A stretch of DNA of 64,000 nt, from positions 19,157 to 83,156 of the forward strand of contig CADWAF010005181.1 of assembly GCA_902984215.1 (NCBI GenBank), read 5' to 3'. Positions 1-64,000 of the stretch are shown here, one piece after another (positions within the stretch are counted from its first letter, which is position 1; the number at the start of each line of letters is the position of its first letter). The position numbers were made by a program, and so were the translations under genes. The stretch comes from Willaertia magna. Its lineage: Eukaryota > Heterolobosea > Eutetramitea > Acrasida > Naegleriidae. The notes beneath the pieces are model-generated. The model was not told the DNA's origin. It ran no database searches and saw only the letters and a list, made by a program, of their open reading frames with translations.

Positions 1-341
1 TCGGGAAATTCATTTTCTAGAACTTGAGGTCTTTCAAGTGAAACGAAATGTTTCTTTATATTATTTTTATCTTGTTTTCTTGAATGTTTAACATTAACTT
101 CTTTGATGTGACTAGTACTAGCCTTTAAATTTGCATAATCCGATGAAACTTTTTCTTCATGTTCGGAATCAATATCATCATTGTCATCAATAACTTTAGA
201 TAATCTATTAGAACGTTTTTTAGAAGGAGTACTATTCTTTTTCTCTTCTTTTGCATTAGACTTTTTAACCAAAGCCTTTTCCGAAGAAGAACCCTTCTTT
301 CTGTTCGGCACCGATTTTGAACTGGATGTTTTAGTAACCAT
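1..341 (-). CDS. N-terminal part of a Lys/Ser-rich protein, cut by the left edge
   Basis: An open frame starts at an ATG whose complement is at 339-341 and stays open to the left edge, giving about 113 residues. The protein is rich in Lys, Ser, Asn and Glu, with basic runs (NRKKGSSSEK, SKKRSNRLSK) and an acidic patch (DDNDDIDSEHEEK). Such tails are common at the start of nuclear proteins, but no domain is visible, so I give no function. It is divergent from the SPCS2 gene, about 200 bases away, and the two may share a promoter region. The rest of the gene lies outside the window. Confidence 0.6.
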   Translation of the reverse strand, partial: MVTKTSSSKSVPNRKKGSSSEKALVKKSNAKEEKKNSTPSKKRSNRLSKVIDDNDDIDSEHEEKVSSDYANLKASTSHIKEVNVKHSRKQDKNNIKKHFVSLERPQVLENEFP

Positions 342-549
342 TTTTCTTTCCAAATAATTTTATAAACTTTTAAAATTAATTTAATAAACTTTAATTATAC
401 TATTATTATGAACAACACATAATCAATTGATAAAAATCAATAAATTTAATCTTCTCCCCTCTAGTTTTACCTATAAAAACAAAATTCAAAAAAAGACTGT
501 CTACGTGTTTGTGTTGGTCTTTTCCAATATTTTTTACAAAAAAAAAATA

Positions 550-1319
550 ATGAAAAGAAAAGAAGGTCGTCAAAGTCAACAACAAGAAGAATTAGAAGAG
601 ATTAATACTTCCGGTAGTACAAGTAATACAAGCAACACACAAGAGATTACAGATAAAAAAGAAAAGAAACCTAAATATCATGTATATGATCTTTATTCTG
701 TAAAATATGCATTAGATACTGCTGTTAAAAATATTTTATTAGATAATAAAGGATTTAATGAAGATGTAGTTTTAAGTAATATAAAATTAATTATCGGATT
801 TATTGCTTGTGGAGGTGCAGTTTTTGCTTATTTTACAAAAAATACTTTATTAGCTCTTGGTTTATGTCTTTTGTAAGTTTTTTTATTCGATCATTTAAAT
901 ATTTTAGCTTACTCATTATTTAATTTATTATTTTAATTATTTAATTTTTTATTAATTATTTTATTATTATAAATAGTTATTTATTAGTTATTTCTCTTCT
1001 TTCATTAAATAGTTATTTCTTTGAAAAGGCTACAACTATTTTAGCTTATTCTAGACAATCAGGATTTATAAGAGTTGAAACTGATATTATTGATGACACT
1101 AACAATAATACAGAAAATAGTAATACTAATCCTAATTGTCCAAAATATGAAATAATTATTCATTATCCAAAAGGTTCATCACTTGTTAGTAGATATACAA
1201 CAAGTAATAATACAGTTTCACATTCATGGTATATTAATGAATTAGTTGATAGTTATGGTACTTGTGATAGAAAAGAATTAAGTAGAGCAATTAGCGAATT
1301 AATAAAAGAAAAGAAGTAA
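550..1319 (+). CDS. SPCS2: Signal peptidase complex subunit 2 (SPCS2/SPC25)
   Basis: Non-catalytic subunit of the ER signal peptidase complex, which supports cleavage of signal peptides at the membrane. Two exons, 550-872 and 977-1319, joined across a 104-nt intron (GTAAGT donor, AATAG acceptor), give 221 residues, the usual length for the family. The poly-Gln/Thr start is followed by the conserved block around YHVYDLYSVKYALD and then two hydrophobic helices, one in each exon; the second (LLVISLLSLNSYFF) is intact only if this acceptor is used rather than the AG at 1016-1017. The C-terminal half is the cytosolic domain, with VETDIIDD and EIIIHYPKGSSLVSRY. The start is the first ATG after an A-rich leader. 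The kinesin gene begins 72 bases downstream. Confidence 0.85.
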
Positions 1320-1391
1320 TTATTTACAACATTTCAAAAGCCCGCTTTAAATTTTACACTTTTTCCCGCCACTATTTGATTTTTTTAAAAA

Positions 1392-4382
1392 ATGTTTAAG
1401 CTGGCACTTTCGGAATTGTTAGCTGAGCAGCAAAAACAACAATTGCATACAAAGGAAGAAAGAGAAGAAGGAAAATTAGTTGAGGGAAAGGAAAATAATA
1501 ACACTAGTTTAGATTTTAATCAATCGCCTAGTGTTGAATCTAATAATATGAAGAAATTAATGGATATTTTAAATGAAAGTACGGATGCTGAAAATAATAA
1601 TAATAATAGGGATATCGTTCCTGAGGTAACTGTAACTAATACTCCAGAGAGATTATTGAATAAGGCAGAAGTTCAAAGTAGTGAGAATAGTGAACGCTTT
1701 TCCTTTACTGTATTTTCTACTTTTAGTAATAGAAATTACAAAATATTTATCAAGAAGAAGGATTCTTCAAAGTTAAAAATTAAGAAAATCAAACAAAATC
1801 TAGAAAAAGTAGTTAAGATTAGTGCCTCAGATATTGTACTTTATTTAAATGATAAATTATTAGACGATGAAATGGTTGGCCAAGAATTTGGTTTAGGAGA
1901 AAATACAATTATAACGCTTGTTCAAGCCTCTGAAAAGGAGACTTTTGAGAGCTTATTGAACAAGCCTACGCTAACGAATGGAAGCATTGGTGACTCTGGA
2001 ATAATACCATCACCAGTTAAAGTGGAATCGTCGCCAATGACCATTCCTCAAAAGGATTTAGAGAAAGATAGCCTTATTACTGAGGATACTACTTCAAAGA
2101 AGTCAGCAATTAGAAAAGTTTTGTTGAGCAATAACAAGAACAAAGAATTAGTTAACACTCCAAAACAAATTCAAAAGACTTTACCTGTTGACACTTTGGG
2201 TGGAGGTGTTTTACCTCCCTTTCTAACACCTCCAACTCAACAGAGTATTTTAGGTTCCAATATTAAGCCTGTAGCTTTTACAAACTCTCAGAATAATATT
2301 TCTTTGGAAGAAACTGTAGGCAACCAATCTGCTGAAAAGAAGGAAACGTCCTCTAATCTAAACGTTTCAAATTATCTTTCTAATTATGCTAAATCTTCCT
2401 TAATGTCACCTACATCTGAGGAGATGGTTTCTCCATTATTAAAGCGTAGCTCAATAGAAGTTAACGAGGTGGTCTCTAAATTAGAAATGAAACAGTTAGA
2501 ATCTGAATTAGACTTCCTTAAAAGAAAACTGGAAAAACAATATCAAACGCTAATTCAAGACGAAAAGAATAAGATTTCAAGAAAATTTGCAACCGAGAAA
2601 AAAGAAATTTTACAAAGGGCAAACGACGATCGTCAAGAATTGTCAAAGGAAAACACTCGTTTGAGAAAGGAATTATTAGCCATGTCAAATAAATTAGAAG
2701 AGCATCAACAAAATCAAAGTGCCAACCAAGTTGTGCAGAATAGTAAGGAAATTACAGATCTTAAATGCCAAATTGAAGAGTTAGAAGCGAAACTAAAACA
2801 GAAAGAAAATGAAATTAATGAAATGGAAGGAAAATATGAGCTTATTAAAAAACAATACGAGCAGGATTTAGAAACACGGCAGATGAAATTTGAGGTCGAA
2901 AAACAAAATTTGTGGAATCAAGAAAAGGAACAAATGCTGAAGAATTGGGCAGAAGAAGTTGAATCACTTGAGATAAAAAATCAACAAGAAAAAGAGGAGT
3001 CTAAGAACACTTGCGATATGTTAAAAAGAGAGTTAGATTTGGCTCACATAAAAATAGAGAAAGACTTGCAATATGTTGAATCTGCTGACTTGGCATTCAA
3101 TGATTTAAGAAACCAAATTACCTTACTCACCAATGGAGATGTGGATGCTTCTACTTTGATTATAGAAAGCGCCAAAGAAAAAGCTTTATTAGAAAAGAAG
3201 TATAATGAGATAATGAGAGATTACGATGTATTAAGAGAACAACTGGAAGAAGAAGTGAAAAAAAGAAAATCCCTACATAATTTAGTTGAAGATATGAAAG
3301 GTAATATTAGAGTTATTGTAAGAATAAGGCCTCTGTTGGAAGGAGAACAACAAACAGATGTTATGCAGGGGGGAAGGATTGAAGTTAAGGATGAAAATAT
3401 GATTTCCGTTCAATCACAAAATCTTGGGCTTAAAAATCTAGAGTTTTTTAAAGTATTGGGGGAGAGTTCTGATCAATTACAAGTTTTTGAGCAAGTACAA
3501 CCACTTATACAAAGTGCAATAGATGGATTTAATGTGTGCGTATTTGCATACGGTCAAACTGGATCAGGAAAAACCTTTACTATTCATGGTGAACCAGAAA
3601 ATATAAATCAATTTGGCCTTATTCCTAGAGCTCTAGACCATTTATTTAAATGCTTGGAAAGACAAATTTGTCACAAAACTGAAAGTTTTACCCTTTCATG
3701 CAGTATGGTGGAATTATATCTAGATGATTTAATTGATTTATATGAAAACATTCAGGATCAAAATAATAACAATAATTCAACAACTACAGGCAAAAAGAAA
3801 CTTCAACTAAGGCAATCAGAAAATGGTAAGATGTCTGTTACTAATTGTGTAGAGATACCCGTAAATAACAGTAACGAGTTAATGCAATTACTAAAATATG
3901 GAAATGAATCTAAGAAGATATTTAAAACAGAAATGAATGACCAATCTTCTCGATCTCATACAATATTTACTGTAAAATTAACAATACAAGGAAGGGAAAG
4001 TAATAATCAAGAAAAATACTATAGAAAACAAAGTAAAATTGCTTTTGTAGATTTAGCAGGTTCTGAAAGGGTAACGAAATCTGGGTCAGTTAAATCTGAG
4101 GAAAGATTTAAAGAAGCCCAACATATTAATAAGAGTTTAAGTGCTTTAGGAGATGTAATAGCAGCATTGTCAACCAAACAAAAACATGTACCATATAGAA
4201 ATTCAAAGCTTACATTAATGTTACAGGAAATGATTGGAGGAAATTCTAAAACAATAATGTTTGCAAATATTTCACCTGACAGAAAAAGTATAAGTGAAAC
4301 TATTTCTACTCTAACCTTTGCCTCAAGAGTTAAGTGCGTTCAAAATCATCCTTTATTATCCAAGCAAACACTAGAGAATTAA
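1392..4382 (+). CDS. Kinesin-14 (C-terminal motor) with a ubiquitin-like domain
   Basis: Single-exon gene of 996 residues. Visible in order: a disordered N-terminus; a ubiquitin-like fold at about 105-180 (FSFTVFSTFSNRNYKIFIKK to ENTIITLVQ); a Ser/Thr/Pro linker; a long coiled coil at about 355-630; and a C-terminal motor from about 635. Motor motifs are the neck-motor junction GNIRVIVRIRP, the P-loop AYGQTGSGKT (about 719-728), switch I NDQSSRSH (about 848) and switch II VDLAGSER (about 885). The neck preceding a C-terminal motor is the hallmark of minus-end-directed kinesin-14 (Ncd/KAR3/KIFC1), which works in spindle assembly or axonemal transport. The ubiquitin-like insert is not a standard kinesin-14 domain. 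A ciliary gene (IFT54) follows in the same orientation 83 bases downstream. Confidence 0.93.
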   Translation: MFKLALSELLAEQQKQQLHTKEEREEGKLVEGKENNNTSLDFNQSPSVESNNMKKLMDILNESTDAENNNNNRDIVPEVTVTNTPERLLNKAEVQSSENSERFSFTVFSTFSNRNYKIFIKKKDSSKLKIKKIKQNLEKVVKISASDIVLYLNDKLLDDEMVGQEFGLGENTIITLVQASEKETFESLLNKPTLTNGSIGDSGIIPSPVKVESSPMTIPQKDLEKDSLITEDTTSKKSAIRKVLLSNNKNKELVNTPKQIQKTLPVDTLGGGVLPPFLTPPTQQSILGSNIKPVAFTNSQNNISLEETVGNQSAEKKETSSNLNVSNYLSNYAKSSLMSPTSEEMVSPLLKRSSIEVNEVVSKLEMKQLESELDFLKRKLEKQYQTLIQDEKNKISRKFATEKKEILQRANDDRQELSKENTRLRKELLAMSNKLEEHQQNQSANQVVQNSKEITDLKCQIEELEAKLKQKENEINEMEGKYELIKKQYEQDLETRQMKFEVEKQNLWNQEKEQMLKNWAEEVESLEIKNQQEKEESKNTCDMLKRELDLAHIKIEKDLQYVESADLAFNDLRNQITLLTNGDVDASTLIIESAKEKALLEKKYNEIMRDYDVLREQLEEEVKKRKSLHNLVEDMKGNIRVIVRIRPLLEGEQQTDVMQGGRIEVKDENMISVQSQNLGLKNLEFFKVLGESSDQLQVFEQVQPLIQSAIDGFNVCVFAYGQTGSGKTFTIHGEPENINQFGLIPRALDHLFKCLERQICHKTESFTLSCSMVELYLDDLIDLYENIQDQNNNNNSTTTGKKKLQLRQSENGKMSVTNCVEIPVNNSNELMQLLKYGNESKKIFKTEMNDQSSRSHTIFTVKLTIQGRESNNQEKYYRKQSKIAFVDLAGSERVTKSGSVKSEERFKEAQHINKSLSALGDVIAALSTKQKHVPYRNSKLTLMLQEMIGGNSKTIMFANISPDRKSISETISTLTFASRVKCVQNHPLLSKQTLEN

Positions 4383-4465
4383 TTGAGTTATTGTATATTT
4401 AAGAAAGAAGTAAAATTTGTTTTATTACAAGAAATGAGAATGGTACACTTTTTTACCGCTAAAAA

Positions 4466-6175
4466 ATGTCTGAGGTTTCAGAACTACAGCTAGAAAAGTT
4501 AGTTGAAGCAGCCAAGAAGAAATTAGAGGCTTTAGTGCCTAAATTTCCTTTACAGGAGAAACATATTACAAGACCACCACCTCAATTCATTAAATCACTA
4601 ACGGCAGCTTTGATTAAAGAGAAAGGATATCCCGAAGGATTATTCGATGAAGCCTTCTTAAAGAAGAAAGAAATGGTAAGTTAAATCTTAACAAACCGAC
4701 TAAATGAAATGGAAAAGACTTCCGAAGAAAAAAGTACTTTCCTTAAACAATTACTTAATGTTGTGGGATATACACTTAGAAAAAACATTCCAGTATCTGT
4801 ATCTCTATTAATTAAAGGAAAGGAAAACACTAAAAACGTTTGTAATTTCTTTCAAGCTTTAGCTGAGGCGGCCGGTAACAAAGAAAAATTTGAATATAAA
4901 AAAGCAATAGAGAAGGTAAAGTCAGGAAATTACAGAGATGTTACTAGACAAGAGCAAGCCTCAACTAATCCTAATGAAACTAATAACACTTCTAATAATG
5001 ACGCTAATAATACAACAAAGAATAGTCAACCAACAAATCCTTCAACTACCTCTAATAATGGACCTCAAAATAATAACACTACAACTACTCCTCCAAACAA
5101 TAATATATTAAGTAATTATTTACCTCCTAGTTCCTCAAAATCCCAACACAGACCTCCATTAACGGAGAGTAATTCGTCTAGTAATGTAAGAACAACTACC
5201 CCTGTAACTACTGAAGAAAAATCTTTGAATAATAGAGTAAGAGCGCCTTCACCAAGCCCTTCAACAATTAATAACAACAATAATATAAACAATAATAATG
5301 AATCAAACAAAAGGGAAGTACCTCCTTCAACACCATCAAATGAAGAATATAGGAATGAGCAACCACCTTTATTACAAGAAGATGAAAATAATAATGGGTA
5401 TTCTAATAATGACACTGATCTTCAAAGTACACTAGGTGACAATGTAAATTACTCAAGGCCTTACTCAAGTAGAGCTCAGTCAGCAAAGAGGGGACCACCG
5501 AAAATAAGAACTAATGTAAGAAATATTGATAGTCAGGAAATGCCAACAGAAAATAAAATCGAGATTAAGGCTACAGAGGGAGTGATTGTAGACGACAATA
5601 CAAATGAAGAAGAAGAGGAGGAACATATAATGATTGTAACAGAAACTAATTTAAATAAGAATAATACTCCTAAGGTAGGTGATCAAGCAGGTCAACTTGT
5701 CAACAAGTTAATGGAAAATGAAAGCGAAATTGAAAAAAAGAGAGGAAAACAGGTAGGAACGAAACAAACCACAGAAGTAGATAACAATCAAAGAAAGGGT
5801 ATCATTCTGAATGTGACAAAGAAAGAAAAAGAAAAGGAGGCAAACACTACAGATTTAACCACGCTAAGGGACACCATTCAAACCTTAGTAGCTAAAACAA
5901 ATCCTCTTGGAAAAACTATGGATTATATTCAAGAAGATTTGGATAGTATGCAAAGGGAAATGGATATGTGGAGGAAAGAAGTAGAATTCCAAAGACAAAG
6001 GTTAATTGAAGAAAGATTAAAAACAGATCAAGAACTACAAGCTGCTCAGGCACAATTTAGAGAGTTAGAACAAAATATTCAAGATAAATTAGAAAAAATC
6101 AACTCTACTAAAACGTCAATCTTAGCAAATGATAAACTGTTAGAAAATCTATTGAGAAATGTAGTTTCCAATTAA
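4466..6175 (+). CDS. IFT54: Intraflagellar transport protein IFT54 (TRAF3IP1/MIP-T3)
   Basis: IFT-B subunit that carries cargo along the ciliary axoneme and pairs with IFT20. Exons 4466-4675 and 4718-6175 are joined across a 42-nt intron (GTAAGT...AAAAG) to give 555 residues. The N-terminal calponin-homology-like domain (about 1-120) matches the family pattern in RPPPQFIKSLTAALI, GYPEGLFDEAF and STFLKQLLNVV, the last only after splicing. The middle (about 165-380) is a low-complexity Asn/Thr/Pro/Ser linker. The C-terminus has the conserved coiled coil with NPLGKTMDYIQEDLDSMQ (from about residue 465), the IFT20-binding part. Its presence argues that the organism can build cilia. I am confident because both ends match independently. 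Confidence 0.92.
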
Positions 6176-6267
6176 AACATAACTATTGTAAATTGTGTAT
6201 AATTTTTACAAAATCAATTTCAATTTTTACAAATAGCCAATAAATTTTAACAATTTTTTTATTAAAA

Positions 6268-7878
6268 ATGGCTCCAAAGAAGAAGAAAAACAATAATAAA
6301 CATCGTCAAGAAGAAGAACTGGAAGAGGATAATAACATTATTTCTTCTTCATTATCGAGTAGTACAATAAATAAACAAAAATTTCAACAAAAAGAAAAGA
6401 CTAATAACAATATTAAATTAGAAAAAAAGAAAAATAAAGAAGAAAAATTAAATAATATTGATATTAATAATATATTTAATAATATTCCATATTTTTTACA
6501 TGGTTCAGAAGATTCAAAAGATTTAGATAAATTATACATGTTTATTGGAAGAAATTCTTTACCTTCACATGAAAAGTGTTGTCACTTTTGTAATTCAAAT
6601 AATGACAAAGAAAATGATACAGAGCTAGAAAATAAAGAAATTAAAGAAGATAGAAATTTATTTGAAATTGAAAATAATTATGTAATTAAAGTTTTTAAAG
6701 GATTAATAGATGAAGTAAATAATGGATTATTTACAACTTATCATTTACATCAACAAGTGAATTGGAATGTTAATAATTTACAAAATAATAATGATAATAG
6801 TTTACAAAAGAGTTTACAAGATAATTGTCCAATAAAATCAAAAATTAATAGAATTATACCAATGAAAGCAATTGTAACAATTCAACATTTATTTATTCAG
6901 TTAAGAAAAATAACTTTATTTAGAAATGATATAATTAATTTAATTAAAAAAAATGATTTTAATGAAAGAATAATTTATTTAAAAAATAAAATTAACTTTA
7001 CAAAAAATATAAATGAAATAAATAATGAAATAAATATAGAAATGTTAAAATATTTAATTTTTCGTTTAGGACAAACAAATTATTTAATTAAAGGAAATGA
7101 AATTTTTACAAAAAAAGAATTAATTAACTTAGATTTTAATTTACAAAATATTTTAAATAGATTTAAAGATATTAAAGATAAAAATATTTTACAAAATGAA
7201 AAGATTAAATCTTTAAATATTTTAGATAATTATTTACAAGAATTTTTAAATTTAATTGATGGTGTAAAAAGTATAAAATTAAAAAATAATTTGGAAATGT
7301 TAATTTGTAATAATTTAAATAATAATTTATTTCAATTACAATGTAATTATATTGTAATGAGACAAAAATTGTATAGTGGACAAGTTTTATATTATATGTT
7401 TAATTTTGGAGATTTAGAAGATAACAATACTTTACAAAAAATAAATTGTAATTGGCCAATAGATGATTTAAATATTTTAAATGAATATAAATTAAATTTA
7501 TTAAAAAATATTGAAAATAAAATTTTTGTAAATGTTTTTTTAGATAATGACAATGAAGAATTATATATTCATTTACAACCAAATAATAAATTTAATTTTT
7601 GTGAATTTAATAAGATATTTAGATATTTAGCAAAAGAATTTTTAGAAATTGAAAATGCAAAACAATTACAATATTTAAATCAAGAAATTGCAATTATTTC
7701 ATCAAAAAAGGGAAAAGAATTAAAACCTTTTAAATCTTTAAATTTTGATTTATATTATCACTTGTTTGTTTTAGATTTTGAAAAGAAAACATTTAAAATT
7801 GGTGCTTTAAGAAGTACAGTAACTAATTTATTAATCCCGCAACATTGCATTCAAGAAATTTACAATGAAAATAAATAA
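6268..7878 (+). CDS. Uncharacterised Asn/Lys-rich protein with a Cys/His motif
   Basis: Single-exon frame of 536 residues. I do not recognise the family. After a basic Lys/Asn start (about 1-70) there is a compact motif near residue 80-115: YFLHGSEDSKDLDKLY, then LPSHEKCCHFCNSN with three cysteines and a histidine that could bind metal. The rest is helical and very AT-rich, with a repeated TTACAA-type codon pattern, and ends in ordinary sequence (HLFVLDFEKKTFKIGALRS). The GSEDSKDLD string recalls nucleotidyltransferase GS-type loops, but I see no clear second acidic motif, so I do not assign it. It converges on the USP gene; the two stop codons are about 20 bases apart. Confidence 0.7.
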   Translation: MAPKKKKNNNKHRQEEELEEDNNIISSSLSSSTINKQKFQQKEKTNNNIKLEKKKNKEEKLNNIDINNIFNNIPYFLHGSEDSKDLDKLYMFIGRNSLPSHEKCCHFCNSNNDKENDTELENKEIKEDRNLFEIENNYVIKVFKGLIDEVNNGLFTTYHLHQQVNWNVNNLQNNNDNSLQKSLQDNCPIKSKINRIIPMKAIVTIQHLFIQLRKITLFRNDIINLIKKNDFNERIIYLKNKINFTKNINEINNEINIEMLKYLIFRLGQTNYLIKGNEIFTKKELINLDFNLQNILNRFKDIKDKNILQNEKIKSLNILDNYLQEFLNLIDGVKSIKLKNNLEMLICNNLNNNLFQLQCNYIVMRQKLYSGQVLYYMFNFGDLEDNNTLQKINCNWPIDDLNILNEYKLNLLKNIENKIFVNVFLDNDNEELYIHLQPNNKFNFCEFNKIFRYLAKEFLEIENAKQLQYLNQEIAIISSKKGKELKPFKSLNFDLYYHLFVLDFEKKTFKIGALRSTVTNLLIPQHCIQEIYNENK

Positions 7879-7898
7879 ATAAATCAATAAAATTAAAT

Positions 7899-10800
7899 TT
7901 ATTCAAATTCAACGGGTACAATAGTATGATTAGCGTGTTCTTGTACTTTCTTTCTTTGATAAAATAATAAATAAGCATTTGACGTTTTAATTTCATTTTC
8001 TTGTAATTGTGAAACAGATTGATCATTAAAACAATACCATTTACCATCTGTACTATTCTTTGCATAACTATAATAATGTCCACCAGATAAACCACCTGTA
8101 TGACATGAAATACCATATAAATCATATAATAATGGTTCTTCAGGTTTTTGTACCATATATTCACTTAAATCAAGATTATAAATTGGAAAATCAACAAAAT
8201 TAGTAACCTTTTCTCTTAAATATCTATTTCTATAACCAAAACGTTTTAAATGAATAATTAATATATTTGGACTTGACCAAATCTCAAATTTCTTAAAAGC
8301 ACGACGATGTTCTTTACATTGTGGACAATACCATTGATCATTCTCTCCAAGTTGTTCAGTTTCACTAAATAGTCTTAAACAATCATCTAATGTAATTTCA
8401 TAATTCTTTTCTTTTATATTATTGTTATTATTACTATCATCTACATGAACTGTCATTGCCTCTTTTGTTTTAAGCATTGATTTATCAAACCAATCAACAC
8501 AAATTGTATATTGTTGTTGTTGTTGATTATTATCTTCACTTGTTGTATTATCATTATTATCATTAACAGTAGCATTAGGGGCAGTATTAGTATTAGTATG
8601 AATATACTTCCAAATAGTATCCTTTTCATCAGTGTAAATAATTGAATGACCTGACGTTTGTTTAACATCTTCATTCATTTCAATTGCAGATAATTTAAAT
8701 GGAAGTGTTTCAAAATTAAATGTTGGAAAAACACTTTCCTTTAAAATTGCTAATTTCTCTTCTTGTGTATATTCAGTTTTATCACTTCCTTCATTAGGTA
8801 TAGGTTGTATATTTGCTTCTGGATCATTTCTATCTTTTTTAATAATTCTTTGTAAATGATCAAAAAGTAAATGATAAAATTCTTGTGTAGTTGTTCCTTT
8901 TTTAACAAATAATATAAATGGAATACCTATACTTCTAAATGGTGATTCTAATTCACCTGATAAATAACGTTGTCTAATATTAACAATTACATAATTATTA
9001 ATATCATTGTTAAAATCATCTGGAGCTTCAAAACAAAGTACTTTTGGTGTTTGTTTTGATTTAGAATCAATTTCTAAAATAGATTCTTGTTTATCAAGTA
9101 TTCTATCAATTGAAAATCCAGCCATATTAACAAAATAAATTTTATCTAAATTCTTTTTTTGTAATGTCATTTTAATAAACTTTTCAGTTAATAATTGTAT
9201 ATTTGAATTTGTAGGTAATTGTATTGAATATTTTGTTGGTCTATTACCACCTTGTGTATTCATAAATATTACATCAATTTTATGTAATTTAGTTTGACCT
9301 ATTGGACAACTAAGATACATAAATGGATCAAATTTAATTGATATTTTACCACAAACTATTTAATTATTTAGTTAATTATCATTGTAATTGTTATTTAATT
9401 ATTTAGTTAATTAATTAATAAATTACTTACCATTACAATGTAAAGTACTTTTTAATTGACCTTGAAATAAATCTACAATTACAGATCTATTTCTCATTAA
9501 ATGTAATTTCCAAGATTCTTTAGCAACAACTTTATCAGGACGTTGTCCATCAGAATCTTTCAATTCAACATAAGGTTTAGTTTTAACTTGATTTAAATCT
9601 TCATGTAAACCATCTAATAAATAAGCAATTAATTCTTGTGAATCATGTTGTTGATAACCACCAAATTGTGGCGCAATTTGAGAAATTGTATATTTTAAAT
9701 TTACGGGTGAAAAACAACCGTTACCTGACCACATTTCTTTAATTAAAGCGGCAAATTCTTTAGCTAATTTACCTTTTGAACCTAACGGATTTACCTTATT
9801 TATATGTTCTTTATATTCACCCGAGTAGAAATAATCTCTTAATGGAATAGTGTTGGATAAACATTGTAATGCACTATTCATAAAACAAGTATTACCCAAG
9901 TTTCTTAATCCACACAAACCCTTTCTTTTACTTTTACCTACAGAACCAGATCCAATACCAAACATATTATAACTATAATCTTTAAAACTATCTAATAATT
10001 CACCTGCAAATTCATTAATTCTCTTTTTCTTTTTCTTTTTATTAGTAGTTGATTGATTATTGACAGATGATGTACCTCCATTGGTTGTTGAATCATCATC
10101 TTCATCTTCTTCTTCATTTTCTTCTTCATTATCTTCTTGTTTAGATTTCATTAAAATATCAACTGGCCACTCTTTTGTACCATCTTTCCTAATCTCAAAT
10201 ATTAATTGTTGATTATCAATAATCCTCGCTTCTTCTAAAGTAATATTATTATCAATAATTTGTTTTGCATTATTATCTAAAACACTCCAACATCTACATG
10301 ATTTTAAAATCTTTGATAATTGTTTATCTTCAAAAGAATTATTTGTAAAAATTAAAAAACATAATAATTTTAAATCTTTAATTAAAGTTTTTTTACTTAA
10401 TTGAATTTCCTTTTTAGATTCTTTTAAAACTTTACCATTTTCATTTGTTAAATAAATTTGTAAAACAAATGGATGAATTTCAATTCTACGTATTTGATTA
10501 GATATTTCTAATCCATCAATAATTACTTTTCTAATAATTAATTGATTATTTCCATCTTCTTTTACTTCTTTATTTACTTCTTCTTTATTGTTAGAAGAAG
10601 AATAACCATACCATTCAGACAAGTAAAGAAATGACTGTTCTGATAAAATTTCAAAATCTTTCTTTTCTGAAATATCTTTACGTAAAATAATATTTGAAAA
10701 TAATAAATTTAAAATTAAATCTTGTTCATCATTAGATTGATTTGTTGTTGATTTAAATAAATAATTATAATTTAAAATCTTTTCAATTAAATTATTATTA

Positions 10801-11237
10801 TTAATTGGACATGGAAAGTTATTTTCTTCTTCATCATCTTCTTCTTTATTGTTAATGTTATCTTTACTAGTTGTAGATAAAGTAGGAGAAGAAGTAGTAG
10901 AAGTATTTGTTGTAGGAGAACAAGGTGAAGAAGAGTAATCATCTTTATAATTTACGTATTTTTTCCATTTATTAAACCAATTAGAATTAATAATTGTAAA
11001 TTTACATCCTTCATTGAAAGATGTTTTATTTTCTAAATTTTTAATAATTTCATATTGTTCATTAGGTGAAGGTATTAATTTTTTTATTAATTCTTTTTGT
11101 TCTGGTTGATCTAATACTGTCTCACTAGCTTTTGATAAAACAATGTCAGAAGTATTATTATTGTTGTTGATATTGTTAGTGTTGTTGTTGTTGTTGTTGA
11201 TATTGTCATTCATCTCAGCAACATTGTTGTTATCCAT
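7899..11237 (-). CDS. Ubiquitin-specific protease of USP4/USP11/USP15 (Ubp12) type
   Basis: Cysteine protease that removes ubiquitin from proteins. Exon 1 is 11237-9431 and exon 2 is 9355-7899; the 75-nt intron (GTAAGT...AATAG) restores the zinc-ribbon CNVCGK, and the product is 1,087 residues. Domain order is that of the USP4/15 group: a DUSP-like N-terminus with the [12 protein letters not shown] core, an acidic linker, a ubiquitin-like stretch, then the catalytic domain. The Cys box is [18 protein letters not shown] (catalytic Cys about 450), followed by [11 protein letters not shown], the second zinc pair CPQCKEH, and the His box [15 protein letters not shown] (about 1027) with [10 protein letters not shown]. 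All catalytic residues are present. A poly-Asn leader and an acidic run [12 protein letters not shown] lie inside. Confidence 0.95.
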
Positions 11238-11431
11238 TTTTTTTTTTGATTTTTTTTATTTTTATTTTTTTTTTAAAATTTTTTTCTCAAAGAGTTCATT
11301 CATTCCGATTGAAATTTCAGTCAGCACTTTGTTTATTCTGTATTAAAACAAATGTGGCTTGCAGATATTTTCATGATTGTGAATTTAATGCAAGGTAACG
11401 TTGTTGATAGTCGTTAATACGTGTTTTTAAA

Positions 11432-12959
11432 TTAATTGAACTGGAGATTAGATGACAATGTTGTTATTCCTCTTTTCATTTGATCTATGAATAGAGTAAT
11501 TAAAGGATGTTGATTTTCACTAGTGTTGTTCGTAATTGTGGCAATGGCAGGTTCTTTAGTCAATTTAGAAAGTAACAATATACAAAACGTGTCACAAAGT
11601 TCAGTGTCAAATCTTCTATAAAGTTGTGAAAAACAACTCACTAAACAAGTAACAATCTCTGCCTCAACTATTTTCCTTTTCATTTTCAACAATTCAATTA
11701 AAGTATTATTTTTGTTACAACCATTATTCTTTTCTTCTTTTCCTTCATCTTCTTTAATTTCTTTTTCTTCTAAAGAAAGTGAGGGAAAAGGAATGTAAAT
11801 TGAAAGAACAGGAAGTTCTAATCCTTCAAACCAATCAAATAATAAATACACTAACAGTTGACAGGAATTGCAACGTCTTATTACTTTCCATTCATCTAAA
11901 TTTATCAAATTTTTCATTTTGTTAATTTCTTTAAAGACAATTTCATCATTCTTGTTTAATATCAAAGTTGATAAATCTTTTAATTCAAACAACAATGCCA
12001 AAATTCTGTTACAAATTTCAAAAACTATCTTTGGAGTATCTCTTAATAAAAAGTATTCTCTTCCGTATACTTGTTTGTTTTCACAATATTAGGTACAAAT
12101 GACATCATACAGTTAAGGGTAATGGTTAACAGTTTAATAAGTAAGTTAAATTGAATGAAATTGTTTACTTACGGATTCTTCTTTGCTTTTTCATTGCCTC
12201 ACCTAATGATAATGAATAAAACACTTTTAAATGTTCTTTTAAATAGTTATGAAAGTATGATACATATTCCGTTTGAGATTTTGTTTGAATACTATTAGGT
12301 CTATTTCTTCTACAAAAAGAGATAGCCTCGTTAGCTATTTTAAATTTCTTACTGTACAATAAGTAACATGCAATGATTAAGCCTGTTCTTCCTAATCCTG
12401 CGTGACAATGAACAATTACTGTTCCTCCCTTTTCTATCTCTAATTGCATTACATGCATGATAGACATTACTTGATCAATATCGGGAATGGACATATCTGT
12501 AAATGCAAAATTATAGTAATTAACTATGTTATAATAATAATGTTGAAAGGTTTTAATAATGAATAATAACATACTTTTATTTCTCATAATGTCGTTTTCG
12601 GGATCGTAGGAAAAGCCTGATTTCTCGATTATTCCATCTCCACAAAAAGGATGTTCTCCTCTTTCTTGTAAATTCAAAATTGCAGTAACCTTCTTTTCTT
12701 TAAATTGTTCTATAATTTTAAATTCTCTTATTAATCTAGAAGAAGGACGTTGGGAGGCAATTATATTTGAAGTAACATAATGCGAATTTAATCCTTTAAT
12801 TGCAATCATATTGGATCCATCCACAGATTCATAAGGAATTTCAGTTTTTAAATAATCTTCGAATTTACAATTCTTTCCTTTGCAAAAAACACAATGTACT
12901 TTATGGAACCATTTTGTTGTGTCAGTTAACACTGTAAATTTAAATTCTTCTTGAGACAT
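11432..12959 (-). CDS. PTPDC1-type dual-specificity phosphatase
   Basis: Three exons: 12959-12575, 12523-12173 and 12069-11432, giving 457 residues. The 51-nt first intron is a multiple of three and could pass as coding, but removing it gives the family pattern around YYNF. The catalytic domain has the signature HCHAGLGRTG (Cys about 166), preceded by ILNLQERGEHPFCG and followed by RRNRPNSIQTKSQ, all typical of PTPDC1. Exon 3 carries the conserved C-terminal module (WKVIRRCNSCQLLVYLLFDW, then LELPVLS), confirming that it belongs to this gene and is not a separate reading frame. Human PTPDC1 has been linked to centrosome and cilium biology; whether that holds here is inference. It starts 53 bases after the DDX3 stop on the same strand. 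Confidence 0.88.
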
Positions 12960-13012
12960 CTTTTTTTTGAGATATAAAAGGAAATCCTTTTACAATGTTT
13001 TCACAATTTATT

Positions 13013-14626
13013 TTAATATCCACCTCTGCCTCTTCCTCTACCAAAGCCGCCTCTTCCTCTTCCACGGCCTCCACCTCTACCACCTCTGAAACCACTACCT
13101 TTCTTTCCCATTCTAATACATTCTTGGTCAGAGAAAAGTTGTCTTACTTTGTAGTGAGGATATTCAGAGTGTTCTTTGATATACTCAGGTACTTCCATCT
13201 TTGCATGGTCTAAAATCTTAATTAAATCTTTAGCAAGCACTGCATCAAATTTGTTGTAGAAGTTGTAGGCAATACCAGTGTGACCAGCACGACCAGCTCT
13301 ACCAATTCTATGTACATATGAATCAATTTCATAAGGTAAATCATAATTAATGACATATGAAATCTTTGGGATGTCCAAACCTCTTTGAGCAACATCGGTA
13401 CCAATTAAATAATTGATTTCACCAGATTTATATTGTCTAATTGCTCTATCTCTTTGTGCTTGTGTTTTATCACCGTGAATACCAGCGCATGCATATCCAT
13501 TTTCATTCAATAAAGTTTCAACTTTTGTGACAATTCTCTTAGTTGCACAAAATATTAAAACTCTTTCACTTCTATCAATTTGTTTCAAAATTCTTAATAA
13601 TTCTTTATCCTTTTCCTCTTCTTCAACTTGAAGAAATTCTTGTTTAACATTATCAGTTGCAGCACCGATTATACCTACTTGTACAAATATTTCATTAGTT
13701 AAGAAATCAAGAGCCATCTTTTGTGCTGTTGGAGGGAAAGTTGCACTATACAATAGTGTAACTCTATCACCCTTTTGAGGCATATCTCTTTCTGAAACAA
13801 TATTTCTGATTTGAGGTTCAAAACCCATATCTAACATTCTATCAGCTTCATCCAAAACTAAATATTTAATATCACTAAATGTAATAACACCAGAATCACA
13901 AAAGTCCTTCAATCTACCTGGAGTTGCAAATAATAAATCGCAACCATAATTAAGTTGACGTTGTTGTTGATCTCTGGAAGCACCACCAAAAACTACAACA
14001 GATTTCAAGTTAGTTCTATAAGTAAACTTTCTTGCTTCATCATAAATTTGTTGACATAATTCTCTAGTTGGAGCTAAAACTAAAAGCCTTGGATTTGCTT
14101 GTTTTCTATTAAATCTATCACGATTTTTATGTAAACCTTGTTTCATTAAAGCATTAATTACAGGAAGAAGGAAAGCTGCAGTTTTACCTGAACCAGTTTG
14201 AGCACAAGCCATTAAATCTCTACCTGCTTGTACGATTGGAATACAATGTTTTTGTATAGGGGTTGGTTTTGTATAACCACATCTTTCAATATTATCTTGT
14301 ATTAAAGTATCTAAATCTGCATCGGAGAATCTATCTACAGCATTTGGAGCATCTACACCAAAAACTTCAACTGGTATATCATCATATTTATCAAAATTAA
14401 TACCTGTATTAGCCTTGTTGAATAATTTTTCTTCTGGTTCATCTATTCTTTCATATTTTGCGCTACTTTCAAAGTTATTGTCATTATTATTACGATATCC
14501 ACCTCTGGAACCACCTCCTCTACCTCTTCCTCGGCCTCCAAAACCGCCTCTACCTCTACCACCTCTGAAATTGCTATCATAAGGCTCATAACGATTTTGG
14601 GCTAAATCATTGAATCTATCTCTCAT
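13013..14626 (-). CDS. DEAD-box RNA helicase, DDX3/Ded1 type
   Basis: ATP-dependent RNA helicase that acts in translation initiation and mRNP remodelling. Single exon, 537 residues. N-terminal RGG-rich tail (GGRGRGGFGGRGRGRGGG), the Q-motif region GYTKPTPIQKHCIPI, motif I AQTGSGKT (about 145), motif Ia PTREL, motif II DEAD (about 258), motif III SAT (about 293), motif V GTDVAQRGLD and motif VI HRIGRAGR (about 442). A second RGG tail ends in GGY. The order and the isolated phenylalanine upstream of the Q motif fit the Ded1/DDX3 group; DDX5 or Vasa-like relatives are less likely. Its base composition is less AT-rich than its neighbours, as expected for a highly expressed gene. No intron is needed. 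Confidence 0.95.
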   Translation of the reverse strand: MRDRFNDLAQNRYEPYDSNFRGGRGRGGFGGRGRGRGGGSRGGYRNNNDNNFESSAKYERIDEPEEKLFNKANTGINFDKYDDIPVEVFGVDAPNAVDRFSDADLDTLIQDNIERCGYTKPTPIQKHCIPIVQAGRDLMACAQTGSGKTAAFLLPVINALMKQGLHKNRDRFNRKQANPRLLVLAPTRELCQQIYDEARKFTYRTNLKSVVVFGGASRDQQQRQLNYGCDLLFATPGRLKDFCDSGVITFSDIKYLVLDEADRMLDMGFEPQIRNIVSERDMPQKGDRVTLLYSATFPPTAQKMALDFLTNEIFVQVGIIGAATDNVKQEFLQVEEEEKDKELLRILKQIDRSERVLIFCATKRIVTKVETLLNENGYACAGIHGDKTQAQRDRAIRQYKSGEINYLIGTDVAQRGLDIPKISYVINYDLPYEIDSYVHRIGRAGRAGHTGIAYNFYNKFDAVLAKDLIKILDHAKMEVPEYIKEHSEYPHYKVRQLFSDQECIRMGKKGSGFRGGRGGGRGRGRGGFGRGRGRGGY

Positions 14627-15277
14627 GGTTATTATATTAAAAGTTAGTTGTTTAAGTTAATTGTATTTTTTTCAAAGAATTTTCTATAATCCCTACCCTC
14701 TATTTATAAGTGTTCCAAAAAATTTGTGAATTCGCTCTTTTTGAATCTGTAAGAATATTGCTTGAAGCGAATAATTGACTTCAACAAAGATGAAGAACAA
14801 GAAGGTGAAGGGATTTTTGGAAACTGTGCAATATTCTTATTGATGTGGTGCAATGGCTTACTTGTCTTTACTTGTGACGTAAGGAAGGTGTGCAAAGAAT
14901 AGAAAGTAATAAATCAACTTTGTAAATCTTTACTTCTTTTAATCCCGACTGTACATAACCACCATTGTCAAAATTGGGTGTCAAAGTAAAGTGGTCATCA
15001 CAAAACTTATCCAACAAAACAACTTTGCATAAGTTTTACACAAACAAAGAGTAAAAAAGCAAGAATAGTTTTAAAATAAAATTATAGTTACTAATAGTAA
15101 GCTAAAAAACACATCGGAATATAAAAAGAATCATTAAAAAAAAGTTAAGTTGCCGTTAATTACACCCATTTCCTTTCTTCATTCTAAACCAACATCTTTT
15201 CCACTAAAAACATCTATTGGCTGGCTATCTTATTCCTCAATTCATAAAATTCGCATCAAAAATAGGTCGATAAAAAA
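14627..15277. other. Intergenic region between divergent DDX3 and PA200 genes
   Basis: About 650 bases between two divergent highly conserved genes, so it should contain both promoters. A 63-residue frame on the minus strand (14895-14704) has no recognisable motif and an unlikely composition; I treat it as chance. I see no tRNA boxes, repeats or strong hairpin. The A+T content is moderate compared with the region after 46.4 kb, which is useful as a baseline for non-coding DNA in this genome. Confidence 0.6.
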
Positions 15278-18200
15278 ATGAAACGTACTTTTGTGGATTA
15301 CGTGGATGACGAAGAAGTTTTAAGTGGTGGAGAAGAGGAAAGTGAATCAATAATAATAAATAATAACGAAGAAGAAGAATTGCCTCCATCTGTTGAGTCT
15401 AAGATAGAGGGAACAATACCCGGAGTGAATAATAAGAAAGTAAAATTAGAAGAAATGCTTTATAAATATCATCGTTTTTTACCTTCGGATATACTTGAGA
15501 AAGTACCTGAAGAAAGTAGACAATGGAGGACTGAATTATTAGAACATATGCGTGTCTATTCACCTAATGTTTTGACAAGTGTGGAAGCATTACAATCAGT
15601 AGATTGGAATCATTTCGAGTATTCATTACTATTGTTAAAACGTTTTATAGAAATTAAATATCCACTTTTATTAACAGAAAAGGAAGAACTATGTAATATA
15701 TTATTTAATATGTTAAGACTTGCAAGTCTTAATATATATTCTGTAGATTTTGCTGTTCAAACAAAATGTAGTTATGCATTATCATCTTTATTAAAAAGAA
15801 ATGAAAAATTAAATATTACGTTTGATTGGAAAGTATTGTATGATTTGTTAGATAAAACATATTTTGCTAAATTTAGAATAGCAACATATTCACCTAGAGA
15901 ACATGGCACAGCAATTGTTGATTTAGCTAGAAAGATGAGACGTTACTTTACAAATAATAGTACAATTGAATTATTAGAATATTTTAGACCATTTATGTGT
16001 ATTCATGATCATTTAATATTTAAATCACAAGGTTGTCTTTCTTTATTCTTACCAACTAGATTAGAAGTATGTGATGATAATGAAGAATTTAAAAAACAAC
16101 ATTATTCATTATGGTTAAATGAATTTATGGGTATTTGGGATTGGATTGGTTTATATCCAACATGGGATTTAAGTTTCTTTTCATTATTTTCAAATCTTGC
16201 ACAAGAACAAGCAGGTTACATTCAATGGGAGCCTTATTTAGAATTTATATTTACTAGAGTAATGAAATGTTTTGATTTACCTGTAGGTAATACTCCATTA
16301 CCACCTACTTATGATGAATATCCAATGGATGAATTAAATTTAATTACACCATTTGAATATTCTAAAAATTTATTATTAGCTAATGCTGCTAAGATGATAG
16401 TTTGGTTAATTTCAAAGAATAATAGTACATTACGTTTTTTAAAACAATTAATTAAATCTATTTCAAACTTTTATCAACCTTCAAATGAAGGAAGTTGGAC
16501 AACTAAATGTGCAGATTTTTTATTAATTTTATGTACTAAATTTGGTAAAAGATTAGATTTAGAAAGAGGTATGAAGAATAAAAGAATTGAAGAATATGAT
16601 GCATGTAAGAATTCAGGTACACCTTTTATTCCAGAAGAATTTAGATTAACAGAAGATGAATGTAGAGAATTTGTTAAAATTGTACAACCTTTAGCGATGA
16701 CAGCGTTGTTTTCTAAATCAAATCAAATGACTACTTGTGCAAATCATTCATTAAAACATTTAGCATATATTTTACCACAAGAAGTATTTCCACCTTTAAT
16801 GGAAAGAAGTTTCTATGCTTTAGAAACATTAACAAGTACTCATCAAACTATTTCAGCTTTAGAAACATTATCATTAGTTGTATTCCCTTTATTGAAGTAT
16901 TCTCTTTACCCTGAAGGTGCTACTTATTTAACAAATTTATTAAATTTAACTCTTCCAGGTATTGATGTTAATGATTCAAGGAAAACATTCTCTACTTTTA
17001 AATTTTATACTTCCTTACTTGTATGTGTTCCATTATGTTCAACAAGTAATAGTAGTGATGAACGTGAACCACCAGAAGTAATTAGATATTTCGAAGAATG
17101 GTCTGTTCAATTATTAGAAAGAATATTTACTGTTCTTTCACATCAAACTGATCCAAAATCGAATCAAGTGGATGCTGATTTAATTTCACCAAATATGTTT
17201 TGGGGATTATGTGATTTATTATTTAATCAAATGCCAGATGAATTATTAGATGTTTGTCTACATAAGGTACATAACTTTGTAAATACAAATTTCTTATTTA
17301 ATGCTAAGAAGAATATTGCACATATGTGTTCTTCTCTTAGTTATGCATATACTGAACAAACATTAGCATTATTCATTCCAATGTTATATGATAAATTAAT
17401 TAAAGAGAAAGAAAATGGAAAGTCATTAAAACATTTAACAGATACTGAAACTCAATATTATTTACATATTTTAGGACAAGTATGTTATAGAACAGGTTCT
17501 GGTTTATTAAAATATAGAAAACAATTAGAAACAATAATTGAATTAACATGGAATAGTGAAAAGAAAAAGATTGTTAAGACATGTGGTAAATTATATAGAA
17601 ATATTTTACGTTCTCTAACTAAATATTATCCATCTGAATTAAGATCAATTAATAACAGTGTTTGGAGAACAGAACAATTCCAAATGTATGACCATTGGAA
17701 AACTTGGGGAGAATTCCTTTCATTAGATGAATTTGAAATGAATTGGCATATCCCTTCAGAAGAAGAATTAAAATTCGCAAATGAATTAGTTAATAAATAT
17801 CTTGGAACATCATTGACAGATGTTAAATCAAGTATTAACGAGATTAATGAAACTGGTAATATTCAAGATTTACAAAAATTAAAGAATCGTTTAATATTTA
17901 TTAGATATACAATGAGAGGTGGTAATACTTTATTCCCAGAAATTACAAGAGAAGTTTTGGAAGATTTAAATCAATATCCATATTCTAAACCTATTGAAGC
18001 AGGATTATGTGTAGCCAATAAGTGTAAATCTGTTACTTTACAATGTGGTTATGAAGATGTTTGTAAAGCTTTACATGAACTATCAGTTGCTTTCCTTGAA
18101 AAACGTAAAGATCAAGATCCTAATTTATTATCAAAGATTTGTAAAGTAATTTTCCCAATGGTTGCAATGCGTGGTGGTAATACAAGATATAGATATAAAA

Positions 18201-21022
18201 AGAAGAGAACATCACATGAATTTATTAAACAACATAGTTACAAAGATGTATATTCAAGAACTACAAACAAATATCCAAGATATTTATTATTAATTCAAGC
18301 CTTATTAGAATATAAAATACGTTGTGTTATTCACAATGAATCTATACCTTATACAAGATATCATGAAGATTTAATGAATGATTTACTTGAATTATCATTA
18401 CATACTTATTCAGAAGTCAGAAAGAGAGCTCAATCTGTATTTATGTCGTGTATTAATAAGTTTTCAGAAAAAGTTATTAAAAGATTTTTACCTAAACTTA
18501 TTGATGTATTGGCAGATAAGAATTCAACAGATGAAGAAAGAACTGGAGCAATTTATATTTTAGAAAAACCATACAGTGTATCATGTGTATTAAGAGATTG
18601 GGATTTATTTATGAAGTTCTTAGTTTCTTTATGTCAAACAAATCACATTGAAAAACATAGTGTACAACAAAGATTAGCACAATTATTTGAAACATATTTT
18701 AATGCTTTCTATCATATTCATATTTCAAATGAATCAGATAGAAATAAATATAGAAATTTAATTAATTCAGTTTCTGAATTAGCTAAGAATAATACAACAT
18801 GGCATTGGAAATATCGTACATTAGTTAATAGTTTCTTAATGTTAATGATTAGACCTGATACATTATTCCCAATTGATTCTATTAGTTTTATTTTTAGACA
18901 AATGGTTAGTGATTTAGAAAAGACAAGACAAATAGCATGTGAAGCTGCAAATTTAATTTTATGTCAATATAAACCAAAACAACCAAGAAAGATTATTTCT
19001 CCTGAACCAAGAACTAGAGAGAATATGATTGATTGGCAAGTATTAGATAAAGAAATTACAGATCCAGAAACTTGGAAGAATTCAAACTTTTATGAAAAGA
19101 ACTTTTTCGGTTGGTATACTTTACCAAAACAAGTTGAAGTATATGATTATTCTAAAGGTTTAGATACGACAAATGCAGAGGCATTTAGAAAAGAGATTTA
19201 TCCAATCTTTAAAGAAGAAGGATTTGTATCTACATTAATTAATATGATGAGTTTAAGAGAAGATACATTTAATGAAGGAAATGCACAATTATTTAAAGGA
19301 TTATTCCAATTATTCCCAGTAACTAATGAAGATGGTGGATTTTTAGATTTATGTAAGAAACCAATACAAGAAACATTAATTTCAAAGGTAGGGTGTGGTA
19401 GACAAGAAGAAATACAATTTATGGCATTACTTGCAGAAATAATAAGTGGATTGATTAGAGGAATGAAACATTGGAGTTTTGAAATTCAAGATAAATTATT
19501 TAAAGAATATATATTCCCAGAAATATTTGATAAAGTTTTAGATAAATGTTCAATGAGTTGTATTAGTGAATTTTGTGAAGCATTTGAATTTGCAGTTTGT
19601 GATAAAGATATACGTAGAGCTAAATGGATTGTAAATTATTTAATTGAAAAAGTTAAAATTGTTTTAGAAAAGAGAGAAAATGACGTAATGGATAATAATA
19701 TACAAATTAGATATTTAAAATATTTATATGGTGTAGTTGGTGAAATTAGTTGGAGAGATCCATCTGCATTAGAATATTTATTAAATGAGGTATTTGCAAA
19801 ATGTTTAACACATCATTCAGAACAAATTAGAGAATATATTGCCCTATTTATTTCTTTAATTTATAAAACTATGTGGAAACCAACTAGATCACAAGAAACT
19901 AATTTACCTTCTTTTAAATTTAAACAATTAGATAATAATAACAATCCGAATAGTGGTAGTAGCAATAGTAATATTAATATAGATGAATTACAATATGGGA
20001 GTTTACGTAAATTTATAAATGATATGTATAACAATATTAAAGAAAGAGAAGAAAATATTCAAAGATTAAGAAATCAATTAGATAATAATAACAATGCAAC
20101 AACAACAGAATTAGGGAATGGGAGGGAAGATAAAATGACAGATGACACTACAACAATACAATTAGAAAGAGAATATTTAGATTTTAAAAATTTATGTAAA
20201 ACATGTTTATGTTGGATAGGTAGCTTATTTAATTCACATGCACCACATTGTGCAAGTGGTGAAGTAATGAATTTTATACGGTTAATATCAAAAGTATATG
20301 AACATTCTACATCTCAAGATGAAGATTTACAAACAGCATGTCATAATGATATAATTGTATTATCTGGATATCCATATCCAAATTATTTAGCAAGTATGAT
20401 ATTAGATTTCTTACATGAAACATTAGTTGTTAAAGAAGGATCTACATTTGTTAATTGGTCTATACGTAGTTCATTATTAGAATTTTTACAAATATTTGGA
20501 TATAGACAACAATTTGTATTGTCAGATAAGATGAATAAGTTATTTGAAGTTATTACAACTGTATTAAAAGATAATCAAGTTGAAGTTAGACAAATGGCAG
20601 CTATTACTTTATCTGGATTTTTAAAGATATCTGATTCAGATTATTCAAAGAGTTTAATGAATGATTTTTATAAACGTGCAGGTGAAAAGAGAAGACAACA
20701 ACAAGTTAAACCACAAAATGGTCAAAAGATTCAAATTACAAAAGAAGTTGTTGAAAGACATAGTGGTGTATTAGGTCTTTCATCTATTGCTTTGGCATTC
20801 CCTTATTCTGTACCTGATTTTATTCCTGAATTACTTGTTAAGTTAGCTACTTATGCAAATGATGGAGTACAAACCATTCGTGAAACTGTTAGGAAATCAT
20901 TCCAAGAATTTATAAAATGTCATTCAGACATGTGGCAAATTCACAAAACTAAATTCTCTGAAGATCAACTAAGTACATTACATGATTTATTTACTACTAG
21001 TTCTCCCTCTTATTATGCTTAA
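15278..21022 (+). CDS. PSME4: Proteasome activator PA200/Blm10 (PSME4)
   Basis: Large HEAT-repeat protein that caps the 20S proteasome and opens its gate. Single exon, 1,914 residues, within the usual size of the family (about 1,800-2,100). Helical repeats run throughout. Recognisable blocks are the N-terminal LKRFIEIKYPLLLTEKEEL, the central WGLCDLLFNQMPDELLDVCL, and FPMVAMRGGNTRYRYKKKRT. The last three residues are YYA, the C-terminal gate-opening motif of PA200/Blm10 that docks between 20S alpha subunits, which confirms an intact 3' end. There are two low-complexity inserts in the last third (NNNNPNSGSSNSN and DNNNNATTTELGN). Known roles in the family are proteasome assembly, histone degradation and DNA repair. 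Confidence 0.95.
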   Translation: MKRTFVDYVDDEEVLSGGEEESESIIINNNEEEELPPSVESKIEGTIPGVNNKKVKLEEMLYKYHRFLPSDILEKVPEESRQWRTELLEHMRVYSPNVLTSVEALQSVDWNHFEYSLLLLKRFIEIKYPLLLTEKEELCNILFNMLRLASLNIYSVDFAVQTKCSYALSSLLKRNEKLNITFDWKVLYDLLDKTYFAKFRIATYSPREHGTAIVDLARKMRRYFTNNSTIELLEYFRPFMCIHDHLIFKSQGCLSLFLPTRLEVCDDNEEFKKQHYSLWLNEFMGIWDWIGLYPTWDLSFFSLFSNLAQEQAGYIQWEPYLEFIFTRVMKCFDLPVGNTPLPPTYDEYPMDELNLITPFEYSKNLLLANAAKMIVWLISKNNSTLRFLKQLIKSISNFYQPSNEGSWTTKCADFLLILCTKFGKRLDLERGMKNKRIEEYDACKNSGTPFIPEEFRLTEDECREFVKIVQPLAMTALFSKSNQMTTCANHSLKHLAYILPQEVFPPLMERSFYALETLTSTHQTISALETLSLVVFPLLKYSLYPEGATYLTNLLNLTLPGIDVNDSRKTFSTFKFYTSLLVCVPLCSTSNSSDEREPPEVIRYFEEWSVQLLERIFTVLSHQTDPKSNQVDADLISPNMFWGLCDLLFNQMPDELLDVCLHKVHNFVNTNFLFNAKKNIAHMCSSLSYAYTEQTLALFIPMLYDKLIKEKENGKSLKHLTDTETQYYLHILGQVCYRTGSGLLKYRKQLETIIELTWNSEKKKIVKTCGKLYRNILRSLTKYYPSELRSINNSVWRTEQFQMYDHWKTWGEFLSLDEFEMNWHIPSEEELKFANELVNKYLGTSLTDVKSSINEINETGNIQDLQKLKNRLIFIRYTMRGGNTLFPEITREVLEDLNQYPYSKPIEAGLCVANKCKSVTLQCGYEDVCKALHELSVAFLEKRKDQDPNLLSKICKVIFPMVAMRGGNTRYRYKKKRTSHEFIKQHSYKDVYSRTTNKYPRYLLLIQALLEYKIRCVIHNESIPYTRYHEDLMNDLLELSLHTYSEVRKRAQSVFMSCINKFSEKVIKRFLPKLIDVLADKNSTDEERTGAIYILEKPYSVSCVLRDWDLFMKFLVSLCQTNHIEKHSVQQRLAQLFETYFNAFYHIHISNESDRNKYRNLINSVSELAKNNTTWHWKYRTLVNSFLMLMIRPDTLFPIDSISFIFRQMVSDLEKTRQIACEAANLILCQYKPKQPRKIISPEPRTRENMIDWQVLDKEITDPETWKNSNFYEKNFFGWYTLPKQVEVYDYSKGLDTTNAEAFRKEIYPIFKEEGFVSTLINMMSLREDTFNEGNAQLFKGLFQLFPVTNEDGGFLDLCKKPIQETLISKVGCGRQEEIQFMALLAEIISGLIRGMKHWSFEIQDKLFKEYIFPEIFDKVLDKCSMSCISEFCEAFEFAVCDKDIRRAKWIVNYLIEKVKIVLEKRENDVMDNNIQIRYLKYLYGVVGEISWRDPSALEYLLNEVFAKCLTHHSEQIREYIALFISLIYKTMWKPTRSQETNLPSFKFKQLDNNNNPNSGSSNSNINIDELQYGSLRKFINDMYNNIKEREENIQRLRNQLDNNNNATTTELGNGREDKMTDDTTTIQLEREYLDFKNLCKTCLCWIGSLFNSHAPHCASGEVMNFIRLISKVYEHSTSQDEDLQTACHNDIIVLSGYPYPNYLASMILDFLHETLVVKEGSTFVNWSIRSSLLEFLQIFGYRQQFVLSDKMNKLFEVITTVLKDNQVEVRQMAAITLSGFLKISDSDYSKSLMNDFYKRAGEKRRQQQVKPQNGQKIQITKEVVERHSGVLGLSSIALAFPYSVPDFIPELLVKLATYANDGVQTIRETVRKSFQEFIKCHSDMWQIHKTKFSEDQLSTLHDLFTTSSPSYYA

Positions 21023-21085
21023 GTGTAATAATGTTTTAGTGTGTTCTTTAATTTATTAAATAAAATAATATTTTTAATAATAATA

Positions 21086-23329
21086 TCACTGGTTGGTGCT
21101 TTGCTTCTCGTCATACACACTTTTCACCTCAAGGTTCACAACTTCATCTGAAATGATATCACAATTTTTTGCTAATTGTAAATTACCAGCTACCTTAATA
21201 TCAACGCTTGACGATCCTTTAATGAAAGAGTCTGATTTAAGTGTCAAATTATTAGTTTCCACTACTATTTTCCCCGAAGCACTAATTACACCTTCGTAAG
21301 TTAATTGTTGGCTTTTAGATTAACGTTGTCACTTGAAATTGCTGATTTTGAAGAAAACTCCAATTCATTTGTATCTACAGAAAATAATTTACTTTTAATT
21401 GTGCCAGAAAATGCAAAGTTTTCTGATTTAACTATTACATTATTTGCGGTTACCAACGCCCCATCATTTTGGAAGGATTTGCTGTTAATAAAAACGTCAC
21501 CAAGATGCATTTGGGTAGGAATAAATTCACGTTCATATGATTCAATTGTTCCATTTACATTATTTCCAACTTCCAAAGATATATTTCTATTCGATTTTAA
21601 ATTCACAACACCATTTAATGCTCCGTCAACCTTAATATTTGTATCTCCATTTGAGGATGACTGCGTGCTAGACGATTCAAAAATGTCCCCAAATCTTAAA
21701 TAACTTTTCCCTCCACTTTTACTGTTAAGATTTCCTTTGTGCCTACTAACTCTTACAAATGAATCATTTACTGGTGTTATTTATAATTTCTCCTTCATTT
21801 AAATCTACTTTAATCATACTATCATTACTGTCAATCATTATTTTTGAATTGGTTGATGTTGTTTGTAAATTCAAAATTGCGTTTACTGTTTTTATGTTAA
21901 TTTCCGGTTTATTAAATGTTAAACTACCGTTTAAATATTGATATCTTAAATACCATTTTCTTAACCAATCACTATCCAATCCATTGGCTTTATAATAATC
22001 TGCCCAATCATAAGCAGTTTTCCCTAAACAATCCTTTTCGTTTGGATCTTTTCCTGACTGTAATAATATTTTACATTTTTCTTTTAATCCTCTTGCCACA
22101 AAATGGGATAAAATAGGAAATCCTAAAGGACATTTGTTATATTTAATAAGCCTGTCAAAATTCATTTCTGAATTGTTCAATAAATATTGATATTCATAGT
22201 AATTAATATTATCAGTATTTGTATTAGATGGGATTAAATTAATATTAGAAATAGGTACTACAAAATCATTTTCTTGTGTTGGTGTAAATGTAAATTCTCC
22301 ACAACATAAAAGCTTTGTATAGCTAGTGTTGTGTGTAATTTCTACTCTACACGAAACATTTTCTTCAATAAAGTCTACTTCTTTTTTTGTTTTACTATAT
22401 ATTAACTTTAATACTTTTAATCCTAAATATCTATAGCCACAAGAAAAATCAATGTGAACTGAAACTATTGGATAAAGATATTTGTTTTCAAAAGTTTGAC
22501 TTTCATCTAAAATTTGAACAATACAATACATTCTCCATAAATTAATTATATTACAATGTTCAATTGGTAATTGAGCATAAATTCTATCATGTTTAAAATA
22601 AGGAATTTCATTAGGAGTAATTGTATTTTGGTTATTTTCAATTTCATCTCTTAAAACCCAATTATTAACAATAGCAATATTGCGTATTTGAGCAGCAGTC
22701 AAATTACCATCAACCATACGGTATGGTTGTCCACTTTAATAAAATTAGCACTACAATTTGAATTTCTTGACATTAATCTTTGAAAAACTAAACCAAGATT
22801 CTCAATATCACCTCGACTTCCTTCTTGTATATCTGTAGATCTTTCAGCTAGAGCAATATCTGACAAAACAACATCAATATCAGTAATTTCTCCATTAAAA
22901 TAATTATATTTGATATCATCAATTAATATATTACCTTCATGAATGTCATTATGCACTATTGAAATAAAATGTAAATGATCTAAAGCTAAACATAATTTAA
23001 GTAACATATTCTTTAAAACATGTTCAGGAATAATAATATTTTTGTCATCAATTAAACGATTAAAATCACCAAATTTGTAATGCTTCATTAGTATACAGAT
23101 TCCACCTTTTAAATTTATATAACCTTTTACTTCAACTAAATGAGGACCTTTTTTCATTATCTCATTAATTGCAACTTCATAAGATGAATCAACGCTATTA
23201 TTTACAATTTTTATAACCAACTGTTCCTCTTTAAAATTGTTTAGTTTTAATATCTGCAATGCGACTAACTAAGTCTAGAAGTTGTTTTTCTGAATAAAAT
23301 TGGATAGGAACTGAGGGATAAGAAGACAT
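21086..23329 (-). pseudogene. Broken chimeric gene: protein kinase, ankyrin repeat, beta-solenoid
   Basis: A decaying gene read right to left. It starts at the ATG 23329-23327 (MSSYPSVPIQFYSEKQ) and runs through at least four changes of frame, near 23233, 22710, 21770 and 21303, to a TGA at 21088-21086. The first part is a protein kinase with the catalytic-loop pattern HNDIHEGN and a DIA version of the metal-binding DFG. The middle has an ankyrin repeat (DPNEKDCLGKTAYDWADYY). The last third has short Asn/Ser-rich repeats (ANNVIVKSENFAFSGTIKS) like a right-handed beta-helix of adhesin type. Both plus and minus shifts occur and no common slippery site is seen, so I favour indels (or assembly errors) over programmed frameshifting. 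Kinase substrate and cell location are unknown. It lies beside other damaged kinase genes. Confidence 0.7.
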
Positions 23330-23388
23330 TTTTATTTGACATAATTAATTAATTTTATTAACAAACATCAACAAAGTTAAGGTGACTT

Positions 23389-26300
23389 CTATTCATCTAA
23401 AGTGGTTTGAACTGTTTTTGCATAATTACGTAACGACTCATACATATTTTCACCTTTTCTAATTTCCTCCAAACACGCTCTAAAATTTGTGTCAGTAACG
23501 GAATCCCAAATATCTTGTGCTTCTTGTAGTTTTACCTTAATTTCAAAAGATTTAATTTGTTGCAGCTTTTTTCTAATGTAATCATTCTCAAAAAAGAATA
23601 ATGTTTTTAACAATGATTCTACGTCGTACCTGGCAAAGTACTTCGTTGCCCCGACGCCTCTCAACCAATCTACAGCGTATCCCTTAGCACAAAAGCTTTT
23701 TGTTCCGGCGAACCCAAACGATAAGGGGCTATCAATGGCGAAGCTCCAGTCAATTAAAATGGGCACATCATTATCTAACATAATGTTTTCTGGTCTTACA
23801 TCTCTGTGGAAAACCCCTAAAGAGTGAACACTTTCTAGAAGTGTTATTAATTGTATTTTACTCTCAACACTTAAATTTTCCACACTCTTGTACACTTTGA
23901 AATATGTGCACCCTTCGCAGGAATCCATTATTTCTGGAAGATTATTACTTATTCCCTCATCTTTTAATCTTTTTAAAATCCACTGTTCGTTCTCAATATA
24001 CACATTGTAACACAATCCACGGCTTATCTTAATAGCTAGCTCGTTGTTGTCCTTTAAAATCTTTAACACACATGAACTGTCTCCTTTTCCTAAAAAATCA
24101 ATCACACAACAAGAAGAAGACTTAGGCAACTCTCCTTGGTAATGCTTTAAACCATCTTTCATCATTGAATATAAATAATTAATACCATCAGTACTTGCCT
24201 CACCATTAAACAAATCCATTTCTTCAGAAACAAAATTTTTAACATTTTCTTTAAATTCAGAACGAATAAATCTAATTTTCCTAAAATTAGTTAAACCACT
24301 TAAGACAATTTCTTTTTTTGTATTTGAATGAAGTAAATAACTGTAGCTCAGTAATTGGCCAAGATGTGACTCTGTCAAATTAGAGGTGGATGCTTTCACC
24401 TCGAGGAAGCCCAAGCTCAATTCCTCTAGGTTGTTCTTTTGAGTTAAATCAAATTGAAACTTTTTTGGTATTAAGGTTATATCAGGTTGTTTTTCATTAT
24501 TAATGACATTGTTTTTTGTGTAAGTGTCCAAAGCCCATACACTTGTTTCTTCACGTTTAGATATAGAAGATAGTATTTTAACCAGACTAGCTTGAACATC
24601 CACTTCTGGAATGTTTTTTATAGGTAAAGAATAATTTCTGCAAGGTTCTTCTATCCAGAATGGTTTTTCTACTTGTTCTATTGTATTTTTAATGCTTAGA
24701 TAAAAATCATAAGAGCTTTTTGTGGAAGGCTTGTTGTCCTCTAATGTTTTTGAGCATGCTCTTAATTGTTTCGTTTCTGAATCTTTCATTTCGTAAAGAT
24801 AACTTTCATCAGTCTTGTTAGTTACATAATTAAGTAACGACTCGTAAATATCTCTACCTTTTCTAATTTTCTCTAAACATGATCTAAACTTTGTGTCAGT
24901 AACGGAATCCCAAATATCTTGTGCTTCTAGTGTCTTTTCCTTAAGACTAGAATCTTCATCAATTTGTTCTAGTCTGCGTCTAATACTTTTGTTTTCCAAA
25001 AAGTAAAAAGTTTTAATTAATGATTCCAAATCATACCTTGCTTTATAGCTTATTGGGATAATGTTTTTGTTAAACCAAAGGTTAGCGTATTCCTTAGAAC
25101 AAAAGTTGCTTGTTCCAACAAATCCAAGGGACACGTCACTTGTAATGGCAAAGTTCCAGTCAATTAAAACGGGCACATCATTATCCAACATAATGTTTTC
25201 TGGTTTTATATCTCTGTGGAAAACATCTAAAGAGTGAACACTTTCTAAAAGTGTTATCAATTGAATTTTACTGTCAACACTTAAGTTTTGTACTTTGTCA
25301 TAAACTTTATAAATTACTCAACCTTCACATGAATCTATTATTTCAGGAAGATTTTTACTTATTACTTTATCTTTTAAATGTTTTAAAACATACAATTCGC
25401 TATCAACACTCCATTCCTCATTCAATCCATTACTTAACTTAATAGCCAATTTATTATTGTTCTTTAAAATCTTAAATACATAAGAACTAGCTCCTCTACC
25501 TAAAAAATCTAACAAGTGACAAAAAGATTCAGGCAACGCTCCTTGATAATATTGTAAACCATCTTTCATCATTGAATATAAATAACAAAAACCATCAGAA
25601 CAACTAGCCTCTTGATCAACATTAAATAAATCCATTTCTTTAGAAATAAAATTCTTAACTGATTGATTTTCATTAAATTCAGAACGAATAAAACGAATTT
25701 TGTTGTGATTTGTTAATGCACTTATAATTACTTCTTTCTTTTTTGTAATGTAATTAAGTAAATAATTGTAGCTCAGTATTTGACCCAGAGTGGATGACTC
25801 TCCCAATTTACAAGTTGGTTTTTTCACTTTAATAAAACCTAAACTTATGTAAGGTAAACCTTTACGAATATTTGTTGTTGTTGTTGATTCCAAATCAGCA
25901 ATAACTTAAAGAAGAAACTAAACAATTAGAAATTAAAACTAAACAAGAAGAAATTATATTAAAAGAAGAAACTAAACTACTAGAAATTAAAGAAGAAACT
26001 AGACAATTAAATATTCAACTTTATTTAGAAGAATTAAAAAACTTTGAAAGAAAAAACAAATCTGATAAAAGTAATTTTTATCTAAATGTTAAAAATACAA
26101 TAGAACAAGTAGAAAAACCATTCTGGATAGAACCAATAACTTGTTCTTCTTCTTCTTCTTCTTTACCTTCTTTATACCATCCACTATTAATATTCCTTCC
26201 ACAAAAGATGAGGTACAAAAAGTTTTAATTCAAACACTTCTTAATATTTCAAAGAATTACGAAAAGGGTTTAACAGCTCTTTACACCTACAATAAAGGCT

Positions 26301-26544
26301 TTCTAGATAGAAAATCAGGACCTGATTTTACACTATTACCAAGACAATTTGAAGTTATTGCTGATTAATTTGACATTTGTTTTTCTTGACATTCAATAAT
26401 TTGTTTTAAGAATTCTTTTTGGCTTTCTTGGTTCTTTTTTCTTATTTCCATTTCTTGTTTAATTTTCATTTGTTCAAGAATTATCTTTTGCAATTCTAAT
26501 TCAAGTTTTAATCTTTCCAAATCAACATTCATCTCGTTCTGCAT
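23389..26544 (-). pseudogene. Crinkler-type tandem nuclease-kinase gene, disrupted
   Basis: A long gene with repeated architecture: coiled coil, PD-(D/E)XK-like nuclease domain, protein kinase, then nuclease and kinase again. The second unit (about 24800-23389) is open and clear: the nuclease motif is PDITL (about 24480) followed by LGFLEVKAS (about 24400), then HRDVRPEN (about 23810) and DWSF in place of DFG. The first kinase has HRDIKPEN and DWNF (about 25150-25200). Damage: an in-frame TGA at 25320-25318, where the second unit has Cys, and the N-terminal half of the first nuclease domain inverted (25908-26351). The coiled-coil start (MQNEMNVDLERLKLEL, 26544) is still open for 59 codons. 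This nuclease plus kinase pairing is known from Crinkler effector/toxin proteins of oomycetes, fungi and free-living protists. I assign it by architecture; activity is doubtful. Confidence 0.65.
25893..26366. repeat. Inverted segment bounded by 15-bp inverted repeats
   Basis: The 15-mer aagttattgctgatt occurs at 26352-26366 and as its exact reverse complement at 25893-25907. Between them, the plus strand codes for the coiled coil and first half of the nuclease domain (IEQVEKPFWIEP at about 26096, then GPDFTLLPRQFE at about 26315), whereas the remainder of the same domain is on the minus strand immediately to the left. The paralogous unit at 24700-24390 has both halves on the minus strand in uninterrupted order, which shows that this segment was flipped. 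The inverted segment also has a frame change near 26160 in a TCT run. Confidence 0.8.
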
Positions 26545-26684
26545 TTTTTTCGGCCGTAAATTTCAGTTTAACTACAACCGTAAAATTAATAATCTTTTTG
26601 GCGGCTTCAATTATTTTTGATACAAAAAACCTGGTAATTCCTTCTTTTCGTTAGTATCAAATTTTAAGTTATAAATAATAAAAA

Positions 26685-29600
26685 TTATAATTTAAAGTTA
26701 TTTATAAAAGTAATTGTATTTGAAATATTTAAATTATCATGATAAACACCAATTAAAGTATTTGAATTTTCATAAAATTTAAAAGAAATACAAATAAATT
26801 GAGTGGCATAATTTTTTGAATAATTTAAAATAATTTTAGATAATCTTTCAACATTTAAAATATCTAATGAAGCATCTAATTCATCAAAAAAACAAATTGG
26901 TGTTGGAAAACTTTTAATTAAACTTAATGAAAAACAAGCACATGATAAAGCTTGTTGTCCTCCACTATAATTATTTTTTTTGTAAGTTATTGTAATTATT
27001 TTATAAAATGGTTAATAATTGATAAATATTTAAATATAATTACCTTAATTTAGAAAATGGTTTCCATTCTTTTCCATCAGGTTTACAATAAATAGTAACT
27101 CCTTGTTCAAATAATAATTTATAATCTTCTGGATATGCAATATAACAATTACTATTTATAGACATTTCTTTAAAAATAAAAGATAAATTATCATTCATTT
27201 TACAACACATTTTATGAAAAATTGTAAATCTTAATTTCATTAATTTTTCTTTAAAATTATTATGGAAATTAATTTCCTTTTCTAGGTTTGAAATATTTCT
27301 AATATTTTTGTTTTTATTTTTTTTTGTAATGTTAAAGTTTTGTAAACTATTAAAATCAATGTTTGGTTGTAAAGATTTAATTTCTTCTTCTAAAAAGGAA
27401 ATATCTAATTTTAATTTTTTAATTTTAGTTTTAAAATTTTGTTTTTCATTATTAAATAATTCTAAATTGAATAAATTATTGTAATCTTTTTTGTAATCGT
27501 TATTGTAATCTTTAAAAATATTTTGTAAAGTGTTTTCATATTTTAAAATATAATTTTGTAAAGTTAAAATTTCTTTATTTAAATTATTTTTAATTTCTAA
27601 CTTTTCTTTAATATTTAAATTTAAATTATTTAAATCTAAATTTAATTCTTTGATTTTACAATTTAAATTTTCTAAATTTTTTTGTAAAGTTAAAATTTCT
27701 AAATTTTCTTCTTTAATTTCTTTAAATTTGATTTTTTTTAAATTTTTAATTTCTTTTAAATTTAAATTTTCAAATTTTTCTTTTAAATTTTTAATTTCTA
27801 TTTTTAATTTCTTTTTTGATTGTAAACTTTTTGTAATTGAATTTTCTTCAATTTCTAAATCTGAAATTTTATTTAATAAATTATTTTTATCATTTCCTTT
27901 TTTAGAGATTTCTTCTTTTAATAAATTTAAATTTTTGTAATTGAAATTATTTTTTAATTTTAAATTTTCAATATTTTTCTCAAAATTATTTAAAATATTT
28001 ATTTCCTCGTTTGTTAATTTATATTTTGTAATGTTTTGTAAATTATTTTGTTGTAAATTTTTTAAATCTAAAATTTTATTTTTATCTAAATTATTTTTTT
28101 TAAAATTTTCTTTCAAAACAAATAACTTTTCATTTAATAATTTTTCTTCTTTTTTTAATTTTATATTTTCATTGTAAACTTTTTGTAATTGTTCTTCCAT
28201 TAAATTTAATTCTTGTTTTTTATTTAATAATGAATTTTGTAAATTATTTAATTCATTTTTTAATTCTTCCTTTTCATTTATATTTTCCAAATTATTATTA
28301 TTTTGTAAACTATTTTGTGAATTATTATTTTCTATTGTAATAAATAATTGATTTTTGATTGATGTAGTTGAAGCAAATAAATTTTGATTGACACTTGTCA
28401 TCTCACCAGATTGTCTAAAAATCTCACCATTTAACGTTACAATATTTCTTCTAATAAATTTATTATTATGTGAATTGATCTTTTCGTAAGAGTAAAATGT
28501 TGCTTTTTCTATATTTGGTACAATATACCAATTATATGTTAATTTATTAATTAATTTTAAATATTTTAAATCAAAATTTAAAATTGATTTTAATTCAATA
28601 ATTTCTTCATGATTGTCACTGATTTCGTTACAATTTTTATTACAATTTTTGTCACAATTGTCAACACGATCTCTGCTATTATTGTCAATCAATGTGTTAT
28701 TAGAATTTTCGCTTGTCACGTCATTAATTTCATCTAAAATTTCACAAGTAATAATTCCTAAATTATTTTCTTTAAAAAAATTTACAACTTGTAAAGCAAT
28801 ATTTCTATTTTTTACAATAATTGTATTTTTTATAAAATTATATAAAACGCAATTTACACTTTTAAAATAATTATTGTTTTTTAAATTACAAATTTGGTTA
28901 AATGTTCCAATAATATTTTCTTTTAAATATTTTTTTTGTAAAGTATTTACAATATCTTGTAAATTATTTAAATTATTTTCTTTTGAAATTTTATTTATTT
29001 TATAATTTAAATTATTTATTTTAAATTCTAAATCTAAAATTTCTTTTTGTAAAATTTCTTTTTCTTGTTGTAAAGTTTTAAATTCATTTATTTTAATTAA
29101 ATTTTTAATTTCATTAATTTTAAATAAAATTTCATTTTCTTCTTTTTGTAAAGTTTTTTCTTGATCTAAATTTAATTGTAAAGAATTTTGTAAATCTTTT
29201 AAATTTTCTAAAATTAAATTTTCTTCTTTTTGTAAAGTTATAAATTTTTCATTTTTATATTTTAAATTTTTAAATTCTAAATTATTTAAAATTTTATTTA
29301 ATTCTTCTTCTAAATTTAGAAATTCTTTATTTTCTTGTTGTAAAGTATATTGTAAATTATATTCTTTAATTAAATTTGTTCTTTCTTCTTCTATTTTCAG
29401 TAATTTATTATTATTTTCTATTTTTAGTTTTTTAATTTGTTCTATTTTTAATTTTTCTTTTTTTAAATTATTTAAACGTTTTTGTAATTTTTCAATTTGA
29501 TTTTGTAAAGTATTTTTCTCTCTCTTTAATTTATTATAATTAATTTTAATTTTTGTAAAAGATTTTTCTAAATTTTCTAAATTTAATTTTTTATCTAAAA

Positions 29601-31814
29601 TTTCTTTATTTACAAAATCATTTTCCTTTTTAAGTTCTTTTTCTAAATTAATTTTTTCAATTTTTAAATTTTCCAAATTTTTAATTTCATTTTCTACATT
29701 TAAATAAAATTTGTCTTTTTCTAATTTTTGTAAACTATAACTTTCCAATTTAAATTTTATAAATTTATTTTTTAATAAATTAAATTCATTTTTTAATTTT
29801 TCTAAATTTTTTATTTTTTCTTCAAAATTTTTAAAATCTTTAACTTTTGGTTGTAATTCATTTAATAAATTTTCAAACTTTTCTAATTCATTATTTAAAT
29901 TTAAATTTAAATTATTTAAATTATTTATTTTTAAATTTTCTAAATTTATAAATTCAATTAATTCATCTGTACCAATTAAATGTTCTAAATGTTCTAATAA
30001 TTCTATTGGTTTCTTTTTTGTAATGTTTAAAGTATTATGTTGTAAAACTATAAAACGTTCTGGAAAATTAAAATCTATACCAAATTGTTCTAAAAATAGT
30101 TGAATTTCTTTTTTTGTTTTCTTTTCTCCATTTTTAGTATTGTTATATAAATAGTAATTACTTGTAACATTTTTATTATTTTCTAAAATTATTCTTCTTT
30201 CAATTTCAAACGTTTTGTAATCATTGTTATTTAAATTATTATTTGAACTATTTAAATAATATTTAAAATAAACTTTAACATAAACTTCTACTTTTTTATC
30301 TAAAATTTCATTATTTAAAATAAATTGATTAATTAAATTTAATAAATTTTTTGCTCTTAATTGTTTTGAATCAAATCCAAATACAAAACAAATTGCATCA
30401 ATAATATTTGATTTACCACTTTTAAATATTTTTAAATTATAAAAATTATTAAAAAAATACTATAAAAAAAATTGTAAAAATTACCTTCCATTACTTCCAA
30501 TAATACAAGTTAATTCATTTGAAAATGGTCCAATTATAATTTTATTTTTATAACTTTTAAATCCTTTCATTTCAATTTTATTTACCATTAATTTTGAATT
30601 TCCATTTTTATCTTGTTGTTGTTGTAATAGCTTTTCATTAAATTTATTTTCCACTATTTTTGTAAAGATAATTTTGTAAAAATATTTTGTAATAATAACT
30701 TACATTGTAAATAAGTTTCTTCTAATTGATTAAATTCATTATTTATTTCTTCTTCTTCACCTTCTTTCTCTTCTTCATCTAACATTTTTGTATTATCTTC
30801 TTCACTATTATCATTGTCACTACTGCTGTCAATAATCATTTTCTTTTTCGTCTTTTTATCATTTGTAGTAACAGGACTTTCATTCTTCTTTTTATTGTTT
30901 TTTAATAATTGTTTCTTTTTTGTAAATTCTTGTTGTTGATTTTCTCTTTCTTCTACTTGTTTATCTTTCTCTTCTTCTTCTTCTATAATAGTACCCTTCT
31001 TCTTCTTTTCTTTAATTTGTTCTATTAATTGAAATGATGGTAAATTACTATTATCTTCTTCACTATCTAATTCTAGTGAAATGTTATCATTTAATTCTTC
31101 TTTTTGTTCATTATAGTATTCATTTTCATCACTTGTTGAATAATTATCATTTTGTTGTTCCTTTTCTTCTATTTCTTCTTCTGATGACAATGATGATGAA
31201 GATAAATAACCTTTTCTCTTCTTTAAATTTTCTTTTTCTTCTACGTTCTTTACTTTTGTATTATTTTGTTGTTTGTTTTCGTTCTCAATTTCTTCTTCTT
31301 CACTAAAGACCTTTTCATCTTTCTCTTCACTATCACTACTAGTACTACTGATAATGTTACTTCTTTTCTTATTATTAGTCTTGTTCTTCTCTTTATTCTT
31401 TTTGTTTTCTTCCTCTTTTTTATTATTTACTTTTGTATTCTTCTTTTTAGAATTGTTTTTCTTATTATTATCTTTTGTTTCATTGTTAATTTTTTTCTTT
31501 TTCTTATTGTTAGTCAACTGTTGTTGTTTTTTAAAATTTTCTTCTTCTTCTAGTTCAATGAATTCTTCTTCTTCTTCTTCTTCACTAGTAGTAGTTGTAT
31601 CAATAATGGTAGTTTTCATCTTGTTGGTAGTTGACTTATCATTTTCTTTTCTTTTTCTATTATTATTATTATTATTACTGCCAACCTTAATTGCTAATGT
31701 TCCTTTCTTCTTTTTTGTATTCTTCTTTTTGTTTTCTAATAATACAATCTTTTGTTCTTCTTCTTCTTCTCTTTCAGATGACGAAGATGAATCTACAATT
31801 ACCTTTCGTTTCAT
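26685..31814 (-). CDS. SMC-family ATPase, most like condensin SMC4, with a long acidic N-terminus
   Basis: Chromosome-organising ATPase of the condensin core. Four exons, 31814-30704, 30653-30485, 30418-27044 and 26964-26685, all GT-AG and in phase, give 1,644 residues. Exon 1 is a 370-residue tail of alternating acidic, basic and Ser clusters. Then come MVNKIEMKGFKSYKNK, Walker A IIGSNGSGKSN (about 420), the SMC4-like blocks DAICFVFGF and ELLEHLEHLIGT, two long coiled coils, and a hinge at about 930-990 (ENIIGTFNQICNLKNNNYF). The signature LSGGQQAL is created by the last splice (about 1551), followed by Walker B ICFFDELDASLD. SMC4 is preferred over SMC1 because of the LEHLIGT block and FVFG; the C-terminus (LIGVY) fits either. 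The coiled coil has extreme codon bias (AAA, TTT, AAT, TTA). Confidence 0.85.
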
Positions 31815-32045
31815 TTAAATAAATTAGAGTGTTAGTTGTATTTAATTTGTTTAATTATGTTTGTATTCTGTTATTGAAATAAGTGATTAGTGACCCAAGC
31901 CTAAAAAAATCTTTTTTTTTTTGTAAATTTTTTGTATTCAATTCGCGCTAAAATGTTTTGAATTGATAAAAGTATAGTTACAATAAATTTGTAATCAAAT
32001 AAAAATAATAAAAAACAAATATTTACAAAATAAATTTATTAAGAT

Positions 32046-32492
32046 TTACTCTGGTAATTTTGGAGAATAAAAAAATCTTCCTATATAAGGTATATTTCCT
32101 AAATAAGATACAATTTTAGGTACAAAATTATAAAATAAAACATAAAAACCATATAACTCAAATAAATTTCCAAAAATAGAATAACCATAAACAATTATTA
32201 AAAATCCAATAATAAAACTAATAGTTCCTTTTAAATGTCTTTTATTTAAAATAAAAAAATTTAAAGTTGCTTGTAATCCAATTAATAAAAAAATTCCAAA
32301 AATAAATAAAATATTTCCAATAATAATAAAACCTCTATCAAAAAATAAAAGTATTCCGAAAAGATTAAAAAATATTCCTATTAATGTAATACCAAATCCT
32401 ATTTTTTGAAATTCAGTTAAATTAAATGGATTTATGGTAGTTGATGAATTATTATTGTTATTGGAGGTAGATGTTGAGAATGCACTGAACAT
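32046..32492 (-). CDS. GOT1: GOT1-type Golgi vesicle-transport membrane protein
   Basis: Small four-helix membrane protein of the early secretory pathway (Got1/SFT2 family), involved in ER-to-Golgi and endosome-to-Golgi transport. Single exon of 148 residues, normal for the family. After a poly-Asn leader the conserved core begins at LTEFQKIGFGITLIGIFF, followed by GILLFFDRGFIIIGNILF, IGLQATLNFFILNKRHLKGT and FELYGFYVLFYNFVP, all positions typical of Got1. Four hydrophobic segments are visible. The leader before the ATG consists of three T(9-10)AAA runs. The neighbouring SMC4-like gene is upstream in the same orientation. Confidence 0.9.
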   Translation of the reverse strand: MFSAFSTSTSNNNNNSSTTINPFNLTEFQKIGFGITLIGIFFNLFGILLFFDRGFIIIGNILFIFGIFLLIGLQATLNFFILNKRHLKGTISFIIGFLIIVYGYSIFGNLFELYGFYVLFYNFVPKIVSYLGNIPYIGRFFYSPKLPE

Positions 32493-32988
32493 TTTTTTTT
32501 TAAATTTTTTTTTTAAATTTTTTTTTTAAATAATTTTTTTGGTTGAAATGTGGATCAAACAACGGGTCAAAACAGTAACCTTAAACAGAAATAAAGTAAT
32601 GAAAAATACGTGGTTTTTATGTAAGATTTACGTAAGCATGTAAGTTGCTTGTTAAGACCAATTGTTTTTAGGTTAAGCACCAATTCGACACTTGGTGAAC
32701 CTAACATTAAAATACAATTTTTTATTGATCCAAAGCAAAAAGCAAAGGAAAGTAACGAATACAACTTCAACATAGGAGTATGTTTTATTGTAATACATAG
32801 CTCTTAAAATCCCATCTTTCAATTCGGACTTAATAAGTCAAAGAAATATCAAAGATACAGTAATTATCATTCATTATTGTTGATTATTCACCAACTTCCA
32901 ATAACGCCATAAAAATCCTTCAAATTTACAATGTCGATAAAAACAATTGGCCCTCCATTCGTTGAAAAAAATTACCTTGTTAAAAAAA
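32493..32988. other. Intergenic region between divergent GOT1 and PHB-depolymerase genes
   Basis: About 500 bases holding both promoters. Next to the GOT1 start (about 32490-32530) there are three tandem runs of T followed by AAA. A 68-residue frame on the minus strand (32773-32567) shows no family features and I treat it as chance. No tRNA or other RNA gene seen. Confidence 0.55.
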
Positions 32989-34387
32989 ATGAAATTCGCT
33001 CATTTGGCTATAATTTGTGCACTTTTACTCGTTTTCAGCTCTATTTCAGTTATTGTTTCTCGTCCTATCAAGTTAAAGAAACAAAAGCATAATGGTATTG
33101 TTAAAGCACCAAAAGCAAATAATATTACTTTAAAGAAATATAATATTGCTAAACATACTACTTCCGTTTCAGGTATTTCATCAGGTGGTTTTGCTGCTGT
33201 TCAATTCAGTACTGCTTTCAGTGCTTCCGTAGTAGGTGTTGGTGTTTTTGCAGGTAAGTTTTTATTGATCTTGTTATTATTTAACAACCTTCTCTATCTA
33301 CTCCGTCTTAATATTTTGTTCTTCACCTTTTTTTTCGCTTTATCTTTTTTCGCTTTTTCTTACATTCTCGCTTTATTGTTTACTATTATGATGAATTTTG
33401 GTGTTGATGCTGTAAAATTTCCAAATATGGTCTACCTTCCGCATCCGTAAAAAAATAATTTTTTGAAATTCCCAACCTTGCTTCCTCCTTGCTGGTACTG
33501 GTAAATACTGATATTTTCGCTTTATCGAAACTGCCTTCTTACTGTGGAGATGAATTTGGGTTATCCTTTATAAACAACAATTACTAGGTGGTCCATTCTA
33601 CTGTGCACAAGGTCAAATTGCTGATGCTTTTGATCAATGCATGTATAGTGTATTACCAATTGATGTTGATGGATTAATTCAATCAATGCAACAATATGCA
33701 TCAAATGGTCAAATTGATCCACTTTCTAATATTGCAACTCAAAAGATTTATTTATTCAGTGGTACTAATGATAATACTGTTAATCCATCTGTTATGAAGG
33801 CTTTATATAAACAATATATTCAATTAGGAGTTCCAGCTCAAAGTATTGTTAGTAACTTTAGTGTTCCTGCAGGTCATGCTTGGATTACTGATTCTTATGG
33901 TAATGATTGTTCAGCAACAATGTCTCCATGGATTAATAATTGTAATTTAAATGGTGCAATGAAAGTATTATCTACAATTTATGGAAATGGTATTGCTAAG
34001 GGATCAATGAATAATAACAATTTATTTACTTTCTCTCAATCTAATTATACTGCAGTTGATTTAGATAGTAATGGTTATGTTTATATTCCAACTGCATGTC
34101 AAAACAATCAACAATGTAAGATCCATGTTGTTTTACATGGTTGTGAACAAGGTGTTTCATATGTAGGTGAAGATTTTGTTAGAAATACTGGTTTAAATCA
34201 AATTGCAGAAGCAAGTAATATTATTGTCTTATATCCACAAGTTAAGGGAAATATGTTCTCCATGAATCCAAATGGATGTTGGGATTGGTTTGCATATTCT
34301 GGTTCTAATTATTGTACTAAGCAAGGTCAACAAATGGCAGCTGTTGCTCAAATGGTTAATGCATTAGGTGGTGACATTAAACTTTAA
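32989..34387 (+). CDS. Secreted poly(3-hydroxybutyrate) depolymerase-like esterase (type 2 order)
   Basis: Secreted serine esterase of the PHB-depolymerase family, which hydrolyses polyhydroxyalkanoate or related esters. Exons 32989-33253 and 33588-34387 join (GTAAGT...CTAG) to give 354 residues. An N-terminal signal peptide (MKFAHLAIICALLLVF) is followed by a basic propeptide-like stretch. The lipase box is GISSG (nucleophile Ser64), next comes GGPFYCAQGQ across the splice, then the Asp region SGTNDNTVNPSVM and the His in VPAGHAWITDSYG. The oxyanion-hole motif HGCEQG lies after these, and NPNGCWDWFAYSG is near the end. With the oxyanion His downstream of the lipase box this is the type 2 arrangement known from bacterial PHB depolymerases. 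The 334-nt intron is by far the longest I found here. Probably a lysosomal or extracellular digestive enzyme. Confidence 0.88.
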
Positions 34388-34400
34388 ATAGTTTATTATT

Positions 34401-36122
34401 TTACATAAAATCACTTGCTACCAAGATGGTAGTGTTTTTTGTTTGTTTCATTAACATATTCTTTGTATTCTTCTTTGTTTGAAATAAATAAACTAAATTC
34501 AAATCATTTTCATTAGTATCCAATTTAATATCATCTAAAATTGGTAAAGAATTACCAAAGATTGAAATTTTACATGGTTCATTAATTTTCTCATTCACTT
34601 TAAATGTATTTTGTACAAACTTTGTTAATAATTGTTCATTCTCATGATTTTGTTGGAAAGTAATAAATTTAGTATTTGGTATAAAAATGGAATTTAAATA
34701 AAAATATAAATTTGAATAATCTAAAATAGTAATATTATTACTATAAATTAAACTATTTTGAATAATTAAATTAGTGTAATGCATTGCACAAATATTACCA
34801 AAAATAGAACATTTTTTTAATTCCATTTTAGCTTGTTGTGTTCCTAAAATAGAATGATTCCATTGTCCTTTAAAATTACATTCATCTTCACATACAACAT
34901 TTCCATTAAAAGAAACATTTAAACCATTCTTTCCACCAATAAAATTACATTTCTTAAAATGTACATTTGTATCATTTCCACAAATCCAAGTACAATCATA
35001 TTCAGTTGGTAATTGTTGATTTTCATTATTAATTTCAAAAGAACAATTTTCTAAAATAGTTTGTCCACTTAAAAATTGAACATTATTCATTGACATTATT
35101 GATTCATTAAGGTCAATTCTACCCTTTAAAGAGTTACTGTTTTGGATTACTTGATTTGTATTTTCATTACTATTTTGATTATTATTATCATTTCTTATAT
35201 TTGTATAAAGTATAAATTTAATATTTTTAACAAATAAAAATGGAGCATTAAAACAAATTAAAGGTTGATGGTTGATTGATTCATTTTCATGTAATAAAAT
35301 AATTTCAGTTGGACTATCAGAAGATCCAATGAATTGAATGGAATGATTTACAAATAAAGTATTTGAAATAAAATGTTTACCAGGTTGAATAAAGATAGTA
35401 TCTCCAGATTTTGAAATTAAAAGTGCTTGTTCAATAGTCATTCTATTATGCATTATTCTTTTTTTAGAAATATCTACACTTGAAGGAGATTCAATAGTAT
35501 AAGTTGTTGATTGAAGAGAACAATGAATCATACAATCATTCATTAAGGAATAATTTTGATTATAAAATTTATCATCATTTATGGAATCTTCCTCTTCCTC
35601 TAAATCTTGATTTGGATTATAACTATCTGTTTGATCGCTAAAATCATCTTCATCTCTTTCCAATAAAGTTTCTCTGCCTGTACTAAGGGCAGGTGAACTT
35701 TTTTTTTTTAACAAATAATTTAATTTAAATGGTTCAATAAATAAATAAACTTACCTACTTAATTGACCAGTATATTCTAAATAGGCTTGATTTAAAGCAT
35801 CAATCCATTCAGATTGTAAATAAACAGAATCACTCCAAAATAAAAATGTACGTTTATCACTAGGTACTTCAATACAATTTGTTAAATTTACGGATCCAAT
35901 TTTTTTTTTAAATTCCACTTGTAAATTACTTTTATTTACATTTCCTTTTAAAACAATACTTCCTTTATGTTCTTCATCATTTTCATTTGAAAAGTAAAAT
36001 AATTCATTGGCCATTAAAATACAAAATCTTTTTTTAACACTTCTGTAGGAACCTCCTTGTTTATAGAGCCATCCACTCTTTTTGAATTTTGGATGGTCTA
36101 ATAGAAATTTTACAGATGGCAT
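34401..36122 (-). CDS. PH domain plus right-handed beta-helix protein
   Basis: Exons 36122-35755 and 35697-34401, joined across a 57-nt intron (GTAAGT...AAAAG), give 554 residues. The first exon is a complete pleckstrin-homology domain (about 14-117): SGWLYKQGGSYRSVKKRFCI, then ELFYFSN, ending in the invariant Trp of WIDALNQAYLEY. After an acidic linker (EEEEDSINDD) the second exon has a pectate-lyase-like beta-helix: SGDTIFIQPGKHFIS, then repeated strands of the type LENCSFEI, FKKCNFIGG, LKKCSIFGN and IIQNSLIYSN. This resembles the F-box-11 type of beta-helix in eukaryotic adaptors, not an enzyme. A membrane-lipid-binding adaptor is plausible; ligand and partner are unknown. The tail converges on the depolymerase gene, 13 bases apart. 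Confidence 0.8.
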
Positions 36123-36244
36123 AAGTAGTTGAGCTGGTTATTTTTTTTTAATTATGTGATGGATGACTTTTTGAAGGGAATGACAAGCAGCGAAAATTTT
36201 CGTATTTAAAAAAATTTACAATTAATTGTAAATTATAAAATCAT

Positions 36245-36331
36245 AGGACCGACCGTGGATTGAACACGGGACCTACAGATGGTTTGCAATACACATTGCA
36301 ATCTGCTGCTCTACCACTGAGCTATCGACCC
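36245..36331 (-). tRNA. tRNA-Cys (GCA) with a 15-nt intron
   Basis: Reading right to left: acceptor GGGTCGA (36331-36325) pairs with TCGGTCC (36252-36246), D arm GCTC...GAGC, anticodon stem GCAGA/TCTGT, T stem CCGTG/CACGG with loop TTCAATC, and discriminator T at 36245, the expected base for tRNA-Cys. The anticodon loop becomes TTGCAAA (anticodon GCA) after removing a 15-nt intron at 36295-36281, just 3' of the base after the anticodon, the usual eukaryotic nuclear position. The intron contains TTGCAA, complementary to the anticodon loop, as expected for the pairing that tRNA endonuclease recognises. CCA is not encoded. Confidence 0.93.
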
Positions 36332-36412
36332 ACTGTTTTTGATTAATAAAAGGCCAAATAAGGAGCCAAAGTAATAGGGTTTTGTTTGTCACCCATTTTA
36401 AATATGACAGCA

Positions 36413-36438
36413 GCGTGGATGGTTTAGTGGTAGAATGC
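36413..36438 (+). pseudogene. 5' fragment of a tRNA-Gly-like gene
   Basis: GCGTGGATGGTTTAGTGG and the following TAGAATGC look like the acceptor strand and D arm of a eukaryotic tRNA-Gly and include a perfect A box. The sequence then diverges: no anticodon stem, T loop or 3' acceptor strand (CCACGC) is found in the next 70 bases. I read it as a truncated tRNA copy next to the tRNA-Cys gene. Confidence 0.5.
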
Positions 36439-36494
36439 AGTGTTTTTGTTCCAAAGGTGGGAAAACAAATTAAAAAGTTGTACTAGAATTCTGT

Positions 36495-37730
36495 TTATAT
36501 TAAAATTTCATCCAAACAATCTTTTACAATATTATCTAATCTATAAATGTACAAAGTTTTATCTAAACATAAAATAAATAATCTATTTTTATCATAACTT
36601 ATACTAACTATCAATGTATTACTAATATCTTTTTTTGGTAATATCTCAATTGGAACTAATTGATAATCATTTTCTTCTTCTTCTTCATTATTTTCTATTT
36701 TTGTACAAATCATTTTAAATAAAATAACTTTTGTATCATTTTGTTTAGCTAAACAAATTAAATTTAATTCTGGAATAATTTCAAACAATGTTATTCTATC
36801 TAAAGAATCAATAGCCCAATTAGGTACAACACCATAAGCTCTAGTTGGTTTAAAAAACAATTTATAGTAAATTTTACTTAAATTATAATTTAATAAGTAA
36901 ATATAATTTTTTGTACCAATAAAAAATAGATTATCCTCTTCCTTATCTTTTTTAAACATTGAAACTTCCATTATTGTATTCTGATTTGATATAATTGAAG
37001 AGGAATAATATTTTCTAAAGTAACGTTTAGAAAGTCTTTTTCCTAACCAAATCCAATCTCCTTTTAAAAAGGAACTTTCATACAAAATTTTTCTTTCATT
37101 TATATCCCAAATTTTACAAGTCCCATCAATAGAACAACTTAATAATCTGTTTTCAGAATAACAATCTAAATGAGGTAAATTATGTTTATGTCCAATTAAT
37201 TGAAAATTTTCAATTGTTGTTGTAGTGTTATTTTCTTCTTCTTCATTTTCTTGTTTATTTTCTAGTTGACTTTCTTCAAGTTTTAAATTTTCTTTTAAAT
37301 GTTGAATTTTAATGATATGACTATTATCTCCAATTGCAGTTATTCCATTAAATAAAGAAATTGACCATGTAGATTCATTTCCATTTTTAAATATTTCAAT
37401 TAATTGAAAAGAATCTTCAATTTTTGAGAAATTAATATTTTTCTTTAAATAATAAACTAAGCCATTTTCCCCAACAATTAAAATATATAAATCTTTATAT
37501 TTTGTAATATAATTAATTTCGGAATGTAATGTAAATTGTTTAATTAATTTAATTTTATTAATATTTAATAATAAATAAATAAATATATTATTTTTAGATC
37601 CTATTATTATATATGGATGTATTACAGCTAATGTATTTAATTTAAATAGTAAAGGCTCATATTTTTCTACAACATTTTCTAATTCTAAATTCCAATCAAT
37701 GGTAATAGGTTGTTTGTGTAAATTGCTCAT
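36495..37730 (-). CDS. WD-repeat protein, possibly CRT10-like
   Basis: Single exon, 411 residues. The clearest repeat is near the middle: GHKHNLPHLDCYSENRLLSC followed by SIDGTCKIWDI, a standard WD40 blade ending in WD. Other strands (IIIGSKNNIFIYLLL, LYILIVGENGLVYYL, LFFIGTKNYIYLLNY, LFILCLDKTLYIYRL) have the spacing of degenerate blades, so a single seven-bladed propeller fits the length. The HN-P-H-D pattern before the best blade recalls the CRT10/Mec1-pathway WD proteins, but this is weak. An acidic insert (EEEENN) interrupts the middle. Function is not assigned. Confidence 0.75.
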   Translation of the reverse strand: MSNLHKQPITIDWNLELENVVEKYEPLLFKLNTLAVIHPYIIIGSKNNIFIYLLLNINKIKLIKQFTLHSEINYITKYKDLYILIVGENGLVYYLKKNINFSKIEDSFQLIEIFKNGNESTWSISLFNGITAIGDNSHIIKIQHLKENLKLEESQLENKQENEEEENNTTTTIENFQLIGHKHNLPHLDCYSENRLLSCSIDGTCKIWDINERKILYESSFLKGDWIWLGKRLSKRYFRKYYSSSIISNQNTIMEVSMFKKDKEEDNLFFIGTKNYIYLLNYNLSKIYYKLFFKPTRAYGVVPNWAIDSLDRITLFEIIPELNLICLAKQNDTKVILFKMICTKIENNEEEEENDYQLVPIEILPKKDISNTLIVSISYDKNRLFILCLDKTLYIYRLDNIVKDCLDEILI

Positions 37731-37888
37731 TTTTTTGTTTAGTTTTAAAAATTTTGCTTTCCTAATTTTTACATTTTCCTTATTGTTGCAACAAGAGTCT
37801 TTTAGAAATTGTAAACGTTATGTATTATCAATCTTATTTCTTTACAAAATTAAAATAAATTATTTTAAAATACAAAATTAATTACAAT

Positions 37889-39543
37889 TTATTTAGTACG
37901 AGAACAAACCAATTGGCCTCTAGGATGTAAACCTTCTTGTTCCAACGTGTTATTTAATAAATTACCAGTATATGTCTTTGGTGGTACACCAGGTGATACT
38001 AAAGTAAAAGCAGTACTATTAACTAAATTAGCAACATGAGCATGAACCATTTTAATTGTATCAGTTGGCTTAAATTTAGCTGTAATTGTATTACCATCTA
38101 ATAATCTTACTCTTATTGCACTTTCTGTTGGTTGTTGTTTTACTGTAGTGCTACTTGAACTTGAAGTTGTAGTTGTTGTTAAGGCTTGTTGTTGCTGTAA
38201 AAGCTCTACGCCAGCCTTGTAAGCTTTTAAGCCATTCTTTTGTAGTAATTCTAATTCTTTTTTATATTGTTCAACATCTTGTGTTTTACCTTCTTGTGTA
38301 GCTCTTTCAATTTTTCTTTTTAATTTATCTTCTTCTAATAATTGTTTCATTTTCATCTTTTCTCTCTTTTCTTCTAATTTCTCCTTCTTATGAGCTTCAA
38401 TCTCTCTTTTCTTTTGTTCTTCTTTATATTTCTCTACAGCTTCAAGAGTTTGTTTACCTTGTAATCTACGACTCTTTTCACGTTCAATTTGAGCTTGTTT
38501 CTCTTGTTCCTCTAATTTCTTTTTATTTTCTAATCTTTTTTTAGCTAATAATTCTTTTTGTTCTTGTCTACGTTTTTCTTTTTCTTCTTCAGTTTCAATT
38601 TTATATTGAATTGGTGAATCAATATCTTCATCATCTTGATGTTCTAATAACCATTCAATACATGATTCTCTAGTTGCTGGTTGATTTACATTTATCATTG
38701 CTTTTAATGCTCTTAATTTTGGAAATTCCATTTCTAATAATTCTGTTAAAACTGTTTGATCAACTGTTTTTTCTAAATGTTCTAATACTTGTTCTTGTGT
38801 TAATCCTCCTTCATTTGATGTTTCTGTTGTAGTTTCATCTGTCATCTTATTTTCATCCTTTTTCTCTTCTGTTGTTGTTGCAGTTGTGCTACTACTAGTA
38901 CCAGTAGAAGATGAAGAAGAGCTTGAAGTTTTAGCTTTTTTCAATTGTTGTTCTTTAATTGACATTTCAATAGCCTTTTTCATTTCTTCATCTAGTTCAT
39001 CAACTGAATCATCAATCATCTTATTATTAGTTTGTTCTTCTTTTGGCTTAATAGGTCTATCTTGAGCCCAAGGGTTTTTATATACTTGACCAGCTAAACT
39101 ATCACCTCCACCTAATGTTTTACCTGATCCAACAAAGGCTTGGAAAGTATCTCCATATTCTTGAATTAATTTTTCAACTTTTTGAATATCTGCTCCGACA
39201 ACTGAAGTTAATTTTGTATTATTTTTATAAAGTACAAAAGTTGGCATTGCTTTGACGCCTTCCTTTCCAGCAATTGCATTATGTTTATCTACATCTACTT
39301 TTAAGAAGATTACATTTGAATATTTTTGTGATAAACTTTCAAACATTGGTTTGACCATCATACAAGGTCTTAATAAAATTATTTGTTATTTTCCGAATAC
39401 AAAATTTAAATTTTTAATTGTGAAAAAAGAAATACAAACCCACACCAAGTTGCATAAAAATCGACAACAACAAGTTTACCTGTTGAATTACGAAGATATC
39501 CTCTAAATTCGTCTTCTGATCGTACTTCCTTAACTCCAGTCAT
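37889..39543 (-). CDS. Thioredoxin-UIM-UBA-UBX fusion protein
   Basis: Exons 39543-39440 and 39368-37889 join across a 71-nt intron with a GTTTGT donor, giving 527 residues. The splice falls inside the thioredoxin active site and restores WCGPC (Cys34 and Cys37). Order: thioredoxin fold (1-105, with [20 protein letters not shown]); a ubiquitin-interacting motif at about 155-172 ([17 protein letters not shown]); a UBA-like domain at about 225-277 ([17 protein letters not shown]); a long Lys/Glu coiled coil; and a UBX domain at about 450-527 ([19 protein letters not shown]). UBX domains bind Cdc48/p97 and UBA/UIM bind ubiquitin, so this is probably a p97 adaptor like UBXN1 with an added redox domain. 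All elements look intact. Confidence 0.88.
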
Positions 39544-40369
39544 TTTTTAAAAAATATTTGATCAAAACCTTTTGGAATACAAGTTATTTTTAAGTTTCAT
39601 TTTTTGTAACAAAACCATTTACGATGAAAAATGCAGAACCAAGTACTGGAGGTGCGGCACAGCAAACTTTTCCGGTTTGCATCAACGAAGCAATGAATTT
39701 AAAATTAATCAAGCTTCGTTTCCCATGCAATAAATAAAGCAGGTACTTGAAACTGCAATTCACCTCTCTTGGGCTTCGATCAAAATCTATGCACTGCATT
39801 CGTCTAAAATCTCATTTCGATCTATAAATATATCTTTCTTTATTTTTAGTTGCTGTAAAATTAGTAAACTGCATTGTAAAGTACACCTTCATTAAACTTC
39901 CGTACCCCGTAAAGGCTATAAAAATCGACTCCAAAAAGCCAAATAAAATCCAACTTCAAAAAAAAATCTCAAACAGATTTTGCATTCTCTGCAAACAGTT
40001 TAAACCGCAAAACATCGTTTTTCATTAGTCCGAAGCATTTCATTTGCTTTTTTACTAGTCCTAATACACTCGTTAATTAGTGCAGTGCGTTCAATGCTAA
40101 AGTTCTTCAAAGTTAATTGCAAGAAGGACCTCAATTTCAATAATATTAATAATCATACTTATTAATCACTTCGTTTGTTTTCATCAAACCTTACGAAACC
40201 ATTTGTTTTTTGTAAATATACATTAAAAATCAATGGAAAATTGCTTTTTTAATAGCAACAAACAATTAATTTTATATAGTTTCTAATTACTTACCACATC
40301 ATCCCTTATTTTAATATATTTTTATATATTATTCTATTTTCAAAACATTCCTATATCCATTATAACAAG
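39544..40369. other. Intergenic region upstream of the UBX-protein and GNAT genes
   Basis: About 825 bases between divergent starts. I see no convincing coding frame (a 69-residue minus frame at 39799-39590 has no features), no complete tRNA and no strong repeat. The A+T content is moderate, unlike the tract after 46.4 kb. Probably promoters and untranslated leaders. Confidence 0.5.
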
Positions 40370-41236
40370 ATGCCTTGCGACTTCACTACTGAAACTGTTA
40401 TTACTACTATTGGATCCCAACCTATTAATACTTCTCAACAAAAGGAAAATGCAATTGTAGCAAAGAATACCACCAATACAACTACTGCTACTACCGATAA
40501 TACCGCAATTAATGAAGTACCAACTACTACTTTATCTCCAACTATTAATGCAGATCAATACGAAATTGTTACCTTTACTGAAGATTACATTCCTCAAGTA
40601 GCTATTGCATTTTCGGTTATTTTCTCTCAAGAAGAACCTTTATGTATGGGAACCTTAACTACTCCAATGCATTATTATAACTTTGCCTTGCAATATGTTC
40701 AGAAATGTGCTCAAGCAAAATGTTCTCATTTAGCAATCGAAAAGAACTCTAGAATGGTTGTTGGCTTCCATCTTTCTCATGATTATGATACTTGGGTTGA
40801 ACCTCATGATAATGACGCTGGAATTATTACTCAAGGAAAACTTGTAGATCGTTTACATGAGATTTATCATGAAGAAGAAGAGGAAGAAGGACAAAAACAA
40901 AGACCAAGAAATGAGAAGGTTTTAAAGATTTGCTCAACAGGTGTTTATAGTTTTGCTAGAGGACTTGGCTTAGCAAAAAGAATGTTAGAAGCAAATTTAA
41001 AGTTAGCTAAACAACAAGGCTTTTCTAAAGTAATTGTTGAATGTACCGGTGTTATCTCCCAAAGTATTTATAAGAAGAGTGGATTCCAAGAAGTTGCCCG
41101 CGTTTATTACAAGGAATACGAAATAGAAGTACCTCATGTCGAAGAAGGAAAGATTACTGGAGTTAAAAAGATTAAACCTTTTATTAACATTCCTGCTCCA
41201 CATGAGTTCATCAACTTGGCCATTAAGGATTTATAA
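40370..41236 (+). CDS. GNAT-family N-acetyltransferase
   Basis: Single exon, 288 residues. The N-terminal 70 residues are a Thr/Asn-rich tail. From QYEIVTFTEDYIPQVAIAF onward the protein has the GNAT fold: beta strands with SHLAIEKNSRMVVGFHLS, then the acetyl-CoA loop ARGLGLAKRM (motif A, R/Q-x-x-G-x-G/A) in STGVYSFARGLGLAKRMLEA, and motif B KVIVECTGVISQSIYKKSGF. The C-terminal strand carries VARVYYKEYE. The ECT...S.YKKSGF pattern resembles small-molecule or polyamine acetyltransferases; the substrate cannot be told. The acidic insert EEEEEEGQKQRPRNE lies between strands. Confidence 0.8.
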   Translation: MPCDFTTETVITTIGSQPINTSQQKENAIVAKNTTNTTTATTDNTAINEVPTTTLSPTINADQYEIVTFTEDYIPQVAIAFSVIFSQEEPLCMGTLTTPMHYYNFALQYVQKCAQAKCSHLAIEKNSRMVVGFHLSHDYDTWVEPHDNDAGIITQGKLVDRLHEIYHEEEEEEGQKQRPRNEKVLKICSTGVYSFARGLGLAKRMLEANLKLAKQQGFSKVIVECTGVISQSIYKKSGFQEVARVYYKEYEIEVPHVEEGKITGVKKIKPFINIPAPHEFINLAIKDL

Positions 41237-41920
41237 GCTTATTATTAATAGGATTATGGTCATGTGGGATGAATGGGTGATGATGGTGAATGAGCCTAAC
41301 TAATCTTTATATATCACTATTATTTCTGTATTATTTGTACATATATTAAGTTTTGCTTAGGATTTACCACATTTAGTTTATATTTCAAAACCACAGTTTA
41401 TATTTTCACGTATGCATTATTTGCTGCACTTTATATTTAAAGCCTCAGTTATTTGGTTTAAAAGGCTTAATATTTAAAATAATTTATTCATCATCATCCT
41501 CTACTTCTCTTTTACTAACATATCCTTTTTACAACATTTATGTTGTATTCTATATTTTGTAAATATTTTAGTAATAAACATATATATACAACTAACTGTT
41601 ATTGTCGTTTCCAACCATTTCAATAAAAATTGGTTTTCAAAACCAAGACAAAGAAGGTTGAAAATTTAATGGGCATTGACAAGACCTTTTTGTTAACACA
41701 GAGCAAAATGATAAGTGGGATTTACAAAATGTCATTTGTGCAACCCCTTATAGAAAACCAAATAAAAAGTTTTATATTTATATTATAAATTGTTTATTAT
41801 AATTTTAAAAATGTTTTGCAGACCTGTTATGAGCTCTCTTCATAAAACCATGGGTGCAGTGGGTTATAAGTAGCAGAAAATGTAATCTAAATTCAATAAT
41901 TATTATCTAAAACAGAAGAA
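41237..41920. other. Intergenic region between convergent GNAT and NmrA-type genes
   Basis: About 680 bases at the 3' ends of two convergent genes. It holds a perfect 17-nt palindrome, ttggttttcaaaaccaa (41630-41646), that could form an 8-bp hairpin, and a short open stretch on the minus strand near 41480-41520 reading GYVSKREVEDDDE before a stop, which might be a leftover exon. Nothing else supported. Confidence 0.45.
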
Positions 41921-42850
41921 TTAGAAATAATGTTTATGTTCCTCAATAAAGTTCTCCAAAGATCTTGGCTTTTTACCAGTCACAATTTGATAATCACCAT
42001 GTACATTGGCAGTACTTCCATTCAACTTATACATTTGAAATAATCTCACCAATGCAAATACCATAATTGTTGGCAAGAATTGTTTCAAACTTTCAGCAAA
42101 TTGAAATTCATCAATTCCAATCCAAGTGACCTTCTTTCCAATTGAATTTGAAATAATTTCAGCAACTTGCTCATAATTCAAGGATTGAGGTCCTGTAATG
42201 TTGTAGGTTTGTCCACTGTGTTTTTCAGGTGCTTCATTGAGAATGTGAATTGTTAAATCTACAATGTCTCGGACATCAACGTGGCTGATTTGATAGGCAG
42301 GTCCGTGGTCTTGCTTTGGTTTGTAAAAGACTGATTGCTGCTTAATACTAGGCAAGTCATCTCTCAATATGTTTTGCATAAATAGATTAGGTCTTAATAT
42401 CACATAGGAAACATTCGTATTTAAAAGAGCCTTTTCAATTACTTTCTCAGAATCACCATGATATTTAAACAAGTTATTAGATTCCAAATCAACGGAGGCT
42501 CCTAATGCAGAGAGTCTAATGACTTGTTTGAGAGTATTGGGTGATTGTGACAAGACTTTTGCAAGGAGTTGTCCTTCAACTTTTGGTTGATCTGGTCCAC
42601 TAAGTGTCAAGACAAACAATCTTTCAATGTTATCAAAAGCACTGTCTGGGATAGATTGAATGTCATCCAAATCTCCAGAAATATATTCAATGGCAAGATT
42701 AGTAAGCTTGGAGAATTCATTTCGTGCCTTTTCAATATCTCTTACCAGAAGTTTAATATTGTTTGTGAAATTACTTTCAGACAAGGATTTTAACAAGTGT
42801 TTGCCAATAGTGCCAGTGGATCCAGTGATGAAGATGTTTGTGTTGGACAT
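41921..42850 (-). CDS. NmrA-type NAD(P)-binding oxidoreductase or redox sensor
   Basis: Single exon, 309 residues, typical length. Rossmann start NIFITGSTGTIGKHLLKSL with the glycine motif GSTGTIG (10-16), the second strand IKLLVRD whose Arg suits NADP, then GDLDD, RLFVLTLSGPD, IRLSALGASVD and VSYVILRPNLFMQNIL, with YNITGPQSLNYEQVAEIIS near the end. This is the atypical short-chain dehydrogenase group that includes NmrA, QOR2 and HSCARG-like proteins. The usual Tyr-x-x-x-Lys catalytic pair is not evident, so a quinone reductase or a redox-sensing role are both possible. Composition is less AT-rich than neighbours. Confidence 0.85.
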   Translation of the reverse strand: MSNTNIFITGSTGTIGKHLLKSLSESNFTNNIKLLVRDIEKARNEFSKLTNLAIEYISGDLDDIQSIPDSAFDNIERLFVLTLSGPDQPKVEGQLLAKVLSQSPNTLKQVIRLSALGASVDLESNNLFKYHGDSEKVIEKALLNTNVSYVILRPNLFMQNILRDDLPSIKQQSVFYKPKQDHGPAYQISHVDVRDIVDLTIHILNEAPEKHSGQTYNITGPQSLNYEQVAEIISNSIGKKVTWIGIDEFQFAESLKQFLPTIMVFALVRLFQMYKLNGSTANVHGDYQIVTGKKPRSLENFIEEHKHYF

Positions 42851-43049
42851 TTTTTTTGTTGATTGATTGCAAGGTAGTACTGGATGGCAAATTTATTAAG
42901 GTTTGAATTTTCTTTTTTCTGTACTTAGTAAAACATTAAATCGGCCGATTTTGAGCACGCATTTTCTTTTATCCATTACTGCTGCAAACATTAAATAAAT
43001 TATTATTATAATTTTTTGTTTTTTTTAATGTGTAATAAATATTAATTAA

Positions 43050-43202
43050 GTTAAATCAAAATATAATAAAACAATTTTATTGAGTGGGGACTCTGAAGAA
43101 AATATTGCCTTTGAATTAGAAGATTTGTATAATGTTCAAGATTTAGTAATTGATACTCCAAAAAGATATTGCATTAAAAAATATTCTTTTCATTCACCAT
43201 AA
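43050..43202 (+). pseudogene. Possible gene fragment or orphan exon
   Basis: An open stretch of 50 codons after an in-frame TAA, reading LLSGDSEENIAFELEDLYN and ending in YSFHSP before TAA. The composition looks coding, in contrast to the surrounding bases, but there is no ATG near its start and no partner exon that I could find. I see nothing else in the roughly 600 bases between 42851 and 43449. It could be the 3' end of a duplicated gene. Confidence 0.3.
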
Positions 43203-43449
43203 ACAAGTAATACAATTTTTACAATAAGTGTCCACACGGTTGTAAAATGTGACTTCTTTCATTTTCAAAACAAACAGGACACGCTTGCAAGAAAGGTTAA
43301 AAGTCTCCTTTTAACCTTAGGAAATGAAAATCAATAAAAAATTGCTTGCTTTTACGACTATTACAAAGGTTAATCGTTGCCGGACTGTTTCTAATTTCTA
43401 ATAGACAGTTAGTACTATAGCAATTAATACCCAATCATTTTTACAAAAA

Positions 43450-45870
43450 ATGGAAGTAAAAGAAACTGATTATTTTGAATCATGTTCACGTGGATCAGTA
43501 TATGATAGGTGGAGGTTAAGAGGTGATGATGAAACAAATAGTAATGAAATTAAAAAAACAGTATTTCATAGATATTTAAATGTAGACAAATCAGATGAAA
43601 TTGAAGACGAAGAAGAGTTAGAAGAACCAATTGAAAACTCTGATACGGAATTGGCCATACCAAAATCTTTAGTACCAAACTCACAAAAAGAAAAAAAAGA
43701 TAAAAAAGAAATAAATATTGGTGAAGAAAATGATAAAGATGGTGAACAAAATTTTAAGGAAGATCTTGCAATATTAATTCCTTTTATGTTGAACTATTTA
43801 TTTGAAAATTATGAAAATATTACATATAAAGCAATAGCATATTCTACTGTATTATCATTAGATTATTTAAAGAATTATATAACAAATGAAATTGGGAAAG
43901 ATAATTGGAGAAAAATCATTATTAAAAATAAAGATGATATTCCATCTCCTTTACCAAAACAAACAGTAGAAGAAAATGAAGAACCACTAAAGAAAAAGGT
44001 AAAAGTTGATTCATTAATTCATGAAATATTAATTTATTTACCAATTTTAAATTTATTCACAAAAAAATTTCCAGATATAGTAGTTGATACTAGTGATAAG
44101 AAAGAAGGTGGATCTTTTTCTTTATTAGATTGTTCTTTAAAGAGACAATATACTTTATTTGAAAATGGTGAAAATAAAATTGAAGATGAAGATAGTGAAT
44201 TTTGGTTTTCAAATTGGAAAGATTATATTCTTTACTTATTGTCAAACATAGATTTTATTAGTAATGAAGAACACGAAACACTAAGTTCAAATAATAATAA
44301 TCAAGCATTCACTCACTTTTTATTATTGACAGCTCACTTTATAAAATATTTAAGAAATAAATTATTACCAAAGTATTCATTTAATGAATTTACATTTTGT
44401 TCTGATATGAAACAACATATGGAAAACATTAAAGATGAAGAAATTAGAAATGAGTTGTTGGAATTGAGAGAAAAGAAATGGAAATTTAAATTTGAAATCC
44501 CAACTACTTTAAGTACCTGGTTTACAACCTTTACTAATTTAGAAAATTCATTACAACAAGAAAAAAAGAATGATAAATTAAATGTATTTTTACTACCTAT
44601 TGAATTACAATATGAAATTTTAACTTTTTATTCAGTAAATAAGGTAAAAGATTTATTACAATTAAGATTGATTTGTAAAGAATGGAATAATATAATAATT
44701 TCACCACAAAGGAGCAATCAATTATGGTTGCAATTATGTTTTATTTCTATAAAGAATTCCCCTTTGTATCCATATGTTGGTAAAGATGATATTTATGTTT
44801 ATGGTCCAATAACTTCAGAAGAAAAAGAAATAATTGAAAGAGAAAAGAATGAAAATCTTAATGAAGAATCTACAGTAATGTATAAAAGAACAGTTGTTAA
44901 TCGATTGGCTGGAAAGTTTACTTATGCTCTTTTTAAAGATATTGCAATGAAACAGCAATCAGTCAATCACGAAAGAGATTTGGATGGATTTAAATGTTGG
45001 TATGAAAATATAGGTAAACATTATGCAAAGAAGAATGACCTTGGTTCATTCTTATTAATAGATCCCTTAACTGAAGAAAACAGAAGATATCGTTTTCCAA
45101 GTGTTTGCATTTCTATTTTTATGGATACACAAGACGAAGAAGAATATGAAGAAGAGGATGAAGAATTAGAAGATGAGAAGGAGGAACAAAATTTAGAAGA
45201 AAAAGTAAAGTGTTTAAAGAAAAGAACAAAGTTTGGAGGAAATCCTAATTTATCACTAGAGGACAAGCCTAATAATTTAGGCAGCTTTTTTGGTCAACTA
45301 GATTTAGAGCAAATTGCAGGTCAATCAATGGCTCATGGAGGAATACTACCACAAACAGGAGTGATTTATATATTTATTAAAGATGCACATGTTGACACTT
45401 CTGCTGAATACCCTAAGGAAGTAGAAACTACTTTACTTTATGTCAATCCAACAAGTTCAACAAGTAAAGAAATAACATGTAGTATTGATGTTAACTCCAT
45501 TGATGACGAATATCCATGTGGTGAAGTATGTGAATTACAAAATGGATTAGCTATTCAATATTCAGATAGCTTGTATCCTGGTCATTATGGAAATTGGGGT
45601 TATTGGAAAGATTACATCGCTAGATATTTTGAATTGGCAATGTTATCTTCTTTTAATTCTTCTTATGCAGCGTTTTGTCCTCCTTTAAATGTCCCCTTTG
45701 AACAAAGAAATAATTATTATCAAGTTGTTTTATGTCAAAACTTGGAAAATACAACAGCATTAATAATGGTTGATTTAACTAAAATTAATGAATTATTTGA
45801 AACTGGGAAAATGGTTACACAGTCAAAAATCATTGCTAGTGGTTGCAGATATTACGCGCAAAATGAATGA
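43450..45870 (+). CDS. F-box protein with a DUF1963-like domain
   Basis: Single exon, 806 residues. An F-box lies near residues 380-425: LPIELQYEILTFYSVNKVKD, then LICKEWNNIIIS and LWLQLCF, suggesting a substrate adaptor of an SCF ubiquitin ligase. The C-terminal third has the pattern of the YwqG/DUF1963 fold: TKFGGNPNLSLEDKP, then GSFFGQLDLEQIAG, LPQTGVIYIFIKD and a later TTLLYVNP. A short acidic run (EEEYEEEDEELEDEKEE) precedes it. The N-terminal 370 residues are helical and unassigned. No intron is required. It is the last intact gene before the AT-rich region. Confidence 0.8.
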   Translation: MEVKETDYFESCSRGSVYDRWRLRGDDETNSNEIKKTVFHRYLNVDKSDEIEDEEELEEPIENSDTELAIPKSLVPNSQKEKKDKKEINIGEENDKDGEQNFKEDLAILIPFMLNYLFENYENITYKAIAYSTVLSLDYLKNYITNEIGKDNWRKIIIKNKDDIPSPLPKQTVEENEEPLKKKVKVDSLIHEILIYLPILNLFTKKFPDIVVDTSDKKEGGSFSLLDCSLKRQYTLFENGENKIEDEDSEFWFSNWKDYILYLLSNIDFISNEEHETLSSNNNNQAFTHFLLLTAHFIKYLRNKLLPKYSFNEFTFCSDMKQHMENIKDEEIRNELLELREKKWKFKFEIPTTLSTWFTTFTNLENSLQQEKKNDKLNVFLLPIELQYEILTFYSVNKVKDLLQLRLICKEWNNIIISPQRSNQLWLQLCFISIKNSPLYPYVGKDDIYVYGPITSEEKEIIEREKNENLNEESTVMYKRTVVNRLAGKFTYALFKDIAMKQQSVNHERDLDGFKCWYENIGKHYAKKNDLGSFLLIDPLTEENRRYRFPSVCISIFMDTQDEEEYEEEDEELEDEKEEQNLEEKVKCLKKRTKFGGNPNLSLEDKPNNLGSFFGQLDLEQIAGQSMAHGGILPQTGVIYIFIKDAHVDTSAEYPKEVETTLLYVNPTSSTSKEITCSIDVNSIDDEYPCGEVCELQNGLAIQYSDSLYPGHYGNWGYWKDYIARYFELAMLSSFNSSYAAFCPPLNVPFEQRNNYYQVVLCQNLENTTALIMVDLTKINELFETGKMVTQSKIIASGCRYYAQNE

Positions 45871-46007
45871 GCTTTTTGTAAGGAAAAGAACGTATTCGAA
45901 TAAAAACTGGAAAGGACACTGCTTCAACACACATCAAAGCAATATACCCACTGAAGTAGTTGTATTCTTCATCAATTATTTTGGGGAGTAAATTATGTCT
46001 TTTAAAT

Positions 46008-46395
46008 CAAAAAATTAGTTGTAGTACAACTTGATACAAAGTTTAAAGCTCATAGTTCTGCTGTGAATACAACTTTTTGTAATTTACTTCGTAATGAAAT
46101 AATAATGCTAATCTAGGTAATTAAAGCACCTGAAGGATAATAATTAATGAAAATCATCCATAAAAAGATGTAAATGATAATGAAATATCAGGTGTTTTTA
46201 TTGATTCATTTTGGCTGAAAATTTAAGACCTCGAATTGAAGGTAATTGTTTGTTAGCTGACGAAATGGGTTTAGGAAAAACTTTATAATCAATTACTTTA
46301 TCGCCTTCATCACAAATTAATAATTCAAATATTTCAAAGTTTACGTAAAATATCTGCAGCTATTAACAAGGATTTTGATAAACCAGTTTACGTAA
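46008..46395 (+). pseudogene. Relic of a SNF2-family helicase gene
   Basis: The segment 46253-46285 reads LADEMGLGKTL, the helicase motif I of SNF2/Rad54-type ATPases. The next codon, where the family has the Gln of GLGKTLQ, is TAA (46286-46288), a single C-to-T change from CAA. Upstream and downstream pieces keep coding-like character (VVVQLDTKFKAHSSAVNTTF near 46020; KISAAINKDFDKPVYVN near 46350) but lie in different frames with many stops. The relic sits at the edge of the AT-rich tract and seems to be a partly decayed member of it. Confidence 0.65.
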
Positions 46396-49300
46396 ACTTA
46401 TATTATTTTTTAATTTATAAACTTCTTTGTTTTATTATTATTTTAAATTAAAATTTATTAATTTTTGTTATATTTTTTATAATATTTTTTAAATTATAAA
46501 TAATTTCTTCTTTATTACTTATTATTTTAATAATAATGTATGAGTTTTAAATATTTTTTTTAAATTTATTTTCTTAATATATTTTATTTATTTTCTATTT
46601 TAATTAATGAATCATTAATATTTAAAGTTTTAATTAATTTATTATAATTTTTATTATTTTATTATTTAAATTTGTTTAATTTTTTTTATTTTTTATAATG
46701 TTGCTATAAAATTAATTTTTTAAGATTATATTTAATAAATTTTAATAATTATTTATAATTTTTAGTATTTTTTAATAATTATTAATTTTATAATATTTAT
46801 TAATAATAATTCTTTATAAAATATATTTAATATAAAATTATTTTTTATATTTTTAAATGTAATATATAAATTATTATTAATTAAATTTAAAGTATTTTTT
46901 ATTAAATTATTTAAATTTTTAAAAATTACAAATAATTTACTATATTTCTTTATAAATAAAGATTTTTTTATTTTTTATATTTTAAAACTATTTATTTAAA
47001 ATATTAATATTATAATCTATAAAAAATATATTATATATATTTATTAAATAAATCAGAAATATAAAATTATTATTATTTTAATAAATTAATTATATTAATA
47101 ATTTTTATTTTTTTATAAATTTATTATAAATTTTTATCATATTTGTTATAATTTATTTTTTATTATTATCTTTAATTACTATATTTTTTAAATATTTTAA
47201 AATATAATATTTAAATAAATTATTTTATAATTTATATTTTTTAATTTTTTTATTATAATATCAATTTTTTTTATTAAATATAATATTTAAATCTAAAATT
47301 TTAATGTTTTTATTATTTTATAAATTTAAATATATTTTATTAAATTTTTTAAGTAATTCTGTTAATAAATTATAAATAAAAAAATTATATTTTAATTTCA
47401 AATTATTTAAATTACTTAATAAAAAAAATTAAAAAATAAAATAACTTAAATATAAATTATTTTTATTAATATATAAATAATAAATAATTATAATAAAAGT
47501 ATTTATAAAATTTTATAAAAAATAAACTTTAAATATTATTAAAAATAAAAAATATTACAAATTTAATGTTTTACTATTTTAAATAAAAGATTTTTAAATA
47601 TTTATTTATTTTTTATTAAATTAAATTTAAAATATTATATTATACTAATTTTTTATCTTTAATTAATTATTATTATGATTTTATATTATATTTTAAAAAT
47701 AATATCAGTAAAAATTTAGACTAAATTTTATAAATATTAATAATAAAAAAGTTTATTTAAAGCTAATTTATAATTATGTTAAATATATAGAAAAAAAATA
47801 ACTTAATAATAAAAATAATTATTAATTTGAATGTAAATATTATATTAAAATATTTAAAGTTAAAATATAATATAAAAATTAAAAAATTATCATATAATGA
47901 ATTTAATAATTTAAATAATTTTAATGTATAAAATAATTTAAAATAAATTGTTTTTTATTATTTAAATTTTTTTTATTATTTTTTTAATATAAAAATTATA
48001 TATATTTTTACATTTATATAAAAAAATATATTTTTCAAAAATTTAATAAAAAAATAAATTAAATATATATATTTACTTTAAAAAACCATTATTTTCTATC
48101 AAAATTAATTATTAAAAAAAATAATAAAATAATTTATAATATTTAAAATATTTATTAATTTATTTTTTAGTTAAAATAAAAAATTAAAAAATTTTTAATA
48201 AAAATATTAACTTTAAATATTTTTATTATATAATCTATTATTTTTACTAATTATTAAAAAATAACTTATTAAAAAAAATTTTAATCTCAAAAAATATAAT
48301 ATTTAAAATCTAAAAAATTATTAACTTATTATACTTTATTAATAATCTCTATTTTATTTTTATTATCTTTAGCCATCTATATTTATTTTTGTTAATAAAT
48401 ATAATAATATAAGTCTTAATAAGATTTAAATTTAAGATTTTTTTTATTAATTTTATATATTTATAAGATATTATAATTTTTTTTACTATTATTAATAACT
48501 TTTTACTTATTATAAAAAAATAAAAGTTTTCAATTATATTAATTAAATAATTATAATTTCTGTTCTTTTAATTTAAATTATAAGCAAAAAATAAATTATT
48601 ATTAAATAATTGACTTTTTAATTTCTTTATTTTTTTTTAAAAACAAAAAATAAATATTTTTTTAAGCAAATACATTATAATAATAGTAACAATAATAAAA
48701 AAATTAAGTATGATTGATTGTTGATTATATAATAAATATATTATTTATAATACTTTTATTATTTAATAATTAATTAATTATAATTTATATAAAAAATATT
48801 TATATTGAAATCAATATAATTATTAATAAAATTTTTAACTTTAAATAATTTGATTATTTTTTTTATTTATTATTAATAATAATAAATTATAATTACTTTT
48901 ATTAAATTCTACTATTGACAATTTTTTGAAATTTATATAATAATAAATATTTTGTTTAATAATATAATTAAATTATTAATTTTTTTTATTATAAATTATT
49001 AATTTTTCTTTTTAAATAATAAACAATTAATTAAAATAACAATTTAATTTATTAAAAAAAATAACTTACTTATAGAGAGATAATTAATAAAATATAATAA
49101 TGTAACTTTATTTGTTTTTAATTTTTTAATTTTAAAAAATCTATTTAAGAAAATGGTTTTATTTTATTTTTATTAATAAAAAATGATTTAGTTTATATTT
49201 TAATATTTAAATTTAATATATAATTATTGAGTTTTTAAAATAATAATATTTTATTGAATTTTGATTTTATTTTGAGATAAATTAAATTTTTAAAATTAAA

Positions 49301-52144
49301 AAAATTACTAATGTATCTATTGTAAAATTTTAATTGTTTAATTTTTAAATCTAATTTTTTAACACATAAATATATAATTAAAGGCCAATAAATATTGAAA
49401 TATTAATAAAAATATTAAATTAAATAATATTGATAATAAATTTTGTTATATTTTTTATTTTATTATTTATTATTAACAAATTACTATTAAATTTTCTACT
49501 GTTAAACTATAATATTATTATTGTTTTTTGATTATTTATATTTTATTTTTTGTGTTTATTTTTTATTTTATTATTTAATTATTTATTTTTAAATTAAATT
49601 AATATTAAATTAATATATGAGAGATTTTATTTTTAAAAAATAAAATATTACAAACTTTTACTTTTTTTTATTATAAATATATTAATAAGTTATTTATTTA
49701 TAAAGTAATTAATTAGAAAAGTAAAAATAATTAGTTAATTATATTAATATTAATTAATTAATAATATTTTAATTGTACAATATTTTTATAATTATTATAT
49801 TTGTAAAATCTTTGTTTTAAATTTTTAATTTTTTTTATATAATAATTTTTATTTATAATATTAACAATTTAGCTTTTTTTAAAAATATTTACAAAAAACT
49901 TATTATATTAAAACAATATTAGTAGTATATTTTTTAATAATAAAATTTTACTAATAAATGTATCTATATTAATTTTTTTATTATATTGTTTTAAAGTAAA
50001 TTAAATAAATAATATTTTAAATACTTTTAAATATTAAATTATTTTTTATTTGATTTATTAATTTTTATTTTTTAAACTTTTTTTAAATAATTATTTTTTT
50101 TAAAAATTTTTATAAATTATTTAATTTTTTTTCATTATTATTATTTTTTTCTATTCTTTTTTCTTCCTTTAATAATAACCTACTTATTATTATTTTTTGT
50201 TTTTTTATTAGTATGTTTAAATTTATTTTTTTTTATTTTTTTTTATTAATTAAATTTTAATGTTTTTTAATAAATAAATAATAATTTAAAAAATTAAACA
50301 AATTAATTTATGTGTTTTTATAGAATTATTAAATAAAAAGAAAAACTAAATAAAAAAATTAAAATTTAATCTAATTAATAATAATTCTTCATCAAATTTT
50401 AATAAAACAATAAATTTATTAAATAATTCATTAAATAAAGTAATGAAATTTAATAATGAATTAATTAAATATAAAAAATTATTAATATTAATAAAAATAA
50501 ACATAAAAATAAAAATAAAATTTTTTAATTAAAAAGTATATAAAAAAAAATAAAGAAATTAAGTAATTGAAAAAAAAAATTAAAAAAAAATTAAAAAGTA
50601 AAAGAACAGATTATATAAAATAAGTATATTGATATTATTTAAAGATAGATAATTAAGATTATAAAAAGTTTAAAAATAAAAAAAAGTTAATCTATTAAAA
50701 ATAAAATAAATTATAAAAATAATTTAAAATAAATTAAAGACATTAAATAAAAATTTAAATAAAATAACTAAAAAAATAAAAAAATTATGATAAGACTTTA
50801 ATTATAGAATAATTAAAAAAAAATAAAAAACTAAAAAAAATATAAAAATATAAATAATAAAAAAAAAAGAAAAAAGAAAATAATAATGAAATATAAATAA
50901 TTATAAAAGAAAACTCATTTTTTAATAATGAATATTCTATATTAATAATAAAAGAAACAGTAAAAAAGATAAAAATAAATAAAATATTAAAAATTTTTTA
51001 ATAAATTTTTTAATATCTATTTTTATTATAGTTAATATGAAGAAAAATAAAGAAAAAATTAAAAAAATAAAAAGAAATAAATAAAATGATTTATATTTAT
51101 ATTTAAATTGAAATATTTATTTTTTAATTAATTGATATAATATAATATTTTAAAAAAAATTAAAATATATTTTTAATTGATTTAATATAAAAAAATAATA
51201 TTATTTTAAAAATATTATAGTAGAAAGATAAAAATTGGTTTAATATTAATTAAAAAAATAAAAACTATTTTTTTATAAAAAATCATTATAAACAGTTCTT
51301 TTTTTTTTAAAATAATAACAATAATAAAAAAATAATTAATCTAAATTAATAATATTATTATTTTACAAATAGTAAATATAAAAAAATTATAATAAAAGAT
51401 TTATATATAATTGTATTTTAAAGATTATTTAATAAAAAAAATAAAAAAAATATTATTTTAATTTAATTTTGATTATTAAAAAAAATTTATTATATTTATG
51501 ATTTTATAAAAAATAAATTAAATATTATAAAATTATGAATAGTTTTTTAAATAATTTAAAATAAATAAAAAATAAATATTTAGTTAAATATAAAAATAAA
51601 AAGTTAAATTAAAGTTTTTTTATTAAAAATTATTTATTAATATATTCATAAGAAATAATTAATAATATTTTATATTATTTAATTAAAAAAAATAATAAAT
51701 CTAATAGTAATTATTTTTTTATTAAATTAAAAAATAAATTATATATTTTAATTAATATTTTTCCTTTATTTAATTATTATTATAAATTAAATTTATAATT
51801 TAAAACAATAAAATTATTAATATATATAATATTAATAACCAAATACTTGTTTTTTAATTTAATTTTAAAATATTTGTTAAATATATAAAAAAATTATATA
51901 AAGATATTCTATATTAATAATAGAACTATAATAATAAAAAAAATTAAAAATATTATTTTTTTTATATACTATATAATTATTTTTTATATTCTCTTTATTA
52001 AATTACTTTATCAAAATAAAAAATATTATAATATATTAAAAAAATAAAATATACTCAATTTTTTTTATTATTATTAAAAAATAATTTAAAATCAATTACT
52101 ATAAGTTTTAATAATTTTATTATTATTAATAATAATTTATGTTT

Positions 52145-53320
52145 GAAAATAATGAGTTATTAATAATATTGTTTTATTTAAATGTTTAAATATAGTTTTA
52201 TTGCGATATTTAGTAGATTATAAAAAAATATTTATTGTTGAAAATAATATGAAAATATTATAAAATAATAATTTTAGATATAAACTAAAATATAAAAATA
52301 AATTTTTATTTATTAAATTAAGAAGCACTATTGAATTAAGATTAAAAAATTTTAATAATATAATTAAAGAAATAGTTAATAAATATAAAAATAATATAAA
52401 ATTATATTTTATTATATATGATTAAACTATAAATATTAAATTTTTTTTAAAGACTTAGCTTTTATGTAAAATTAAAGATAAAATAATTAATATAATGATA
52501 AAATTTAAATAAAAAAATAAATAATTTATAAATCTTTATATTAGATAAATTGTAACTAAATTTAATAATATAATAGCTTTACAAAAATTTTATAAATATA
52601 GTAGTATAAATATAATTATATAAGGTAAACCTTAATAAAAGAAATTAGAAAAAAAATAATAAAGTTGTAATTGATTATATTTTTAATATATTAAAAATTA
52701 AGAATAAATTAAAAAATTAATTTATAATAATAATTTTAAAATTATTAAAGGTAAAAAGAAAAAATTATAATTTAAAAGATTAAATATATTTAAATTAAAT
52801 CTATTTATAATAATAAAAATATATTATTTATATTTAAAAAATAAAATAAAAGAATATTTAAATAAAAAGGTTGAAAATAAAGATAGAAATAAAATAAATG
52901 TTTGATAATTATTATGGAGATTAATTATAAATGAATATATAAATAAAATTGAAAGATGAGAAAGAAAAAAAATTATAAAAGATCACTTTTAATTTATAAA
53001 AAAAATCTCAAATATAAATATAAATATAAAACAATTAAAAGTATTAAAAAATATTATAATGATAATGATTTAATTGTAAAATGAAATAATAATATTTATT
53101 ATAATTATATTAAAAAAAATAATTTAAAAAAATATAATTATAGTTGCAAATAAAAAATTAAAAGTATTTATTAAAGTTATATAAAAAAAGAATATAATTT
53201 AATATAAAAGAGATCATGATAAATAATAAATATGATAGTAATAAATATAATAATGAAGATTTTGAAAGAAATTAATATTTTTATAAATATAATAAATTAA
53301 AATATAAGCAAAAAAACAAA
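52145..53320 (+). pseudogene. Hypermutated copy of the tyrosine-recombinase gene
   Basis: Collinear with 56948-58255. The first 300 or so columns align without a gap at an offset of 4,803; by the end the offset is about 4,934, so a little was deleted. In the first 240 columns I count by eye about 42 C-to-T or G-to-A changes (relative to the better copy) and about five others, with no A-to-G or T-to-C. Homology starts abruptly at 52145 (56948 in the better copy), so only the catalytic half is present. The in-frame TAA codons at 56953 and 57064 of the better copy are also TAA here (52150 and 52261). Confidence 0.88.
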
Positions 53321-53339
53321 TATTCTTATATAAACATAA

Positions 53340-54960
53340 TATTATTTATAAAAAATATTTAAAATTTTTTAAATTTAACTAAATTAAAAACTTTAAAAAT
53401 ATATAAATTAATTAACACAAATAAAAATACTTTTAAAATTTTAAAACAATTAAAAGTATTAAATATACTTTATTGTGATTTAAAAGATAAAAAAATGTAA
53501 ATATTTAGTTAATTTAATAATATTATTAATTCCTTTAAATGAAGGTCTTATAAAAAATTGTTTTTAATATTTTAAAAATTTAATAAATTTAAATTACTGT
53601 GATAAAAATTTGAGTAAAGTAATAGTTATAGATGAATTATTATTAAATTATAAATAATTAATAAATATTAACATTTTAGAAAGTAATATATTTGGTAATT
53701 GTTTTAAAAAATTTAAAAATTTAAAGTATTTAAATATTTGTAAAAATATTATTGATGATAGTTTAAGTAATTTAAATAATTTAAAATTATTATGTTTTAT
53801 TAAATATAAAAATATAATTGAAACTTATTTAAAAAATTTATAACAATTATAAAAATTAATTATTAATTTTACTATAATATTTAATTTACAATATATAAAT
53901 TATTTATTTAATTTAAAAGTTTTAAAAATAAAATTAAATATAGAAAATTTAAAAAAATAATGTATATATTAGTATAAAATTTTTAAAAAATTTAAATAAA
54001 TTAGAAGTTTTATAATTAATATTTTATTACAATTCTGGTTTTAATTATAAAAATAAAAATTTTTACAATTTAAAAAATTTAGAATATTTATATATTTATA
54101 ATGTTGAATGTAATTTTAAAGAATTTAAAGAAAAATATTTTTAATATTTAATAAAATTAGTAATATTGTATTGTAATATTGAAATAGATATTTTATTATA
54201 TTTGATAATAAAAAATTTAATTTTAATTTATTTAAAAAATAAATTTATTAATTTTAAAAAAAAATTTTCATATTTAAAAGAACTTAAATATTTATAATTA
54301 ATTAATTGTATAATTGTAATTATAGATAATAATTTAAATAATTTACAACTATTTAAAAATTTAAAATATTTAAAAATTTCTAATTTTACTATTAAAAATT
54401 TAACTATTTACCAAATTTAAAAAAACTTATATTATATTATGTAAAAATTAAAGATAAATAAATAATAAATTTATTAAATTTAATAAAGTTGACATTAAAT
54501 AAATATTTTTTAATTTCTAATGAATGTTTTTTAAGATTAAAAAATTTATTATATTTAAATATTACTTTTCTTAACAGTTTTCAATTAAAGTATTTGTTAT
54601 AATTAAAATAATTATAAAGTTTATATATTTAAAATATTTTATTAGATAACGATTTAATGAAATTAAATAATTTATAGGTTTTAAAATTGAAGGTAAAGAA
54701 AATATAATAAAAATTAAATAATTTTTATTAAATATAAACAAATTAAAGTATATATCTTTGTTTTATATTTAATATTTTTCTAAATATCATATTGAAACAG
54801 TTAAGAATAGAATTAAAAAAGATATTTTTTAAAAATGTTGTTAAAAGTTTGAGATTTTATAATAATAAATAATTTATTAAATGCAATAAATAAATTTAAA
54901 AGTGGTTATAAAATGAAAGATTGTTATTAATAAATTTATTTCATTTTTAGATTAAAAAAT
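53340..54960 (+). pseudogene. Hypermutated leucine-rich-repeat gene relic
   Basis: Short stretches with LRR spacing survive among many stops: ILKQLKVLNILYCDL (about 53440), FKNLKYLNICKN with SNLNNLKLL (about 53710-53790), FYNLKNLEYLYIYNV (about 54060) and LFKNLKYLKISNFTI (about 54345). The recurring aaatttaaaatatttaaa pattern is the nucleotide footprint of the LxxLxxLxL repeats after G+C loss. It directly follows the recombinase relic, so either it was the next gene of the same element or a host LRR family member caught by the same process. The original protein cannot be recovered. Confidence 0.6.
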
Positions 54961-55211
54961 TAAGTTATTAATAAAAGAATTTTAGTCATATATAAGTTTT
55001 ATTTAAATTAAAAAAATAAATGCTATTGTTAAAATAAAAATTTAAAAAATAACCTCAATAAAATACATAAACAGCTTTTAAAAAATCATAAATTATACTA
55101 TTTAATATAATTATTATATTATTTATTATACTTATTTAAAATAATTAAATTTAAAATTAAAAATAATTATAATTTTAAATGATGATCTTTTGATAATTAA
55201 AGAATATTATA

Positions 55212-55246
55212 TTTAGGGTTTGGGTTTAGGTTTGGGTTTGGGTTTT
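55212..55246 (+). repeat. Telomere-like TTTGGG/TTTAGGG repeats, interstitial
   Basis: Five units in a row: TTTAGGG, TTTGGG, TTTAGG, TTTGGG, TTTGGG, followed by TTTT. The G-rich strand points right. The same type of repeat, in the same orientation, ends the window. It marks the sharp right edge of the A+T tract. Confidence 0.8.
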
Positions 55247-55400
55247 CTTTAACCATTTCCCAACCTAATTTGGATAATTTCCCCTTTTTTAGTAGTGTAA
55301 AAAAAATCTAGACCATCCCGAGTACAACATATTAAAAAATTAGGTCACCAAATGCAGTGGTTTAAAAGTTATGATATAGTAAACGATTTTTGTATCCCAT

Positions 55401-55522
55401 GGACTTTGTGAAAATTTCAAAAATTTGCCCAACCTTAGGACATTGCGAAAATTTATAAAAATTTTAGGACATTGCGAAAATTTATAAAAATTTAAGACTT
55501 TGTAAAAATTTATTGAAAATAT
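55401..55522 (+). repeat. Tandem repeat of about 28-29 bp, four degenerate units
   Basis: Units begin with GGAC/AGAC and TTTGTGAAAATTT or ATTGCGAAAATTTATAAA: 55401, 55438-55466, 55467-55494 and 55495-55522. The middle two are almost identical. No reading frame of value; probably subtelomeric minisatellite between the telomere-like repeats and the recombinase gene. Confidence 0.75.
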
Positions 55523-55764
55523 CACTTTTTCAAAAAATTTCAAAATTTATGATATATTTATCATAAATTTATTTAAAAATCCAATTTTTTGAAAATTATA
55601 CAAAATTAAAATTATAAATAAACTTTTTAATTAAAACCCAACCTATATTTAATTTCAGTATTTTTAACATATTAAAAAATATTACTTTATAAAACCCATC
55701 CTACATATATTTTTTTAAAAAATTAAAAAATTAAAATTTATTAAAACAAACAAAAATGAAAATG

Positions 55765-55821
55765 GTAAACATTTCCTTATTTGTCCGACCTAAAAATGCC
55801 AGCCTAAAAAGGAAAGTTGTC
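55765..55821 (+). repeat. Copy 1 of a 52-58 bp conserved repeat
   Basis: Core is catttccttatttgtccg, then acctaaaaatgccagcc, then taaaaaggaaagttgtca. It ends about 70 bases before the recombinase ATG. The tttcctt and aaggaaa ends can pair. Similarity to copy 3 continues for about 40 bases more, up to the A-rich leader, consistent with a shared promoter or a recombination site. Confidence 0.85.
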
Positions 55822-55890
55822 AAGTTTTGAAAAATGACAAAAAAAAGTTAAAAAAAATACGTTAACAGTTAAAAAAATTATTATTTAATA

Positions 55891-58629
55891 ATGAACACTT
55901 CTTCATTTTTTACTGAAACAAACAATAATCAACAAGAACAAACTTTACCAACAATGAACGACATTATTGAAGAATTTATTGAAGGAAATGATTCGGAATC
56001 AAAATATGTTAAAATATTTAAAGATCAATTATTAGAATCCAAAGAAATGGAAGATGTAGAATTTACTGAAAATTTAACAATTAAAGAAACTCGTTATATT
56101 AATAATAATCAAAAAAATCAAAAAAATCAAAAAGAAATTGAAAAATCATTTGAAAAACAAGATTTAAATACTAGTATTAATAATTATTTAGCAGAAAAAT
56201 GGAATACTTTAACTACAGTTATTAATGTTGACAAAAAAGGTCACAATAAAGATTTAAATAAAGAAGACGAAGAAGAAGAAAAAAATGATGATGATAATAT
56301 TGAAGAAATTGCACAAGATTGGTGTGATATGATAGAACAAGTTAATGAAATTCGTTCATTAAAAACAACATCAGGTACAATGTATTTAAAAAATTATGCT
56401 ATGAGACTTTACAAAGAATTTTATGAAAAAAAAATTCAAGATGAAAATTTTAAAGATTATCAACCATTACCATTTCCAATTAAACAATATACTTACGGAG
56501 CTTTTTTATTATATTTAAGAATAGAAAAAAAATATTCACATTCTACCTGTAACTATACATTTTATTATTCCTTTTGTGGCTACCTAAAAGAATTAGGACT
56601 TGGTAATCCATATGCTGAATATGGTAGATTTTTAAAAGAATTATTAAGAGGTCTTTTAAGAAAATATGGACATACTATTGATAAAGTTTTACCATGTTTA
56701 AATATTTATAGAGATAAGATATTACAATATTTAGATTTAAATAATTCTTCAAATTTAAGGACCTACGCTATCTTCAAACAAGCAAGATCAAGAGGACTTC
56801 GTGGAGATTCATTTGAATATGTTAAATTAAGACATTTAAAATGGGAAAAAATTACAAATGTTAAAGATAGACAAGGTAAAGAAAAATTTTTTACGGTAAA
56901 TGTAGATTTAACAATAGTAAAAGATAAGTATTTAGAAAAAGGAGTAAGAAAATAACGAGTTACTGGCGGTATTGATTTATCTAAATGTTCAAATATAGCT
57001 TTATTGCTATATTTAGCAGATTATAGAAAAGTATTTATTGCTGGAAATAGTGTTAAAGTATTATAAAATAATGATTTTAGATATAAACCAGAATGTAAAA
57101 ATGAACCTTTATTTACCAAATTAGGTAGCACTATTGGTTTGGGACCAAAAGATTTTAATAATATAATTAAAGAAGCAGTTGACAAATATGGAAATGATAT
57201 AAGAATAACCTTTAGATCAATGAGGTCTGGCTGTATATGTCAGGCCTTTCTTGAGGACTTAGCTCTTTATGGTAAAATTAAAGATGAAACAATTAATGCA
57301 ATGGTAGAATTTATAGGATGGAAAAATAGACAATCTATGAATCCTTATATTAGATGGATTGTAACTAAATTTAATAATATAACAGCTTTACAAGAATCTC
57401 ATGAACGTGATAGTGTTGAATCAATTATGAAAGCATCAATTAAAGAAATTAGAGAAGAAAATAATAAAGCTGCAATTGATTATACCCCTAATACATTAAA
57501 AATTAAGGATAATGAATTAAAAAAATTAATTTATGATAACAATTTTAAAATTATTAAAAGTAAAAAGAAAAAATTACAATTTAAAAGATTAAATACATTT
57601 GAATTAAGTCCACCTGCGACAATGAAAATATATTATTTATATTTAAATGATAAAATGAAAGAATATTTAAATAAAAAGGCTGGAAGCAAAGGTAGAAATA
57701 AATCAACTGTTTGGCAATCATTATGGAGATCAATTACAAATGAACATGCAGACAAAATTGGAGGATGGAAAGAAGAAGAAGATTACAAAAGATTATTACA
57801 ATATATAAAAGAAAATCCCAAATATAGATATAAATATGAAACAACTAGAAGTATTAAAAAATATTATGGTGGTAATGATTTAATTGCAAAATGGGATGAT
57901 AATATTTATTATAATTATATTAAAGAAAATAATTTAAAAGATATAATTACAGTTGCAAATGATAAATTAAAAGCTCCAATAAGAGTTACACAAAGAAAGA
58001 ATATTCCAAAATTATATACAAAAGAAGATTATGAAAATGATAATAATTTAAGTAATAATAATCAAATAATTTTACCTAATGAAGAAGAAGAAGAGGAAGA
58101 AAATGATAATAATATATTAAATTATAAAAATAAAATAATTCCTAGATTAGCAGTAAATGATGAATATGATAGTAATGAATATAGTGATGAAGATTCTGAA
58201 AGAAATAGATATTTATATGAATATAATAAATTAGAATATAATCAAAAAAATGAATATCAAAAATTAAAACATAAACATTATTTACAAAATAGTAAATTAA
58301 AGAAAAAATAAAAATTAGAAAAACAAGAATTATTAGAATTACATGAAAAACAGATTAATGATTTAAAAATTAAATTTAATCAACAATATTTAATTGAAGA
58401 AGATGATAATAGTGAAGAGGAAATGAATAAAGATTTATTACAAATAAATGATTTATCTCAAGAAAATAATAATTCAGAATTAGATTTAAATCAAAGTGGA
58501 TTAACTATTGAAAAAATTGATAATAATTATTTATTAGATAACAGTTCAGATGAAGATATAATTGAATCTATTAATATTTTAAAAAAAGTAGAAAAAGATA
58601 TTGAAATTATTTATATTGACTCTGATTAA
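55891..58629 (+). pseudogene. Tyrosine recombinase (Crypton/DIRS-like), one frame broken by three TAA codons
   Basis: One continuous frame of 913 codons ending in TAATAA is interrupted by TAA at 56953, 57064 and 58309. Each would be Gln if CAA had mutated by one C-to-T change. Domains: acidic disordered start (1-150); SAM-like core-binding region (about 155-270) with KQYTYGAFLLYLRIEKKY; and the catalytic domain with box I ARSRGLRGDSF (Arg about 306), the box II equivalent RSMRSG (about 441-446, Arg in place of the usual His), then GWKNRQSMNPYIRW with the likely nucleophile Tyr about 486. The catalytic domain spans the first TAA, so a functional protein needs read-through, recoding or an intact allele. 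The tail is charged and poly-Asn. Annotated as a disrupted gene; a nonstandard decoding is the alternative. Confidence 0.75.
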
Positions 58630-58678
58630 TAAGGATTAAATAATTTTTATTGTAACAAATTTTTTTTTTTAAAATAAA

Positions 58679-58730
58679 GTAAACATTTCCTTATTTGTCC
58701 AGCCAAAAATTGCCCACCTAAAAAGGAAAT
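58679..58730 (+). repeat. Copy 2 of the 52-58 bp repeat
   Basis: Same core as copy 1 (catttccttatttgtcca, ccaaaaattgcccacc, taaaaaggaaat). It lies between the ends of the recombinase gene and the convergent minus-strand gene, so it is not at a gene start. With copy 1 it flanks the recombinase gene as direct repeats 2.9 kb apart, the arrangement expected of recombination sites. Confidence 0.85.
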
Positions 58731-58799
58731 TATATAAATAATAAAGTTTTATTAAATACAAATATAAAATAAACAACCTAAAATAAATAATTTAATATT

Positions 58800-60160
58800 T
58801 TAATATTCTGCATCATCATCTTTTATTAACTCTTCATTATTAACAACAAGATGTTCTTCTTCTTCTTCTGAATCTATTACCATTCTTTGACTTAATATTT
58901 GTTCTCTAATAGTACCAGATTTATTAATATCAGTAATTTCTTTTTTATAAAAATTACACCTCCTCAATAAAAACATTAAAACTTCATATTTTCTCATTTC
59001 TATAATCACATCATCAAAAAAAAAAATCCATTTCTTAGTATAATCATTTAAATGAAGATCATCAGTAAACAAAATATTTTTTAAACACTCCATTATTAAA
59101 AATCCACTTTTATAATCAGGAATAGGTGACATATCAATAGTATCTTCTGTAATTGTTAATTTACTTAATTCTTCAGTAGTTAAATTATTTTCACTAAATA
59201 AATGTTTGGATAATGATATAAAAATAAACTGTGTTAACTTAATTGATAAAATATAACAATAAGTAAATTTTTTATCAATTATTACATTTTCATTATTTTT
59301 AATCTCAATAGGATAAAATTGTAATAAAGGTTTTTGACTATTTTCTATAGTGGTTTGTAATAATGAAAAATATAATATTTTCCTTTTGATAACATAAATT
59401 TTTTAACATTAAAATAAATAAGAAACCACCTTTTTGAGGCATTATCAATTTTAAATGGAATAAAAATATAATCAATTAAATTATTATTATTTGTAATAAG
59501 GTTATTAGTTATAAAATTATTTTTAAATAAATCGTTATTATTAATATTATTAATATTTAATAAAGATTTTTCAAATTCTTTATAATCTAAAAAAGCATTT
59601 TTAAAAATATTTAATTCTGAATAAATTTTTTTACTTATAATTAATCAAAAATTTAAATATAAGATTGATTAATATTAAAAATTAAATAATACTTACATTC
59701 CGATATAAGGTACTAATAAATAATTTTTTGTTTTTAAAAATTTATATTCAATATCATATAAATATTTAAAATACATTAAATATAAATCAGAAATACTTTG
59801 TTTTAATACATAAGTATAATTAAAAATATCTAAAATTTCATTTTCATTTAAATATTTATTATAAAAAGGATCTTTTTGTTCTTTTTTAATTTTAATATTA
59901 AAATTATTTAAATTATTTATTAAATTTTCTTTTCCTTTGTTTAAAATATTAGGAAAAAATAAAGTATCATAATTTTTATTTATTGGTGATGATGAATTTT
60001 TTATTTTTTTTAATATTGGTAATAAATTGAATGGATTTGGTATTTTAGGTTGTTTATTTGATTGTTGGGGTTGTTGTTGTTGTTGGGGTTGTTGATTTGT
60101 TGTAGTAGTTTCTTCATTGAATCTGTTGAGTAATTCTTTCTTTGGATTTTGTTGACTCAT
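58800..60160 (-). CDS. Unknown spliced cargo gene of the mobile unit
   Basis: Exons 60160-59697, 59633-59430 and 59382-58800 keep one frame (GTAAGT...TATAAG; a less usual GTGGTT...AAAAG) and give 416 residues. The start is the ATG of MSQQNPKKELL; an earlier in-frame ATG at 60322 would run through repeat copy 3, so I reject it. Low-complexity Gln/Pro start, helical AT-rich middle, and an acidic end (DSEEEEEHLV). I do not recognise the family. IFIPF near exon 2 and SPIPDYKSGFLIMECLKNIL near exon 3 recall the last catalytic block of Ulp1/C48 cysteine proteases, which some transposons carry, but the Cys and His are not in place; this is a weak hint only. Confidence 0.6.
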
Positions 60161-60212
60161 TTTTTTTTTAAAAAAAAATTCACCTTCATCATCATCATCA
60201 TCATGACGTTTC

Positions 60213-60270
60213 GGAAACATTTCCTTATTTGTCCGGCCTAAAATTGCCCACCTAAAAAGGTAGGTTGTCA
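60213..60270 (+). repeat. Copy 3 of the 52-58 bp repeat
   Basis: Same core (catttccttatttgtccg, gcctaaaattgcccacc, taaaaaggtaggttgtca). It lies between the divergent starts of the unknown minus gene (60160) and the long plus gene. Copies 1 and 3 both end in gttgtca and are followed by a similar A-rich leader before a plus-strand start. Confidence 0.85.
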
Positions 60271-60341
60271 TTTTATTAAAAATGATAAAAAAATAAATTA
60301 AAAAAAATATTTCAACCGACATTACTAAACAACTCTCAACA

Positions 60342-60461
60342 ATGAAAGTAACAAGCGGTTCTTCTCCTCTTCCTCCTAATGATGATGATGATGGATCATC
60401 AAATAAACAATCTTCTCCTCTTCCTCCTAACCCTACTGAATTTGTTGAACAAGAAAAATAA
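60342..60461 (+). CDS. Upstream 39-codon frame, in phase with the long cargo gene
   Basis: ATG at 60342 opens a 39-residue frame with two SSPLPPN repeats around an Asp run, and stops at TAA 60459. The next codons are CAA and the ATG of the long gene (60465), in the same frame. So it is either an upstream peptide or the real start of the long protein interrupted by another CAA-to-TAA change, as in the recombinase. The leader between repeat copy 3 and this ATG is A-rich. Confidence 0.5.
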   Translation: MKVTSGSSPLPPNDDDDGSSNKQSSPLPPNPTEFVEQEK

Positions 60462-60464
60462 CAA

Positions 60465-63400
60465 ATGAATACTTCGGGTAATCAAAATAATAATCCAAAA
60501 GACTCACAACAACAATCACCTAAAATTGATGAATTACCTCCACAATCACCACCATTATCACCTATCCTAGGTGGTGGTCAATCACATATTACCCCATCTT
60601 TACGTTCTAATAAAGAAATTGTTGGAATTCAGAATGCAATCAATGATGCATTAAATCAACAATCATTTTCTTCTATTCATAGTTTACCAGAAGATGATAG
60701 CTTTTTGGATAATATAATTTCAATTGAAGATGATGAAGAAATTAATCCACAAATAGATACTGAACAACCTTCTGTTGATTTATTAACTGTTTTATTTAGT
60801 AATTTAACTTTAAAAGAATCTAATGAATATTTATTAGATTTATTAGAAAGATATACCAAATTATGTAATTATGTAACAATTTTAGAAAGTAAATTATATG
60901 GTATATCTAATAGATTACATTTTGGTAAAAATTTAGAAAAAATTGAAAATTTATTTATTTATAAAAAACAAAATCAAGAACAGAAGAAAAGAAGTTCAAA
61001 TCAACCAACAACAACTGAAACTGGTGGGATTAATGAAGAAGAAGAAGAAGAAGAAGAAACAACAGAAGAACCTCAAGAAGGTCAACAAGAAGAATTAGAC
61101 AGAGAGGCCAAAAAGAGAAAAAAGGAAGAAGAAGAAAAGGAAAAACAATTAATTAATGAAAAATTACAAAAACAAAGTAAACAAAACAAACAACAAAAAG
61201 GAAAAAAGAAAAAAAATTTTAAAAAAGATAAAGTAATTATATCTGATGATGAAGATTCTGAAGAAGAAGAATCTGAAGAATCTAAAGAAGAAGAATATAA
61301 AGAATTTTCTGGAGAAGATGATGAGCTTAACAAAGGTAATGAATTAATTCAATCTTCAGAAGATGAAAGTGATGATGAAAATGTTAAAAATGTAGCAAAT
61401 ATAGAATCTTTTAAAAAATTGTACGCGACATGGAAATTAAAATTTAATGAAAAATTTCGTACAACTAATTTATTTAATGAGGACAGACAAGAAATACATA
61501 AATTATTAATGTCGTTCGAAAGAAATGTTAATAGAAAAGCTATAAAAAGAACTTTATCTAGTAAATTTTTAAAAGATAATCAAATAATAATTGAGAACAA
61601 ATTTAATCAATATAAATTAGATCATGAAGAATATGAAAAAAATATAAAAGAAAAATCTAAAAAAAAGAAAAATGATAAAAAAGGTTTGAAAAGTACCTCT
61701 AATAAGGATTTCCCTAATAAGGGAAGTAATACCTCAAAAGAAAATACATCTTCTAATAGTGGAATTGGAATTGCTCCTATTAATACAGATCAAAATCAAT
61801 TAGATTTTACTATACCAACTTCACCAAATATAAATGAAACCCCAGAAGTTCTTCCACCATCATCTCTTTCAACACCACCTTTACAAACTAACCCTTCTCA
61901 ATCACAACCTTCTCAACAACAACAACAACCTTTAAGTATTACAAGTATTACTGATACTGATAGTAATAAAAGTAGTAATACTGAAATTGAAAGTATTATG
62001 ACCCCACGTGCTTTAACATTATCTTACTCTAATTCATCTTTTATAAATGAATTAAATTCAATTGAACAAAATTTAACATTTGGAGATGATATAAGTATTG
62101 TTATTGAATATGTTGAAATTGACCATCCAAGGCCAAAATTTGAACATGTTATAAGAAGTTTAAAAATCTTTGAAAAATTTTTAGAAGAAAAAGTAAAAAT
62201 GTATGGCATTTCAGTTGAAAATTTTGGTGTTCAACTTAAATTATTAAAGAATAATATAAAACAGATTGAACAACAATATATAGAGGAATATAATAAAAAA
62301 GATAAATCAAATTTAGAACCTTTAATTCAATGGGCTTTAAAAATAGAAATGCATTCCAAAGTTAGATATAATAGATTAAATTGGATTATGACATTTAAAA
62401 ATCATTTAATTAATATTATAGAAAAAGTTGGAGGCGATTTGGCCGAAGGTTGGAAAAATATTGTAGTAAATTGGGAAAAAAAGACCTTTCATTCTTTAAA
62501 TAGTAAAATTTATCCAAGTGCTATTTTAAAAGAAGAATTAAAATTTTTTAAAAATGTTAAATATTTTTATTTAATAATAAGTAATACTGAAACGTTTAAT
62601 ATTTATAATGAATTAAAAGAAATATTTTTTGAAGTAATGGGCAAAATTAATGATATTGTTTATAATAATAATTATAAAAATTGTGAATTTTATAGTTTAT
62701 TTAAAAGAGTACAAACAAATATTATTAATAATAATTATAAAGATTGGTTTGGTTATGATTTTTTAATAGAAATAAGAGGTTATTTTCAATCTTTATTATA
62801 TCAAGGCCCAAAAGAATTTGAAATAGCTAATTCAAAGATTACTTGTTATGTTCAAAAATTTGAAAATTTATTTAACCTTTTTTTTAAAATTTTAAAATAT
62901 CAATTTACTAAAAGTAATTTAATTTGGGGTTTAGAAGCTGTTGAACTAATTAAAGATAATGAAGTTATAGCATTGTCACAAAATATTATTAATGAACCAC
63001 CACCTCCATTCCCATTTAAAATAAGTTTTACTGATAGAGTTTTAAAAGATGTACCAAAAAACTTAATGAGTCAATTTACTATTCTACAACAACAACAACA
63101 ACAACAACGTCCAATTAAACCTCCAAGAATTAGAAGAATAGATCCAAATAGAAATGATGATCATTATCTCATTTCTTTAAGTACTATTACATCTGAAATT
63201 AAAGCTACCACAACTGAGGATTATGTTAAAGAATTATTTGAAAGATTGGAAAATTATTTTCAAATTAAAAAGAGCCCTCAATTATTTATTTTAAGATTTA
63301 TTTATTTATTAAGAAAAATAGCCTCAGGAAATCCTTTAAAAATACTTGATATTAATTTAAAAAAAGCAGCAACTGATATTACTTATGAACAATCAAGTAA

Positions 63401-63959
63401 TTGTATAATTTCTGATGAAAATACTTTAGCTGTACAGAAAGGTATTTTCTATATTGGTGTTACTTTATTTTTAAATGAAGTAATTAAATTATATAATGAT
63501 AGAATTATTCCTCCTTTAGAAACAACAAATGCTTATGATTATATTCAATTAAGATTTGGAAAAGGTTATTCTCCTTCAAATGTTAAAAGAAAGGAAACTT
63601 TAGCTCAAATATTTGAAGTATATCCACCTTTAATTATTTTTGCTAATATTATGCAAGGAAAATTAATTACTAAAAAACTTGTTAATGCTATTAGAATTTA
63701 TAGAGATCAAAATGGTTATGAACCATTAACAAGTAATTTATTAAATTTAAGAAATGCTATTAGACATTTAGCTCATTTTCAAAACAATGAATATGTTAGA
63801 GTTAAATTAAATAATAGTATACAATTTAATGGTACAATTGTTGGATATAATTTTAATGGATTTCATTTACAAGTATATATTAAAAAAGCTGAGGGTGATG
63901 AAGAATTAATTGTTTATTGTGAAAATGTTGAAAAACCTTATGAATATGAAGAAGATTAA
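60465..63959 (+). CDS. Unknown 1,164-residue cargo protein
   Basis: A single open frame with no internal stop. The N-terminal third is disordered and charged: Gln/Pro runs, then long Glu and Lys blocks (EEEEEEETTEEPQEG; KGKKKKNFKKDK) and DDEDSEEEESEES. A first helical region lies at about 315-405 (FKKLYATWKLKFNEKF), followed by a Ser/Gln/Pro linker. The second half is folded-looking and Tyr/Asn/Lys-rich, with SLKIFEKFLEEKVKMYGI, WALKIEMHSKVRYNRLNWI and RFGKGYSPSNVKRKETLAQI. The last 60 residues (YVRVKLNNSIQFNGTIVGY) look like a small beta-barrel of Tudor or SH3 type. I find no catalytic motif of a helicase, polymerase or nuclease. The function is unknown. Confidence 0.75.
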   Translation: MNTSGNQNNNPKDSQQQSPKIDELPPQSPPLSPILGGGQSHITPSLRSNKEIVGIQNAINDALNQQSFSSIHSLPEDDSFLDNIISIEDDEEINPQIDTEQPSVDLLTVLFSNLTLKESNEYLLDLLERYTKLCNYVTILESKLYGISNRLHFGKNLEKIENLFIYKKQNQEQKKRSSNQPTTTETGGINEEEEEEEETTEEPQEGQQEELDREAKKRKKEEEEKEKQLINEKLQKQSKQNKQQKGKKKKNFKKDKVIISDDEDSEEEESEESKEEEYKEFSGEDDELNKGNELIQSSEDESDDENVKNVANIESFKKLYATWKLKFNEKFRTTNLFNEDRQEIHKLLMSFERNVNRKAIKRTLSSKFLKDNQIIIENKFNQYKLDHEEYEKNIKEKSKKKKNDKKGLKSTSNKDFPNKGSNTSKENTSSNSGIGIAPINTDQNQLDFTIPTSPNINETPEVLPPSSLSTPPLQTNPSQSQPSQQQQQPLSITSITDTDSNKSSNTEIESIMTPRALTLSYSNSSFINELNSIEQNLTFGDDISIVIEYVEIDHPRPKFEHVIRSLKIFEKFLEEKVKMYGISVENFGVQLKLLKNNIKQIEQQYIEEYNKKDKSNLEPLIQWALKIEMHSKVRYNRLNWIMTFKNHLINIIEKVGGDLAEGWKNIVVNWEKKTFHSLNSKIYPSAILKEELKFFKNVKYFYLIISNTETFNIYNELKEIFFEVMGKINDIVYNNNYKNCEFYSLFKRVQTNIINNNYKDWFGYDFLIEIRGYFQSLLYQGPKEFEIANSKITCYVQKFENLFNLFFKILKYQFTKSNLIWGLEAVELIKDNEVIALSQNIINEPPPPFPFKISFTDRVLKDVPKNLMSQFTILQQQQQQQRPIKPPRIRRIDPNRNDDHYLISLSTITSEIKATTTEDYVKELFERLENYFQIKKSPQLFILRFIYLLRKIASGNPLKILDINLKKAATDITYEQSSNCIISDENTLAVQKGIFYIGVTLFLNEVIKLYNDRIIPPLETTNAYDYIQLRFGKGYSPSNVKRKETLAQIFEVYPPLIIFANIMQGKLITKKLVNAIRIYRDQNGYEPLTSNLLNLRNAIRHLAHFQNNEYVRVKLNNSIQFNGTIVGYNFNGFHLQVYIKKAEGDEELIVYCENVEKPYEYEED

Positions 63960-63974
63960 TATTTATTATTGGAG

Positions 63975-64000
63975 TTTATAGGGTTGGGTTTGGGTTTGGG
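63975..64000 (+). repeat. Telomere-like TTTGGG repeats running off the right edge
   Basis: After the last stop codon by only 15 bases, the sequence becomes tttatagggttgggtttggg and continues as TTTGGG to the edge. The G-rich strand runs 5' to 3' toward the right, the orientation of a chromosome end on the right. Whether it is a true telomere or an internal array cannot be told from 26 bases. Confidence 0.7.

Follow-up and report, generated by a model that had tools for sequence, protein, structure and literature searches.

A sharply bounded AT island of 8,810 bp (46396..55205, unstranded) in Willaertia magna is built at least in part from hypermutated repeat relics, whose excess of C-to-T/G-to-A changes is specific to particular copies, with adjacent and same-age controls having much less of it. 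We suggest, at a probability of roughly 0.58, that the tract is a repeat graveyard in which repeat-targeted cytosine methylation in all sequence contexts, followed by deamination, led to an outcome like that of repeat-induced point mutation (RIP). The host, W. magna (Heterolobosea), is related to Naegleria and is not a fungus.

G+C content is 6.9% across the tract vs 25.7% in the rest of the window, by which we mean the whole 64,000-nucleotide stretch of DNA analysed. In 1-kb windows moved in 50-bp steps, the minimum outside the tract was 11.0% and the maximum inside it 9.5%. Both edges are sharp: in 100-bp steps, G+C falls from 27 (46301-46400) to 4 (46401-46500) on the left and rises from 5 (55101-55200) to 32 (55201-55300) on the right, where an interstitial telomere-like TTTAGGG/TTTGGG repeat (55206..55245, + strand) is located. 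The contig itself ends at window position 64000 in a candidate telomere repeat, which was matched by a TTTGGG pattern after a TTTAGGG-based pattern gave no match, which places a probable chromosome end some 9 kb beyond the tract. An earlier note on this DNA had delimited the tract at 46396-55205 as poorer in G+C than intergenic DNA elsewhere, with recognizable gene relics and changes from ancestor-like copies that were almost all C-to-T or G-to-A; the 100-bp profile confirms the coordinates, the composition holds within the 64-kb window, two gene relics (recombinase-like and LRR) were recovered, and the substitution claim is borne out for the closest G+C-normal relatives. Since collinear alignments tie the relics to repeats of other contigs, a foreign or organellar origin was ruled out. 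We also ruled out another genetic code (TAA = Q): TAA does occur at expected-glutamine positions in the LRR relic and in an SNF2 relic outside the tract, but the standard code leaves ORFs as long as 1914 aa open.

The left part of the tract is a relic of repeat F1 (46435..48357, unstranded; 4.6% G+C over 46396-48357), whose matched end lies about 40-80 bp inward of the left edge. Further AT-rich copies of F1 are present on contigs C864 and C104 (72% and 70% identity over about 2 kb), and among the best 40 of 748 candidates scored in the genome search there was no G+C-normal copy, all relatives of the tract's first 1.96 kb being AT-rich. The middle (48358..52144, unstranded; 6.7% G+C) is AT-rich DNA without a clear relative, giving among the best 40 of 748 candidates a few short matches of 73-78% and, for the rest, island matches of 64-69% that are mostly compositional; the many island-island matches at this level were left out as evidence because two AT-rich stretches yield them even in reversed orientation. 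A G+C-normal relative is available for about 2.7 of the 8.8 kb.

The closest comparison is that of recombinase-like relic T (52145..53354, + strand; 8.8% G+C), which carries stops and indels relative to copy A, a G+C-normal element with a recombinase-like gene (55248..60085, + strand; 20.1% G+C) that is about 4 kb away and 80% identical. Copy A, which has relatives B on contig C312 and D on contig C551, has a gene (55891..58311, + strand) that is itself broken, since stops separate its two ORFs (55891-56955 and 57139-58311); one stop is common to it, B and T, and a related recombinase-like gene on contig C235 is open for 794 aa. Searches with the recombinase-like protein returned no Pfam or PDB-sequence match and one weak, unnamed PHROG match (E 0.09), and the first ORF had no protein-search match at E 0.001. 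R...GW...Y-like motifs, read by eye alone and without a tyrosine-recombinase domain match, raise the question of a Crypton- or DIRS-like element.

Unfiltered, relic T differs from copy A by 180 C>T/G>A, 5 C>A/G>T, 0 C<>G, 40 A<>T, 9 T>C/A>G, and 7 A>C/T>G changes. A column filter (columns within 5 of a gap excluded, and purine/pyrimidine agreement of at least 60-80% required in 41 columns, the threshold varying) reduced the comparison from 1204 to 996 sites and left 149, 1, 0, 20, 3, and 3 changes of these types, so that C>T affected 149 of 230 C/G sites and A<>T 20 of 766 A/T sites. Polarizing with copy B gave 96/158 and 12/676, and C>T was alike at all codon positions (58, 72, and 63%). Of 16 new stops relative to copy A in 386 compared codons, 11 are explained by C>T/G>A alone.

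The LRR relic (53392..54831, + strand; 8.4% G+C) has relatives, retained at an identity of at least 69%, on C423 (AT-rich) and on C151, C131, C168, C584, and C552 (14-20% G+C), the last encoding an open 635-aa LRR protein. Against C151, BLAST alignments (277 + 91 sites) yielded 38 C>T, 5 T>C, 0 C>A, and 11 A<>T, and a filtered MAFFT realignment (225 sites) 20, 5, 3, and 10. The pattern appears less clean against the more distant relatives: 48, 13, 14, and 45 for C131, 27, 7, 12, and 27 for C168, and 70, 27, 40, and 117 for C584, in the same order. Polarizing the LRR relics with two relatives left 8-10 C/G sites, too few to use.

Sister copies B and D, the first G+C-normal and the second inside an AT island, show the same bias between copies of one age. 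Over 2589 sites, B has G or C where D has A or T at 227 and the reverse holds at 60 (p = 5e-24), and the non-coding 3' part alone (1381 sites) gives 111 vs 38 (p = 2e-9). Polarized with A, the D branch shows C>T at 129/274 and A<>T at 25/1548 sites, vs 21/165 and 21/1574 on the B branch; in the non-coding part the C>T:A<>T counts are 50:19 for D and 9:10 for B, a contrast less clear than in the C>T fractions. The B branch was also assigned 41 transition-type A/T>G/C changes, which suggests that A and D both lost some ancestral C/G and that the polarized B-branch figures are imperfect. D has 11 new stops, 5 of them not attributable to C>T/G>A alone, and all six new stops of B arose through C>T/G>A, so B is unaffected in a relative sense. 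Two further island copies are less extreme against A (C408: 128 C>T, 39 C>A, 107 A<>T; C772: 150, 42, and 115). Element alignments were kept when they spanned at least 100 columns at 70-99.5% identity, with one partner of at least 13% G+C. The earlier note had held that a lack of C-to-T/G-to-A excess across many copies would count against its proposal; the excess is present in T and D and weaker in C408 and C772.

The context of C loss is nearly flat. Over T and D together, CA was lost at 163/278 sites (0.59), CC at 44/85 (0.52), CG at 11/13 (0.85, n = 13), and CT at 136/262 (0.52; p = 0.06), without the CpA preference of fungal RIP. T alone gave CA 70/100, CC 28/38, CG 7/8, and CT 44/82, with CT lowest (p = 0.03), and D alone CA 93/178, CC 16/47, CG 4/5, and CT 92/180 (p = 0.07). 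Taken together, the two relics gave no sign of a preferred preceding base (p = 0.2), and the changes did not cluster. On the coding strand of T, loss was higher at C (67/83) than at G (82/145; p = 3e-4), and D showed no strand difference (C 76/155, G 129/255).

Predicted enzymes that could write the corresponding mark are encoded by the host. W. magna has two DNMT1-type proteins, P0001 and P0002, with RFD, BAH, and methylase domains; in the 19.2 Mb assembly searched, the gene for P0001 was found and P0002 had no match of its own. The DNMT1 protein is identical to the gene of the genome copy over the compared residues, which left no amino-acid changes from which a neutral spectrum could be read. 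PCQ and ENV motifs of the predicted methyltransferase were read by eye. Three PF00145 matches are divided between two genes, one of DNMT1 type (RFD, BAH) and the other DNMT2-like, with no RID/Masc1-type enzyme recognized among them in the 19.2 Mb searched of a species whose published genome is 36.6 Mb. A TET/JBP search gave two matches, both under the cut-off. In the sister genus, Naegleria gruberi likewise has two DNMT1 genes, with cytosine methylation measured on repeats in all contexts and no dinucleotide preference, according to the available part of PMC12344493. RIP-like decay is unreported for N. gruberi in that part, and the term "point mutation" is absent from the main text of PMC12344493. 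What W. magna shows, by comparison, is the mutational scar expected of such methylation.

We therefore favor repeat methylation and decay, which would explain the pattern with fewer assumptions than RIP. DNMT1-type enzymes would mark repeat copies with 5-methylcytosine irrespective of context, as published for N. gruberi, and the methylated cytosines would deaminate, spontaneously or with help. Silenced copies would decay to about 5-9% G+C and unmethylated dead DNA alongside would not, and a one-generation, homology-triggered mutator would be unneeded. Between half and two thirds of the C/G in the dead repeat copies is gone through C-to-T, and the nearly flat context fits the all-context methylation described in the available part of PMC12344493. 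Silenced transposons of vertebrates and plants decay through methylated CpG, mostly confined to CpG (or CpG/CpHpG). As there, C>T in the W. magna elements is well above other changes; unlike there, CA, CC, and CT are lost almost equally fast.

The earlier note had proposed a RIP-like process in a non-fungal host and had called for a table of substitution types and contexts and for a search for DNMT and RID homologs. Copy-specific C-to-T/G-to-A hypermutation of repeats in a non-fungal genome with a DNMT1-type enzyme is supported. As for RIP itself, CpA is not favored over other contexts, a RID-type enzyme was not recognized in 19.2 Mb of the published 36.6 Mb, and copy A was largely spared. The outcome is RIP-like, which supports the earlier note in part and falls short of RIP proper, a homology-triggered and RID-dependent process. 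As with RIP in Neurospora crassa and other Ascomycota, C:G goes to T:A on both strands of repeat copies, transversions are almost lacking in the tract's youngest comparison, and a sharp-edged AT-rich island of gene relics occurs with a cytosine methyltransferase. Unlike RIP, the host is heterolobosean, there is neither clear CpA preference nor recognized RID/Masc1 in the 19.2 Mb searched, and a related copy about 4 kb away is largely spared; homology triggering and premeiotic timing are features of RIP, and here there is the sequence scar alone.

A true RIP-like mutator, which would recognize duplicated DNA and drive rapid C>T within one or a few generations with a DNMT1-type enzyme in RID's role, is an unlikely explanation. 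It would account for the spectrum of relic T (149 C>T, a single C>A, and no C>G), for the membership of mutated sequences in repeat families (best 40 of 748 candidates scored), for the position of both tract edges near matched repeat ends, and for recent F-box duplicates that are C/T-rich, as expected of a lightly mutated duplication. The available part of PMC12543289 describes a second, DIM-2-dependent pathway in N. crassa, and a review (PMC9246332, available in part) allows that RIP may well have arisen outside fungi. Against this, the CpA preference reported as common to RIP-like defenses in the available part of PMC12543289 is not clear here, copy A at 80% identity was largely spared, and some A<>T change in the compared island copies counts against a demonstrated speed. 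By the same low odds, Heterolobosea would have a genuine RIP-type defense in which a DNMT1-type enzyme is recruited to duplicates and causes fast, any-context C>T on both strands.

That the tract is simply old dead DNA at mutational equilibrium, decaying neutrally as mutation favors AT throughout the genome, is about a one-in-seven prospect. Fourfold-degenerate sites have at most 6% G+C in 8 and at most 9% in 16 of 27 ORFs (of 28 listed, one overlapping ORF being left out), e.g., 5% in a 1914-aa PSME4-like gene that had no match to plasmids; because the AT-richness of such sites frequently matches that of the tract, composition alone proves nothing and cannot by itself separate neutral decay from targeted decay. 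C/T-rich differences are likewise not confined to islands: an open F-box-like gene of 806 aa (43450..45870, + strand) shares 92% identity with a likewise open copy on C78 and differs from it by 115 C/T-type changes in both directions vs 19 A<>T, and by 51 vs 9 at third positions. An AT-rich spacer on contig C34 (2-5% G+C) also had no G+C-normal copy in the search made, though this small island is uninformative because both copies of its local duplicate are AT-rich. What weighs against neutral decay is that dead DNA differs so strongly by copy. Immediately left of the tract lies a dead SNF2-type fragment (45871..46362, + strand; 28% G+C), which was compared over 417 sites with a relative on C78 whose exons are open in the portion available. 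It shows C>T at 6/105 C/G sites and A<>T at 10/312; its A<>T divergence is similar to that of T, yet it retained its C/G (C>T vs relic T, Fisher 4e-24). B and D, of the same age, are strongly unlike even in non-coding DNA, and C>T:A<>T rate ratios are 1.4-7.5 in G+C-normal LRR copies vs 28-61 by codon position in T.

A regional difference in mutation or repair without cytosine methylation, e.g., in late-replicating subtelomeric heterochromatin with poor uracil or mismatch repair, seems improbable. Closeness to the probable chromosome end and changes in all contexts on both strands would suit it, but the SNF2 fragment and copy A, both directly adjacent to the tract, largely escaped, so that the contrast tracks individual copies, with abrupt boundaries, and not the region, and the islands on C551 and C423 have no TTTGGG match on their contigs that would indicate a subtelomeric position. 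The division between relics and controls is itself imperfect: the relics are repeats and SNF2 was spared, yet SNF2 has its C78 relative and repeat copies A and B were largely spared. Attack on elements by a cytidine deaminase of the AID/APOBEC kind, e.g., during transposition, is very improbable, since the C>T excess and the greater loss at coding-strand C in T are set against effects on both strands, no strand difference in D, no preceding-base preference or clustering, and no APOBEC_N (PF08210) match in 19.2 Mb of the published 36.6 Mb.

If the RIP-type defense did prove true, RIP would be ancient in eukaryotes or have arisen a second time outside fungi, and the C/T-rich divergence of the F-box duplication would be a first, mild attack. 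A scar of this kind in Discoba, accompanied by DNMT1-type genes and in a sister genus of an organism whose repeats are methylated in every context, would be a first candidate. It may help explain why G+C in Willaertia is about ten points under that of Naegleria, and it opens a test of whether RIP depends on a dedicated enzyme or is ordinary methylation of repeats carried to an extreme.

In the heterolobosean amoeba Willaertia magna, the AT-rich tract at 46396–55205 has a G+C content of 6.9%, against 25.7% in the remainder of the window, and G+C changes sharply, within about 100 bp, at both its left and right edges. The tract is a patchwork of different parts: a repeat relic (about 46435–48357) with other AT-rich copies on C864 and C104, 3.8 kb of AT-rich DNA lacking any clear relative, a recombinase-like relic (T, 52145–53354), and an LRR relic (about 53392–54831). 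The 5′ repeat is uninformative on kinds of change because its relatives are AT-rich only. The earlier note took the poverty in G+C as a sign of hypermutation by a process like repeat-induced point mutation (RIP); the contrast within the window stands, but as proof it fails, most strongly because fourfold-degenerate sites are often equally AT-rich. Across 27 ORFs of the window, counting both halves of the broken recombinase-like gene, fourfold G+C ranges from 2 to 28% (at most 6% in 8 and at most 9% in 16), so a neutral equilibrium near 5–10% G+C is possible in this genome. An SMC-hinge-like ORF (27040–29748) is open over 902 aa at 14.4% G+C. Low G+C by itself is no proof of hypermutation, and CpG depletion is general, extending beyond the tract (observed/expected is 0.42–0.48 for two of the window's gene regions, 0.43 for neighbouring copy A and 0.20 for the tract). 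Composition being undecided, the kinds of change must decide.

The tract is adjoined by copy A of the same element as T (55248–60085), at a normal 20.1% G+C, with relatives B (C312) and D (C551). Its recombinase-like gene (55891–58311) is interrupted by stops and hence broken too; the label is based on motifs spotted by eye, and Pfam, PHROGs and PDB sequences gave no naming match. One internal stop codon is common to A, B and T, although A/T swaps between A and B are distributed as under selection (127 at third positions, 50 at positions 1–2); readthrough or a two-part gene is possible. Reverse-transcriptase (RVT_1) matches number 76 in the genome copy searched, 58 with in-frame stops, mostly TAA. 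Between the tract and copy A lies an interstitial telomere-like TTTAGGG/TTTGGG stretch (55206–55245). The sequence GGGTTTGGGTTTGGG stands at the very end of contig C846 (window 63986–64000). It is matched 38 times across the genome copy, and nine contigs carry it no more than 60 bp from their start on the minus strand, the telomere orientation. We take TTTGGG as a candidate for the W. magna telomere repeat and the right end of the window as a candidate chromosome end. The control built into this pattern search was uninformative because the pattern reads identically backwards. Contig C34 carries an AT-rich spacer in two local copies (13296–14896 and 9217–10186; L027, L029), each with a 2–5% G+C core and flanked by stretches of normal G+C; the two copies are nearly identical at one end. 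A roughly 110-bp element of 41–48% G+C occurs in several copies (window 36229–36351; loci L061–L064, L067, L076), and ARAGORN placed an unclear tRNA within it at 36245–36331.

In a three-way alignment with B, T differs from A by 180 C>T/G>A, 5 C>A/G>T, no C<>G and 40 A<>T changes before filtering, with 9 T>C/A>G and 7 A>C/T>G in reverse; where A and B agree, the counts are 121, 5, 0 and 29, with 7 and 6 in reverse. In clean alignment columns, C>T (here and below including G>A) affects 149 of 230 C/G sites, with one C>A and no C>G, and A<>T affects 20 of 766 A/T sites. C>T is similar across codon positions 1, 2 and 3 (58, 72 and 63%) and thus bears no visible mark of selection; A<>T is highest at third positions (1.8, 2.1 and 3.6%), and part of it is therefore probably older than the decay. 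The LRR relic behaves similarly against C151: two BLAST stretches totalling 368 sites show 38 C>T, 5 T>C, no C>A and 11 A<>T, and a MAFFT alignment with 225 sites after filtering shows 20, 5, 3 and 10. The claim that the changes are almost all C-to-T or G-to-A thus holds for these two comparisons, but not for the more distant LRR relatives on C131, C168 and C584, whose spectrum is mixed. Island copies on C408 and C772, older or more distant, have a less extreme spectrum.

Just outside the left edge lies a dead SNF2-type fragment (45871–46362, 28% G+C) with deletions and a broken frame; in a relative on C78 the exons are open over the stretch available. The fragment's 417 aligned sites hold C>T at 6 of 105, 5 C>A, A<>T at 10 of 312 and 8 T>C, and its exon changes split about two to one between codon positions 1–2 and 3 (alignment judged by eye), as expected for dead DNA. 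A<>T is similar in the fragment and in unfiltered T (3.2 and 3.5%), whereas C>T reaches 62% in T but 6% in the fragment (Fisher, 4e-24).

A control of equal age comes from B, which is G+C-normal, and D, which lies in an AT island; the two are nearer each other than A. Over 2589 filtered sites, B has C/G where D has A/T at 227 and the reverse holds at 60 (p = 5e-24), and in the non-coding 3′ part only at 111 and 38 (p = 2e-9). When A is used to polarise the changes, C>T falls on 129/274 sites and A<>T on 25/1548 in the D branch, and on 21/165 and 21/1574 in the B branch; the C>T : A<>T ratios differ (p = 2e-5). In non-coding DNA the ratios (50:19 in D, 9:10 in B) differ less clearly, while the C>T fractions (50/117 and 9/80) differ at p = 1e-6. 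The B branch also has 41 apparent A/T>G/C transitions, probably C/G lost in A and D alike, which makes polarisation by A imperfect. Copy B is also touched by the C>T/G>A process: all six of its new stops relative to A arose this way, although this type makes up only 45 of the 545 single-step routes by which A could gain a stop; the figures are 11 of 16 in T and 6 of 11 in D.

Fitting less well is an open F-box pair (43450–45870 and a copy on C78), 92% identical, in which C/T-type differences number 115 and A<>T differences 19, running both ways; third positions alone have 51 and 9. If these came from light hits on recent duplicates, they would favour RIP; if they came from a short-term mutation spectrum that is C/T-rich everywhere, they would favour neutral decay. 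Longer-separated G+C-normal pairs lack the excess: A and B differ by 257 C/T-type and 234 A<>T changes, and for LRR copies on C584, C552 and C151 the polarised rate of C>T is 1.4–7.5 times that of A<>T.

Lost cytosines in T and D pooled show little dependence on the following base (CA 163/278, CC 44/85, CG 11/13, CT 136/262; p = 0.06, with 0.03 for T and 0.07 for D taken separately) and none on the preceding base (p = 0.2), and no clustering of lost C/G sites was seen in either. On the coding strand T lost 67 of 83 C and 82 of 145 G, a difference not found in D. The genome copy has one DNMT1-type gene (C319), whose product shows no difference from W. magna ABK040_005078 over 1004 compared residues, and a gene on C456 that we take to be DNMT2-like from its motif. 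A second W. magna DNMT1-type protein is P0002, and both have RFD, BAH and methylase domains. APOBEC_N had no match in the 19.24-Mb genome copy, and TET/JBP matches fell under the cut-off. This copy, in 894 contigs, with the window at C846:19157–83156, is about half of the 36.6 Mb published for strain c2c maky, so absences from it are weak evidence; that genome has 24.8% G+C, against 33–37% in Naegleria (as given in PMC6892926).

C/G loss by C>T/G>A is copy-specific in the two AT islands, and adjacent or same-age controls are largely spared. Naegleria gruberi is described as having two DNMT1 enzymes and methylation at similar levels in all four dinucleotide contexts, mainly in repeats within H3K9me3/H3K27me3 chromatin (PMC12344493). 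By analogy, all-context methylation of repeats would be the first step in W. magna, and deamination of the methylated repeat cytosines would supply the C>T/G>A changes; we infer this combination as the cause. The decay resembles fungal RIP in its C>T/G>A changes, but it lacks RIP's usual context, and no enzyme of RIP's kind was recognised in the half-size genome copy. A CpA preference is said to be common to RIP-like defences (PMC12543289). A review lists RIP from fungi, chiefly Ascomycota, and calls it the sole known exploitation of methylation's mutagenicity to date (PMC9246332); RID is described from fungi only (PMC13297926), and diatom DNMT4 enzymes may be its relatives (PMC9998398). Among the papers listed, with subscription journals and preprints outside the search, no title or abstract opening reports RIP-like decay in a heterolobosean. 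We regard the W. magna case as RIP-like decay in Discoba.
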